A DNA stretch of 50,187 nucleotides, taken from contig CALMMQ010000117.1 in the NCBI GenBank assembly GCA_937868725.1, positions 1 to 50,187 on the forward strand, in the 5' to 3' direction. Below are positions 1 through 50,187 of the stretch, piece by piece. The translations under genes and the position numbers were made by a program. The notes beneath the pieces were generated by a model. That model saw only the letters and a program-made list of their open reading frames with translations. It had not been told where the DNA came from and searched no databases. The DNA comes from an uncultured Pleomorphomonas sp. Its GTDB lineage: Bacteria; Pseudomonadota; Alphaproteobacteria; Rhizobiales; Pleomorphomonadaceae. The first letter of the stretch is position 1, and each line of letters starts with the position of its first letter.

Positions 1-20
1 CTAGACCCTGTATAAATCAT

Positions 21-40
21 TCACTATCCATTAATAGTGA
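21..40. promoter_or_regulatory. 7-bp inverted repeat upstream of proS
   Basis: TCACTAT (21-27) and ATAGTGA (34-40) form a perfect inverted repeat with a 6-base spacer, in an AT-rich stretch about 215 bases before proS. It could be an operator or a weak hairpin belonging to a gene off the left edge. No T-run follows, so a terminator is unlikely. Nothing else is recognisable in bases 1-256. Confidence 0.3.
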
Positions 41-256
41 TCAATCGTGGAAATCGTTCCATGCCAATGGGTTGGTCAGTACCTCCCCGCCATTTTCCTG
101 TTGGAAATTGCATCGGGTTTGTATGTATAGACTAAAGTCATAGTGGTCCGTCCGCTGTCACGGGAATTGATCGCCCGGGGGCTGGCGCGAGCTTGTAATT
201 TTGCCGGCGATGCGCTTTCAGTGTGCAGCGCTTCAACGACCATCCACGAGGATTCC

Positions 257-1579
257 ATGCGTCTCAGCCGCTATTTTCTGCCCATTCTCAAAGAGGCACC
301 CAAGGAGGCGGAGATCGTCTCGCATCGGCTGATGCTGCGCGCCGGCATGATCCGCCAGCAGAACGCCGGCATCTACACGTTCCTGCCGCTCGGTCTCAAG
401 GTACTCAAGAAGATCGAGGAAATCGTTCGCGAGGAACAGAACCGTTCGGGCGCCGTCGAGCTGCTGATGCCGACCATGCAGTCCGCCGACCTCTGGCGCG
501 AGAGCGGCCGCTATGACGCCTACGGCAAGGAGATGCTGCGCATCGTCGATCGCCATGAGCGCGACATGCTGTTCGGCCCCACCGCCGAGGAGGTCGTCAC
601 CGACGTGTTCCGCACCTACGTGCGCTCCTACCGCGACCTGCCGCTCAATCTCTACAATATCCAGTGGAAGTTCCGCGACGAGGTGCGTCCGCGCTTCGGC
701 CTGATGCGCGGCCGCGAATTCCTGATGAAGGACGCCTATTCGTTCGACGTCGATCAGGAAGGCGCCATCCGCGCCTACTACAAGATGTTCGTCGCCTACC
801 TCCGGACCTACAAGCGGCTTGGCCTCACGGCCATTCCCATGCGGGCCGACACCGGCCCCATCGGCGGCAAGCTCAGCCACGAGTTCATCATTCTGGCCTC
901 GACCGGCGAAAGTGCCGTGTTCTGCGACAAGGAACTCCTGGACCTGCCGGTGCCCGGCGCCGACGTCGACTTCGACGGCGATCTCTCGCCGGTGGTCGAC
1001 AGCTTCACCTCGCGCTACGCCGCCACCGACGAGATGCACGACGAAGCGGCCTTCAACGCCCTGCCGGCCGAGCGTCGCGTCGCCGCCCGCGGCATCGAGG
1101 TCGGCCACATCTTCTCGTTCGGCACCAAGTATTCCGAGCCCATGGGCGCCAAGGTGGCCATGGCCGACGGCGTCGAGAAGCCGGTGATCATGGGGTCCTA
1201 CGGCATCGGCGTGTCGCGTCTCATCGGCGCCATCATCGAGGCCAGCCATGACGACGCCGGCATCATCTGGCCGGACTCGGTGGCCCCCTTCGGTGTTGGC
1301 ATCATCAACCTGCGGCCGGGCGAGCCCGCCGTCGAAGCGGCTTGCGACACGCTCTACGGCGCGCTCGTCGCCGCCGGCAAGGACCCGCTGCTCGACGACA
1401 CCGACGCCCGCCCGGGTGCCAAGTTCGCCTCCATGGATCTGATCGGTCTGCCCTGGCAGATCATCGTCGGTCCCAAGGGCCTCGCCGACGGCGTCGTCGA
1501 GCTCAAGCGTCGCGCCACCGGCGAAAAGCAGCTCCTGTCGCTGGAAGCGGCGTTGGCACGCGTCACAGAAAAGGCCTGA
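257..1579 (+). CDS. proS: Prolyl-tRNA synthetase, short alphaproteobacterial type
   Basis: 440-residue class II aminoacyl-tRNA synthetase that charges tRNA-Pro with proline in the cytoplasm. The ATG at 257 is chosen because the protein then begins MRLSRYFLP, as the family does, and AGGA lies just upstream; the frame stays open further upstream but that part is not protein-like. Motif 2 ([20 protein letters not shown]) starts near residue 144 and motif 3 ([10 protein letters not shown]) at about 313. An anticodon-binding domain occupies roughly the last 110 residues. The roughly 180-residue editing insertion of E. coli-type ProRS is absent, as is normal for the ~440-residue alphaproteobacterial form. 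It precedes lolC-lolD in the same orientation. Confidence 0.96.
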
Positions 1580-1591
1580 TTGTCCACCAAG

Positions 1592-1617
1592 GGAGAACCG
1601 GTTGTGGCCGGTTCTCC
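1592..1617 (+). terminator. Perfect 10-bp hairpin after proS
   Basis: GGAGAACCGG (1592-1601) pairs perfectly with CCGGTTCTCC (1608-1617) around the loop TTGTGG, 12 bases past the proS stop. There is no T-run, so it may be a Rho-assisted terminator, a 3'-end-protecting hairpin or a processing site between proS and lolC. Confidence 0.5.
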
Positions 1618-1780
1618 GATTCTCCGCCGCCACGTCACCGTGGATAGCGGGCCGAAGGCGCGTTGCGAGAACCGGTTATTTGCTAATCTTGCTCGGTTGC
1701 TGGTTGTCGCTGGCGAGTCGGTCGAGATTGGTCGGCCGGAAGGCGTCGGCCGTCCGGACCCGTGTTCCTGGAGGACTTGG

Positions 1781-3049
1781 ATGAGCGAGGCGAAAGCGGG
1801 GCGTCCCTTCGCCCCCTTTGAGTGGATATTGGCTGGTCGCTACCTGCGTTCGCGACGCAAGGAAGCCTTCATTTCCGTCATCGCCGGCTTTTCCTTCGTC
1901 GGCATCATGCTGGGCGTGGCGACCCTGATCATCGTCATGGCGGTCATGAACGGCTTCCGTGGCCAGCTCATGGAAAAGATCCTCGGCATCAACGGCCACG
2001 CCGTGGTGCAGCCGATCGACAGCCCGCTCACCGACTATGATTCCGTCGCCGATCGCCTGTCGAAAGTGACCGGTGTCAAGCTGGCCATGCCCTTTGTCGA
2101 AGGGCAGGTGCTGGCCTCCGGCCCGTCCGGCGCCTTCGGCGTGCTGGTGCGCGGCGTCCACGCCGCCGATCTCGATCGCATGCCGCTGATTTCCGGCACC
2201 GTCCAGCTCGGTACGCTGGACAAGTTCGACGACGGCGGCGGCATCGCCATCGGCCAGCGTCTGGCCGAGAACCTCGGCGTCACCATCGGCGACAAGGTGA
2301 CGCTGGTCAGCCCCAAGGGCAACGCCACCGCGCTCGGCACCACGCCGCGCGTCAAGACCTATCCGGTCAATGCCATCTTCAAGATCGGCATGAGCGAATA
2401 TGACAGCACCTTCGTCTTCCTGCCGCTCGCCGAGGCACAGAAGTTCTTCTTCATGGACGACAAGGTCAGCGCCATCGACGTGTTCGTCGACAAGCCCGAC
2501 GACATCGGCACCACCAAGGACCTGCTGACCAACGCCGCCGGCCGACCGGTGCTGATCTCCGATTGGCGCCAGCGCAACGTCACCTTCTTCTCGGCCCTCG
2601 AGGTCGAGCGCAACGTCATGTTCATGATCCTGACGCTGATCGTGCTGGTAGCGGCGCTCAACATCGTTTCCGGCATGACCATGCTGGTCAAGGACAAGGG
2701 CCACGACATCGCCATCCTGCGGACCATGGGGGCCAGCCGCGGTTCGGTGCTGCGCATCTTCCTGATGACCGGTTCGGCCATCGGCCTGTCCGGCACCATC
2801 GCCGGCTTCGGCCTTGGCGTCGTCGTCTGCCTGAACATCGAGCGCATCCGCCAGTTCGTGTCCTGGCTGACGACCACCGAACTGTTCTCGCCGGAGCTCT
2901 ATTATCTCAGCAAGCTGCCGGCCGACATCCAGCTTGGCGAGACGGTCAGCGTCCTCGTGATGGCGATGCTGCTGTCGTTCCTCGCCACCATCTATCCCGC
3001 CTGGAAGGCGGCGCGGCTCGATCCTGTCGACGCGCTTCGCTACGAGTGA
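1781..3049 (+). CDS. lolC: Lipoprotein-releasing system permease, LolC/LolE family
   Basis: 422-residue inner-membrane subunit of the LolCDE ABC machine, which extracts outer-membrane lipoproteins and passes them to LolA. The ATG at 1781 follows GGAGG with good spacing. One transmembrane helix lies near residues 30-52, followed by a large periplasmic MacB-type domain. Three C-terminal helices form an FtsX-type permease domain ending in DPVDALRYE, typical of the family. Only one LolC/E-type permease is seen beside LolD, so it may work as a homodimer or partner a paralogue elsewhere; the C versus E label is nominal. lolD follows after 8 bases, so the two are co-transcribed. Confidence 0.93.
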
Positions 3050-3057
3050 CGGCGACC

Positions 3058-3762
3058 ATGGAAACGATCATCACCGGCGTCGAACCGCCCGTCCTGACGC
3101 TCTCCGGCATCGAGAAGTCCTATCGCGAAGGCGAGGGCGAGCTGCCGATCCTGAGGGGCTGCGACTTCAACCTGTTCCCCGGCGAACTGACGGCGCTGGT
3201 TGCCCCCTCGGGCGCCGGCAAGTCGACGCTGCTGCACATCACCGGTCTGCTGGAAAAGCCCGACAAGGGCGATGTCATCATCGGTGGCCAGTCGTGCGGC
3301 ACGCTCGACGACGCGGTGCGTACCCGCCTGCGCCGCACCGAGATCGGCTTCGTCTATCAGTTCCATCATCTGCTGCCGGAGTTCACGGCCGTCGAAAACC
3401 TGATGATTCCGCAGATGATCGCCGGCCTCGAAGCCAAGGAAGCGCGCAAGCGCGGCCTTGAGCTCTTGGCCTACATGCGCCTCGAGAAGCGGGCGACGCA
3501 TCTGCCGTCGGAGCTGTCGGGCGGCGAGCGTCAGCGCGTCGCCATCGCCCGCGCCGTCGCCAACGCCCCCAAGGTGCTGCTGGCCGACGAGCCGACCGGC
3601 AACCTCGATCCCAAGACGTCGCACTACGTCTTCGACGCGCTGGCGGCGCTGGTGCGGGCCACCGGCCTTGCCGCCATCATCGCCACGCACAACCACGATC
3701 TCGCCGGCCGCATGGACCGGCGCATCACGCTTGATGAAGGCCGCATCGTCGAGCTGGAGTAG
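3058..3762 (+). CDS. lolD: Lipoprotein-releasing system ATP-binding protein LolD
   Basis: 234-residue ABC ATPase that powers lipoprotein release with the membrane subunit encoded just upstream. Walker A is APSGAGKST at residues 49-57, the signature LSGGERQR starts at about 153, and Walker B is VLLADEPTG followed by an H-loop (ATHNHD). Length and motifs fit LolD of the MacB/LolD subfamily. It ends 9 bases before the stop of a convergent minus-strand gene. In many Rhizobiales dnaE follows proS-lolC-lolD, but not here. Confidence 0.94.
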
Positions 3763-3771
3763 CCGCCGCCG

Positions 3772-4128
3772 TCAGGGCTTGCGGAAGCCGATGACGCCGT
3801 CGGTCTCGGGGCCGGTCATCTTCAACATCAGCATGTTGGGGGCGCTGTCGGTCCGGCCGGTGACGGTGAGGTCGCCGAGCTTGCCCGTTACGGCGCAGGT
3901 GCTGGAGAGCTTCAGCTTGCCGAGCGTGCTGTTGCCGTTGAAGCGGCAGGCCGTCGTCGACGTCGTCACGACGCCGGTGGAGGCGACGGCGATGTCGCAC
4001 CACTGCGACACCCGGCCGTCCGACAAGGCCACCGACCAGTTGCCCTTGAGGGCCGAGGTGACGCAGGTGGCGCTGGCCGCCGTGGCGCTGGCCAGCAGCA
4101 GCAATCCGGCAATCGACATGAATTTCAT
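3772..4128 (-). CDS. Small secreted protein with four cysteines, function unknown
   Basis: 118 residues on the minus strand, convergent with lolD. It has a clear Sec signal peptide (MKF, hydrophobic core, cleavage probably after ASATAASA). The mature part holds four cysteines (22, 44, 61, 78), which could make two disulfides, and is rich in Ser, Thr and Val, suggesting a small beta-rich periplasmic or extracellular fold. It does not fit the Inh/Omp19 protease-inhibitor pattern well and I do not recognise a family. AGCCCCC sits next to the start but no strong Shine-Dalgarno is visible. Coding is supported by the signal peptide and by the lack of a better frame on either strand. Confidence 0.75.
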   Translation of the reverse strand: MKFMSIAGLLLLASATAASATCVTSALKGNWSVALSDGRVSQWCDIAVASTGVVTTSTTACRFNGNSTLGKLKLSSTCAVTGKLGDLTVTGRTDSAPNMLMLKMTGPETDGVIGFRKP

Positions 4129-4256
4129 GATGAGCCCCCAGAAGACATTGACGATGGCATCGTTCTATAAAACCCCAAGCCCGTCAACGCCTGCCACAGC
4201 TTGCGGTAGCGTTGTCCGGAGAGCGTGACCGATTCGGCACGCCGGCCGCCGATCCG

Positions 4257-4272
4257 TTCGGTCTTGACCGAA
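4257..4272. promoter_or_regulatory. 7-bp palindrome upstream of dat
   Basis: TTCGGTC-TT-GACCGAA is a perfect 7+7 inverted repeat 77 bases before the aminotransferase start, in the divergent gap 4129-4348. A further GACCGA/TTCGG pair lies at about 4227-4237. The symmetry suggests a dimeric repressor or activator site for dat or for the divergent secreted-protein gene. No convincing -35/-10 pair could be fixed. Confidence 0.35.
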
Positions 4273-4348
4273 AGTTGCACAATTGCCGTGACGACGGTCC
4301 GGGACGATCTTTACACTGGACCTAATGTTGCGAGTCTGCGGAGCCATC

Positions 4349-5209
4349 ATGCCTGCCATTGCCTATGTCGACGGCCGCTACGTTCGTCGGGCCGACGCCG
4401 TCGTCCACATCGAGGACCGCGGCAACCAGTTTGCCGATGCCGTCTACGAGGCCTGCGAGGTGCACCACGGCGCCATCGTCGACCTGCGCCGCCATCTCGA
4501 CCGGCTGGACCGTTCGCTCGCCGAACTCCGCATCGCCCCGCCCATGGGCCGGGCGGCGATGACCATCGTGCTGCGTGAAGTCGCCCGCCGCAACAAGGCC
4601 GTCAACGGCTTCATCTATCTGCAGGTTTCTCGTGGCGCCGCCCCGCGCAGCCACACCTTCGAGGCCGGTATGAAGCCGACCTTCTTCGTCACCTACGCCG
4701 CGTCCGGTCCGTCGGAAGCCGATCCCAAGTACGAGACCGGTGTGGCGGTGATCACCCTGCCGGACCTGCGCTGGGCGCGCGTCGATATCAAGACGGTCGG
4801 CCTGCTCGCCAATGCCCTGGCGCGCCAGGCGGCGCGAGAGCAGGGCGCCTACGAGGCGTTCCTCGTCGACGCCGACGGCCTTGTCACCGAAGGCTCGACG
4901 TCCAACGCCTGGATCGTCACGGCCGAGGGCCACCTCGTCACCCGTCCGGCCGAACGCGGCATCCTGCGCGGTATCACCCGCACCGTTCTGCTGGACGTGG
5001 CGGCGGCCGAGGGCGTCACCGTCGAAGAGCGGCCGTTCAGCGTTGCCGAGGCCAAGGCGGCGCGCGAAGTGTTTTTCACCTCGGCCGGTGCCATCCTCGC
5101 CCCGGTGGTGCGGATCGACGACACGGTCATCGCCAATGGCGCGCCGGGCCTGCTGACCGCCCGACTGCGAGCGCGCTATCGCGATTTCACCGAGAAGACC
5201 ATCTTCTGA
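4349..5209 (+). CDS. dat: D-amino-acid aminotransferase (class IV, PLP)
   Basis: 286-residue fold-type IV PLP aminotransferase, probably interconverting D-alanine and D-glutamate for peptidoglycan supply or D-amino-acid use. The segment [18 protein letters not shown] carries the PLP lysine in the same context as Bacillus D-alanine aminotransferase. The N-terminal YVDGRYVRRADAVVHIEDRGNQFADAVYE and GSTSNAWIV are also family motifs. The ATG at 4349 is preferred to 4325 because GGAG lies just before it and the protein starts directly at the conserved strand. Branched-chain or aminodeoxychorismate lyase activity cannot be excluded. It precedes hfq in the same direction, as in many Rhizobiales. Confidence 0.88.
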   Translation: MPAIAYVDGRYVRRADAVVHIEDRGNQFADAVYEACEVHHGAIVDLRRHLDRLDRSLAELRIAPPMGRAAMTIVLREVARRNKAVNGFIYLQVSRGAAPRSHTFEAGMKPTFFVTYAASGPSEADPKYETGVAVITLPDLRWARVDIKTVGLLANALARQAAREQGAYEAFLVDADGLVTEGSTSNAWIVTAEGHLVTRPAERGILRGITRTVLLDVAAAEGVTVEERPFSVAEAKAAREVFFTSAGAILAPVVRIDDTVIANGAPGLLTARLRARYRDFTEKTIF

Positions 5210-5251
5210 CGGCGGCGGACGTCACGGCCTTGGCAAATTTGTCACATCCTA

Positions 5252-5279
5252 TTGGAAACAAAAAAAGACATGGTACAGT
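5252..5279 (+). promoter_or_regulatory. Possible hfq promoter
   Basis: TTGGAA (5252-5257) and TACAGT (5274-5279) are separated by 16 bases and match a sigma-70-type promoter loosely. The stretch is markedly more AT-rich than its surroundings. A small hairpin, GGGGA-AGA-TCCCC (5312-5324), lies in the resulting 5' leader before the hfq start. Confidence 0.3.
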
Positions 5280-5412
5280 TTGGGGCTGAAATGCCGTAGC
5301 TCTAATCTGTAGGGGAAGATCCCCGTCGCCCCGCATGGCTCGAAGGCGGAGGCGTCAAGCGACAGCGAGCCGAAAACGAAAAGCGACACGAAGTCGAAAA
5401 GGCCGAGTAAAA

Positions 5413-5655
5413 ATGGCGGACCGAGCCCAAAATCTTCAGGACACTTTTCTCAATCATGTCCGCAAAAACAAGATCTCCCTCACGATCTTTTTGATCAACG
5501 GCGTGAAGCTTCAGGGCGTTGTGACGTGGTTCGATAATTTCTGCGTGCTGTTGCGCCGCGACGGGCACTCCCAGCTCGTCTACAAGCACGCCATCTCGAC
5601 CATCATGCCGGCCCAGCCGCTGGCACTGTTCGAGGGCAACGAAGAGCCGAGCTGA
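5413..5655 (+). CDS. hfq: RNA chaperone Hfq
   Basis: 80-residue Sm-like hexameric RNA chaperone that helps small RNAs pair with mRNAs. The sequence [20 protein letters not shown], then [24 protein letters not shown] (Sm1) and [10 protein letters not shown] (Sm2, with the YKH proximal-face motif), is unmistakable. The ATG at 5413 is the conserved start, preceded by AAAAGG. The frame remains open upstream to an ATG at 5335, which would add 26 residues, 14 of them Arg or Lys; this looks like leader sequence but is unusual. A perfect hairpin follows 12 bases after the stop, and hflX is downstream as in many proteobacteria. Confidence 0.97.
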
Positions 5656-5666
5656 TCGGCTCACGT

Positions 5667-5699
5667 CTGGTGCCCCGATTTTGGGGATCGGGGCACCAG
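5667..5699 (+). terminator. Perfect 13-bp hairpin after hfq
   Basis: CTGGTGCCCCGAT (5667-5679) pairs without mismatch with ATCGGGGCACCAG (5687-5699) around a 7-base loop. It lies directly after the hfq stop. There is no U-tract, so it is probably a transcript-end stabiliser or Rho-dependent site rather than a classical intrinsic terminator. Confidence 0.6.
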
Positions 5700-5964
5700 G
5701 ATGCTGGCACCGGGTCGTGGCTAGATCTGACCTCCCGCTCCGATCCGGTGCTGCCAGCCACGCGCGTCTGCCGATCCGCGACGACGGGGTGGCGCGGGAG
5801 AATCCATGGCGCCCTGCGCCCGGTTCCGCCGGGATCGGCGGCGCACTCGTGACCTCCGGCGACCAGATCGTTGCCCGCCGCATGCGGCCCGATACGTCCC
5901 AGGCCAGCATGGCAACCGATCTTTCATCCAACTGGACCTGGCCAACACCGGCCGGGGAGGGCCC
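5700..5964 (+). other. hfq-hflX intergenic region with a second stem
   Basis: No gene is supported here. A second imperfect stem is visible: CTGG plus CACCGG (5704-5713) pairs with CCGGTG and CCAG (5745-5757), with a 3-base bulge. The hflX frame runs open from 5806, but the start with a Shine-Dalgarno is the GTG at 5965. Confidence 0.4.
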
Positions 5965-7362
5965 GTGATCGAGCAGGAAGACGACAACATCGACGAAGAC
6001 GAAGGCCGTACCACCAAAGGCATCGACCGGCGCGCCGCGCCGACCCGGGCCTTCGTGGTCGTGCCCGACCTGCGCAGCCGCCCAAACCGCGAGGTCGGGG
6101 ACAGTGCCCTGTTGGCGCGCGACCTAGAGGCGCGCGTCGAAGAGGCGCGCGGTCTGGCCGAGGCCATCGCCCTCGACGTGCGCGGTACCTTCGCCGTCGG
6201 CGTCAACCAGCCCAAGCCGGCGACGCTGTTCGGCTCGGGCAAGGTCGAGGAGATCGGCGACAAGGCCAAGGTCGAGGAGGTCGAGCTTATCATCGTCGAC
6301 CACGCGCTGACGCCCATCCAACAGCGCAACCTCGAAAAGGCCTGGAACGCCAAGGTGATCGACCGCACCGGCCTCATTCTGGAGATCTTCGGCGAACGGG
6401 CGCGCACCCGCGAAGGCCGGCTGCAGGTCGAGCTTGCCCACCTCAATTACCAGAAGTCCCGCCTCGTCCGCTCCTGGACCCACCTCGAACGCCAGCGCGG
6501 CGGCTTCGGCTTCCTCGGCGGCCCCGGCGAAACCCAGATCGAAGCCGACCGGCGGTTGCTGCAGGAGAAGATCGCCCGCCTCGAGGCCGATCTCGAACAG
6601 GTCAAGCGCACGCGCGAGCTGCATCGGCGGCAGCGCAAGAAGGCGCCGCACCCGGTGGTGGCGCTGGTCGGCTATACCAATGCCGGCAAGTCGACGCTGT
6701 TCAACCGCCTGACCAAGGCCGATGTCTTCGCCCAGAACCTGCTGTTCGCCACCCTCGATCCGACGCTGCGCCGCATCAAGCTGCCGCATGGTACCGAGGT
6801 GATCATGTCCGACACCGTCGGCTTCATCTCCAACCTGCCGACCCATCTGGTGGCCGCCTTCCGGGCGACGCTGGAAGAGGTGATCGAGGCCTCGATCATC
6901 CTGCACGTGCGCGACATCTCTCACAAGGATACCGACGCCCAGGCCTACGATGTCGCCGATGTGCTGAAGCAGCTCGACGTCGATCCGCAGGACCGCAAGC
7001 GCGTCATCGAAGTGTGGAACAAGATCGACATCGTCGACGCCGTCCGCCATGACCAGTTGCTGGAGCAGGCGGGCTCGCCCGGCACCAGCGGTCAGGAGCG
7101 TCACGTCGTCTCGGCGCTGACCGGGGAGGGGCTGGACGGTCTGCTGGACGCGATCGAGACGCGCCTGCTCGGCGATCGGCCGGTGCATCGGCTGCTGCTC
7201 GAACCGACCGACGGCGCCGGATTGGCCTGGCTCTATGGCCACGGCGAGGTGCTGGAGCGTTTCGACGGCGATGATGGCCTGCGCCTGGCGGTGCGGGTCG
7301 CTGACAAATATGTTTCGGCGTTTCTTGAACGATTCGGCCAGCAATTGGTCGAGCCGGAGTGA
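5965..7362 (+). CDS. hflX: Ribosome-associated GTPase HflX
   Basis: 465-residue GTPase that binds the 50S subunit and rescues stalled or split ribosomes, notably under heat stress. The GTG at 5965 is chosen because GGGGAGG immediately precedes it; the longer open frame upstream is not conserved-looking. The N-terminal HflX domain contains the characteristic [12 protein letters not shown] and [20 protein letters not shown]. The G domain has G1 GYTNAGKST at residues 236-244, G3 DTVGF and G4 NKID. A C-terminal subdomain follows. It lies downstream of hfq, a conserved neighbourhood. Confidence 0.95.
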
Positions 7363-7522
7363 CGATCGGCGGCGGCGATGACGGCCCAATGTCGGAAAGT
7401 TGAGGACCGGTGTCGTCGGGCCGACGTTGCGATTCAATCGGATTCTGTTCTAGTTCAGGCAGTGGTTGCGTGACGCGCCGCCATGGCCGCCGTTGCGCTG
7501 TCAGCAAGATGAAAGGCCTCGC

Positions 7523-8236
7523 ATGCAGTCCCTGACCCGTCGCAGCTTCCTCCTCGCCGTTCCCGCCGGGCTGGCCGCCTGCCAGACAGCCGGCACCGTG
7601 CCGGCGCCGACGCTGGCCGAGGCCAAGGCGCACCGCTATCGGCTGCCGCCGCCGGACGTGCAGGCTCTCTACGGTCAGGTGTTCGATTCCGGCTGGACGG
7701 TGCCGGCCGTCGATCTGACGGTGATCAACCCGGAGTTCCTGCGGCGCGAGCAGATCTACGTCAGCGACGAGCCGGCCGGCACCGTCGTCGTTGATGCGGC
7801 GCACCATTTTCTCTATTTCATCCAGGGCAACGGCTGGGCCATCCGCTACGGCATCGGTGTCGGTCGCGAGGGGTTTGCCTGGTCGGGCCGCGCCACCATC
7901 CAGCGCAAGGCCAAGTGGCCGTCCTGGCATCCGCCTGTGGAAATGCAGGCGCGCGACGAACGGGCGCGCAAGTGGGCCGGCGGCATGCCTGGCGGCGTCG
8001 ACAATCCGCTCGGTGCCCGCGCCCATTATCTCTATCAGAACGGCCGCGACACGCTCTACCGCATCCACGGCACCAGTGAGCCTTGGACGATCGGCACCAA
8101 CGTGTCGTCGGGCTGCATCCGCATGATCAATCAGGATGTTATGGATCTCTACGAGCGTGTGCCGGTCGGCGCCAGCGTGATCGTGCTCGATGGTTCGGCG
8201 GCCCTGACGGCGTTTGCCAACGGTTCCTGGTTCTGA
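7523..8236 (+). CDS. L,D-transpeptidase (YkuD domain), Tat-lipoprotein
   Basis: 237 residues. The N-terminus MQSLTRRSFLLAVPAGLAAC combines a twin-arginine motif with a lipobox ending at Cys20, so the protein is predicted to be a Tat-exported lipoprotein. The YkuD domain ends in HGTSEPWTIGTNVSSGCIRM with the catalytic cysteine at about residue 198. Such enzymes make 3-3 peptidoglycan cross-links or attach proteins to peptidoglycan. The ATG at 7523 gives the signal peptide directly. An earlier in-frame start at 7466 would bury the signal and is rejected. It appears to be a single gene between hflX and the glycogen cluster. Confidence 0.92.
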   Translation: MQSLTRRSFLLAVPAGLAACQTAGTVPAPTLAEAKAHRYRLPPPDVQALYGQVFDSGWTVPAVDLTVINPEFLRREQIYVSDEPAGTVVVDAAHHFLYFIQGNGWAIRYGIGVGREGFAWSGRATIQRKAKWPSWHPPVEMQARDERARKWAGGMPGGVDNPLGARAHYLYQNGRDTLYRIHGTSEPWTIGTNVSSGCIRMINQDVMDLYERVPVGASVIVLDGSAALTAFANGSWF

Positions 8237-8290
8237 GGCGGATGCCCCCTCGGAACTTGCAGGGGCGAAATTTGGGACCAAACGCTGGCG

Positions 8291-8307
8291 ATTGTCAATT
8301 ATACAAT
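8291..8307. promoter_or_regulatory. Inverted repeat in the glgC upstream region
   Basis: ATTGT-N7-ACAAT is a 17-base symmetric site in the AT-rich leader (8237-8515) before glgC. A TTGACG box lies at 8321-8326 but has no good -10 partner. The site may be an operator for the glycogen cluster. The rest of this 279-base gap holds nothing I can name. Confidence 0.25.
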
Positions 8308-8515
8308 AAAACGTAATCACTTGACGGAAAAACCAGTGCAAGAAGGCATGGACGAAACGGCCATATCGTCAAGCACGGATGCAACGTCTTTCTGAGGTGT
8401 GCAGCCCGATGGCTTGTGGTAGGCATCTTGAGGACGTTTCGTTGCGCTGATCGGCATCCGGATTGCTCGCCGGCTGTCGGTTGGAAAGGCGTGGCGAAAC
8501 AACGGGAGGGTGCGT

Positions 8516-9784
8516 ATGCTTGATACTTCTCACAATAATGGGCGCTTGGCCCGCGACGCGATGGCTTTCGTTTTGGCCGGTGGCCGCGGCAGCCGCCTCA
8601 AGGAACTGACCGATCGCCGCGCCAAGCCCGCGGTGTATTTCGGCGGCAAGAGCCGCATCATCGATTTCGCCCTGTCGAATGCCCTTAACTCCGGCATCCG
8701 TCGCATCTCGGTTGCGACGCAGTACAAAGCCCACAGCCTGATTCGTCATCTCCAGAACGGCTGGAACTTCTTCCGTCCTGAGCGTAACGAAAGCTTCGAC
8801 ATTCTGCCCGCTTCGCAGCGCGTTGCAGAAGACAAGTGGTATCTTGGTACCGCCGACGCCGTCACCCAGAACATCGACATCATTCAGGACGTCAAGGTCG
8901 AGTACATCATCATTCTCGCCGGCGACCACATCTACAAGCAGGACTACGAGATCATGCTGGCGCAGCATGTCAACTCGGGAGCCGACGTGACGGTGGGTTG
9001 CATCGAAGTGCCGCGCATGGAAGCCACCGGCTTCGGCGTCATGAAGATCGACGAGAGCTCGCGCATCATCGACTTCATCGAGAAGCCGGCCGATCCGCCG
9101 GCCATGCCCGGCAAGCCGGACGTTGCCCTGGCCTCGATGGGCATCTACGTCTTCCGGACCGCCTTCCTCATCGACATCCTGCGTCGCGATCAGGACGACC
9201 CCAATTCGAGCCACGACTTCGGCAAGGACATCATCCCGGACCTGGTCAAGAACGGCAAGGCGATCGCCCACAAGTTCTCCGACAGCTGCGTCCGTTCGAG
9301 CGAGGAAGACGAGCCGTACTGGCGCGACGTCGGCACCATCGACGCCTTCTGGGAAGCCAACATCGACCTGACCGACTTCGTGCCGGCCCTCGACCTCTAC
9401 GACCGCAAGTGGCCGATCTGGTCGTACGCCGAAATCGTGCCGCCAGCCAAGTTCGTCCATGACGAGGACGGCCGCCGCGGCAGTGCCACCTCGTCGCTGG
9501 TGTCCGGCGCCTGCATCCTGTCCGGTGCCCGCGTCGACAAGTCGCTGCTGTTCACCGGTGTGCACGCTCATTCCTATTCGGAAATCGAGCATTGCGTCAT
9601 CATGCCCTACGTGCACGTCAATCGCGGTGCCCGCCTCATCAAGTGCGTCATCGACAAGGACGTGATCATCCCCAAGGGGCTGGTTGTCGGCGAGGATCCG
9701 GAGCTCGACGCCAAGCGCTTCCGGCGCTCGGAGAACGGCGTTTGCCTGATCACGCAGGACATGATCGATCGCCTGCAGCTCTGA
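8516..9784 (+). CDS. glgC: Glucose-1-phosphate adenylyltransferase
   Basis: 422-residue enzyme that makes ADP-glucose from glucose-1-phosphate and ATP, the committed step of bacterial glycogen synthesis. The N-terminal nucleotidyltransferase signature [38 protein letters not shown] and the [12 protein letters not shown] active-site region are clear. The C-terminal left-handed beta-helix has hexapeptide-like turns. The ATG at 8516 lies 6 bases after GGGAGG; the GTG at 8510 abuts that Shine-Dalgarno and is less likely. It is first in glgC-glgA-glgX-pgm. Confidence 0.96.
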
Positions 9785-9808
9785 GGCCGGCGATCTCTCG
9801 GGCGGCGA

Positions 9809-9831
9809 CGCATTTCCGTCACGGAAATGCG
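9809..9831 (+). repeat. Hairpin between glgC and glgA
   Basis: CGCATTTCCG (9809-9818) and CGGAAATGCG (9822-9831) are perfect 10-bp arms around the loop TCA. No T-run follows. Its place between two cistrons suggests an mRNA-stability or partial-termination element that gives more glgC than glgA transcript. Confidence 0.5.
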
Positions 9832-9988
9832 CTTCCGCTTGCTGGAACCCTGCGCGGCGAAATCGCCGGGCGGAGAGGGTGGTCATTTTCGCCTCGGTCT
9901 CTCACGTCCGGGGCAACGACAACATCGGACTTCCGTCGTGGCGGCCGAGCCGCCGCTCGCGGCGCGTCAACGTGATCGGAGACTGAAC

Positions 9989-11431
9989 GTGCGCAGCCTT
10001 TTCGTTGCTTCCGAGTGCTTCCCCCTCGTGAAGACGGGCGGTCTTGCCGATGTCGTCGGTGCCCTGCCGCTGGCCCTCGCCAAACATGATTGCGATACGC
10101 GCGTGCTGGTGCCCGCCTATCGTGGCCTGATCGACAAGCTCGGACCGGTGGAAGAGGCGGCGTCCTACGGCGACCTGTTCGGCGGTCCGGCCCGGCTTCT
10201 GGCCGGCGAGACGGCCGATGGCCTCAAGGTGCTGGCCCTCGAAGCCCGCCACCTCTACGATCGGCCGGGTACGCCCTACCTCGATCCGGAAGGGCGCGAC
10301 TGGCCTGACAACATCCGCCGTTTCGCGGCCCTGTCGGCCATCGGCGCCGCCGTCGGTCGCTTCGGCGCCGGCGATTTCAAGCCCGACATCGTCCATTGCC
10401 ACGACTGGCAGGCCGGTCTCGTGCCCGCCTACCTGATGGCCGGCGAGGAAGCCGGTCGGCCCAAGAGCATCTTCACCATCCACAACGTCGCCTTCCAGGG
10501 CGTCTGTGGCCGGGCCGAGTTCGCGGCCTTCGGTCTGCCGGACAGCTTCTACACCCCGGCTGGCCTTGAGTATTACGGCGGCTGCTCGCTGCTGAAGTCC
10601 GGTCTGGTGTTCTCCGACCGCATCACCACCGTCAGCCCGACCTACGCCCTCGAGCTCCGGACGCCCGAGTTCGGCCTCGGCATGGAGGGCGTGCTCAACG
10701 AGCGCGCCGACGTGTTCTCCGGCATTCTCAACGGCATCGACACCACCATCTGGGATCCCGCCGCCGACAAGGACATCTCCGCCGACTACTCGAGCCGCAA
10801 GCTCGCCGGCAAGGCGCGCTGCAAGGCCGATCTGCAGGCCCGCATGGGGTTGAGGTCCGATCCGGACGCGCTGCTGATGATCGTCATCAGCCGCCTGACC
10901 GGCCAGAAGGGCTTCGATCTCCTGCTGCCGCACATCGACGAGATCGTCCGCCGCGGCGGCCAGCTGGCCATTCTCGGCAGTGGCGAGGCCGGCATGGAGC
11001 GTGCCTTCCTCGACGCCGCCGCCCGCTATCCCGGCGCCGTTGCCGTGCATATCGGCTACAACGAGCCACTGAGCCACGTGCTGCAGGCCGGCGCCGACGC
11101 CATCCTCATCCCTTCGCGTTTCGAGCCTTGCGGCCTGACGCAGCTCTATGCCCTGCGCTACGGCACGTTGCCGGTGGTGGCCCGTACCGGCGGTCTCGCC
11201 GACACGGTCATTGACGCCAACGACGCCGCCGTCCGCTCTGGCGCGGCCACCGGCATCCAGTTCGCCCCCATCAATGCCTCGGGCATGCGCTTTGCCGTCG
11301 AACGGCTGTTTGCCCTCTATGCGGATAAAAAGAGCTGGAAGAACATACAGATGCATGCCATGAGTCACCCTGTTGGTTGGGAGGATTCAGCGGCAGAGTA
11401 TATCGCGCTCTACGCAGATCTCCTCCGGTGA
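9989..11431 (+). CDS. glgA: Glycogen synthase (ADP-glucose type)
   Basis: 480-residue GT5 glycosyltransferase that elongates alpha-1,4-glucan from ADP-glucose. The N-terminus MRSLFVASECFPLVKTGGLADVVGALP contains the ADP-glucose-binding KTGGLADV motif. The C-terminal GT-B half has PSRFEPCGLTQLYALRYGTLPVVARTGGLADTV. The GTG at 9989 is chosen because it gives the family-typical N-terminus and GGAGA lies upstream; the longer open frame from 9827 is not conserved-looking. glgX starts 16 bases after the stop, so they are co-transcribed. Confidence 0.96.
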   Translation: MRSLFVASECFPLVKTGGLADVVGALPLALAKHDCDTRVLVPAYRGLIDKLGPVEEAASYGDLFGGPARLLAGETADGLKVLALEARHLYDRPGTPYLDPEGRDWPDNIRRFAALSAIGAAVGRFGAGDFKPDIVHCHDWQAGLVPAYLMAGEEAGRPKSIFTIHNVAFQGVCGRAEFAAFGLPDSFYTPAGLEYYGGCSLLKSGLVFSDRITTVSPTYALELRTPEFGLGMEGVLNERADVFSGILNGIDTTIWDPAADKDISADYSSRKLAGKARCKADLQARMGLRSDPDALLMIVISRLTGQKGFDLLLPHIDEIVRRGGQLAILGSGEAGMERAFLDAAARYPGAVAVHIGYNEPLSHVLQAGADAILIPSRFEPCGLTQLYALRYGTLPVVARTGGLADTVIDANDAAVRSGAATGIQFAPINASGMRFAVERLFALYADKKSWKNIQMHAMSHPVGWEDSAAEYIALYADLLR

Positions 11432-11447
11432 GACAGGTGTACGGGCG

Positions 11448-13562
11448 ATGAATTTGACGATTGGGTCTGGGCGCCCGTATCCGCTGGGGGCGCATTTCGA
11501 TGGTGACGGCGTCAATTTCGCTGTCTTTTCGGCCAACGCCACACAGGTTGATGTCTGCCTGTTTGCTCCGATGACCGGTGTCGAACTGGCCCGACTGACG
11601 TTGCCCGAGTGCACGGACGAGGTGTTTCACGGTTACGTTTCCGGCATTGGTCCGGGGACGACCTACGGCTTTCGCGCTCACGGCCCCTACGAGCCGGAGC
11701 GCGGCCACCGCTTCAACCCCAACAAGCTGCTGATCGATCCCTACGCCCGGCTGCTGACCGGGCGGTTGCGCTACTCCGAACTGATGGCCGGTTACCGGCC
11801 GGTAACGCGCGACGACACCACCTTCGACATCCGCGACAGCGCCCCGGTGGTGCCCAAGAGCGTCGTGGTGCCTGCCGCCGTCGCTCCGTTCGCTCACAAC
11901 AAGCCGGATCGCGCCTGGTCGGAAACGGTCATCTACGAAGCCCACGCCAAAGGTCTGACCATGGGCATGACGGGCTTCGAGCACGGCGTGGCCGGCACCT
12001 ATGCCGCCCTCGGCTCGCCCAAGGTCATCGATCATCTGGTCAGACTCGGCATCACGGCCATCGAACTGCTGCCGGTGCAGGCCTTCATCGACGAAAGCTT
12101 TTTGACGATGAAGGGGCTCGGCAACTACTGGGGCTATTCGCCGCTCTGCTATTTTGCGCCGGAACCGCGCTATGACGCCGATCCGCGCGGCGTCGGCATC
12201 ATCGAGCGTTTCCGCGCCATGATCGACGCCCTGCATGGCGCCGGCATCGAGGTGTTGCTCGACGTGGTCTACAACCACACCGGCGAAGTCGACCAGTTCG
12301 GGCCGACCATCAGCTATCGCGGCCTCGACAACGCCTCCTATTACCGCCTCAACCCCGAGCGGCCACGCTGGTACATCAACGATACCGGCACCGGCAACAC
12401 CTTCAACGCTGGCCATCCCCGCGTCACCCAACTCATCCTCGACAGTCTGCGCTACTGGACGACGACCATGGGGGTCGACGGTTTCCGCTTCGACCTTGCC
12501 ACCACCGTTGGCCGCGAACCGAGCGGCTTCGATCCCAACGGCCGCCTGCTGACGGCGCTGCGGCAGGACCCGGTGCTGAACGGCGTCAAGCTGATCGCCG
12601 AACCCTGGGATATCGGCCCTGGCGGCTATCAGGTCGGTCACTTCCCGCCCGGCTTTTCGGAATGGAACGACCGCTTCCGCGACACCGTGCGCGGGTTCTG
12701 GCGCGGCGACGAACGCGTGGCGCCGGAACTGGCGGCGCGGCTGCTTGGCTCGTCCGATCTGTTCAATCATGACGGCCGCCGTCCCTGGGCGTCGATCAAC
12801 TTCGTCACCGCTCACGATGGATTCACGTTGGCCGACCTGACGGCCTACGCCGGCAAGCACAACGAAGCCAACCTCGAAGACAACCGCGACGGTCACTCGG
12901 ACAACCATTCGGCCAACTACGGCACCGAAGGGGAGACCAGCGACGCCGCCGTGCTGGCGACGCGCCGGCGGCAGACGCGCAACATGATGGCGACGCTGCT
13001 GTTCTCGCAAGGCACGCCGATGCTGCTGGCCGGCGACGAACTGGCCAACAGCCAGAGCGGCAACAACAACGCCTATTGCCAGGACAATCCCATCGGCTGG
13101 GTCAACTGGCGCGGTTCGAACGATCCCGACTTCCTGGAGTTCGTCAAGCTGGCCATTGCCGTCCGCAAAGCCCACCCGGCGCTGCGCCAGACGCGCTATC
13201 TCCACGCCAAGCTGCGCCCCCAGGACGGCCTGCCGGACGTGGCCTGGTGGTCGCCGGCCGGCAAGCCGATGGGGCCGGACGACTGGAACGATCCCAAGCT
13301 CGGTGCCTTCGGCGTCGTGCTGCGTGGCTCGTCGCTGCCCCATCTCGATGAGGACGGCCCGGCCGTCTACCTCATTGTCAACGCCAACCGCGGCGCGCGA
13401 AAGTTCACGTTGCCGCCGACCCGCGAGGGCTGCGTTTGGCGGCCACTCATCACCACGGAAACACCGACTGGCAAGCCGATGTCCTCGGCTGCCCGTCGCG
13501 CCGGCCAGACGATGGACATCGCCGAACGCACGCTGATGGCCTTCGCCGAGGTCGACCGTTGA
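11448..13562 (+). CDS. glgX: Glycogen debranching enzyme GlgX
   Basis: 704-residue GH13 isoamylase-type enzyme that removes alpha-1,6 branches from phosphorylase-trimmed glycogen. An N-terminal CBM48-like domain (PYPLGAHFDGDGVNFAVFSANA) is followed by the catalytic barrel. Its residues are visible as D349 (VDGFRFD), E385 (AEPWD) and D457 (TAHDG). The ATG at 11448 gives the usual N-terminus MNLTIGSGRPYPLGA. Debranching and synthesis genes share this cluster, but no branching enzyme (GlgB) is seen. Confidence 0.95.
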   Translation: MNLTIGSGRPYPLGAHFDGDGVNFAVFSANATQVDVCLFAPMTGVELARLTLPECTDEVFHGYVSGIGPGTTYGFRAHGPYEPERGHRFNPNKLLIDPYARLLTGRLRYSELMAGYRPVTRDDTTFDIRDSAPVVPKSVVVPAAVAPFAHNKPDRAWSETVIYEAHAKGLTMGMTGFEHGVAGTYAALGSPKVIDHLVRLGITAIELLPVQAFIDESFLTMKGLGNYWGYSPLCYFAPEPRYDADPRGVGIIERFRAMIDALHGAGIEVLLDVVYNHTGEVDQFGPTISYRGLDNASYYRLNPERPRWYINDTGTGNTFNAGHPRVTQLILDSLRYWTTTMGVDGFRFDLATTVGREPSGFDPNGRLLTALRQDPVLNGVKLIAEPWDIGPGGYQVGHFPPGFSEWNDRFRDTVRGFWRGDERVAPELAARLLGSSDLFNHDGRRPWASINFVTAHDGFTLADLTAYAGKHNEANLEDNRDGHSDNHSANYGTEGETSDAAVLATRRRQTRNMMATLLFSQGTPMLLAGDELANSQSGNNNAYCQDNPIGWVNWRGSNDPDFLEFVKLAIAVRKAHPALRQTRYLHAKLRPQDGLPDVAWWSPAGKPMGPDDWNDPKLGAFGVVLRGSSLPHLDEDGPAVYLIVNANRGARKFTLPPTREGCVWRPLITTETPTGKPMSSAARRAGQTMDIAERTLMAFAEVDR

Positions 13563-15311
<1,749 letters not shown>

Positions 15312-15341
15312 GCCCTGAACGGTTCGGACCAGTCGACAATC

Positions 15342-15372
15342 GCCCTGGCGGGCCACCCGCCAGGGCTTTTTT
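15342..15372 (+). terminator. Intrinsic terminator of the glycogen cluster
   Basis: GCCCTGGCGGG (15342-15352) and CCCGCCAGGGC (15356-15366) make an 11-bp perfect stem with a CCA loop. Six T residues (15367-15372) follow. It lies 30 bases past the pgm stop. Confidence 0.93.
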
Positions 15373-15777
15373 GCGACGGCGAGCGGGCTGACGCAACGCG
15401 TGCTTCATTGTCATTGCGCGCAGCTTTGGATAGCAGAACAGACTGCTTCGTCCGGCTCAAATGAATCGCCGTCCCGGCCCCATGATGGCATTCGATCGAT
15501 TTCATTGATTGACGCCATGGGCGCCGCTGACCAGGCGACACCGCCTGGACTTACCGGCTAAAGTGAATGTAATACATTATAAAAAAGATGTAATGGATTG
15601 AAAATAAGAAATATTGTGATGTTTTCAGTGAAAGTGGATGATGGAGCCAACTGGACCGGCAATCGCGACGCTCGGCAGGGATTGCCGCAAAAATACTCAT
15701 GATGCATATTCAATGTGCTTATGAATGCAACATTGATAGGCATGTGTAAAATGTGGTCATTTTTGGCCGCTTGCCGA
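15373..15777. other. AT-rich intergenic region before aapJ
   Basis: No gene is supported. The stretch 15540-15760 is strikingly AT-rich compared with the GC-rich genes around it. It has several symmetric sites: AATGT-AAT-ACATT (15566-15578), a second ATGTAAT copy near 15588, and TCAATGT (15710-15716) with ACATTGA (15730-15736). These could be regulator sites or remnants of an inserted element. Short frames on either strand lack coding character. Confidence 0.4.
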
Positions 15778-15806
15778 TTGACCAGTGGCCCAAATTGTAA
15801 TCTAGT
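15778..15806 (+). promoter_or_regulatory. Candidate sigma-70 promoter of aapJQMP
   Basis: TTGACC (15778-15783), a 17-base spacer and TCTAGT (15801-15806) match the -35/-10 pattern well (5/6 and 4/6). Transcription would begin near 15813, giving a leader of about 215 bases before aapJ. A 36-codon frame at 15879-15989 in that leader has no Shine-Dalgarno and is not annotated as a gene. Confidence 0.4.
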
Positions 15807-16029
15807 ACCGTGCAGCGCCAGCCGTTAGGCAGGTAGACAAGGGGACCGTGAAGCCGAGGGGGTCATTCAGCACGATTATGCGATTGATCAACGAAGCGGT
15901 GAGGTCACCTGCCATGCGATCCGCAGCGCAGGGGCGTGAGACGGGCAAGACCCCAAAGGGCAGCCCGAAGCGCGCCAGTTGCAGCTGACCGATGAACAGC
16001 CGCCACAAAACCAGGGGAGCATATATAAT

Positions 16030-17061
16030 ATGTACGGCAACATCATGAAATCGTTTCTGCTTGGAGCCGCCGTTCTCGGCGTCGGTTCGCTGGCCGCCAG
16101 CGCCGGCACGCTCGACGAGGTGAAGGCCAAGGGCTTCGTGCAGTGCGGCGTCAACGGCACCGGCCTAGCCGGTTTCGGTGCGCCGGACGATCAGGGCAAC
16201 TGGAAGGGTCTCGACGTCGACTATTGCCGCGCCGTCGCCGCCGCCGTGTTCGGCGATCCGTCCAAGGTCAAGTACACCGGTCTGTCGGCCAAGGAGCGCT
16301 TCACGGCGCTGCAGTCCAAGGAAATCGACCTGCTGGCCCGCAACTCGACGGCCACCATGAGCCGCGACACCCAGCTCGGCATCACCTTCACCGGCGTCAA
16401 CTACTACGACGGTCAGGGCTTCATGGTGAAGAAGTCGCTCGGCGTGTCCTCGGCCAAGGAGCTCAACGGTGCCTCGGTCTGCGTGCAGTCCGGCACCACC
16501 ACCGAGCTCAACCTCGCCGACTACTTCAAGGCCAACGGCCTGACGTTCAACGCCGTGGTGTTCGAGAAGCAGGAAGAGGCGGACGCCGCTTATGACGCCG
16601 GCCGTTGCGACGCCTACACCACCGATGCCTCCGGCCTCTACTCGATCCGCCTCAAGATGACCAACCCGGACGACAGCTTGGTGCTGCCGGAAATCATCTC
16701 CAAGGAGCCGCTCGGCCCGGCCGTCCGCCAGGGTGACGACCAGTGGGAATCGATCGTTCGCTGGACCGGCTACGCCCTGATCATCGCCGAGGAATTCGGC
16801 GTGACGCAGGCCAACGTCGACGAGATGAAGTCGTCGGCCAATCCGGAAGTCCAGCGCCTGCTCGGCGTTGGTGCCGGCGTCGACTTCGGCACGCCGATCG
16901 GCCTGTCCAAGGACTGGGCCATCAACGTCATCAAGGGCGTTGGCAACTACGGCGAAATCTTCGATCGCAACGTCGGTGCCGGCTCGCCGCTCAAGATCGC
17001 CCGCGGCCTCAACGCGCTGTGGTCGAAGGGTGGCCTGCAGTACGCCCCTCCGATCCGCTGA
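16030..17061 (+). CDS. aapJ: General L-amino acid ABC transporter, substrate-binding protein
   Basis: 343-residue periplasmic binding protein of the AapJQMP broad-range amino-acid transporter. A signal peptide (residues 1 to about 25, ending AASA) is followed by the family-typical TLDEVKAKGFVQCGVNGTGLAGF, LDVDYCRAVAAAVFGD and DLLARNSTATMSRDTQLG. The ATG at 16030 is preferred since GGGGAG lies 10 bases before it; the ATG at 16045 would be too far. A 232-base gap with a hairpin separates it from aapQ, which usually lets the binding protein be made in excess over the membrane subunits. Confidence 0.95.
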   Translation: MYGNIMKSFLLGAAVLGVGSLAASAGTLDEVKAKGFVQCGVNGTGLAGFGAPDDQGNWKGLDVDYCRAVAAAVFGDPSKVKYTGLSAKERFTALQSKEIDLLARNSTATMSRDTQLGITFTGVNYYDGQGFMVKKSLGVSSAKELNGASVCVQSGTTTELNLADYFKANGLTFNAVVFEKQEEADAAYDAGRCDAYTTDASGLYSIRLKMTNPDDSLVLPEIISKEPLGPAVRQGDDQWESIVRWTGYALIIAEEFGVTQANVDEMKSSANPEVQRLLGVGAGVDFGTPIGLSKDWAINVIKGVGNYGEIFDRNVGAGSPLKIARGLNALWSKGGLQYAPPIR

Positions 17062-17124
17062 TCGTGCCTGAAGGGCGTCGTTGGCCGCCAGAGGCCAGCG
17101 GCGCCCCGCCTGCCGCAACAGCCG

Positions 17125-17159
17125 CCGTCGAAGGTCCGCCGTTCCTCGGGCTTCGACGG
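17125..17159 (+). repeat. Hairpin between aapJ and aapQ
   Basis: CCGTCGAAG (17125-17133) and CTTCGACGG (17151-17159) are perfect 9-bp arms with a 17-base loop. A possible extension by GCAA/TTGC sits outside the stem. There is no T-run. The position after the binding-protein gene suggests 3'-end stabilisation of aapJ mRNA or partial termination. Confidence 0.5.
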
Positions 17160-17293
17160 TTGCCACCGGTCCGCCCGAGGTGGTCCGGCGAGCGTACCTG
17201 TGTCCGTTTTCGGGCAGGGTGCGCCATCGTCGACCACCGGGGTCGTGATCTGCAGATTCATTGCGCTTGAGGCGCGTCTCGTGAGGCTTCCGC

Positions 17294-18493
17294 ATGACGC
17301 TCCGCGACAATTCCCATTCCGGCGAAAGCCGCGGTCTGATCCGCACCGTGCTCTATGACCCGACGGTCCGGGGCTGGACGTTTCAGGCGCTGGTGCTCGT
17401 CGTGCTGTTCGGCCTGGCCGCTTGGCTCATTCACAACACCGTCGTGAACATGCGCGCCGCCAACATTCCGTTCGGCTTCGATTTCCTTCACATGCGCGCC
17501 GGTTTCGACATTTCCCAGCGGCCCATTCCTTATACCGTCGATTCCACCCACGCCGACGTTTTCATGGTCGGCCTGCTCAATACGCTGATCGTCTCCGCCC
17601 TCGGCATCTTCTTCGCCACCATCATCGGCTTCACCGTCGGCATCTCGCGCCTGTCGAAGAACTGGCTGCTGGCCAAGGTGGCCACCATCTATGTCGAGAC
17701 GCTGCGCAACGTGCCGCTGCTGCTGCAACTGCTGTTCTGGTACAAGGCGGTGCTGTCGGTGCTGCCCGGCCCGCGCCAGGGCCTGATGCTGCCGTTCTCC
17801 TCCAACCTCAGCAATCGCGGTCTGACCATGCCGCGGCCGGTCGTCGGCGACGGCTTCGGCCTTGTCGTGGCGGCCGTCGTGCTCGGCATCATCGCTTCGG
17901 TGATCGTCGCGCGCTGGGCCAAGGCGCGTCAGGCGGCCACCGGCCAGCCCTTTGCCATCTTCCAGGCGTCGGCGGCCCTGATCATCGGCTTTCCGCTGGT
18001 GGTGTTCTTCCTGGCCGGCTCGCCGCTTACCTTCGAGATCCCCGAGCTCAAGGGCTTCAACTATCAGGGCGGCATGGTGGTCAAGCCGGAGCTGATGGCC
18101 ATGCTGTTCGGCCTGTCGCTCTACACCGCCACCTTCATCGCCGAAACGGTGCGCGCCGGCATCCTTGCCATTTCCTACGGTCAGACCGAAGCGGCAAGCG
18201 CTCTCGGCTTGCGCAATGGCCAGACCATGCGTCTCGTCATCGTGCCGCAGGCCATGCGCATCATCATTCCGCCGCTGACCAGCCAGTATCTCAATCTCAC
18301 CAAGAATTCGTCGCTGGCGCTGGCCATCGGCTATCCCGATCTGGTGGCCGTGTTCGCCGGATCGACGCTCAACATCTCCGGTCGCGCCATCGAGGTGATC
18401 GGCATCACCATGACCGTGTACCTGATCATCAGCCTGGCCACCGCCGCCTTGATGAACTGGTTCAATGCCCGCGTGGCCTTGGTCGAGCGCTGA
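17294..18493 (+). CDS. aapQ: General L-amino acid ABC transporter, permease AapQ
   Basis: 399-residue inner-membrane permease of the HisM/HisQ type. The N-terminal YDPTVRGWTFQALV and FGFDFLHMRAGFDISQRPIPYT are characteristic of AapQ. The C-terminal permease motif ETVRAGILAISYGQTEAASALGL forms the EAA loop that contacts the ATPase. Multiple membrane helices are evident. It pairs with AapM, whose gene begins 12 bases after this stop. Confidence 0.95.
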   Translation: MTLRDNSHSGESRGLIRTVLYDPTVRGWTFQALVLVVLFGLAAWLIHNTVVNMRAANIPFGFDFLHMRAGFDISQRPIPYTVDSTHADVFMVGLLNTLIVSALGIFFATIIGFTVGISRLSKNWLLAKVATIYVETLRNVPLLLQLLFWYKAVLSVLPGPRQGLMLPFSSNLSNRGLTMPRPVVGDGFGLVVAAVVLGIIASVIVARWAKARQAATGQPFAIFQASAALIIGFPLVVFFLAGSPLTFEIPELKGFNYQGGMVVKPELMAMLFGLSLYTATFIAETVRAGILAISYGQTEAASALGLRNGQTMRLVIVPQAMRIIIPPLTSQYLNLTKNSSLALAIGYPDLVAVFAGSTLNISGRAIEVIGITMTVYLIISLATAALMNWFNARVALVER

Positions 18494-18505
18494 GGGAGGA
18501 CGACC

Positions 18506-19654
18506 ATGACCGTTCGTCGCATCGAGACCGATACCGTCTTCGTCCGCAAGGACTTCCTGCCCCCCGAGCCGCCGCCGCCGGCCCTCGGCGGTCTGCCGGG
18601 CTGGGTGCGGACGCACCTGTTTTCCTCGCCGCTCAACGCCGCCGTCACCGTGGCCATGCTGGCGCTGATCGTCACGTTCCTGCCGTCGCTGGTGCAGTGG
18701 GCGTTCATCGACGCCGTCTGGACCGGTGACAACCGCGAGGTCTGCCTGTCCAAGCCCGACCACGTCGTCGGCGCCTGCTGGGCCTTCATCAACGCCAAGT
18801 TCGGCCAGTTCATGCTCGGCTCCTATCCGATGCAGCTGCGCTGGCGTCCCGAACTGGTGCTGGCGGTGTTCTTCTGCGGCCTGGCCGCCATCGCCTACGA
18901 GCACACGCCCTACCGCCGCAACATCCTGCTGTTCATGCTGACGGCTTTCCCGGTGCTGGCCTTCTGGCTGCTTTACGGCGGCCTCGGACTGGAAGTGGTG
19001 GAGACGGCCAACTGGGGCGGCCTGCTGGTCACGCTGGTGGTGGCCGTCACCGGCATCGTCGCCTCGCTGCCGCTCGGCATCCTGCTGGCGCTGGGCCGAC
19101 GGTCCAAACTGCCGTTCATCAAGATCGTCTCGGTGGTGTTCATCGAGTTCTGGCGCGGCGTGCCGCTGATCACCGTGCTGTTCATGGCGTCGGTGATGCT
19201 GCCGCTGTTCCTGCCGTCGGGCGTCAACTTCGACAAGCTGTTGCGTGCCCTCATCGGCGTGGCGCTGTTAACCGGTGCCTATATGGCCGAAACGGTGCGT
19301 GGCGGTCTGCAGGCCATCCCCAAAGGCCAGTTCGAAGGCGCCGCCTCGCTCGGTCTCGGCTATTGGCAATCAATGCGTCTCATCATCCTGCCGCAGGCGC
19401 TGCGCATCGTCATTCCCGGCATCGTCAACAGCTTCATCTCGCTGTTCAAGGACACCTCGCTGGTCATGATCATCGGTCTTTTCGACCTTCTGGGCTCGAT
19501 CCAGCGCAACTTCTCCGACGTCAACTGGTCGTCGCCGCCGATCGCCCCGTCGGGCCTCTTGTTCGCGGCTGCGGTTTTCTGGGTTTTCTGCTTCTCCATG
19601 TCGCGCTATTCGATGTACATGGAGCGCAAGCTGAACAAGGGCGTGCGGCGTTGA
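18506..19654 (+). CDS. aapM: General L-amino acid ABC transporter, permease AapM
   Basis: 382-residue second permease subunit. The N-terminus runs to a first helix around residue 50, followed by an AapM-typical stretch with [27 protein letters not shown]. The EAA loop is [31 protein letters not shown] precedes the ATG at 18506. With AapQ it forms the heterodimeric channel for AapP and AapJ. Confidence 0.95.
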
Positions 19655-19710
19655 GGGGGGATGGCTCTCCCGGGCGCGGCAATCAGACAATTTCGCGAGG
19701 ACTAGACATC

Positions 19711-20478
19711 ATGGCCACGACCTCACCCGCTGCCGCCGATGCCACGGAAAACGCCGTGGAAATGATCGGCGTCAACAAGTGGTACGGCGAGTTCCACGTG
19801 CTGCGCGACGTCAACCTGACGGTTCGGCGCGGCGAACGCATCGTCATCTGCGGTCCGTCCGGTTCGGGCAAGTCGACGACCATCCGCTGCATCAACCGCC
19901 TGGAAGAGCACCAGAAGGGCAAGATCATCGTCGACGGCATCGAGCTGACCAGCGACCTCAAGCGCATCGACGAGGTCCGGCGCGAGGTCGGCATGGTGTT
20001 CCAGCACTTCAACCTGTTCCCGCATCTGACCATTCTCGAGAACTGCACGCTGGCCCCCATCTGGGTGCGCAAGATGCCCAAGAAGGACGCCGAGGAGGTG
20101 GCCATGCACTTCCTCAACCGCGTCAAGATTCCCGAGCAGGCCAACAAGTATCCCGGGCAGCTTTCCGGCGGTCAGCAGCAGCGCGTTGCCATCGCCCGCT
20201 CGCTGTGCATGAAGCCGAAGATCATGCTGTTCGACGAGCCGACGTCGGCCCTCGATCCGGAAATGGTCAAGGAAGTGCTCGACACCATGGTCGGCCTGGC
20301 CGAGGAAGGCATGACCATGCTGTGCGTGACGCACGAGATGGGCTTCGCCCGCCAGGTGGCCAACCGCGTCATCTTCATGGATCAGGGCCAGATCGTCGAG
20401 CAGAACGAGCCGGAAGCCTTCTTCTCCAATCCGCAGCATGAACGCACCAAGCTGTTCCTCGGCCAGATTCTCCACTGA
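19711..20478 (+). CDS. aapP: General L-amino acid ABC transporter, ATPase AapP
   Basis: 255-residue polar-amino-acid-type ABC ATPase. Walker [11 protein letters not shown]-loop ([13 protein letters not shown]), signature [13 protein letters not shown], Walker [13 protein letters not shown] and H-loop THEMGF are all present. The start at 19711 gives [21 protein letters not shown]. It completes aapJQMP; a probable terminator follows about 50 bases downstream. Confidence 0.95.
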
Positions 20479-20526
20479 GAGAGGCCGGCGGCACCAGCTG
20501 GAACACCGCGTCGGAAGGTCGGCAGC

Positions 20527-20548
20527 CGCCGCTTTCCGGCGCGTTTTT
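20527..20548 (+). terminator. Probable terminator after aapP
   Basis: CGCCG (20527-20531) and CGGCG (20537-20541) pair around CTTTC. Two bases later comes a run of five T residues (20544-20548). The stem is short, so termination may be partial. The remaining gap to uraH (20549-20704) shows no clear promoter. Confidence 0.45.
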
Positions 20549-20704
20549 GCCATGGTGCCGACGGGCCGGCGACGGGCCGCCGCCGAGCGCAGGGGAGAGA
20601 CGCCGTTTTCTTCTTTCGTTCGAGCATGATTTCGTGGCAAACATCGACCTTCGGACAATCAGAATCCGGCCGATACTGGTCGGATACCCAATCGAGAGGC
20701 AAGC

Positions 20705-21067
20705 GTGAACGCTGGGCGATTGACGACGCACGTTCTCGACACCACCGGTGGCAAGCCGGCCGCCGGCCTTGAAATCGAGCTTTTTGCGATCAGCGAGACG
20801 GGGGAGCGGACGCTCCTGCGTCGGGTGCGCACCAACGCCGACGGTCGCGTCGATGGCCCGCTGCTGGTCGGCGAGGACTATCGGCCCGGTCATTACGAAC
20901 TGTTGTTCCGGGCCGGCGACTATCTGCGCGCCCAGGGCGTGGCGCTCGAAGACCCGGCCTTTCTCGACCTAGTGCCGATCCGCTTCGGCATCGCCGACGC
21001 CGGCTCTCACCTCCATGTGCCGTTGCTTCTCAGCCCATACGGCTACTCGACCTATCGCGGGAGCTGA
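20705..21067 (+). CDS. uraH: 5-Hydroxyisourate hydrolase
   Basis: 120-residue transthyretin-like enzyme that hydrolyses 5-hydroxyisourate, the product of urate oxidation, to OHCU. The family landmarks are all there: [16 protein letters not shown] with His9, [34 protein letters not shown], and the C-terminal YRGS at 117-120. It starts at GTG 20705 with GAGAGG upstream. xdhA begins 3 bases after its stop, so it leads a urate-forming and urate-using operon. It should act downstream of PuuD, encoded 10 kb away. Confidence 0.94.
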
Positions 21068-21070
21068 GTC

Positions 21071-22555
21071 ATGCGCGATTCCATCCGTATCGTTCGCAAG
21101 GGCCAGATCGTCGAGATCGACGAGGTTGGCCCCACCGAAACCCTGCTCGACTATCTGCGCCTGCGTGAAGGCGCCCACGGCACCAAGGAAGGCTGCAACG
21201 AAGGCGACTGCGGCGCCTGTACCGTGGTCATCGGCGATCTCGTTGACGGCCGCGTGCGCTATCGTCCGGTCAATTCCTGCATCCAGCTGCTCGGGGCCAT
21301 GGACGGCAAGGAGATCGTCACCGTCGAGGATCTGGCCGCGCCCGACGGCACGCTGCATCCGGTGCAGCAGGCCCTCGTCGAGGCGCACGGCTCGCAATGC
21401 GGCTTCTGCACGCCCGGCATGGTGATGAGCCTGTTCGCGCTCTATCACCGCGAGGGACGCGGCACGCCGCCGAGCCGGCAGGAGATCAACGACGCCTTGG
21501 CCGGCAATCTCTGCCGCTGCACCGGCTACCGGCCGATCATCGAGGCGGCCGAGGCCGCCATGGAAGGGCCGGCCGATGACCGCTTCGTCGCCAGCCATGA
21601 CAAGATCAAGGCGTTGCTGCAGTTCATCGACGATGATCAGGACGTGTTCATCGGCAACAATCAGGCTTTCATCGCCGCCCCGCGCAGCGTTACCGGCCTG
21701 ACGCAGCTGCTGGCCAAGTATCCCGACGCCATCATCCTGTCGGGCGGCACCGACATCGGTCTGTGGATCACCAAACAGCACCGGCCGCTCGCCCGCCTCA
21801 TCTACATCGGCCGCATCGGCGACCTCCGGCACGTCGAGGATCTCGGCGACGCGCTGATCATCGGCGCCGGCGTCACCTTCGATGAGGCGGCCGGTCATCT
21901 CGCCGGCATCGACGCCGACATCGGCGAGGTGATGCGGCGCATCGGCTCGCGCCAGGTGCGGTCGGCCGGCACGGTCGGCGGCAACATCGCCAACGGCTCG
22001 CCCATCGGCGACATGGCGCCGATGCTGATCGCGCTCGGGGCGACGCTGGAGCTGGTCAAGGGCGACGAGGGGCGGGCGCTGCCGATCGAGGACTATTTCA
22101 TCGCCTACGGCAAGCAGGACCGTCAGCCGGGTGAGTTCATCGCCGGCATCCTTGTGCCCAAGCTGCTACCCGATCAGCTGTTCCGCGCCTACAAGGTGAC
22201 CAAGCGCTTTGATTCTGACATTTCGGCGGTGATGAGCGCCTTCCGCTTCACCGTCGTCGACGGCGTCATTGCCGAGGCGCGCATCGCTTTCGGCGGTATG
22301 GCGGCAACGCCCAAGCGCGCCAGTGCCGCCGAGGCCCGCCTCATCGGCGCCGTGCCGGCCCGGGCCGCCACCTGGAGCGCCGCCATCGAGGCGCTGTCGG
22401 AGGACTTCACGCCCATCGCCGACATGCGCGCCAGCGCCGAATACCGCATGGAAACCGCCAAGGCCCTGCTCGCCAAGGCGCTGGTCGAGACGGCCGGCGC
22501 ACCGACGACGCGCACCCGCGTCATCGGCCATCGCGAAGTGGAGGTGAGCGAATGA
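21071..22555 (+). CDS. xdhA: Xanthine dehydrogenase small (Fe-S/FAD) subunit
   Basis: 494-residue XdhA of the two-subunit bacterial xanthine dehydrogenase, which oxidises hypoxanthine and xanthine to urate. A plant-type 2Fe-2S domain has Cys42, 47, 50 and 70. The second 2Fe-2S site has Cys110, 113, 148 and 150. The FAD domain, from about residue 190, has LSGGTDIGLWITK. Electrons pass from the Mo site in XdhB through these clusters to FAD and NAD+. The stop overlaps the xdhB start (ATGA), so the two are translationally coupled. Confidence 0.96.
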   Translation: MRDSIRIVRKGQIVEIDEVGPTETLLDYLRLREGAHGTKEGCNEGDCGACTVVIGDLVDGRVRYRPVNSCIQLLGAMDGKEIVTVEDLAAPDGTLHPVQQALVEAHGSQCGFCTPGMVMSLFALYHREGRGTPPSRQEINDALAGNLCRCTGYRPIIEAAEAAMEGPADDRFVASHDKIKALLQFIDDDQDVFIGNNQAFIAAPRSVTGLTQLLAKYPDAIILSGGTDIGLWITKQHRPLARLIYIGRIGDLRHVEDLGDALIIGAGVTFDEAAGHLAGIDADIGEVMRRIGSRQVRSAGTVGGNIANGSPIGDMAPMLIALGATLELVKGDEGRALPIEDYFIAYGKQDRQPGEFIAGILVPKLLPDQLFRAYKVTKRFDSDISAVMSAFRFTVVDGVIAEARIAFGGMAATPKRASAAEARLIGAVPARAATWSAAIEALSEDFTPIADMRASAEYRMETAKALLAKALVETAGAPTTRTRVIGHREVEVSE

Positions 22556-24870
22556 CCGCTTCCGAGTCCGATATCCGCGGCGGCACCGCCGTCGTCCACA
22601 AGTCGATCCGCCACGACAGCGGCGTGCTGCACGTCACCGGTCGGGCCACCTACACCGACGACATCGCCGAGCCGCCCGGCACGCTGCATCTGGCGCCGGG
22701 CTATTGCCCCGACGTCACCGCCGGCCGCATCCGTGACATCGATCTGACGCGCGTCCGTTCGGCACCGGGCGTCGTTGCCGTGCTCACCCACGCCGACGTT
22801 CCCGGCAAAAACGACTGGTCGACCTCGATCGGCGGCGATCCGGTGCTGGCCGACGGCGAGATCGAGTTCTGGGGCCAGGTGCTGTTCTGCGTCGTGGCCG
22901 AAACGCGCGATGCCGCCCGCCGGGCCAGCCGCCTGGCGTTGTTCGAGGGCGAGGCGTCGACGCCGGTGTTGACCGTCGAGGAGGCCAAGGCCCGCAATCT
23001 GACGGTGCTGCCCGAATACAGTTTCGGCCGTGGCGATCTTGCCCGTTCCTTCTCCGAGGCGCAGCGCCGTTTCGACGGCCATATCCGCATCGGCGGCCAG
23101 GAGCACTTCTATCTCGAAGGGCAGGTAGCCCTCGCCATTCCCGGCGAGGACGGCGACATGCATCTGCATTCGTCGACCCAGCATCCTTCAGAGGTGCAGC
23201 ACTGCGTCGCCCACGTGCTCGGCGTGCCCAGCGCCCAGGTGACGGTGGAAGTGCGGCGCATGGGCGGCGGTTTCGGCGGCAAGGAAAGCCAGGCCAACCA
23301 GTGGGCCTGCCTCGCCGCCATCGCCGCCTGGAAGACCGGCCGTCCCTGCAAGATCCGCCTCGACCGCGACGACGACATGGTCATGACCGGCAAGCGCCAC
23401 GACGATGTCGCCGATTTCCAGGTCGCCTACGATCCCTCGGGCAAGATCCTCGCCACGGAAATGCACTTCATGGCGCGGTGCGGCTACTCGGCCGACCTGT
23501 CGGGCGGCGTCAACGACCGGACCATGTTCCACGCCGACAACGCCTATTATTACCCAAGCGTGCGCGTGCGCTCCGAACGGCTCAAGACCAACACGGTGAC
23601 CAACACCGCCTTCCGTGGCTTCGGTGGGCCGCAGGGCATTCTGGCCGCCGAGCGCATCATCGACACGCTGTCGGTGCTGACCGGCATCGACGCGCTGGAG
23701 ATCCGCAAGCGCAACTTCTATGGCCCCGGTCGCGACGTGACGCCCTACGGCCAGAAGGTCGAGGACAACATCATCGCCGATCTGGTCGGCGACCTCGAAC
23801 GCTCGTGCGACTACGGCAAGCGGCGTCAGGAGATCCGCCAGTTCAACGCCCGCAACCGCATCCTGCGCAAGGGGTTGGCGTTGACGCCGCTGAAGTTCGG
23901 CATCTCCTTCACGCTGATGCACCTCAATCAGGCCGGCGCGCTGGTCAACGTCTACAACGACGGTTCGGTGCTGATCAATCACGGCGGCACCGAGATGGGG
24001 CAGGGGCTCTACGTCAAGGTGGCGCAGGTGGTGGCCGAGGAGTTTGGTCTACCGCTCGATCGCATTCGCCTGTCGGCCACCACCACCGGCAAGGTGCCCA
24101 ACACCTCGCCGACGGCGGCCTCGTCCGGCGCCGACCTCAACGGCATGGCGGCGCAGGCGGCGGCCCGCACCATCCGCGAGCGCATGGTCAACTATCTGGT
24201 CGAAACGCTGACCGTGCCGGCCGAGAGTGTCGTTTTCGCCGGAGGGCGCGTATCGCACGCCCGGGGCAGTCTCAGCTTCGCCGATCTGGCGCAGCAGTGC
24301 TATGTCGGTCGCGTGCAGCTGTCGGCGGCCGGCTATTACGCCACCCCGCGCATCAGCTGGGACCGCGACCGCGCCGAAGGCCGGCCCTTCCTCTACTATT
24401 CCTACGGTGCCGCCTGTTCGGAAGTCACCATCGACACCATGACCGGCGAGATGAAGGTCGATCGCGTCGACATCCTGCACGACTGCGGCCGCTCGCTCAA
24501 TCCGGCCATCGACATCGGCCAGATCGAGGGCGGCTTCATCCAGGGTCTCGGCTGGCTGACCACCGAGGAACTGGTGTGGGACGCCAAGGGGCACCTGCGC
24601 ACCCACGCGCCCTCGACCTACAAGATCCCGTGCTGCTCCGATCTGCCGCCGGAGTTCAACGTCCGCCTGTGGAACGGTTCCAACCGCGAGGAGACGATCT
24701 ATTCGTCGAAGGCGGTCGGCGAGCCGCCGCTGATGCTGGCGGCGTCGGTGTTCTCGGCCGTGTTCGATGCGCTCACCAGCCTGAAGTCGGGTTTCGTGCC
24801 GCCGCTCGATGCGCCGGCGACGCCGGAAGCCATTATGCGCGCCGCCTCCCACATGCGGCGGGGGGAATGA
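22552..24870 (+). CDS. xdhB: Xanthine dehydrogenase large (molybdopterin) subunit
   Basis: 772-residue molybdenum subunit that hydroxylates xanthine and hypoxanthine. Family motifs include RMGGGFGGKESQ, RGFGGPQG, GTEMGQGLYVKV and TAASSGADLNGMA. The SSKAVGEPPLML segment has the catalytic Glu at about residue 724. Length is normal. It overlaps xdhA and xdhC by 4 bases each, so the three proteins are probably made stoichiometrically. Confidence 0.96.
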   Translation: MTASESDIRGGTAVVHKSIRHDSGVLHVTGRATYTDDIAEPPGTLHLAPGYCPDVTAGRIRDIDLTRVRSAPGVVAVLTHADVPGKNDWSTSIGGDPVLADGEIEFWGQVLFCVVAETRDAARRASRLALFEGEASTPVLTVEEAKARNLTVLPEYSFGRGDLARSFSEAQRRFDGHIRIGGQEHFYLEGQVALAIPGEDGDMHLHSSTQHPSEVQHCVAHVLGVPSAQVTVEVRRMGGGFGGKESQANQWACLAAIAAWKTGRPCKIRLDRDDDMVMTGKRHDDVADFQVAYDPSGKILATEMHFMARCGYSADLSGGVNDRTMFHADNAYYYPSVRVRSERLKTNTVTNTAFRGFGGPQGILAAERIIDTLSVLTGIDALEIRKRNFYGPGRDVTPYGQKVEDNIIADLVGDLERSCDYGKRRQEIRQFNARNRILRKGLALTPLKFGISFTLMHLNQAGALVNVYNDGSVLINHGGTEMGQGLYVKVAQVVAEEFGLPLDRIRLSATTTGKVPNTSPTAASSGADLNGMAAQAAARTIRERMVNYLVETLTVPAESVVFAGGRVSHARGSLSFADLAQQCYVGRVQLSAAGYYATPRISWDRDRAEGRPFLYYSYGAACSEVTIDTMTGEMKVDRVDILHDCGRSLNPAIDIGQIEGGFIQGLGWLTTEELVWDAKGHLRTHAPSTYKIPCCSDLPPEFNVRLWNGSNREETIYSSKAVGEPPLMLAASVFSAVFDALTSLKSGFVPPLDAPATPEAIMRAASHMRRGE

Positions 24871-25892
24871 TGCCGGCGCTGTTCGGCACGCTGGCCAGGA
24901 TCATGGAACGTGACGGCGTCGCCGCCGTCGTCTCGGTACTGGTGGCGCGTGGTTCGACGCCGCGCGAATCCGGGACCCGCATGCTGGTGGCGCGCGGTGG
25001 CGCCATCGCCGGCACCATCGGCGGCGGTCGGCTGGAGTTCGAGGCCATCGATCGCGCCGCGGCGCTGTTGGCGTCCGGGCGCGACACCACCGAACTGATG
25101 CGCCTGGCGCTCGGTCCGTCCATTGGCCAGTGCTGCGGCGGTGATGTCCAGCTGGCCCTCGAAGTGTTCGGTCCATCCCGGCTCGATCACGTCCGCGCTC
25201 TCGCCAAGGCCGAGATGACCGGACCGATGCAGACGCGGGCGTCACTCGCCGACGGCCAGCCGACGATGCGCGCGGTGGTTGGCGCCGAACGGGTGGCGCC
25301 GTTTGCCCGCATCGAAACCGATGGCACCCTCGTCGAGAGCTTCGGCACCCCCTTGCGCGATCTGCTGCTGTTCGGTGCCGGCCATGTCGGCCGAGCGCTG
25401 GCGCTGGCGCTGGCGCCATTGCCGTTCGCCGTGCGCTGGATCGACGGCCGCGCCGAGTCGTTTCCCGACCTGCCGTTCGCCAACCTGCGCCGCGTCGTCT
25501 CCGATCGCCCGCGCGACGAGCTTGCCGCCGCCCCGGCCGGCGCCTTCGTCCTGATCATGACCCATGATCACGGCCTCGATCTCGACATTGTCGACGCCGC
25601 CCTGCGGCTCGGTCGTTTCCCCTACATCGGCGTCATCGGCAGCGCCACCAAACGCGCCCGTTTCGAGCATCGCCTGCTGGCGCTCGGCCATGACGAAGCG
25701 ACGGCCAGATCATTCGTCTGCCCGATCGGCGTTCCCGGCATCTCGTCCAAGGAGCCGGCGGCCATCGCCGCCTCGGTGACGGCGGAACTGTTGATAGAAG
25801 ATCAGAAATTTCGTACCGGCAATTCCGTGACGGCCATCGGGGCGCTAGAACGGGCAGGGCTTGAAAAGAGGCGGACTGCCCAAATTTTCTAG
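24867..25892 (+). CDS. xdhC: Xanthine dehydrogenase accessory protein XdhC
   Basis: 341-residue chaperone that binds molybdenum cofactor, promotes its sulfuration and inserts it into XdhB. The N-terminal XdhC/CoxI domain (VARGSTPRESGTRMLV, GTIGGGRLEFEA, QCCGGDVQLALE) is followed by a Rossmann domain (LLLFGAGHVGRALA) and MTHDHGLD. The start ATG at 24867 overlaps the xdhB stop; an ATG at 24870 is equally possible. The frame is open far upstream, but that part is out of frame within xdhB and is not coding. Confidence 0.94.
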   Translation: MMPALFGTLARIMERDGVAAVVSVLVARGSTPRESGTRMLVARGGAIAGTIGGGRLEFEAIDRAAALLASGRDTTELMRLALGPSIGQCCGGDVQLALEVFGPSRLDHVRALAKAEMTGPMQTRASLADGQPTMRAVVGAERVAPFARIETDGTLVESFGTPLRDLLLFGAGHVGRALALALAPLPFAVRWIDGRAESFPDLPFANLRRVVSDRPRDELAAAPAGAFVLIMTHDHGLDLDIVDAALRLGRFPYIGVIGSATKRARFEHRLLALGHDEATARSFVCPIGVPGISSKEPAAIAASVTAELLIEDQKFRTGNSVTAIGALERAGLEKRRTAQIF

Positions 25893-25913
25893 CGTCGCGA
25901 TTATTTTTTTGGC

Positions 25914-25929
25914 ACGTCAGGTCCGACGT
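25914..25929. promoter_or_regulatory. ACGTC-N6-GACGT repeat before the BMP transporter
   Basis: ACGTC (25914-25918) and GACGT (25925-25929) are inverted half-sites 64 bases before the ATPase start, next to a T-run. The same half-sites with a 4-base spacer lie upstream of urtA (38791-38806). No firm -35/-10 pair is seen in 25893-25992. Confidence 0.3.
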
Positions 25930-25992
25930 TTCATGCTTCTATGCTGCACAGAAAATAGACATGTGAACCGGCCGGAAGGGAATTGAGCTCTG

Positions 25993-27573
25993 ATGAGCAG
26001 TGCAAGCGCGGACACCGGACAGTTGGCGGAACGCGGGCCAGCCGGCGATGGGCAGCCGCTCATCGAGGCGCGGCACATCGTCAAGCGGTTCGGTAGCAAC
26101 ACCGCCAACGATGACGTTTCGATCGCGATCATGCCGGGCGAAATCCATGCGCTGCTTGGCGAAAATGGCGCCGGCAAGTCGACGCTGGTCAAGATTCTCT
26201 ACGGCTCGTTGCAGCCCAACGCCGGTGAACTCATCTGGAAGGGCCAGGCGGTGGAAATCGCTTCGCCCGCCGAGGCGCGTGAACTCGGCATCGGCATGGT
26301 GTTCCAGCACTTCTCGCTGTTCGAAGCGCTGACGGTGACCGAGAACATCGCCCTGGCACTGCCCAATTGCAAGGCGACGCCGGAGCTGGCCGCCACCATC
26401 GCCCGCGTGTCGCAGAACTACGGCCTGCCGCTCGATCCCGCCGCCCACATCGTCGACCTCAGCGTTGGCGAGCGGCAGCGCGTCGAGATCGTCCGTTGCC
26501 TGCTGCAGAACCCGTCGCTGATCATCATGGACGAGCCGACCTCGGTGCTGACGCCGCAGGAGGCCGACCAGCTGTTCGTCACCCTGCGCCGTCTGGCCTC
26601 GGAAGGTTGCGCCATTCTCTACATCTCCCACCGCCTCGAAGAGGTGCGGGTGCTCTGCCATCGGGCCACCATCATGCGGCGCGCCCGCGTCGTGGCCGAG
26701 GCCGATCCGACGGTGGAGACGGTTGGCACGCTGGCGCAGTTGATGGTCGGCACCGAGATCGAGCACGTCGAGCGCAAGCGCGGCACCCGTCGCGGTCCGG
26801 AAGCCATTCTGATCAGCAATCTGTCGCTGGAAAGCCAGGAAGCCTTCGGCATCTCGCTCAAGAACATCAACCTGTCGGTCCGCATCGGCGAGATTGTCGC
26901 CGTCGCCGGGGTGGCCGGTAATGGTCAGAAGGAGCTGTTTGACGCGCTGTCGGGCGAAACGCTGTGTCCGCGCGAAGACATGCTGATCTTCGACGGCGAG
27001 GCCGTCGGCATGCTGGAGATCAACGACCGCCGCCTGGGTGGCGCCGCCTTCGTGCCCGAGGAGCGGCTCGGCCACGGCGCCGTGCCGGCGCTCAAGCTGT
27101 CGGAAAACGTCGTCCTGACCCGCCACGGTACTGGCGAAGGCATCACCCGGCGCGGCTTCACCCGCTTCGGTCTGGCCGGCGAGGTGGTCGAGGCGGTGAC
27201 GACGCTGTTCGACGTGCGCAAAGGTGTCGATGATCCCGAAGCGCGGTCGCTGTCGGGTGGCAACCTGCAGAAGTTCGTCGTCGGCCGCGAAGTCCAGCGC
27301 CATCCGCGCATTCTCATCGTCGCCCAGCCGACCTGGGGCGTCGATGCCGGCGCCGCCGCCGTCATCCGCCAGTCGCTGATCAATCTGGCGCGCAAGGGCG
27401 CGGCCATCATCGTCATTTCCCAGGATCTCGACGAAATCTTCGAGATCGCCGACCGCATCGCCGTCATCTCGCGCGGCCAGCTGTCGCCGGCCGAGGACGC
27501 CGACACGCTGACGCCGGAGAAGATCGGCCTGCTGATGGCCGGCGGTGCCGAGAAGAAGGGGGCGGCGGCATGA
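25993..27573 (+). CDS. BMP-type (nucleoside/purine) ABC transporter, dual ATPase
   Basis: 526-residue ATPase with two ABC cassettes, as in sugar (RbsA) and nucleoside (NupO/YufO) importers. The first cassette has canonical Walker A GENGAGKST, Walker B LIIMDEPTSVL and signature LSVGERQR. The second has a degenerate Walker A (AGNGQKE) but an intact LSGGNLQKFVVGRE, the usual pattern for this family. It is the first gene of a four-gene transporter operon right after xdhC, which argues for a purine base or nucleoside substrate; the exact substrate is inferred. Confidence 0.92.
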   Translation: MSSASADTGQLAERGPAGDGQPLIEARHIVKRFGSNTANDDVSIAIMPGEIHALLGENGAGKSTLVKILYGSLQPNAGELIWKGQAVEIASPAEARELGIGMVFQHFSLFEALTVTENIALALPNCKATPELAATIARVSQNYGLPLDPAAHIVDLSVGERQRVEIVRCLLQNPSLIIMDEPTSVLTPQEADQLFVTLRRLASEGCAILYISHRLEEVRVLCHRATIMRRARVVAEADPTVETVGTLAQLMVGTEIEHVERKRGTRRGPEAILISNLSLESQEAFGISLKNINLSVRIGEIVAVAGVAGNGQKELFDALSGETLCPREDMLIFDGEAVGMLEINDRRLGGAAFVPEERLGHGAVPALKLSENVVLTRHGTGEGITRRGFTRFGLAGEVVEAVTTLFDVRKGVDDPEARSLSGGNLQKFVVGREVQRHPRILIVAQPTWGVDAGAAAVIRQSLINLARKGAAIIVISQDLDEIFEIADRIAVISRGQLSPAEDADTLTPEKIGLLMAGGAEKKGAAA

Positions 27574-27601
27574 CAGCCAACCAATCAACGAGGGCCGCCC
27601 G

Positions 27602-28687
27602 ATGCGCATAGAGCTCGTCAAACGCGCCGAGCAAAGCCGGGTGATGAGCTACCTCTCGCCCGTCATCGCCGTCGTCCTGACGGTGGTCTTCGCCGGCATC
27701 GTCTTCTCCCTGCAGGGACACAACCCACTTTCCGGCATCTGGTACTTCTTCCTCGAACCCGTGACATCGCTTTGGGGCATCGAGCAGCTGGCCACCAAGG
27801 CGACGCCGCTCATCATCATCGCCTTGGGTCTGGCCGTCTGCTACCTTTCCAACAATTGGAACATCGGCGCCGAGGGGCAGCTGACCATGGGGGCGATCTG
27901 CGGCTCGATCCTGCCGGTGATGGCGCCGGACTTCGTCAACCCCATCGTGCTGCCGCTGATGCTGCTGATGGCCATGATGGGCGGCGCGCTCTACGCCCTC
28001 ATTCCCGCCAAGCTCAAGACCACGTTCGGCACCAACGAAATCCTCACCAGCCTCATGCTGGTCTATTGCGCCAACCTGTTCCTCGACTGGATGGTGCGCG
28101 GCCCCTGGCGCAGCCCGCAGGGCTTCAACTTTCCCATCACCGTCGACTTCCACGAATGGGCAGTGCTGAACGCCGTCGATATCGGCGGTCTCTACCTCAA
28201 CCTGTCGGCGCCGATCGCGCTCCTCCTCGTCGTGCTGCTGGCCGTTGTCATGCGCAAGACGCTGATGGGCTTCGAGATCAAGGTGCTCGGTCAGAGCCCG
28301 CGCGCCGGTTCTTTCGCCGGCTTTTCCAGCCGCAAGATGACGACCTTCGCCTTCGCCCTGTCGGGCGCGCTGGCCGGCCTCGCCGGCATGATGGTGGTGA
28401 TGAGCGAGATCCAGAAGCTGCAGCCGGTCATCTCGCCGGGCTACGGTTTCACCGCCATCATCGTCGCCTTCCTCGGCCGCCTCAATCCGATCGGCATTCT
28501 GATCGCCGGGCTGGTTATCGCGTCCTCCTATCTCGGCGGTGAGGCGATCCAGACGTCGCTGCAGATGTCGTCCAAAGTGGCGACGGTCATTCAGGGCGTA
28601 CTGCTGTTCTTCGTGCTCGCCTGCGACACGCTGATCCTCTACCGCGTGCGGTTCGTTTCCGGCTCGAGGGAGAGCGCCAATGCTTGA
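27602..28687 (+). CDS. BMP-type ABC transporter permease 1
   Basis: 361-residue inner-membrane permease of the BPD_transp_2 (RbsC/LivH-like) family, NupP-like. The ATG at 27602 gives MRIELVKRAEQSRVMSYLSPVIA; the longer open frame upstream overlaps the ATPase end and is disfavoured. ALGLAVCYLSNNWNIGAEGQLTMGA and FGTNEILTSLMLVYCANLFLDWMV are typical of purine-nucleoside permeases. It overlaps the next permease by 8 bases. Confidence 0.92.
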   Translation: MRIELVKRAEQSRVMSYLSPVIAVVLTVVFAGIVFSLQGHNPLSGIWYFFLEPVTSLWGIEQLATKATPLIIIALGLAVCYLSNNWNIGAEGQLTMGAICGSILPVMAPDFVNPIVLPLMLLMAMMGGALYALIPAKLKTTFGTNEILTSLMLVYCANLFLDWMVRGPWRSPQGFNFPITVDFHEWAVLNAVDIGGLYLNLSAPIALLLVVLLAVVMRKTLMGFEIKVLGQSPRAGSFAGFSSRKMTTFAFALSGALAGLAGMMVVMSEIQKLQPVISPGYGFTAIIVAFLGRLNPIGILIAGLVIASSYLGGEAIQTSLQMSSKVATVIQGVLLFFVLACDTLILYRVRFVSGSRESANA

Positions 28688-29594
28688 AGCCTTCATCCTC
28701 ACCGTGATCACGGCGGCAACGCCGCTGATGCTGGCGGCGCTGGGCGAGCTGGTGGTCGAGCGCTCGGGCGTGCTCAACCTCGGCGTCGAGGGCATGATGG
28801 TGATGGGGGCCGTCGCCGGCTTCGCCGTCACCATTTCCACCGGCAGTCCCTGGCTCGGCGTGCTCGCCGGGGCGGCGGCCGGCCTGCTCACCTCGCTGCT
28901 GTTCGCCGTGGTGACGCTGACGCTGGTGGCCAATCAGGTTGCCTCGGGTCTGGCGCTGACCATGTTCGGTCTCGGTCTCTCCGGCCTCATTGGCGAAAGC
29001 TTCGTCGGCCAGCCCGGCATCAAGCTGCAGCCGGCCAATATCCCCGGTCTCACCGACCTGCCGGTGGTCGGCCGCATCCTGTTCGGTCAGGACGCGCTCG
29101 TCTACCTGTCGTTCGTGATGATCGTCGTCGTGTCGCTGTTCCTGTTCCGCAGTCGCGCCGGCCTGATCCTGCGCGCCGTCGGCGACAACCACAGCTCGGC
29201 CCACGCCCTCGGCTACTCGGTCATCAAGGTGCGCTATCTCGCCGTCATGTTCGGCGGCGCCATGGCCGGTCTCGGCGGCGCCTATCTCTCGGTGGCCTAC
29301 ACGCCGCTCTGGGTCGAGAACATGACCGCCGGTCGCGGCTGGATCGCCCTGGCGCTGGTGGTGTTCGCCTCGTGGACGCCGTTGCGCATCTTCTTCGGCG
29401 CCTATCTCTTCGGCGCCGTCACGGTGCTGCAGTTCCATGCCCAGGCCCTCGGCATCGGCTTTCCCTCGCAGTTCCTGTCGATGCTGCCCTATGTCGCCAC
29501 TGTCGTGGTGCTGGTGGCCATTTCAGGCAACCGCCGGGCGACGCTGTTCAACACGCCGGCCTGTCTGGGCCAGTCCTTCGTGCCCGATCGCTGA
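28680..29594 (+). CDS. BMP-type ABC transporter permease 2
   Basis: 304-residue partner permease, NupQ-like. The LAALGELVVERSGVLNLGVEGMMVMGAVAGF segment is the hallmark of this subunit. GDNHSSAHALGYSVIKVRYLAVMFGGAMAGLGGAYLS is the cytoplasmic coupling region. It overlaps permease 1 and is followed by a 203-base gap before the binding protein. Confidence 0.92.
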   Translation: MLEAFILTVITAATPLMLAALGELVVERSGVLNLGVEGMMVMGAVAGFAVTISTGSPWLGVLAGAAAGLLTSLLFAVVTLTLVANQVASGLALTMFGLGLSGLIGESFVGQPGIKLQPANIPGLTDLPVVGRILFGQDALVYLSFVMIVVVSLFLFRSRAGLILRAVGDNHSSAHALGYSVIKVRYLAVMFGGAMAGLGGAYLSVAYTPLWVENMTAGRGWIALALVVFASWTPLRIFFGAYLFGAVTVLQFHAQALGIGFPSQFLSMLPYVATVVVLVAISGNRRATLFNTPACLGQSFVPDR

Positions 29595-29797
29595 GGCGGC
29601 GGCGCGGCAAACGACACCGGCCGTCGCGCTCTGGCGCGTCGGTCCACGGGGCGGCAAGAGGCCGGCTCCGACGAGGTGAAAGCCCCTCGGTTCCGACAGG
29701 ACGATCGGACGAGGCGGTATCATTGGCGTTCTCGGACAGTCCGTGGCGCTCGATTGGCAAATGGCCCGCGCAAACGTCGGGCAAGGGGAGACTGACA

Positions 29798-30862
29798 ATG
29801 AAGAAGACCGTACTTCTGGCCGGCACGGCGCTGGCCCTGGCTTTCGGCATTTCCACCGCCGAAGCGGCCAAGCTCAAGGCCTGCTGGGTCTACACCGGCC
29901 CGATCGGTGACTTTGGCTACTCCTACCAGCACGACCAGGGCCGCCTCGCCGTCGAGAAGGAACTCGGCGACAAGGTTGAGACCGCTTACGTCGAGAACGT
30001 CGCCGAAGGCCCGGACGCCGAGCGCGTCTTCGAGCGCTTCGCCCGCGAAGGCTGCGGCATCGTCTTCGGCACCTCGTTCGGCTTCATGGATGCCGAGCTG
30101 AAGGTGGCCAAGAAGTTCCCGAAGGTGAAGTTCGAGCACGCCACCGGCTACAAGTCGGCGCCGAACATGGGCCTCTACAACGCCCGCTTCTACGAAGGCC
30201 GCTACATCCTCGGCCAGATCGCCGCCAAGGAATCCAAGGCGGGCGTCGCCGGCTACATCGTCTCGTTCCCGATTCCGGAAGTCGTCATGGGCATCAACGC
30301 CTTCATGCTCGGCGCCCAGTCGGTGAACCCGAACTTCAAGGCCAAGATCGTCTGGGTCAACTCGTGGTTCGACCCGGGCAAGGAAGCCGACGCCGCCAAG
30401 GCGCTGTTCGACCAGGGTGCCGACATCATCGTCCAGCACACCGACTCGACTGCCGCCATCCAGGTTGCCGAGGAGCGTGGTCTCAAGGGCTTCGGCCAGT
30501 CGTCCGACATGGCCAAGTTCGCCCCCAAGGCGCAGCTGACCGCCATCGTCGACAACTGGGGTCCGCACTACATCAAGTCGGTCAAGGCCGTGCTTGACGG
30601 CACCTGGAAGCCGGGCGACGCCTGGGAAGGCATCAAGGACGGTACCGTCCACATGGCCGACTTCGCCAACATGTCCGACGACACCAAGAAGCTGGCCGAG
30701 GCCACCGAGGCCAAGATCGTGGCCGGCTGGAACCCGTTCACCGGCCCGATCGCCGATCAGGACGGCAAGGAGCGCTACGCCGCCGGCGTCGTCGCCCCGG
30801 ACAAGGACCTGCTTGGCATGAACTGGTACGTCAAGGGCGTCGACGACAAGCTGCCGCAGTAA
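29798..30862 (+). CDS. BMP-family substrate-binding protein
   Basis: 354-residue periplasmic binding protein of the Bmp/Med/PnrA family, which binds purine nucleosides in characterised members. The signal peptide MKKTVLLAGTALALAFGISTAEA ends at AEA|A. There is no lipobox, so it is soluble. The mature part has VYTGPIGDFGYSYQHDQGR and IVQHTDSTAAIQVAEERG. AAGGGGAG precedes the ATG at 29798. It is the last gene of the four-gene transporter, with a long spacer that may permit higher expression. The purine substrate is inferred from xdhABC next door. Confidence 0.92.
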   Translation: MKKTVLLAGTALALAFGISTAEAAKLKACWVYTGPIGDFGYSYQHDQGRLAVEKELGDKVETAYVENVAEGPDAERVFERFAREGCGIVFGTSFGFMDAELKVAKKFPKVKFEHATGYKSAPNMGLYNARFYEGRYILGQIAAKESKAGVAGYIVSFPIPEVVMGINAFMLGAQSVNPNFKAKIVWVNSWFDPGKEADAAKALFDQGADIIVQHTDSTAAIQVAEERGLKGFGQSSDMAKFAPKAQLTAIVDNWGPHYIKSVKAVLDGTWKPGDAWEGIKDGTVHMADFANMSDDTKKLAEATEAKIVAGWNPFTGPIADQDGKERYAAGVVAPDKDLLGMNWYVKGVDDKLPQ

Positions 30863-30872
30863 GCCGCTGCCG

Positions 30873-30897
30873 CCGGTCAGGCGTCCGGCCTGATCGG
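30873..30897 (+). terminator. 10-bp hairpin after the binding-protein gene
   Basis: CCGGTCAGGC (30873-30882) pairs with GCCTGATCGG (30888-30897), ten pairs with one G-T, around the loop GTCCG. It lies 10 bases past the stop. There is no T-run, so a 3'-protecting hairpin or Rho-type end is likely. Confidence 0.5.
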
Positions 30898-31000
30898 CTG
30901 GCGCCTCGGCGACGACGACAGGCACGACAAGGGATCGGGGTTGTCCGCAACGGTCGACTCCGATCCTGTTCATTTGCGCCTGATCTTCGGGGAGGCGGCG

Positions 31001-31294
31001 ATGCACGGACTCATCTACGCCGGCCGCAAGCTTGGCGAGGACATGCTGGCGACGCTGCTGTTCGCGGCCCTGCTGGTGGCCACCGATGATCTCCGGATCG
31101 CCGTCGCCGGTGGCATCCTGCTCGGTCTCGGCCAGTTGCTGTTCGACCTGTGGCGCCGGCGCGGCGTCAACTCGATGCAGGCGATCAGCCTGTTCCTGGT
31201 CATCGGCTTCGGACTCGCCGGGCTGATCGCCATCCAGTATCTGAGCATGCGTTTGGTCGGACGCACCCGCCGCCAGGCGGCGACGCCGGTCTGA
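31001..31294 (+). CDS. Half-length YciB/IspZ-like membrane protein
   Basis: 97 residues with about three membrane segments. The stretch AVAGGILLGLGQLLFDLWRRRGVNSMQAISLFLVIGFG resembles the N-terminal part of the YciB/IspZ septation-protein family (a Q, then a W-R-x-x-x-V-x-x-M-x-x-x-S-L pattern, then FG). Full YciB proteins are roughly twice as long, so this is a short or half-size relative, or a truncated copy. The ATG at 31001 has GGGGAGG 5 bases upstream; a TTG at 30941 would add 20 residues. Its role here, between the purine transporter and puuD, is unknown. Confidence 0.75.
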   Translation: MHGLIYAGRKLGEDMLATLLFAALLVATDDLRIAVAGGILLGLGQLLFDLWRRRGVNSMQAISLFLVIGFGLAGLIAIQYLSMRLVGRTRRQAATPV

Positions 31295-31526
31295 AAGTCG
31301 TGACTGATCTTGCACCAAATTGCTGAATTAATTGGCGTTTCAAAACAACGATAGGCTTGAGTTGCCAGCATTTGTCAGCCAGAATACGTGATAATGCGTA
31401 ACAATCCGAGGGGCGCGCGCGCCCGTCGGGGCAGGGGCCGTTGCCGGACGTCGACATCGGACCTGCAAGACCCGAGCGCCTGCCGGCCGACCCCGCCGGG
31501 GTGCTTCCGAGAGTGACATCGCCGAA

Positions 31527-32711
31527 ATGCTGAGCTTTGCCGCCGAGTGGCTGAACGTCCTTATTCGCTGGTTCCATCTCGTGGCCGGTATCGGCTGGAT
31601 CGGCACCAGCTTCTATTTCATTGCCCTTGATCTCAAGCTGCGCCAGCGGTCCGACATGGCCGACGGCGTCGCCGGCGCGGCCTGGCTGGTGCATGGCGGC
31701 GGCTTCTACCACGTCGACAAGTACGTGGTGGCGCCGGCCGCGCTGCCCGATGATCTCGTCTGGTACCGCTGGGAGGCCTACTTGACGTTCGTCTCCGGCT
31801 TCCTGCTGATGAACGTCCAGTATTATTTCAACGCCAGCGCCTTTCTGGTCGATCCGGCCGTCTTGGCGCTGCCGCCGCAGAAGGCCATTGCCATTTCGGT
31901 GGCCTCACTGATCCTCGGCTGGCTGGCCTACGATCTCCTGCTGATGCGCACGCCCATCGCCCGTCACACACCGACCCTGGCCGTCGGCGTCTTCGCGCTG
32001 ATCGTCGGCGCCGCCTGGGGCTATTCGCACGTCTTTTCCGGGCGCGGCGCCTTCATCCATGTCGGCGCCATGGTCGGCACCATCATGGCGGCCAACGTCT
32101 TCATGGTCATCATCCCCAACCAGCGCAAGATCGCCGCCGCGCTGATGGCCGGCCGCACGCCCGATCCGGCCTGGGCGCTGGCCGGGCGCCGCCGATCGCT
32201 GCACAACAACTATCTGACGCTGCCGGTGCTGGTGATGATGGTCTCCAACCATTATCCGCTCCTGACCGGCCACCCGCACGGCTGGCTGCTGGTGGCGTTG
32301 ATCCTGATCGTCGGTGGCGGCATCCGTCACGCTCTCAACCGTCACGAAGCGGGCGATGCCTTCGAGCGCTACCGGCTGGCGCTGATCGCCGCCGCCGTGG
32401 CGCTGGCCGTCGCTGTCATCCTCACTGCGCCGCGGCCGCGCGCCACCGTGGTCGGCGAAGTGACCGATCAGGACATCCTGCAACTGACCGCCACCCATTG
32501 CATCATGTGCCATTCGGCCCGCCCCACTCACGACGGCTTTGCCGCGCCGCCCAAGGACATCGTGCTCACCGACATCGACCACATCCGCCAGTACGCGCCG
32601 CTCATCGAGATTCAGGCGGTGCAGAACGAAGTGATGCCGCTCGGCAACGAGACGGGTATCACGCCGGCAGAGCGCGCCCGTCTCGGCGCCTGGATCGCCG
32701 CTCACAGGTAA
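31527..32711 (+). CDS. puuD: Membrane-bound urate oxidase with cytochrome c domain (PuuD)
   Basis: 394 residues: an N-terminal urate hydroxylase membrane domain with about eight helices (IRWFHLVAGIGWIGTSFYFI, HGGGFYHVDKY, NHYPLLTGHPHGW), then a C-terminal periplasmic class I cytochrome c domain. The heme motif CIMCH is at residues 325-329 and Met370 could be the sixth ligand. It oxidises urate to 5-hydroxyisourate and passes electrons to heme c, and so to respiration, rather than making H2O2. It supplies UraH and uses the XdhABC product. The upstream gap 31295-31526 has a weak promoter-like pair (TTGAGT at 31357, CAGAAT at 31380, 17-base spacer). Confidence 0.94.
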   Translation: MLSFAAEWLNVLIRWFHLVAGIGWIGTSFYFIALDLKLRQRSDMADGVAGAAWLVHGGGFYHVDKYVVAPAALPDDLVWYRWEAYLTFVSGFLLMNVQYYFNASAFLVDPAVLALPPQKAIAISVASLILGWLAYDLLLMRTPIARHTPTLAVGVFALIVGAAWGYSHVFSGRGAFIHVGAMVGTIMAANVFMVIIPNQRKIAAALMAGRTPDPAWALAGRRRSLHNNYLTLPVLVMMVSNHYPLLTGHPHGWLLVALILIVGGGIRHALNRHEAGDAFERYRLALIAAAVALAVAVILTAPRPRATVVGEVTDQDILQLTATHCIMCHSARPTHDGFAAPPKDIVLTDIDHIRQYAPLIEIQAVQNEVMPLGNETGITPAERARLGAWIAAHR

Positions 32712-32740
32712 CGGGACAACGGGGAAAAACCTGTTGCGGC

Positions 32741-32846
32741 CAAAGGAAGTCCGGGCCTATGGTCCGGCGAAACCACAGGCGATGGCGCCCTCGCGGGCGA
32801 ACCGACGATCTGTGCCAGCCTTCCTTTGTCTGGCGGTTCGGCCGCC
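32741..32846 (+). ncRNA. Candidate structured RNA leader before apt
   Basis: The puuD-apt gap folds into a multibranch structure by eye. A 9-bp closing stem joins CAAAGGAAG (32741-32749) to CTTCCTTTG (32820-32828). Inside is a hairpin CCGGGCC-TAT-GGTCCGG (32751-32767). A two-part hairpin follows, with outer arms CACAG/CTGTG (32774-32778 and 32810-32814) and inner arms CGCCC/GGGCG (32786-32790 and 32795-32799). A further hairpin GGCGG-TTCGG-CCGCC lies at 32832-32846, 28 bases before the apt start. I do not recognise a known riboswitch. It could be a cis-regulatory leader of apt or a small RNA. Confidence 0.4.
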
Positions 32847-32873
32847 GTAGAAAGTCCCGTCGTGGTGCCCTCC

Positions 32874-33401
32874 ATGAATCTCGCCGACACGATCCGCGCC
32901 ATCCCCGACTATCCCAAGCCGGGCATCATCTTTCGCGATATCACCACCCTGCTGGCCAACGCCCGCGCCTTCCGTCGCACTGTCGACGAACTGGTCCAGC
33001 CCTGGGCCGGCGGCAAGATCGACAAGGTGGCCGGCATTGAGGCGCGCGGCTTCATTCTCGGCGGCGCCATCGCCCACCAGCTCAGCGCCGGCTTCGTGCC
33101 GATCCGCAAGAAGGGCAAGCTGCCCTACGAGAAGGTGTCCATCGCCTATAGCCTGGAATACGGCGTCGACGAGATGGAAATGCACAAGGACGGCATCCTG
33201 CCCGGCGAACACGTGCTCCTCGTTGACGATCTGATCGCCACCGGCGGCACCGCCTGCGCCGCCGCCACGCTGCTGCGGGAGGTTGGCGCCATCGTCGAGG
33301 CGGCCTGTTTCGTCGTTGATCTGCCGGCGCTCGGCGGCGCGGAAAAGCTGCGGGCCATGAATGTGCCGGTGCGCACGCTGATCGAGTTCGAGGGCGAGTG
33401 A
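32874..33401 (+). CDS. apt: Adenine phosphoribosyltransferase
   Basis: 175-residue purine salvage enzyme making AMP from adenine and PRPP. The N-terminal [21 protein letters not shown] and [15 protein letters not shown] are typical. The PRPP loop [14 protein letters not shown] is intact. The ATG at 32874 gives the standard N-terminus, yet there is no Shine-Dalgarno in the ten bases before it (GTGGTGCCCTCC). The only alternative is a TTG at 32826. The gene sits at the end of the purine region, after a probably folded leader, and is convergent with a hydrolase gene 3 bases away. Confidence 0.95.
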
Positions 33402-33404
33402 GCC

Positions 33405-34154
33405 TTAGCGCTCGGCGAGGAAGTCCAGCACGCCGCGCTTGAACACCGGGTCACCGGTGGCCAGCATGTGGTCGCGGCCGGGAATGTCCAGCACCCGGGC
33501 GCCGGGGATCAGCGCGGCGAGGTCGGCCGCCGAACCGGCGACGGTGTCGCGCGTGCCGACGGCGATGAGCACCGGCACGGCGATGCGGTTGAGATCCTCA
33601 CGCGAAAATGCCCGCCGTACCGAGCGCATGCAGGCGGCCAGCGCCTTGAGGTCGCTGCCGGTCTGTTCGGCAAAGCGACGGAACATCCGGCCGTACTGAT
33701 TGCGCACCTCGTCGAGCGATGGCGCTTCGAGCGCGGCGGCGACGATCTCGCCGTTGCCCGTGCCCTTGATGAGGGCGCTGCCCATGCCGCCCAGCACCAG
33801 CGCGCGCAACCGGTCGCCGTGGGCGATGGCGAACTCGGTCAGAATGCGGGCGCCCATGGAGTAGCCGAGCGCATCGACCCGTTCGAGCCCGAGGGTGTCG
33901 AGGAGCGCCAGCACGTCGCCGGCCATCTTCTCCAGCCGATAGTCGTCGGCGTCATGAAAACGGACGCTGTCGCCGTGGCCGCGATTGTCGAGGGCGATCA
34001 CCCGCCGGCCGGCCTTGACCAGCGTGTCGACCCAGCCGGTATTGACCCAGTTGATGCGATGGTTGGAGGCAAAGCCGTGAACGAGAACGATCGGTGGCCC
34101 CTCACCCTCGTCAAGATAGGCAAAGGCGTGACCGTCGGACGTGAAGCTGGGCAT
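33405..34154 (-). CDS. Alpha/beta hydrolase
   Basis: 249 residues with an alpha/beta-hydrolase fold. The oxyanion motif is LVHGFASN. The nucleophile elbow GYSMG has Ser99, and the triad is completed by Asp203 (GTRDT) and His229 (GRDHM). There is no signal peptide, so it is cytoplasmic. The substrate is unknown; close families include esterases, haloperoxidase-like enzymes and dienelactone or acyl hydrolases. It is tail-to-tail with apt. A 9-bp palindrome lies about 72 bases upstream of its start. GGAGAG precedes the ATG at 34154. Confidence 0.9.
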   Translation of the reverse strand: MPSFTSDGHAFAYLDEGEGPPIVLVHGFASNHRINWVNTGWVDTLVKAGRRVIALDNRGHGDSVRFHDADDYRLEKMAGDVLALLDTLGLERVDALGYSMGARILTEFAIAHGDRLRALVLGGMGSALIKGTGNGEIVAAALEAPSLDEVRNQYGRMFRRFAEQTGSDLKALAACMRSVRRAFSREDLNRIAVPVLIAVGTRDTVAGSAADLAALIPGARVLDIPGRDHMLATGDPVFKRGVLDFLAER

Positions 34155-34225
34155 CGGGCAAGACTCTCCTGACAGATGGACGTCCTACACCGTCCGCCAT
34201 CAATTTGCGACCACGTTGCGCTTTC

Positions 34226-34249
34226 CGACCTGACTGAATCGTCAGGTCG
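34226..34249. promoter_or_regulatory. 9-bp palindrome upstream of the hydrolase
   Basis: CGACCTGAC (34226-34234) and GTCAGGTCG (34241-34249) are perfect arms around TGAATC. The site lies between the end of the response-regulator gene and the start of the hydrolase. No T-run occurs on either strand, which favours an operator over an intrinsic terminator, although it could end the kinase/regulator transcript. Confidence 0.45.
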
Positions 34250-34292
34250 ATAAGAAATCGCTCCAGAGTCAAAGGCTTGAGCATCCGGCCAG

Positions 34293-35201
34293 CTATTCCG
34301 AGCCGAGCAGCGAGCGCGTCGCCTTGATGGCGGCCGAAGCGCGGTTCTCCACCCCGAGCTTCACGAATATCTGCTCAAGATGCTTGTTCACCGTGCGCGG
34401 TGACAGGCCGAGGATGTCGCCGATGTCCTTGTTGGTCTTGCCGCGGCTGATCCACAGCAGCACCTCGGCCTCGCGTGTGGTCAGGGCGAAGCTCGCCCGC
34501 AACGCTTCCTCCTCGCCACCGGCGGCGTCGAGCCGCGCCAGGCGGAACAGGAACTCGTCGGTGCCGGAGAGACCGAGCAAGGTGAACTGCAGGCCGCCGC
34601 CGTCGTCAGGGTGGAACTCCACCGTCGCCGCCGCGCCAGGATGGCCGCGCTCGGCGATGGCGGCGGCAAGGCGACCGGCCAGCGGTGCCCCTGGCTCGGC
34701 GATCTGCCCCTCGACCAGCCGCCCGGCCTGTGGCGTCGCCCACGACAGCACGCCGCGGGCGTCGACCGCCAGCAGGTGGCGACCGGCGGCGTCGAGGGCC
34801 AGCTTGGCGCTGATCGAGGCGCGGGCGTTGGCGAGGTGGACGCGGATGCGCGCCTTGAGTTCGTCGATGTTGATCGGCTTGGTCAGATAGTCGACCCCGC
34901 CCGAGGACAGGCCGTGAACGACGTGCTCGGTGTCGCTGAGCCCGGTCATGAAGATCACCGGCACGTCGGCCACCGCCGGCATGGCCTTGAGCTGACGGCA
35001 GGTGGCGAAGCCGTCGAGTTCGGGCATGACGGCGTCGAGCAGGATGACGTCGGGCGTGGCCCGCTCGGCGATGGCGATGGCCTGGCGGCCGGAGGTGGCC
35101 ACCAACACGACGACGCCGGTCTCTTCCAGCGCTTCGGTGAGAAAGCTCAGCGTTTCCGGGCTGTCGTCGACGACGAGGACGGTGTCGCGGTTCTGGCTCA
35201 T
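34293..35201 (-). CDS. Response regulator, REC and LuxR-type HTH
   Basis: 302 residues. The receiver domain (residues 1 to about 125) has phospho-acceptor Asp56 (DVILLDAVMPELDG), Thr86 and Lys108. A middle PAS-like stretch (about 130-230, LLAVDARGVLSWATPQAG) follows. A LuxR/FixJ-type HTH completes the protein (LTTREAEVLLWISRGKTNKDIGDILGLSPRTVNKHLEQIFVKLGV). It overlaps the upstream kinase gene by 4 bases (ATGA), so it is the kinase's cognate regulator. A role in controlling the divergent urt operon is inferred from position and from a palindrome upstream of urtA. Confidence 0.93.
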   Translation of the reverse strand: MSQNRDTVLVVDDSPETLSFLTEALEETGVVVLVATSGRQAIAIAERATPDVILLDAVMPELDGFATCRQLKAMPAVADVPVIFMTGLSDTEHVVHGLSSGGVDYLTKPINIDELKARIRVHLANARASISAKLALDAAGRHLLAVDARGVLSWATPQAGRLVEGQIAEPGAPLAGRLAAAIAERGHPGAAATVEFHPDDGGGLQFTLLGLSGTDEFLFRLARLDAAGGEEEALRASFALTTREAEVLLWISRGKTNKDIGDILGLSPRTVNKHLEQIFVKLGVENRASAAIKATRSLLGSE

Positions 35202-38200
35202 GGCGGGCTCACTGCATCAAGCACTTTGGCGAAGGCGGCAAAATCGAAGGCCCGCACGTGCTCTCTGAGGCTTTCGACCAAGCCGGCGTTGGCCGGATCG
35301 CCAGCCAGCGTTTCGAGCTTGGCTTCGATGCCGCGCACGTAACCGATGGCGGCGAGTGCCCTGAGATCGGCGACATGGTCGCCGCCGGGGTCGTTGAGCG
35401 CCGGCGCGGCGGCGGCGGGCGGCGGCGGAGCCTCGTCGTCGGTGAAGGTCAGGTCGAGGTGACGGCCGATGCGGTCGACGAGATCGTCGAGGGAGAACGG
35501 TTTGGCGATGACATCGTCGTGGCCGAGTTCGTCGGTCGGCGTCGTGCCGTCGCCGATGTTGGCCGACAGCATGATGATCGGCGTGGCGACACCGCGCTGG
35601 CGCAGTTCGGTGACCAGTTGCCAGCCGCTGAGACCGGGCATCAGCACATCGACAAACATCAGATCGGGCGACAGGTCGCCGTCGATCAGGTCGAGGCAGT
35701 CCTGGCCATTGGCCGCCGTCAGCACGGTGAAGCCGAGCGGTGTCAGCAGCTCGCCCATCAGCTCGCGATGGTCGGCGTTGTCGTCGACCACGAGGATGGA
35801 CCGGCGCGGTCCGCGATAGCCGGTCACCGGGCGTGCCGCTGTTGCCGTGGTGCGGGCATTGGCGGCGCCAAGCATCATCCGCACCTTGAAGGTCGAGCCC
35901 TGGCCCGGCTGCGAGGCGAGCGAGATGGCCCCGCCCAGCGTTTCGACCAGCAGGCGCGTGATGGTCAGACCGAGACCGAGGCCCGGCGTGGCAGCGGCGT
36001 CGCCGCCGCGTTCGAACGGCTGGAAGACGCGGGCCTGATCCGCCTCGGCGATGCCGGGGCCGGTGTCGGTCACGGTCATGGTCGCCACCTGATTGCGGTA
36101 GTCGACCGTGAACGTCACCGTGCCGGTGGTCGTGAACTTGATGGCGTTGGAAAGCAGGTTCACCAGAATCTGGCGCAGCCGCTTCTCGTCGGTGCGGACG
36201 ATGGCCGGCAGCGCCGGGCTGCGTTCGTGCTGGAAGGCCAGGCCCTTGGCGTCGGCTTGCAGGCGGAACATGCCCTCGATCTGGTCGAAGAAATCGTTGG
36301 CCCGCACCTCGCTCATGCGAATCTGGAAGCGGCCGGCTTCGATGCGCGAAATGTCGAGCAGGCCATCGATCAGCCCCGACAGGTGCTCGGCCGAGCGCTT
36401 GATGACGCGCAGGCCGTTGCGCCGGCCGACCGGAATGGCGGCGTCGCGTTCGAGGATCTGGGCGTAGCCGAGCACGGCGTTGAGTGGCGTGCGCAACTCG
36501 TGCGACAGGCCGACGACGTAGCGGCTCTTGGCAAGGTTGGCCGCCTCCGCCCGCTCCTTGGCCTTTTGCAACTCGGCGTCGGTCTTCTTGTGAGCGGCGA
36601 TCTCCTGGATCAGCGCCGTCGTCTGGCGCGCCGTTTCCTCCTCGGCCACGGCGCGCGAATCGCGGGCCAGCACGAAGAACCAGACGACGATGCCGATGAC
36701 CAACGAGAAGATGAAGAACAGCAGCGCCAGCGTCCAGCCAATCAGGCTGGCTTCGGCCGGGTGGCGGCTCGCCACCTCGCGGAACACCATGAAGACGATC
36801 AGCGCCACGACGATCACCCATAGCGCCAGATGGGTCAGGTAGCGGCCGAGCCGGGTCCGCGAGGCGGCAAACACCGGCGCCGGCAGCAGCCGTTCGGCGA
36901 CGAAACGCAGCTGATTGTCGAAGCGGGCGTGTGGCTTGCAGCGGTCGTGGCAGCGGGCATCGAGCGAGCAGCACAGCGAGCAAACCGGCGCGGCGTAGGC
37001 TGGGCAATAGGCCATGTCTTCCGGCTCGAAGGCGTGTTCGCACACCGAGCAGGTGAGGGTGTCCCGCGTCTTCCAGGCGAGCCGGGGCTTGCGGGCCAGG
37101 TAGAAGCGGCCGCCGGTCGCCTTGGCGATGACCGGGGCCGCGATGAAGGCGACGAACATGGCGATGATCGGTGCGAACGCCTGAGCGAGGGCGCCGAACA
37201 GTCCGACGTGGGCACCGATGCCGCAGGCGGCGGCAATGACCATGGCGCCAACGCCCACCGGATTGATGTCGTAGAGATGGGCGCGCTTGAACTCGATGCC
37301 CGGTGGACTGAGCCCGAGCGGCTTGTTGATGGTGAGATCGGCCGAGATGGTGGCGAGCCAGGCCATGGCAACGATGGCGAACACGCCGAGCGTCTGTTCC
37401 AGCGCCTGATAGATGCCGATTTCCATCAGGATGAGAGCAATCGACACGTTGAACACCAGCCAGACGACGCGTCCGGGATGGCTGTGGGTGAGGCGTGAGA
37501 AGAAGTTCGACCAGGCGAGCGAGCCGGCGTAGGCGTTCATGACGTTGATCTTGAGCTGCGAGATCACCACGAAGGCGGCGGTCAGCAGGTAGGCGGCCTG
37601 GTCCGAGGGCAGCACGTAGCCGAAGGCGACGGCGTACATGCGTGCCGGCTCGGCGGCGTGGTCGACGGGTACGCCGTGGGCCAGTGCCAGCACGGCCAGA
37701 AACGAGCCGGCCACCATCTTGGGTGCTCCGAGCACCACCCAGCCGGGGCCGGCAAGGAACAGGGCGATCAACCAATTGCGGCGAGGCCCGCCGAGCCGGG
37801 CCGGCACGAAGCGCAGAAAGTCCACCTGTTCGCCGATCTGGGCCGTCAGCGCCAGGATGACGGCGCTGGCGGCGCCGAAGGCGGCGAGGTCGAAGCCGGC
37901 AGCGCCATCCGGCGCGCTGCGGCCGACGAAGCCCAGCCAGCTCTCCACCGATCCCCAGTCCGACAGGGCGATGAACACGAACGGCAGCACGTTGAGCACG
38001 ATCCAGAACGGTTGCGTCAACAGCTGGAAGCGGCTGATCCAGGTGACGCCGTGGGTGACGAGCGGGATCACCGCCACCGTCGAGACGACGTAGCTGGCCC
38101 AGAGCGGAATGCCGAGCGCCATCTCCAGCGCTGTCGACATGATCGACGCCTCGATGGCGAACAGGATGAAGGTGAAGCTGGCGTAGATCAGCGAGGTGAT

Positions 38201-38548
38201 GGTCGAGCCGATGTAGCCGAAGCCGGCGCCGCGCGTCAGCAGGTCGATGTCGACGCCGTGGCGCGTCGCCGTGCGGGCGATCGGCCAGCCGAGAATCAGC
38301 AGGATGACGGACGCGACGATGATGGCCCAGAAGGCGTTGACGGTGCCATAGGACAGCGTGATGGCGCCGCCGATCGCCTCGAGGGCCAGAAACGAGATGG
38401 CGCCGATGGCGGTCTGGGCGATGCGGTCCGATGACCAGCGCCGGGCCGACTTGGCCGTGAAACGCAGCGCATAGTCTTCGAGCGTCTGATTGGCCACCCA
38501 GCGATTGTAGGCGCGACGGATCGGAATGATGCGTTGCCGTTCGGCCAT
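35198..38548 (-). CDS. NCS1-transporter/hybrid histidine kinase fusion
   Basis: 1116 residues. Residues 1 to about 480 form an NCS1 (purine/cytosine/allantoin permease-like) domain of about twelve helices, starting RAYNRWVANQTLEDYALRFTAK. A cysteine-rich segment follows with Cys500, 503, 515, 523, 526, 527, 533 and 537. Two more helices (about 570-590 and 602-627) and a coiled coil lead to a histidine kinase with His683 (LSHELRTPLN), N-box Asn797/801, DTGPG at 828 and GLGLG at 856. The receiver has Asp967 and Lys1016, and an extended tail of about 70 residues follows. The ATG at 38548 is chosen over 38701 because it gives the conserved start. It may sense a transported nitrogen compound; urea or a purine derivative is inferred from the neighbours. 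Confidence 0.93.
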   Translation of the reverse strand: MAERQRIIPIRRAYNRWVANQTLEDYALRFTAKSARRWSSDRIAQTAIGAISFLALEAIGGAITLSYGTVNAFWAIIVASVILLILGWPIARTATRHGVDIDLLTRGAGFGYIGSTITSLIYASFTFILFAIEASIMSTALEMALGIPLWASYVVSTVAVIPLVTHGVTWISRFQLLTQPFWIVLNVLPFVFIALSDWGSVESWLGFVGRSAPDGAAGFDLAAFGAASAVILALTAQIGEQVDFLRFVPARLGGPRRNWLIALFLAGPGWVVLGAPKMVAGSFLAVLALAHGVPVDHAAEPARMYAVAFGYVLPSDQAAYLLTAAFVVISQLKINVMNAYAGSLAWSNFFSRLTHSHPGRVVWLVFNVSIALILMEIGIYQALEQTLGVFAIVAMAWLATISADLTINKPLGLSPPGIEFKRAHLYDINPVGVGAMVIAAACGIGAHVGLFGALAQAFAPIIAMFVAFIAAPVIAKATGGRFYLARKPRLAWKTRDTLTCSVCEHAFEPEDMAYCPAYAAPVCSLCCSLDARCHDRCKPHARFDNQLRFVAERLLPAPVFAASRTRLGRYLTHLALWVIVVALIVFMVFREVASRHPAEASLIGWTLALLFFIFSLVIGIVVWFFVLARDSRAVAEEETARQTTALIQEIAAHKKTDAELQKAKERAEAANLAKSRYVVGLSHELRTPLNAVLGYAQILERDAAIPVGRRNGLRVIKRSAEHLSGLIDGLLDISRIEAGRFQIRMSEVRANDFFDQIEGMFRLQADAKGLAFQHERSPALPAIVRTDEKRLRQILVNLLSNAIKFTTTGTVTFTVDYRNQVATMTVTDTGPGIAEADQARVFQPFERGGDAAATPGLGLGLTITRLLVETLGGAISLASQPGQGSTFKVRMMLGAANARTTATAARPVTGYRGPRRSILVVDDNADHRELMGELLTPLGFTVLTAANGQDCLDLIDGDLSPDLMFVDVLMPGLSGWQLVTELRQRGVATPIIMLSANIGDGTTPTDELGHDDVIAKPFSLDDLVDRIGRHLDLTFTDDEAPPPPAAAAPALNDPGGDHVADLRALAAIGYVRGIEAKLETLAGDPANAGLVESLREHVRAFDFAAFAKVLDAVSPP

Positions 38549-38890
38549 GGTCGTTTCCGTTGCGTCCGTTTGCCTGCCTGGAAGGCGGAATGCCCATTCG
38601 GCGGGCGCCGTCGCGTCGTCGAGGCGGACGCGGCGCGCCGGAAATGCGCCGATCCACCCGATGAAGCGCCGCGCCCCGTCGCTCGCTCGGCTCTTTTGCA
38701 TGCTTCGTGCCGGTTTCTCCGGGCGCCCCAGGGGCGTCGATCGATGTCGCCCGCCTCTTTTCCGGTCACGCCGAGCGAGTGGGCAGGCTTTACGTCAATC
38801 GACGTATAGGCGTTTGGCGCCCTGCGCCCGACAGTCCCGGCCAAGGCGCCGATCCAGAGCGGCGGCCTTCAATGAACGGGGAACAGACAC
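38549..38890. other. Divergent region between the kinase gene and urtA
   Basis: 342 bases separate the divergent starts. The kinase frame stays open to an ATG at 38701, so an N-terminal extension of 51 residues is possible but not family-like. GAACGGGGAACAG gives only a weak Shine-Dalgarno for urtA. The notable element is the palindrome at 38791-38806, reported separately. No other gene is supported. Confidence 0.5.
38791..38806. promoter_or_regulatory. Palindrome TACGTC-AATC-GACGTA upstream of urtA
   Basis: Perfect 6-bp arms around a 4-base spacer, 84 bases before the urtA start. It overlaps a -10-like TATAGG (38805-38810). FixJ/NarL-type regulators often bind TACGTA-like half-sites, and such a regulator is encoded by the divergent two-component operon. 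It is a candidate operator for urtABCDE; the link is inference. Confidence 0.45.
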
Positions 38891-40174
38891 ATGAACACCT
38901 TCGCCTCCCGCAGTTTTTGCCTTGCCGCGCTCGCCGGCGCGCTCGTCTCCTCGACCATGTTCGCCAGTGCCGCCGACGACACCATCAAGGTTGGCGTGCT
39001 GCATTCGCTGTCCGGCACCATGGCCATCTCCGAGACCACGCTGAAGGACACGGTGCTCTACCTGATCGACGAGCAGAACAAGAAGGGCGGCGTGCTCGGC
39101 AAGAAGCTTGAGCCGGTGGTCGTCGACCCCGCCTCCAACTGGCCGCTGTTTGCCGAAAAGGCGCGCGAACTCATCTCCAAGGACAAGGTGTCGGTGGTGT
39201 TCGGCTGCTGGACCTCGGTCAGCCGCAAGTCGGTGCTGCCGGTGTTCAAGGAACTCAACTCGATCCTGTTCTACCCCGTCCAGTACGAGGGCGAGGAGTC
39301 CGAGCGCAACGTCTTCTACACCGGCGCCGCCCCCAACCAGCAGGCCATTCCCGCCGTCGACTACCTGATGAACCAGGAAGGCGTGAAGCGCTGGGTGCTG
39401 GCCGGCACCGACTACGTCTACCCGCGCACCACCAACAAGATCCTTGAAGCCTACCTCAAGGCCAAGGGCGTGCCGGCCGAAGACATCATGATCAACTACA
39501 CGCCGTTCGGCCATGCCGACTGGCAGTCGATCGTCTCCGACATCAAGAAGTTCGGCTCGGCCGGCAAGAAGACCGCCGTGGTCTCCACCATCAACGGCGA
39601 CGCCAATGTGCCGTTCTACAAGGAGCTGGCCAACCAGGGCATCAAGGCCGAGGATATCCCCGTCGTCGCCTTCTCGGTGGGTGAGGAAGAGCTCGCCGGT
39701 ATCGACACCAAGCCGCTGGTCGGTCACCTCGCCGCCTGGAACTACTTCGAGAGCGTCGACAGCGACGCCAACGCCGCCTTCATCGACGGCTGGCACAAGT
39801 TCATCAAGAACGACAAGCGCACCACCAACGATCCGATGGAAGCCACCTACATCGGCTTCAATGCCTGGGTGAAGGCGGTCGAGGCGGCCGGCACCACCGA
39901 CGTCGATCCGGTCATCGACACGCTGATCGGCACCACCGTGCCGAACCTCTCCGGCGGCTACGCCACCATCATGCCGAACCATCACATCACCAAGCCGGTG
40001 CTGATCGGCGAAATCCAGGACAACGGCCAGTTCGACATCGTGTCGCAGACGGCGCCGGTGGTTGGTGACGAGTGGTCGGACTACCTCGAAGGCTCCAAGG
40101 ACCTGATCTCGGATTGGCGCAAGCCGCTCGCCTGCGGCAACTTCAACGTCAAGACCGGCAAGTGCGGCGGCTGA
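38891..40174 (+). CDS. urtA: Urea ABC transporter, substrate-binding protein UrtA
   Basis: 427-residue periplasmic binding protein of the urea/short-amide (FmdD/UrtA) type. The signal peptide ends near FASA (residue 27). The mature start DDTIKVGVLHSLSGTMAISETTLKD and the later WPLFAEKARELI, GCWTSVSRKSVLPVF, LFYPVQYEGEE and GDANVPFYKEL match UrtA. The start ATG at 38891 gives the signal peptide. A GC-rich hairpin follows before urtB. High-affinity urea uptake implies urease or urea amidolyase elsewhere, since neither gene is in the window. Confidence 0.95.
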   Translation: MNTFASRSFCLAALAGALVSSTMFASAADDTIKVGVLHSLSGTMAISETTLKDTVLYLIDEQNKKGGVLGKKLEPVVVDPASNWPLFAEKARELISKDKVSVVFGCWTSVSRKSVLPVFKELNSILFYPVQYEGEESERNVFYTGAAPNQQAIPAVDYLMNQEGVKRWVLAGTDYVYPRTTNKILEAYLKAKGVPAEDIMINYTPFGHADWQSIVSDIKKFGSAGKKTAVVSTINGDANVPFYKELANQGIKAEDIPVVAFSVGEEELAGIDTKPLVGHLAAWNYFESVDSDANAAFIDGWHKFIKNDKRTTNDPMEATYIGFNAWVKAVEAAGTTDVDPVIDTLIGTTVPNLSGGYATIMPNHHITKPVLIGEIQDNGQFDIVSQTAPVVGDEWSDYLEGSKDLISDWRKPLACGNFNVKTGKCGG

Positions 40175-40235
40175 CGTGATCTCCAGAGCTGCCGCCCGTG
40201 GCGCGTTCGGCGTCCCGGTCGGCGGCAAACAGCGA

Positions 40236-40256
40236 GGGGGCGCGCCGTGCGCCCCC
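40236..40256 (+). repeat. GC hairpin between urtA and urtB
   Basis: GGGGGCGC (40236-40243) and GCGCCCCC (40249-40256) are perfect 8-bp arms around GCCGT, 61 bases after the urtA stop. There is no T-run. It is probably a transcript-protecting or attenuating hairpin that favours binding-protein expression over urtBCDE. Confidence 0.5.
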
Positions 40257-40291
40257 GACGCGCCAACGGCATTCTGACCGGGAAAGGTTCC

Positions 40292-41908
40292 ATGCGACCC
40301 ATCCGTCTGATCGTCGCGTTCTGCGCCTGTCTTGTCTGGGCGATCGCCGCCGCCGCCGCCCCTATCAACGACAGCGATTTCGGCGCCCTGGTCAGGGCGC
40401 TCGGGCAGGGCGGCTTCGATGACACCGAGAAAGCTGTCGCGGCTCTCGCGGCCAGCGGCGACGATCGTGTCGCCGTCCTCCTCGACAAGCTCGGCTCCGG
40501 CGATCTCGTGGTGCGCAAGCCCGACGGCGGCGTGTTCCTGGCCGCCAAGTCCGGCAAGGACTTCGCCCTCAGCGACCCCGTCAGCGGTGCCGACGCCGGT
40601 ATTGCCCCCAAGGCGACCGTCGAAAAAATCAAGATCAACAACAAGCTGCGTCGCGCCATCGCCTCGGCGGTCGGCAATCTGACGCTGATGAGTCCCGATC
40701 CGACCATTCGGCGCGGCGCCGCCGAAGCGGTGCTGAAGTCGGCCGATCCGGCCGCCATCGCCGTACTCGACAAAGCCATCGCCGCCGAGACGGTCGCCGA
40801 CATCAAGGCCACCATGGTCATTGCCCGCGCCACCGCGGTGCTGGCCTCCGACGCGCCGGAAGCCGACAAGGTGAACGCGGTCGCCGCCATTGCCGAAAGA
40901 GGCAACCGCGACGCCCTGTCGCTGATCTCGCCTTACGTCAGCGCCGACGGCGCCCTTGGCGAGGCGGCCCGCCAGGCGGTCGCCGGCATCGAGCACGGCC
41001 TGATGGCCTGGGACGCCGGTCAGAACATCTGGTACGGCCTGTCGCTCGGTTCGGTGCTGCTGCTCGCCGCCATCGGCCTTGCCATCACCTTCGGCGTCAT
41101 GGGCATCATCAACATGGCCCACGGCGAAATGGTCATGCTCGGCGCCTACGCCACCTTCGCCGTGCAGGAGCTGATCCGCAATTTCTGGCCCGGCCTCTTC
41201 GACTATTCGCTGCTCATCGCGCTGCCCGTGGCCTTCCTGGTGGCCGGCGGCGTCGGCGTCGTCATCGAGCGCCTCATCATCCGCCATCTCTACGGCCGGC
41301 CGCTTGAAACGCTGCTCGCCACCTGGGGCGTGTCGCTGATGCTGCAGCAGGCGGTGCGGTCGCTGTTTGGCGCCAACAACCGCGAGGTCGGCACGCCCGG
41401 CTGGATGGCCGGCTCCTTCGAGCTCGGTCAGATGCAGATCACTTGGCCGCGCCTGTGGATCATCCTGTTCGCGCTCGCCGTATTCCTGACCCTCATCGCC
41501 ACGCTGAAGCACACGCCGCTCGGCCTGCAGATGCGCGCCGTGACGGCTAACCGCGCCATGGCCGCCGCCATGGGCATCCGCACGCCGCTCATCGACGCGC
41601 TGACCTTCGGCCTCGGCTCCGGCATCGCCGGGCTGGCCGGCGTCGCCCTCAGCCAGATCGACAACGTCTCGCCCAACCTCGGGCGCGGCTACATCATCGA
41701 CAGCTTCATGGTCGTCGTCTTCGGCGGTGTCGGCAATCTCTGGGGCACGCTGGTCGGCGCCATGACGCTCGGCATCGCCAACAAGTTCCTGGAGCCGTAC
41801 GCCGGTGCCGTGCTCGGCAAGATCCTGCTGCTGGTCTTCATCATCCTGTTCATCCAGAAGCGTCCGCGCGGCTTGTTCGCGCTCAAGGGCAGGGCGGTCG
41901 AACAATGA
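40292..41908 (+). CDS. urtB: Urea ABC transporter, permease UrtB
   Basis: 538 residues: a signal-like N-terminus, then a roughly 215-residue periplasmic helical region (typical of UrtB and unlike LivH), then a LivH-type permease from about residue 245 (LSLGSVLLLAAIGLAITFGVMGIINMAHGEMVMLGAYATF). The ATG at 40292 follows GGGAAAGG. An earlier in-frame GTG at 40247 is unlikely. It overlaps urtC by 4 bases (ATGA). Confidence 0.95.
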   Translation: MRPIRLIVAFCACLVWAIAAAAAPINDSDFGALVRALGQGGFDDTEKAVAALAASGDDRVAVLLDKLGSGDLVVRKPDGGVFLAAKSGKDFALSDPVSGADAGIAPKATVEKIKINNKLRRAIASAVGNLTLMSPDPTIRRGAAEAVLKSADPAAIAVLDKAIAAETVADIKATMVIARATAVLASDAPEADKVNAVAAIAERGNRDALSLISPYVSADGALGEAARQAVAGIEHGLMAWDAGQNIWYGLSLGSVLLLAAIGLAITFGVMGIINMAHGEMVMLGAYATFAVQELIRNFWPGLFDYSLLIALPVAFLVAGGVGVVIERLIIRHLYGRPLETLLATWGVSLMLQQAVRSLFGANNREVGTPGWMAGSFELGQMQITWPRLWIILFALAVFLTLIATLKHTPLGLQMRAVTANRAMAAAMGIRTPLIDALTFGLGSGIAGLAGVALSQIDNVSPNLGRGYIIDSFMVVVFGGVGNLWGTLVGAMTLGIANKFLEPYAGAVLGKILLLVFIILFIQKRPRGLFALKGRAVEQ

Positions 41909-43035
41909 TTACATCCTTCCTTCTCAATGGTTTCGACCGTCGCGCCCGCCTCGTCGTCGCCGTGCTCCTGGCCCTGGCCGTGCTGGTGCCGGCCTCCAGC
42001 CTGCTGACGCCGGACGACTCTTTCGTGCACGTCTCCACCTACCAGCTGACGCTGATGGGCAAGTACCTCACCTATGCGCTGCTGGCGCTGTCGGTCGATC
42101 TCATCTGGGGTTATTGCGGCATCCTGTCGCTCGGCCACGGCGCTTTCTTCGCCCTCGGCGGTTACGCCGCCGGCATGTACCTGATGCGCCAGATCGGCCC
42201 GCGCGGCGTCTACGCCGATCCGGTGCTGCCCGACTTCATGGTGTTCCTCAATTGGAAGGAGCTGCCCTGGTTCTGGCACGGCTTCGACATGGCCTGGTTC
42301 GCCGCCGCGATGGTGGTGCTGGTGCCGGGCCTGCTGGCCTTCGTCTTCGGCTGGTTCGCCTTCCGCAGCCGCGTCACCGGCGTCTACCTCTCCATCATCA
42401 CCCAGGCCATGACCTACGCCCTGCTGCTGGCCTTCTTCCGCAACGACATGGGCTTTGGCGGCAACAACGGCCTCACCGATTTCAAGGACATCCTCGGCTT
42501 CCCGATCCAGGCTGCCGGCACGCGCGCCGCGCTGTTTTCCGCCTCGGCCGTCATGTTGGCGCTGGCCTTCGTCGTCGCCTCGGCCGTCACCGCCTCCAAG
42601 CTCGGCAAGGTGCTGGTGGCCGTCCGCGACGCCGAAAGCCGGACGCGCTTCATCGGCTACCGCGTCGAGCACTACAAGCTGTTCGTCTGGACGCTTTCCG
42701 CCGTCATGGCCGGCATCGCCGGGGCGCTCTACGTGCCGCAGGTCGGCATCATCAACCCCTCGGAGTTCGATCCCAGCGCCTCCATCGAAGCGGTGATCTG
42801 GGTGGCGGTCGGCGGTCGCGGCACGCTGGTCGGCGCGCTGATCGGCGCCGTGCTGGTCAACTTCGGCAAGACCTGGTTCACCGGCATGCTGCCCGAGGTG
42901 TGGCTGTTCGCCCTCGGCGGCCTGTTCGTGGTGGTGACGCTGTTTTTGCCCAAGGGCATCGTCGGACTGTTCGCCAGCCGGCGCGTCCCCCCTGATCACA
43001 GCGGCGTTTCGGCAACCGGGGAGGCGGCATCGTGA
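41905..43035 (+). CDS. urtC: Urea ABC transporter, permease UrtC
   Basis: 376-residue LivM-type permease. LALSVDLIWGYCGILSLGHGAFFALGGYAAGMYLMRQIG and TDFKDILGFPI are typical of UrtC. RDAESRTRFIGYRVEHYKLFVWTLSAVMAGIAGALY is the coupling region. It overlaps both urtB and urtD by 4 bases, consistent with a tightly coupled operon. Confidence 0.95.
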   Translation: MITSFLLNGFDRRARLVVAVLLALAVLVPASSLLTPDDSFVHVSTYQLTLMGKYLTYALLALSVDLIWGYCGILSLGHGAFFALGGYAAGMYLMRQIGPRGVYADPVLPDFMVFLNWKELPWFWHGFDMAWFAAAMVVLVPGLLAFVFGWFAFRSRVTGVYLSIITQAMTYALLLAFFRNDMGFGGNNGLTDFKDILGFPIQAAGTRAALFSASAVMLALAFVVASAVTASKLGKVLVAVRDAESRTRFIGYRVEHYKLFVWTLSAVMAGIAGALYVPQVGIINPSEFDPSASIEAVIWVAVGGRGTLVGALIGAVLVNFGKTWFTGMLPEVWLFALGGLFVVVTLFLPKGIVGLFASRRVPPDHSGVSATGEAAS

Positions 43036-43784
43036 GCGACAAGGCCGAAGGTTCGATCCTCTATCTCGACAACGTCTCGGTGGCCTTCGACGGCTTCAAG
43101 GCCATCAACAACCTGTCGCTGGTGCTGGAGCCGGGCGAGATGCGCGCCATCATCGGCCCCAACGGCGCCGGCAAGACGACGATGATGGACATCATCACCG
43201 GCAAGACGCGCCCCGACAGCGGCGACGTGCTGTTCGACGGCTCGGTCGATCTGACCCGGCTCGACGAGGCGGCCATTGCCAATCTCGGCATCGGCCGCAA
43301 GTTCCAAAAGCCGACGGTGTTTGAAAGCCATACGGTGGAAGAGAACATCGCGCTCGCCCTCAAGGCCAGGCGCGGCGTCTGGGCCAGCCTGCTCAACCGC
43401 CGTTCGCCGGCCGAACAGCAGCGCATCGACGCCCTCCTGACCACCATTCGCCTCAGCGACCGCCGCGACTGGCTGGCCGCCAATCTCAGCCACGGCCAGA
43501 AGCAATGGCTGGAGATCGGCATGCTCTTGGCGCAGGAGCCGCGACTGCTCCTGGTCGACGAGCCGGCCGCCGGCATGACCGACGCCGAAACGGCGGAAAC
43601 CGCCATTCTGCTCAAGGAGATCGCCCGTACCCAGTCGGTCATCGTCGTCGAGCACGACATGACCTTTGTGCGCGAACTCGACGTCAAGGTGACGGTGCTG
43701 CACGAAGGATCGGTGCTGGCCGAAGGCTCGCTCGATGCCGTCTCGGCCAACAAGCGCGTCATCGAGGTCTATCTCGGCCGGTGA
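43032..43784 (+). CDS. urtD: Urea ABC transporter, ATPase UrtD
   Basis: 250-residue LivG-type ATPase. Walker A is GPNGAGKTT, the signature is LSHGQKQWLEIGM (the H and W variant seen in UrtD), Walker B is LLLVDEPAAGM and the H-loop is VVEHDM. It starts at GTG 43032, overlapping the urtC stop, with GGGGAGG just before. It partners UrtE. Confidence 0.95.
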   Translation: MSDKAEGSILYLDNVSVAFDGFKAINNLSLVLEPGEMRAIIGPNGAGKTTMMDIITGKTRPDSGDVLFDGSVDLTRLDEAAIANLGIGRKFQKPTVFESHTVEENIALALKARRGVWASLLNRRSPAEQQRIDALLTTIRLSDRRDWLAANLSHGQKQWLEIGMLLAQEPRLLLVDEPAAGMTDAETAETAILLKEIARTQSVIVVEHDMTFVRELDVKVTVLHEGSVLAEGSLDAVSANKRVIEVYLGR

Positions 43785-43815
43785 GGGCGCCGGGCCGCAG
43801 CAAGGAATGTCCGAC

Positions 43816-44511
43816 ATGCTGAACGTCGAAAACGTCAATCTCCACTATGGCGCCGCCCAGGCGCTGCGCGGCGTGTCGCTCAAGGCCACCGCCGGCCGCG
43901 TGACCTGCGTCATGGGACGCAACGGCGTCGGCAAGACGTCGCTGATGCGCGCCATTGTCGGTCAGCAGCCGATCTCCAGCGGCAGCATCGTCTGGAACGG
44001 CAAGGACATCGTGGCGCTGAAGCCCTACGACCGGGCGCGCGCCGGCATCGCCGTCGTGCCGCAGGGCCGCGAGATCTTCCCGCTCCTCACCGTCGAGGAG
44101 AATCTCGAGACGGGCTACGCCCCGCTGCCGCGGCGCGACCGCTACATTCCCGATACCATCTACGATCTTTTCCCGGTGCTGAAGGACATGCTGCGCCGGC
44201 GCGGCGGCGACCTCTCCGGCGGCCAGCAGCAGCAGCTGGCCATTGGCCGCGCCCTGGTCACACGGCCGAAGCTATTGGTGCTCGACGAACCCACCGAGGG
44301 TATCCAGCCGTCGATCATCAAGGACATCGGCCGGGCCATCACCTTCCTGCGCCAGCAGGGCGACATGGCCATCATCCTGGTCGAGCAGTACTTCGATTTC
44401 GCCCGCGATCTCGCCGACGATTTCCTGGTCATGGATCGCGGCGAAGTGGTGATGGCCGGCACGCGCGAGACCATGGACGAGGCGGCGGTGCGCGCCCGCA
44501 TCGCCGTCTGA
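43816..44511 (+). CDS. urtE: Urea ABC transporter, ATPase UrtE
   Basis: 231-residue LivF-type ATPase. Walker A GRNGVGKTS, signature LSGGQQQQLAIGR, Walker B LLVLDEPTEGIQPSI and VEQYFDFA are present. The ATG at 43816 is preferred because AAGGA ends 9 bases before it; the ATG at 43807 directly abuts that Shine-Dalgarno and would add only three residues. It is the last urt gene, followed by the terminator at 44604-44625. Confidence 0.94.
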   Translation: MLNVENVNLHYGAAQALRGVSLKATAGRVTCVMGRNGVGKTSLMRAIVGQQPISSGSIVWNGKDIVALKPYDRARAGIAVVPQGREIFPLLTVEENLETGYAPLPRRDRYIPDTIYDLFPVLKDMLRRRGGDLSGGQQQQLAIGRALVTRPKLLVLDEPTEGIQPSIIKDIGRAITFLRQQGDMAIILVEQYFDFARDLADDFLVMDRGEVVMAGTRETMDEAAVRARIAV

Positions 44512-44558
44512 TCCAAGGCCGCCGGCGGCGTCATCCCCTTTGGCGGTCAAGCTCATTC

Positions 44559-44564
44559 TTGACA
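44559..44564 (+). promoter_or_regulatory. Perfect -35 box TTGACA upstream of aspS
   Basis: TTGACA matches the sigma-70 consensus exactly, but the expected -10 position (about 44582-44588, GCTTGT) matches poorly, as is often the case in alphaproteobacteria. A start site near 44594 would place the intrinsic terminator 44604-44625 inside the aspS leader. Confidence 0.35.
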
Positions 44565-44603
44565 AAATCGCCCTGTCGTGCGCTTGTCGCGCCAGCGCAT
44601 TCG

Positions 44604-44625
44604 CCCCGCCGAGGCGGGGTTTTTT
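44604..44625 (+). terminator. Intrinsic terminator between urtE and aspS
   Basis: CCCCGC (44604-44609) and GCGGGG (44614-44619) pair around a CGAG loop, followed by six T residues (44620-44625). It ends the urt operon. A second small hairpin, TTTCGC-GTTT-GCGAAA (44623-44638), reuses the end of the T-tract and precedes the aspS start. Confidence 0.88.
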
Positions 44626-44664
44626 CGCGTTTGCGAAAGAGAAAAACGAACAGGATCGACCATC

Positions 44665-46446
44665 ATGCATGCCTATCGCACTCATACCTGCGGCGAGCTT
44701 CGTGCCTCTCACGTCGGCCAGACCGTACGGCTGTCGGGCTGGGTGCATCGCGTGCGCGATCATGGCGGCCTGCTGTTCATCGATCTGCGCGACCATTACG
44801 GCATGACGCAGGTGGTGGTCGATCCCGACAGCGCCTCCTTCAAGCTGGCCGAGACGCTGCGCGCCGAGTGGGTCATCCGCGTCGACTGCCTGGTGCGCGC
44901 CCGCACGCCCGAGACCGTCAACACCAACCTGCCCACCGGCGAGATCGAGGTGTTCGCCCGCGAGATCGCCGTGCTCGGCCAGGCCAAGGAGCTGCCGCTG
45001 CCGGTGTTCGGCGAGCCCGAGTATCCCGAGGACGTCCGCCTCAAGTACCGCTTCCTCGACCTGCGCCGCGAGACGCTGCACGCCAACATCGTCAAGCGCA
45101 CCAAGGTCATCCGCTCCATGCGTCGCCGCATGGAGGACGCCGGTTTCGCCGAGTATTCGACGCCGATTCTGACCGCCTCCTCGCCGGAAGGCGCCCGCGA
45201 CTTCCTGGTGCCGAGCCGCATCCATCCGGGCAAGTTCTACGCCCTGCCGCAGGCGCCGCAGCAGTACAAGCAGCTGCTGATGGTCGCCGGCTTCGACCGC
45301 TATTTCCAGATCGCTCCTTGCTTCCGCGACGAAGACCCGCGCGCCGACCGTCTGCCGGGCGAGTTCTACCAGCTCGACCTCGAGATGAGCTTCGTGACGC
45401 AGGAAGACGTCTTCAACACCATGGAGCCAGTGATCCGTGGCGTCTTCGAGGAGTTCGCCGAGGGCAAGCCGGTGACGCCGGCCTTCCCGCGCATCAAGTA
45501 CGATGACGCCATCCGCCTCTACGGCTCGGACAAGCCGGACCTGCGCAATCCCATCAAGATGGCCGCCGTCACCGAGCATTTCGCCGGCTCCGGCTTCAAG
45601 GTGTTCGCCCGCATGATCGAGGCCGACCCGAAGACCGAAGTCTGGGCCATTCCGGCCAAGACCGGTGGCTCGCGCGCCTTCTGCGACCGCATGAACTCGT
45701 GGGCCCAGAGCCAGGGTCAGCCCGGTCTCGGCTACATCTTCTGGCGCGTCGAGAACGGCGCGCTCGAAGGCGCCGGCCCGGTGGCCAAGAACATCGGTCC
45801 CGAGCGCACCGAGGCGATCCGCGTCGCCCTTGGCCTCGAAGCGGGCGATGCCGCCTTCTTCGTCGCCGGTGATCCGGCCAAGTTCTACAAGTTAGCCGGC
45901 GAAGCCCGCAACCGCGTCGGCTTCGACCTCAACCTCGTCGATACCGAACGCTTCGAGCTGTGCTGGATCGTCGATTTCCCGTTCTTCGAGTGGAACGAGG
46001 ACGACAAGAAGATCGACTTCGCCCACAACCCGTTCTCGATGCCGCAGGGCGGCCTTGAGGCGCTCAACACCCAGGACCCGCTGACCATCAAGGCCTTCCA
46101 GTACGACATGGTCTGCAACGGCTACGAGATGGCCTCGGGCTCGATCCGCAACCAGTCGCCGGAGACCATGGTCAAGGCCTTCGAGCTGACGGGCACCTCC
46201 AAGGCGGAAGTCGAAGAGCGCTTCGGCGGCATGTACCGCGCCTTCCAGTACGGCGCGCCGCCGCACGGTGGCATGGCCGCCGGCGTTGACCGCGTGGTGA
46301 TGCTGATCTGCGGCGCCCAGAACCTGCGCGAGATCACGCTGTTCCCGATGAACCAGCGCGCCGAGGATCCGCTGATGGGGGCGCCGTCGCCGGCCACCAC
46401 CAAGCAGCTGCGCGAACTGCACATCAAGACCAACCTGCCGAACTGA
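44665..46446 (+). CDS. aspS: Aspartyl-tRNA synthetase
   Basis: 593-residue class II synthetase. It has an N-terminal OB-fold anticodon domain ([22 protein letters not shown]), a catalytic core ([22 protein letters not shown]), a bacterial GAD insertion, and motif 3 ([19 protein letters not shown]). His33 in RDHGG is the residue associated with nondiscriminating enzymes that also charge tRNA-Asn for amidation, while discriminating AspRS carries Leu there. The ATG at 44665 gives [13 protein letters not shown]; the in-frame upstream codons run through the terminator and are not coding. Confidence 0.96.
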
Positions 46447-46472
46447 TCGGCTGCGGCAACAAGGTATAGGCG

Positions 46473-46501
46473 AAGGCCGGGGAGGCAACTCCCCGGCCTT
46501 T
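46473..46501 (+). terminator. Intrinsic terminator of aspS
   Basis: AAGGCCGGGGAG (46473-46484) and CTCCCCGGCCTT (46489-46500) form a perfect 12-bp stem with a GNRA loop (GCAA), ending in TTT. It lies 26 bases past the aspS stop. Confidence 0.85.
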
Positions 46502-46825
46502 GTCGTTTTCGCCGTCTAGCCGCCGTCGAATCGCCGTGGCCGACCGAAATGCGTCTACGGCATTTTCTGGCGAGTTCGAAACAGGGTAAAGCAATCCTTG
46601 CCGCCGATCGGGCGCATTTGAATTGTCCTGAGGTCTGTTTTGGCAGAAAGCCCGGGAATCGATGGTTGCTCAGGCGTAAAGGTAATCAAGGATTCATGTG
46701 TTGTTTGTCGCCTGTTAATTTTGCTATTTAACACGCTTTTTAAGCAACAGGGTCACCATGAATTCATCTTCGGGAAACGAAGAATAGAGGCAAAGACCTC
46801 GGGTAAACGAACAGGGATTACGACC
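46502..46825 (+). other. Leader region of the Sel1 gene
   Basis: 324 bases without a recognised gene. A plausible promoter is TTGTTT (46701-46706), 17 bases, CTATTT (46724-46729). Downstream, a 9-codon frame (46758-46787, MNSSSGNEE) contains a perfect hairpin TCTTCG-GGAAA-CGAAGA (46767-46783). Its Shine-Dalgarno is weak, so translation is uncertain. The frame upstream of 46826 is open to 46640 but not protein-like. Confidence 0.4.
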
Positions 46826-47092
46826 ATGGCACGTTTTGAGTTCAGCAGCAGCGATCAGATCAGTGGCGGCGCCAATGCTTCCGGCGACATCCTCTTCCAG
46901 CTTGGGGTCATGTATGCCACCGGCCGCGAAGTGCAGATGAACCTCGTCGAGGCGCACAAGTGGTTCAACATCGCCGCCACGCGCGGCTCCGAAGACGCCG
47001 CCCGGCGCCGCCGCGAACTGGCGGTCGAGATGTCGCCGAGCGAGATCGCCCTGGCTCAGCGCCAGGCACGCGAATGGATTTCCCTCCATTGA
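46826..47092 (+). CDS. Small Sel1-repeat protein
   Basis: 88 residues with a single Sel1/TPR-like repeat (ILFQLGVMYATGREVQMNLVEAHKWFNIAATRGSEDAARRR), followed by a basic helix and a C-terminal LAQRQAREWISLH. Short single-repeat proteins of this kind are common in Rhizobiales; no function is established to my knowledge. Sel1 repeats usually mediate protein-protein contacts. The ATG at 46826 gives MARFEFSSSDQI. There is no signal peptide, so it is cytoplasmic. Confidence 0.85.
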   Translation: MARFEFSSSDQISGGANASGDILFQLGVMYATGREVQMNLVEAHKWFNIAATRGSEDAARRRRELAVEMSPSEIALAQRQAREWISLH

Positions 47093-47155
47093 GGAGGTTG
47101 GGCCGGCCCGGCAGGCCACCGCGTCCATCCATTTCGTCCATCAACGGCCTCATGT

Positions 47156-47187
47156 AACGGCGGCGTCCATCCGGAAGCCGCCGTTTT
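47156..47187 (+). terminator. Terminator between the Sel1 gene and arsC
   Basis: AACGGCGGC (47156-47164) and GCCGCCGTT (47177-47185) form a 9-bp stem with a 12-base loop, and the T-run spans 47184-47187. It lies between convergent genes and may work in both directions, although T residues on the minus side are few. Confidence 0.65.
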
Positions 47188-47214
47188 CGCGTCCTTCGCC
47201 CTCCGGGGCGCCGC

Positions 47215-47649
47215 TCAGATCAGCCGCCGGCCGTCGGCGTCGACGATCAGTTCGCCGTCTTCCTTGGCAAACGGACCGGGCGGCAGACGGTCGAGCAGGT
47301 CGAGCACCGCTTCGCTCGGCCGGCACAGCCGCACGCCCTTCGCCGTCGCCACGATCGGCCGCTCGACCAGGATCGGGTGGGCCACCATGGCGTCCAGAAT
47401 GGTGGCGTCGCTGACGTCGGTGGCCGTGAGCCCGAGTTCGACAGCCGGCGACTTCTTGACGCGCAGCGCCTGACGTGGCGTCAGCCCGGCGGCGGCGAAT
47501 AGGGCCTGCAGTTGCGGCTTGCTCCAGCCGGTCTTGAGGTACTCGACGATGACGGGCGTGTAGCCGGCCGCTTCGATCAGGCGCAGCACGTTGCGCGACG
47601 TGCCGCAATCGGGATTGTGATGGATGACGACGCTGGTGATTTCCGCCAT
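47215..47649 (-). CDS. arsC: Arsenate reductase (glutaredoxin type, ArsC family)
   Basis: 144-residue thioredoxin-fold protein. The active-site motif HHNPDCGTSRNVL carries Cys15, followed by YLKTGWSKPQLQALFAAAGLTPRQALRVK and ILVERPIVAT, typical of ArsC. It reduces arsenate to arsenite with glutathione and glutaredoxin. No arsR, arsB or acr3 is nearby, so a housekeeping ArsC/YffB-type role is possible. AGGAGG lies 7 bases before the ATG at 47649, which fixes the start; the longer open frame upstream is not used. Confidence 0.92.
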   Translation of the reverse strand: MAEITSVVIHHNPDCGTSRNVLRLIEAAGYTPVIVEYLKTGWSKPQLQALFAAAGLTPRQALRVKKSPAVELGLTATDVSDATILDAMVAHPILVERPIVATAKGVRLCRPSEAVLDLLDRLPPGPFAKEDGELIVDADGRRLI

Positions 47650-48018
47650 GTAGGCCTCCTGTAGTCTGGCCGCTTGTAGCATCGACCGGCCGCCGTGGTC
47701 ACCGGGCGGGTCTTGGGATGGAGGAGTTTTCCCGCTTTTCGGCCGGATGAGCCGTTTGCCTGCCCCGACTGCCACCGATAATAGTGTCCAATAGCAAATA
47801 TCCAGAACGGAAACAGTTGTCCTGAAAGATGATTCAATATTGCGCTAAACTGCAGCACCCCTGTCAAAAGCCGCAGTTCAGTTTTAGTCTTTCGTATAGG
47901 CCGTTAGCATTCTGTATTTCATAAGGACTATGTTCATGAATTTTCAACCGCTAGTTCGCATGCTGGGCCATCGAGATGTACGAAGTAGATTGCGATTCAG
48001 CACCTGTTGGGGGGAGAG
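47650..48018. other. Divergent arsC/MCP intergenic region
   Basis: 369 bases, AT-rich from about 47770 to 47940. ATG at 47930 follows AAGGA, but its 63-codon frame runs out of phase into the receptor gene and does not look coding. No convincing sigma-28 (TAAA-N15-GCCGATAA) or sigma-70 promoter was fixed for the receptor. Confidence 0.4.
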
Positions 48019-49350
48019 ATGGCGCTCGTCGACTTTCAGGGACACGTCCAGGCCTATTTCATTGACGAAGCGGCGTCCGCCGATGTTCGCTCCGCCTGGA
48101 AGATCATTGATCGGCACATGAACGACATCCTCGCAACGTTCTACGGCCGCTGGGAGCGAGAGCCGCGGCTGGCGGCGCTGGTGCGTGGCCGGATCGATCA
48201 CCTCAAGAAAGCCCAGTACGATCATTGGCAGCGGCTGTTTTCGGCTCGCTTCGACCGCGATTACTTCGAAAGCGTCCATCGCGTCGGTCTCGCCCATGTC
48301 CGCATCGGACTGGAACCGCACTACTACATCTCCGGCTACAATCACGTGCTGGCCCAGATTTCCGATCTCCTCGGCCGGCACTGCCGCCTTTCCGGTACCA
48401 GGGCCGCCAGAATGATCGGCGCCGTGACCAAGGTCGTGTTGCTCGACATGGACATCGCCGTGTCCGTCTATGGTGAAACGCTGGTGCAGCAGATCTCCGA
48501 CCGTCAGGCCCGCGTACTGACGGCCATCGGCGATTTCGAGTCCCAGATCACCTGCATGCTGGGCAAGCTTGCCACCATGACGGCCAACCTCGGCAACAGT
48601 TCCGGCGAACTCTCGACCCAGGCGAGCTCCGTCACCGACCGCTGCGACCGCATTCGTTCCGCTCAGGAGGCGACCGGCAACGGCATCGCCACCACCGCCG
48701 CCGCGACCGAAGAGCTGCATGCCTCGATCGACGAGATCGGCCGCCAGGCCGAAGCCTCGCTGGTCATTGCCTCCAAGGCCGTCGAGAGTGCCCGCCGCAC
48801 CACCGTTTCGGTCGAGGGACTGGCCCAGGCTGTCGACAAGATCGGCTCGGTGGTCGAACTTATCTCGTCCATTGCCGGCCAGACCAATCTTCTGGCTCTC
48901 AACGCTACCATCGAGGCGGCGCGGGCCGGCGAGGCCGGCAAGGGCTTCGCGGTGGTGGCACAGGAGGTGAAGTCGCTGGCGGCCCAGACGGCACGGGCGA
49001 CCGAGGAAATCACCAGCCAGATCGCCGGCATCCAGCAGGCGACGCAACAGTCGGTCACCGACATTTCCGGTATCACCGAGACCATCGTCGAGGTCGAACG
49101 CATCGGCACGGCCATCGCCGCCGCCGTCGAGGAGCAATCGGCGGCGACCGCCGATATCGCCAACTCGGCCCTCGGCGTCTCGCGCTCGGCCGGCGACATC
49201 GCCGCTTCCATCGGTGACGTGACGACGGCCAGCCACCAGACCATCCGCTCAGCCGAGATCGTCTCGGCCATCTCCGGCGAACTGGTCGAGCAGGCAAACG
49301 TTCTGAAAGAGAGCGTCGCCGCCTTCACCGGCAAGGTGGCGCAAGGGTAG
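48019..49350 (+). CDS. Globin-coupled methyl-accepting chemotaxis protein
   Basis: 443 residues without membrane segments. An N-terminal protoglobin/globin-coupled sensor domain (residues 1 to about 155) has the proximal heme histidine at His93 within [22 protein letters not shown] linker and a cytoplasmic signalling domain follow, with the receptor tip [39 protein letters not shown]. It is a soluble HemAT-like oxygen receptor that would signal to CheA/CheW; no che genes are nearby. The ATG at 48019 follows GGGGAG; a TTG at 48007 is an unlikely alternative. Confidence 0.93.
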
Positions 49351-49421
49351 GGGGCGAGGACAACTCCAATAGAGGAGCGATCTGGTGTCGTGCATCCAAC
49401 CACGAACAACGCATTACGGGG

Positions 49422-50187
49422 TGATCCTGCCCCCGTTTGGCCGGACACTCAGGCTGTTGCAGATTGGGCTCTGATGAACTCGCGGGGCGAGCGCATCCTG
49501 AGGCCCGAGTGAGGATGGTTTTCGTTGTAATCCTCGAACCATCCGGGGATCAGACGCAAGGCGGTTTCGGCGTCGGGCAGCGGTGACACCGAGACATAGT
49601 CGCGTTTGAGCGTGTTGACGAAGGCCTCGGCCATGCCGTTGCTTTGCGGGCTTTTGACCGGCGTGAAGCAGGGCTTGAGGCCGATCTGGCGGGCGAAGAT
49701 CCGGGTTTCACGGGCGATGTAGGCCGAGCCGTTGTCGGTCAGGAACTCGATGGTCTCAGGCGCCCGACAGGCGCCGAAGCGCCTCTCGACGGCTTCGAGC
49801 AGGATGTCGCGGATGTCCGATCCGCTGATGCCGGCGTTGACGACGGCGCACCAGGCCAGGATCTCGCGATCGTGGGCATCGATGACGAAGGCGCCGCGGA
49901 CGATGTCGCCGTTCCAGCAGGCGAACTCGAAGCCGTCCGAGCACCATCTGAGGTTCGAGCGCATGACGATGACCTTGCCGTCGTGGACGGGATCGACCCG
50001 CTCGGTGGCGGCGGGCGTCAGTAACAGCTTGTGGACCTGCATCAGGCGATAGACGCGTTTGTGGTTGACCGGGGCGGCGCCGTCTTCCTTGAGTTTGCGG
50101 TTGATCAGCGCGGTGATCCGTCTGTAGCCATAGGTAGGCCGCTCGGCCACGAGCGCTGTGAGGATCGGCACCAGGCCCGCGTCTTGC
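49422..50187 (-). mobile_element. IS3-family (IS2 group) element, right part, cut by window edge
   Basis: The element begins near 49422, where TGATCCTGCCCCC and GGCCGGACA lie just outside the transposase stop. This looks like the terminal inverted repeat, but the other end is outside the window, so the exact boundary is a guess. It inserted about 70 bases after the receptor gene, in convergent orientation, and leaves that gene intact. Confidence 0.6.
49449..50187 (-). CDS. IS2-type transposase OrfB, 5' end outside window
   Basis: At least 246 codons of an rve/DDE integrase-type transposase. ALVAERPTYGYRRITALINRKLKEDGAAPVNHKRVYRLM (HTH_21 region) is followed by the DDE core. The three acidic residues lie in RWCSDGFEFAC, EFLTDNGSAY and PQSNGMAEAFV. 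The C-terminal DYNENHPHSGLRMRSPREFI is typical of IS2-group OrfB. The frame runs open to the window edge through QDAGLVPIL, so the GTG at 50171 is not the true start. OrfA and the frameshift region would lie to the right. Confidence 0.93.
   Translation of the reverse strand, partial: QDAGLVPILTALVAERPTYGYRRITALINRKLKEDGAAPVNHKRVYRLMQVHKLLLTPAATERVDPVHDGKVIVMRSNLRWCSDGFEFACWNGDIVRGAFVIDAHDREILAWCAVVNAGISGSDIRDILLEAVERRFGACRAPETIEFLTDNGSAYIARETRIFARQIGLKPCFTPVKSPQSNGMAEAFVNTLKRDYVSVSPLPDAETALRLIPGWFEDYNENHPHSGLRMRSPREFIRAQSATA

Follow-up and report, generated by a model that had tools for sequence, protein, structure and literature searches.

An NCS1-type permease domain fused to a hybrid histidine kinase beside urtABCDE, a probable receptor for urea or short amides

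The window, the whole 50,187-nucleotide stretch of DNA analysed here, encodes a protein in which an NCS1-type permease-like domain is joined to a hybrid histidine kinase, next to the gene of a LuxR-type response regulator and divergent from a urea ABC transporter operon. Relatives of the kinase lie near genes for the uptake or breakdown of urea or formamide in many bacteria, so that the protein probably senses those compounds and controls the uptake genes. Judged from sequence, the kinase is probably a receptor for urea or short amides, and its LuxR partner would bind a palindrome upstream of urtA and thereby control urt. A wider account, which we regard as evenly balanced between right and wrong, would have an NCS1 permease, most likely a urea or amide carrier, turned into a dedicated urea/short-amide receptor kinase found across Pseudomonadota and on Klebsiella plasmids and served by an operator of its own ahead of urea/amide transporter operons; the standalone permease of urease operons would in that case be a urea carrier not yet recognised within the NCS1 superfamily.

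General nitrogen regulators are the usual explanation for how bacteria control urea uptake. Titles and abstract openings in the open-access literature yielded no description of an NCS1–histidine kinase fusion, which does not imply its absence from print. If the proposed reading is true, urea and formamide would have a sensing pathway of their own in a dedicated receptor kinase next to urt, both in soil symbionts and on Klebsiella plasmids, and NCS1 would join SLC5 and Amt as a transporter family whose carrier became a sensor. The available text of one report proposes that a Klebsiella urea cluster, UrtABC/AmiF, helps in the urinary tract, and "histidine kinase", "two-component" and "response regulator" have 0 occurrences in its main text (PMC13060141).

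Architecture of the kinase and its NCS1-type domain

The kinase gene (35198–38548) runs on the minus strand from an ATG at 38548 to a stop codon that ends at 35198 and encodes 1116 residues, while the plus strand of the same interval is interrupted by stops. An alternative start lies upstream at 38701, and the N-termini of homologues match the methionine at 38548. Pfam matches to HisKA (residues 674–739), HATPase_c (786–891) and Response_reg (918–1027), together with the catalytic His and Asp, H683 and D967, and the N, G1 and G2 boxes, identify a hybrid histidine kinase. Neither an Hpt domain nor, at E ≤ 1, a symporter (SLC5) family is found among its Pfam matches. The kinase core is preceded by a Cys-rich segment (residues 500–537; 36938–37051, minus strand), whose eight Cys are invariant across 49 aligned sensors, and by a hydrophobic stretch (residues ~571–652) that by eye contains two probable TM helices; the sole Pfam match between residues 490 and 674 is DUF6526 at E 0.71.

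The gene for a REC–LuxR (GerE) response regulator of 302 residues (34293–35201, minus strand; Pfam Response_reg and GerE) adjoins and overlaps the kinase gene by 4 bases (35198–35201), and the two form a LuxR/NarL-type two-component pair. On the plus strand, urtA (38891–40174) encodes a urea ABC transporter binding protein that scores 549.9 bits against a cut-off of 492.75 for the NCBIfam model urea_ABC_UrtA (TIGR03407); urtB, urtC, urtD and urtE follow (40247–44511), their names resting on reading frames, gene order and tblastn synteny in relatives. The arrangement described in the first-pass annotation is therefore real in each of its parts, from the fusion of a permease with a HisKA–HATPase–REC module, seen in the frame, the Pfam domains and the profile comparison below, to the overlap with the regulator gene and the divergence from urtABCDE. 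That annotation gave the fusion without a strand; the gene is on the minus strand.

The permease-like sensor domain comprises residues 1 to ~490 (37079–38548, minus strand), and its NCS1-type identity, assigned by alignment, hhalign and a standalone relative, is solidly if indirectly established from sequence comparison. At E ≤ 1 Pfam recognises neither PF02133 nor any other permease family in the N-terminal half of the kinase. A standalone permease that shares 41.7% identity with that half over residues 21–530, however, matches PF02133 at 37.7 bits against a cut-off of 23.5, which places the protein in the wider family by relationship, not by score. In addition, when 49 sensor domains are compared with four PF02133 members by hhalign, the probability is 95.7% (E 9.5e-9, 414 columns), and G..G, D..RF and N..N positions are common to the sensor domain and NCS1 proteins in the alignment. 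The profile of these PF02133 members in turn finds the PDB structures of Mhp1 (2jln, E 4.6e-41) and the cytosine permease CodB (7qoa, E 1.3e-18). Neither the sensor profile nor a distant permease found any PDB entry at E ≤ 10.

Mean column identity across the sensor domain region is 63% in the 49 sequences, and E133, Q237, E240, Q241, K333, N335 and N338, predicted from the alignment as candidate polar pocket residues, are invariant in 49 of 49. At the level of sequence alignment the domain departs from Mhp1 not only in being fused to a kinase: W117, which stacks on the substrate in TM3, aligns with L129 or F129, Q121 with Glu, and S312/T313, the Na-site pair in TM8, with K333/I334, so that neither the stacking Trp nor the Ser/Thr pair of the Mhp1 type is kept in the sensors. 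Residues that track the urt or amide context were also sought and set aside, the signals being weak: L129, among the top eight columns overall before any correction, occurs in 6 of 11 chosen urt/urease rows versus 2 of 49 amide rows. M337 was rejected as a mark of urea since it marks merely a lineage.

The nearest standalone permease found, Klebsiella WP_002916878.1, is annotated as a cytosine permease and is encoded after ureG of a urease operon. It is the 41.7% identical relative described above and, like the sensor, keeps E133, K333, N335, N338 and two CxxC pairs; unlike the sensor, it has no kinase and its Cys segment is shorter. A second standalone permease adjoins CN-hydrolase and AmiC-like genes, the latter being our reading of a Peripla_BP_5 match. 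A search of 349 genomes at E ≤ 1e-60 found no standalone relative of the urease permease; the 46 places listed all lie in frames of at least 894 residues and are thus kinase fusions. If the proposed reading is true, these standalone relatives would allow receptor and transporter to be compared.

Gene neighbourhood of the kinase across genomes

The fusion is a widespread sensor and not a chance occurrence. The sensor domain is matched at E ≤ 0.001 in 88 of 297 genomes of the order, and 88 of the places listed there are at least 48% identical; with the window's own excluded, 70 loci were fetched out of 87 such matches. L103, L104 and L108 gave no usable sensor match in this survey, and G922, G987 and G995 are further members of the order that were left unfetched. 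Within about 8 kb of the kinase, 39 of the 70 loci carry urtA (class A), 23 a Urt-like ABC operon with formamidase (class B) and 8 formamidase alone (class C). A relative of the LuxR regulator lies near the kinase in 62/62 class A and B loci and was not found at the class C loci (n = 8). Outside the order a urea or amide gene is near the kinase in 38 of 42 loci, L171–L174 being the four at which none was found nearby; L060, whose urtA is truncated where the contig stops, enters this count as "none" and the order count as urtA, and the full-length-type places left unfetched are the partial match G619 and ten others. Two named loci with full flanks, L256 and L270, also showed no urea or amide gene nearby. 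Urease genes are among the neighbours in some loci, and in Sphingobium the kinase gene begins 3 bases after them. A homologue 67.6% identical is encoded on pSymB of Sinorhizobium meliloti B401 (L294). The link to urt that the first-pass annotation had made the deciding point beforehand thus holds, with urtA in 39 of the 70 loci of the order and another urea or amide context in the remaining 31.

The kinase has moved between urea and amide contexts on several occasions. On a tree without the plasmid loci, L060 and the 80 named loci, the urt label changes 6 times and the amide label 7 times, of which at least 5 and at least 4 changes, respectively, are forced by supported branches. All five context labels together need 9 changes versus a mean of 47.2 when shuffled, and a value as low arose in 0 of 200 shuffles.

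Role and ligand of the sensor domain

Our best reading of the sequence evidence is that an NCS1-type permease domain has been recruited as a sensor. Urea or an amide would occupy the old substrate site, and the resulting conformational change would be relayed to the kinase core by way of the Cys-rich segment and the additional hydrophobic helices; the intact motifs of that core suggest autophosphorylation at H683. The phosphate would then pass to the REC–LuxR regulator, either directly or via D967 and a separate Hpt protein.

Several known systems are built along comparable lines. The SLC5/STAC kinases CbrA, CrbS and RpuS also carry an N-terminal transporter domain fused to a histidine kinase, and CrbS and RpuS share the C-terminal REC and a LuxR-family partner; according to the available text, RpuS/R controls the nearby transporter gene mctP and CrbR acts via an imperfect inverted repeat (PMC9100948, PMC5715377). 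They differ in having an SLC5 domain where this protein has an NCS1-type domain followed by a Cys-rich segment and a hydrophobic stretch, and in lying with acetate, pyruvate or histidine genes instead of urea/amide genes. In Ks-Amt5, as its available description has it, a transporter was likewise recruited as receptor of a nitrogen compound and fused directly to a histidine kinase, but the transporter is a trimeric Amt domain and the kinase consists of DHp and CA only (PMC5764959), whereas the protein described here joins an NCS1-type domain to a hybrid kinase and is paired with a LuxR-type regulator. AmsSR of Acinetobacter baumannii, likened here by its published description only, has 14 predicted TM helices, a histidine kinase, a REC and an adjacent LuxR-type regulator and lacks an Hpt; it is linked there to CCCP and metabolism, and urea, purine, NCS1 and SLC5 have 0 mentions in the available text (PMC10112286). 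Ectopseudomonas guguanensis G3 has a hybrid kinase and a LuxR regulator beside a second urtABCDE, a likeness by annotation only, the permease nature and the operator being unmentioned in the accessible part of that paper (PMC13296017).

Were the NCS1 domain still to transport urea or amides and to signal by flux, it would serve as a low-affinity uptake route as well as a sensor. Conservation of the entire domain region, the E133, K333, N335 and N338 held in common with the urease-operon permease, and the dispensability of the CbrA kinase domain for histidine uptake by its SLC5 domain, as given in the available text of PMC9100948, are consistent with such a dual role. We nevertheless consider it rather unlikely, since a gene for a dedicated ABC transporter already adjoins the kinase in most loci and the recruited transporter of Ks-Amt5 is described as having lost transport (available text of PMC5764959).

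Alternatively, the protein might respond to nitrogen status, ammonium, pH or membrane energy through another of its parts, for instance the Cys segment, with the NCS1 domain a vestigial anchor. The SLC5 domain of CbrA is reported as non-essential for signal perception (available text of PMC9100948), the expression of the similarly laid-out amsSR is induced by CCCP (available text of PMC10112286), and the eight invariant Cys lie in the segment ahead of the kinase. This too we hold to be unlikely, and a little more so, as the invariance of the candidate pocket residues is more than a mere anchor would need and the genes beside the kinase serve urea and amides specifically. Gene neighbours do not reveal a ligand, however, and ammonium or cell nitrogen status could be the signal.

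A receptor for a purine, allantoin or hydantoin would tie urea uptake to the purine-breakdown genes next to the locus. Nucleobases and hydantoins are the classical substrates of NCS1 proteins, distant standalone relatives lie near hydantoinase A/B, and a purine-type cluster in the window, partly named by eye, adjoins the locus with an ABC transporter, the urate oxidase PuuD and apt. We judge this reading very improbable: the window's PuuD and BmpA recur at 0 of 70 loci of the order, including five of the same genus with enough flank (L032–L036; L031, L081 and L090 are too short on that side to inform fully), and a purine would not explain the formamidase and urease partners. A purine link was dropped as a general feature. 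The substrate-site comparison with Mhp1 that the first-pass annotation had suggested also went against a hydantoin- or purine-type ligand, its stacking Trp being replaced in the alignment by Leu or Phe. Of the ligands proposed there, urea is favoured by the urt, urease and amide neighbours, and purine, hydantoin and allantoin are not. Short amides, which it did not name, appear from the gene contexts to fit the neighbourhoods as well as urea, and in other lineages the ligand of the receptor kinase is probably a short amide such as formamide. The window's own genome carries a urease alpha gene and has no match to FmdA.

A conserved palindrome upstream of urtA

About 100 bp upstream of urtA lies the palindrome TACGTC-AATC-GACGTA (38791–38806, no strand assigned), which its conservation across intergenic regions marks as a candidate operator of the LuxR-type regulator. 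The exact form TACGTC-N4-GACGTA is present in 49 of 115 intergenic regions made non-redundant by thinning 138 on shared 12-mers (36 named and 78 unnamed loci plus the window, all from divergent kinase–transporter pairs and still kin by descent), whereas the best such repeat in any of 30 shuffles occurs once. At least 10 of its 12 bases are matched in 61/62 class A and 27/53 class B regions, and of the spacings tried, spacing 8 alone is enriched, that is, the form TACG-N8-CGTA. This form is missing from 17 of the 53 class B regions, from the urt loci L168, L169 and L196 and from the urease-linked L195, L199, L282 and L296; in L175, L176, L177 and L180 the palindrome is ~0.9 kb or more away from urtA. 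The window's own genome holds one exact copy and, with 2 mismatches allowed, 42 copies versus 61 for a reversed control, so that at this stringency it is no commoner than the control.

In a scan of chosen kinase-positive genomes, 20 from class A and the rest from classes B and C, with class B judged among the matches listed and positions compared by eye, the palindrome is near urtA in 19 of the 20. It is present at 0 of the 8 class C loci. None of 53 kinase-less genomes with urtA, chosen by us from 110 of that kind, has it near urtA, as judged by eye at one urtA place per genome. With at most one mismatch it occurs somewhere in 32 of these 53, so the sequence is not exclusive to the kinase/regulator system.

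In the proposed circuit the phosphorylated regulator would bind this site and activate urtABCDE, and perhaps its own, divergently transcribed gene; the class B loci would use this circuit for the Urt-like ABC transporter and formamidase. If so, a 16-base site is defined for testing. Retention of the neighbours by common descent only, with the kinase not their regulator, is scarcely credible: operons can persist in kin genomes, and the loci are mostly from Hyphomicrobiales that are related to one another, but the contexts vary (divergent urt, same-direction urt, amide ABC, formamidase only, urease) with several changes on the tree, and the palindrome by urtA separates kinase-linked from kinase-less genomes as just described. 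The palindrome stays with urtA in five loci where the kinase and the urtA promoter are 2.2–6.4 kb apart, and in the S. meliloti locus the variant TACGTCATTCTACGTA lies 97 bases from urtA.

Architecture of the kinase and its locus

The kinase gene runs from 38548 to 35198 on the minus strand as a single frame of 1116 residues. Pfam locates HisKA at residues 674–739, HATPase_c at residues 786–891 and Response_reg at residues 918–1027; with H683 and D967 both present, the C-terminal part constitutes a complete hybrid kinase. The stretch of nearly 90 residues after the receiver (window 35198–35461) has no Pfam name and no Hpt match. The next gene, encoding a REC-LuxR regulator (34293–35201), overlaps the kinase gene by 4 bases, and urtABCDE is divergent from the kinase gene, 342 bases away, as the first-pass annotation described for both. 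The window UrtA exceeds the NCBIfam cut-off of the urea-type model, and the presence of a urease alpha gene in the window's own genome, where a search for an FmdA-family formamidase found none, fits urea. The nearest named genomes among the matches are Pleomorphomonas (77–78% identity in the sensor domain).

The N-terminal half of the kinase remains unnamed by Pfam even at E≤1, and a PF02133 search across its own genome gave no match. Three results place this half in NCS1: a related permease, a profile alignment and common positions. A standalone Klebsiella permease, itself scoring over the PF02133 cut-off, is 41.7% identical to sensor residues 21–530. A profile built from 49 sensor domains could be aligned to four PF02133 proteins, whose PDB matches are Mhp1 and CodB, at 95.7% probability (E 9.5e-9, 414 columns), and G..G, D..RF and N..N positions are common to the sensor domain and NCS1 proteins. 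The permease-kinase fusion initially recognized from the reading frame thus holds for both halves.

A chained alignment via the four PF02133 proteins was used to map Mhp1 residues onto the sensor. W117 and Q121 of Mhp1, which we take to be substrate-holding residues, align with L129 (Leu in 25/49 and Phe in 24/49 sensors) and with the invariant E133 (49/49), while S312/T313, presumably part of the Na site, align with K333/I334, also invariant (49/49). On this mapping, the sensor domain has lost the stacking Trp, which makes a flat aromatic ligand less likely, and the Lys at the Na-site position suggests that the domain may function independently of sodium. Between the permease domain and the kinase lies a Cys-rich segment (residues 500–537, window 36938–37051) with eight cysteines invariant across the 49 sensors. 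It is shorter, with two Cys pairs, in each of the standalone permeases L292 (Klebsiella) and L101 and absent from a third, L280, a pattern suggesting that the segment may have been inherited from a permease and then expanded in the sensor. It could bind zinc or be redox active.

Urea and amide genes beside the kinase

Within the order, the sensor domain matches at E≤0.001 in 88 of 297 sampled genomes, and 88 of the places listed in this sample have at least 48% identity. Excluding the window's own locus, 70 of 87 loci were fetched and sorted by urtA (class A, n = 39), an Urt-like ABC operon with formamidase (class B, n = 23) or formamidase alone (class C, n = 8). All class A loci contain urtA at ≥60% identity and a relative of the REC-LuxR regulator, and 37 contain urtE, the loci L060 and L063 being cut; the distance from urtA to the kinase start is 0.5 to 7.1 kb and within ~1.3 kb in all except five. 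The Urt-like ABC operon, the formamidase and the regulator are found at 23/23 class B loci, with an UrtA-like protein just 36–40% identical to that of the window. The link to urt proposed in the first-pass annotation therefore recurs at every class A locus and, in Urt-like form, at every class B locus. At one class B locus (L073), the formamidase scores over the FmdA equivalog cut-off and the UrtA-like protein over the urea_ABC_UrtA cut-off, so that the class B transporter could carry urea, formamide or both; a published argument that urtABCDE beside a formamidase gene is a possible route of formamide uptake (PMC13209695) fits class B. In class C (L093–L100), a shorter kinase has formamidase nearby in 8/8 loci, and no LuxR regulator relative was detected at the cut-off used. 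The one class C kinase examined by Pfam (L095) has no receiver. In L093, L098 and L099 the kinase is followed by a gene for a REC-HisKA-HATPase protein; the next frame picked in L095 has no Pfam match.

The initial list of ligands also included a purine, a reasonable guess given that a purine-type cluster (25993–33401; an ABC transporter, the membrane urate oxidase PuuD and apt, partly named by eye) adjoins the kinase. This reading is not borne out by the relatives, as the neighbouring PuuD and BmpA of the window are found at 0/70 order loci, including L032–L036 of the same genus, with the closest relative (L031) uninformative on purine neighbours because it ends ~0.7 kb past the regulator and L081 and L090 also short on that side.

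Outside the order, urt, Urt-like ABC, formamidase or urease genes lie near the kinase in 38/42 loci (urease partners by Pfam), and none of these was found near it in L171–L174. The kinase directly follows urease genes in Sphingobium, whereas in Methylosinus it is transcribed divergently from urt and urease genes. Among named loci from genome_contigs, a set that overlaps the others, 76/80 have a urea or amide gene nearby, and two of the four misses (L251, L262) come from short contigs or from positions close to a contig end. The sensor domain matches 532 plasmid records, 342 of them Klebsiella by the first word of the name. Among the 30 plasmid matches listed, 20 are Klebsiella, of which 19 span the whole domain at 49.5–49.7% and the remaining one (H29) is the standalone permease. 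In the one Klebsiella kinase plasmid examined (L291), the kinase is divergent from urtABCDE-formamidase, a palindrome variant occupies the kinase-urt gap and a regulator relative follows the kinase. Klebsiella plasmid kinases are often annotated just as ATP-binding protein. Near-identical DNA occurs in 6 of 5,426 E. coli genomes, covering at least 80% of the query in four. On an Acinetobacter pittii plasmid, a truncated sensor-domain piece (L295:8001-8525) has ureC and an IS element close by.

On a tree of 112 sensors and two permeases, built by a quick method and rooted for drawing only, the urt label requires 6 changes and the amide label 7, of which supported branches force at least 5 and 4. 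All labels jointly require 9 changes, against a shuffled mean of 47.2 and with a value as low in 0/200 shuffles. The kinase has therefore switched partners repeatedly, mostly inside urea and amide metabolism. The neighbours of relatives that lack a kinase agree with this. In a urease operon, ureG is directly followed by the Klebsiella permease gene (L292:9941-11548), whose product carries a cytosine permease annotation and is a candidate NCS1-superfamily urea permease. Another standalone permease, found in a phylum genome, adjoins a double CN-hydrolase and a protein with a Peripla_BP_5 match, read here as AmiC-like, and more distant standalone permeases have hydantoinase A/B nearby.

A palindrome upstream of urtA

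In an unbiased search for inverted repeats that covered 115 non-redundant kinase-transporter intergenic regions, 49 regions contained TACGTC-N4-GACGTA and 71 contained TACGT-N6-ACGTA, where the best same-shape repeat in any of 30 shuffles reached 1 and 5, respectively. At ≥10/12 bases, the palindrome is present in 61/62 class A regions (the miss being L170) and 27/53 class B regions, and in these 88 regions its centre precedes the aligned start of urtA by a median of 100 bases. With a spacing of 8, TACG..CGTA is found in 58 class A regions (59/62 with the window) and 36/53 class B regions; each other spacing of 2 to 15 occurs at most once per class. The window copy (38791–38806) is perfect, the only such copy of this palindrome in the 4.13-Mb assembly, and at ≤2 mismatches the palindrome is no commoner in this genome than its reversed control (42 versus 61).

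Palindrome and kinase-regulator pair co-occur. The site lies between kinase and urtA in 19/20 chosen class A genomes (the miss being G277). Among the 53 of 110 urtA-positive genomes without a domain match, it is near the listed urtA (≤1 mismatch) in 0/53; 32 have a site somewhere, the closest 18 kb off. As a further control, class C has the site in 0/8 loci. It follows urtA in position: in five loci where 2.2–6.5 kb separate the starts of kinase and urtA, the site is 74–130 bases from urtA, and the S. meliloti distances are 97 bases to urtA and 1.7 kb to the kinase. Counting against an operator are its absence from 17/53 class B regions, from the urt loci L168, L169 and L196 and from several urease-linked loci, and its position at least 0.9 kb from urtA in L175–L177 and L180. 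In L171, L172 and L173, where no urea or amide gene was found near the kinase, a variant of the palindrome (TACGCAAAATAACGTA or the reverse complement of this) still occurs ~165–190 bases from the aligned kinase start.

Proposed function and known systems

We infer that the kinase most likely serves as a urea receptor, or in classes B and C as a receptor of a short amide, and that it controls the adjacent transporter through the LuxR-type regulator and the palindrome. Upon sensing its ligand, the kinase would pass phosphate to the regulator, which would act through the palindrome on the transporter next door; we assume this action to be activating, as in the analogous RpuS/R and CrbS/R systems. 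The sensor domain itself may have lost or retained transport. The kinase-regulator pair shares its layout with AmsSR (PMC10112286). Transporter-fused histidine kinases are already known, including the SLC5/STAC kinases (PMC9100948, PMC5715377, PMC6591292) and Ks-Amt5 (PMC5764959). No NCS1-fused histidine kinase was found in a search of the open-access literature. The closest mention concerns E. guguanensis, in which a second urtABCDE has a hybrid kinase and a LuxR regulator next to it (PMC13296017).
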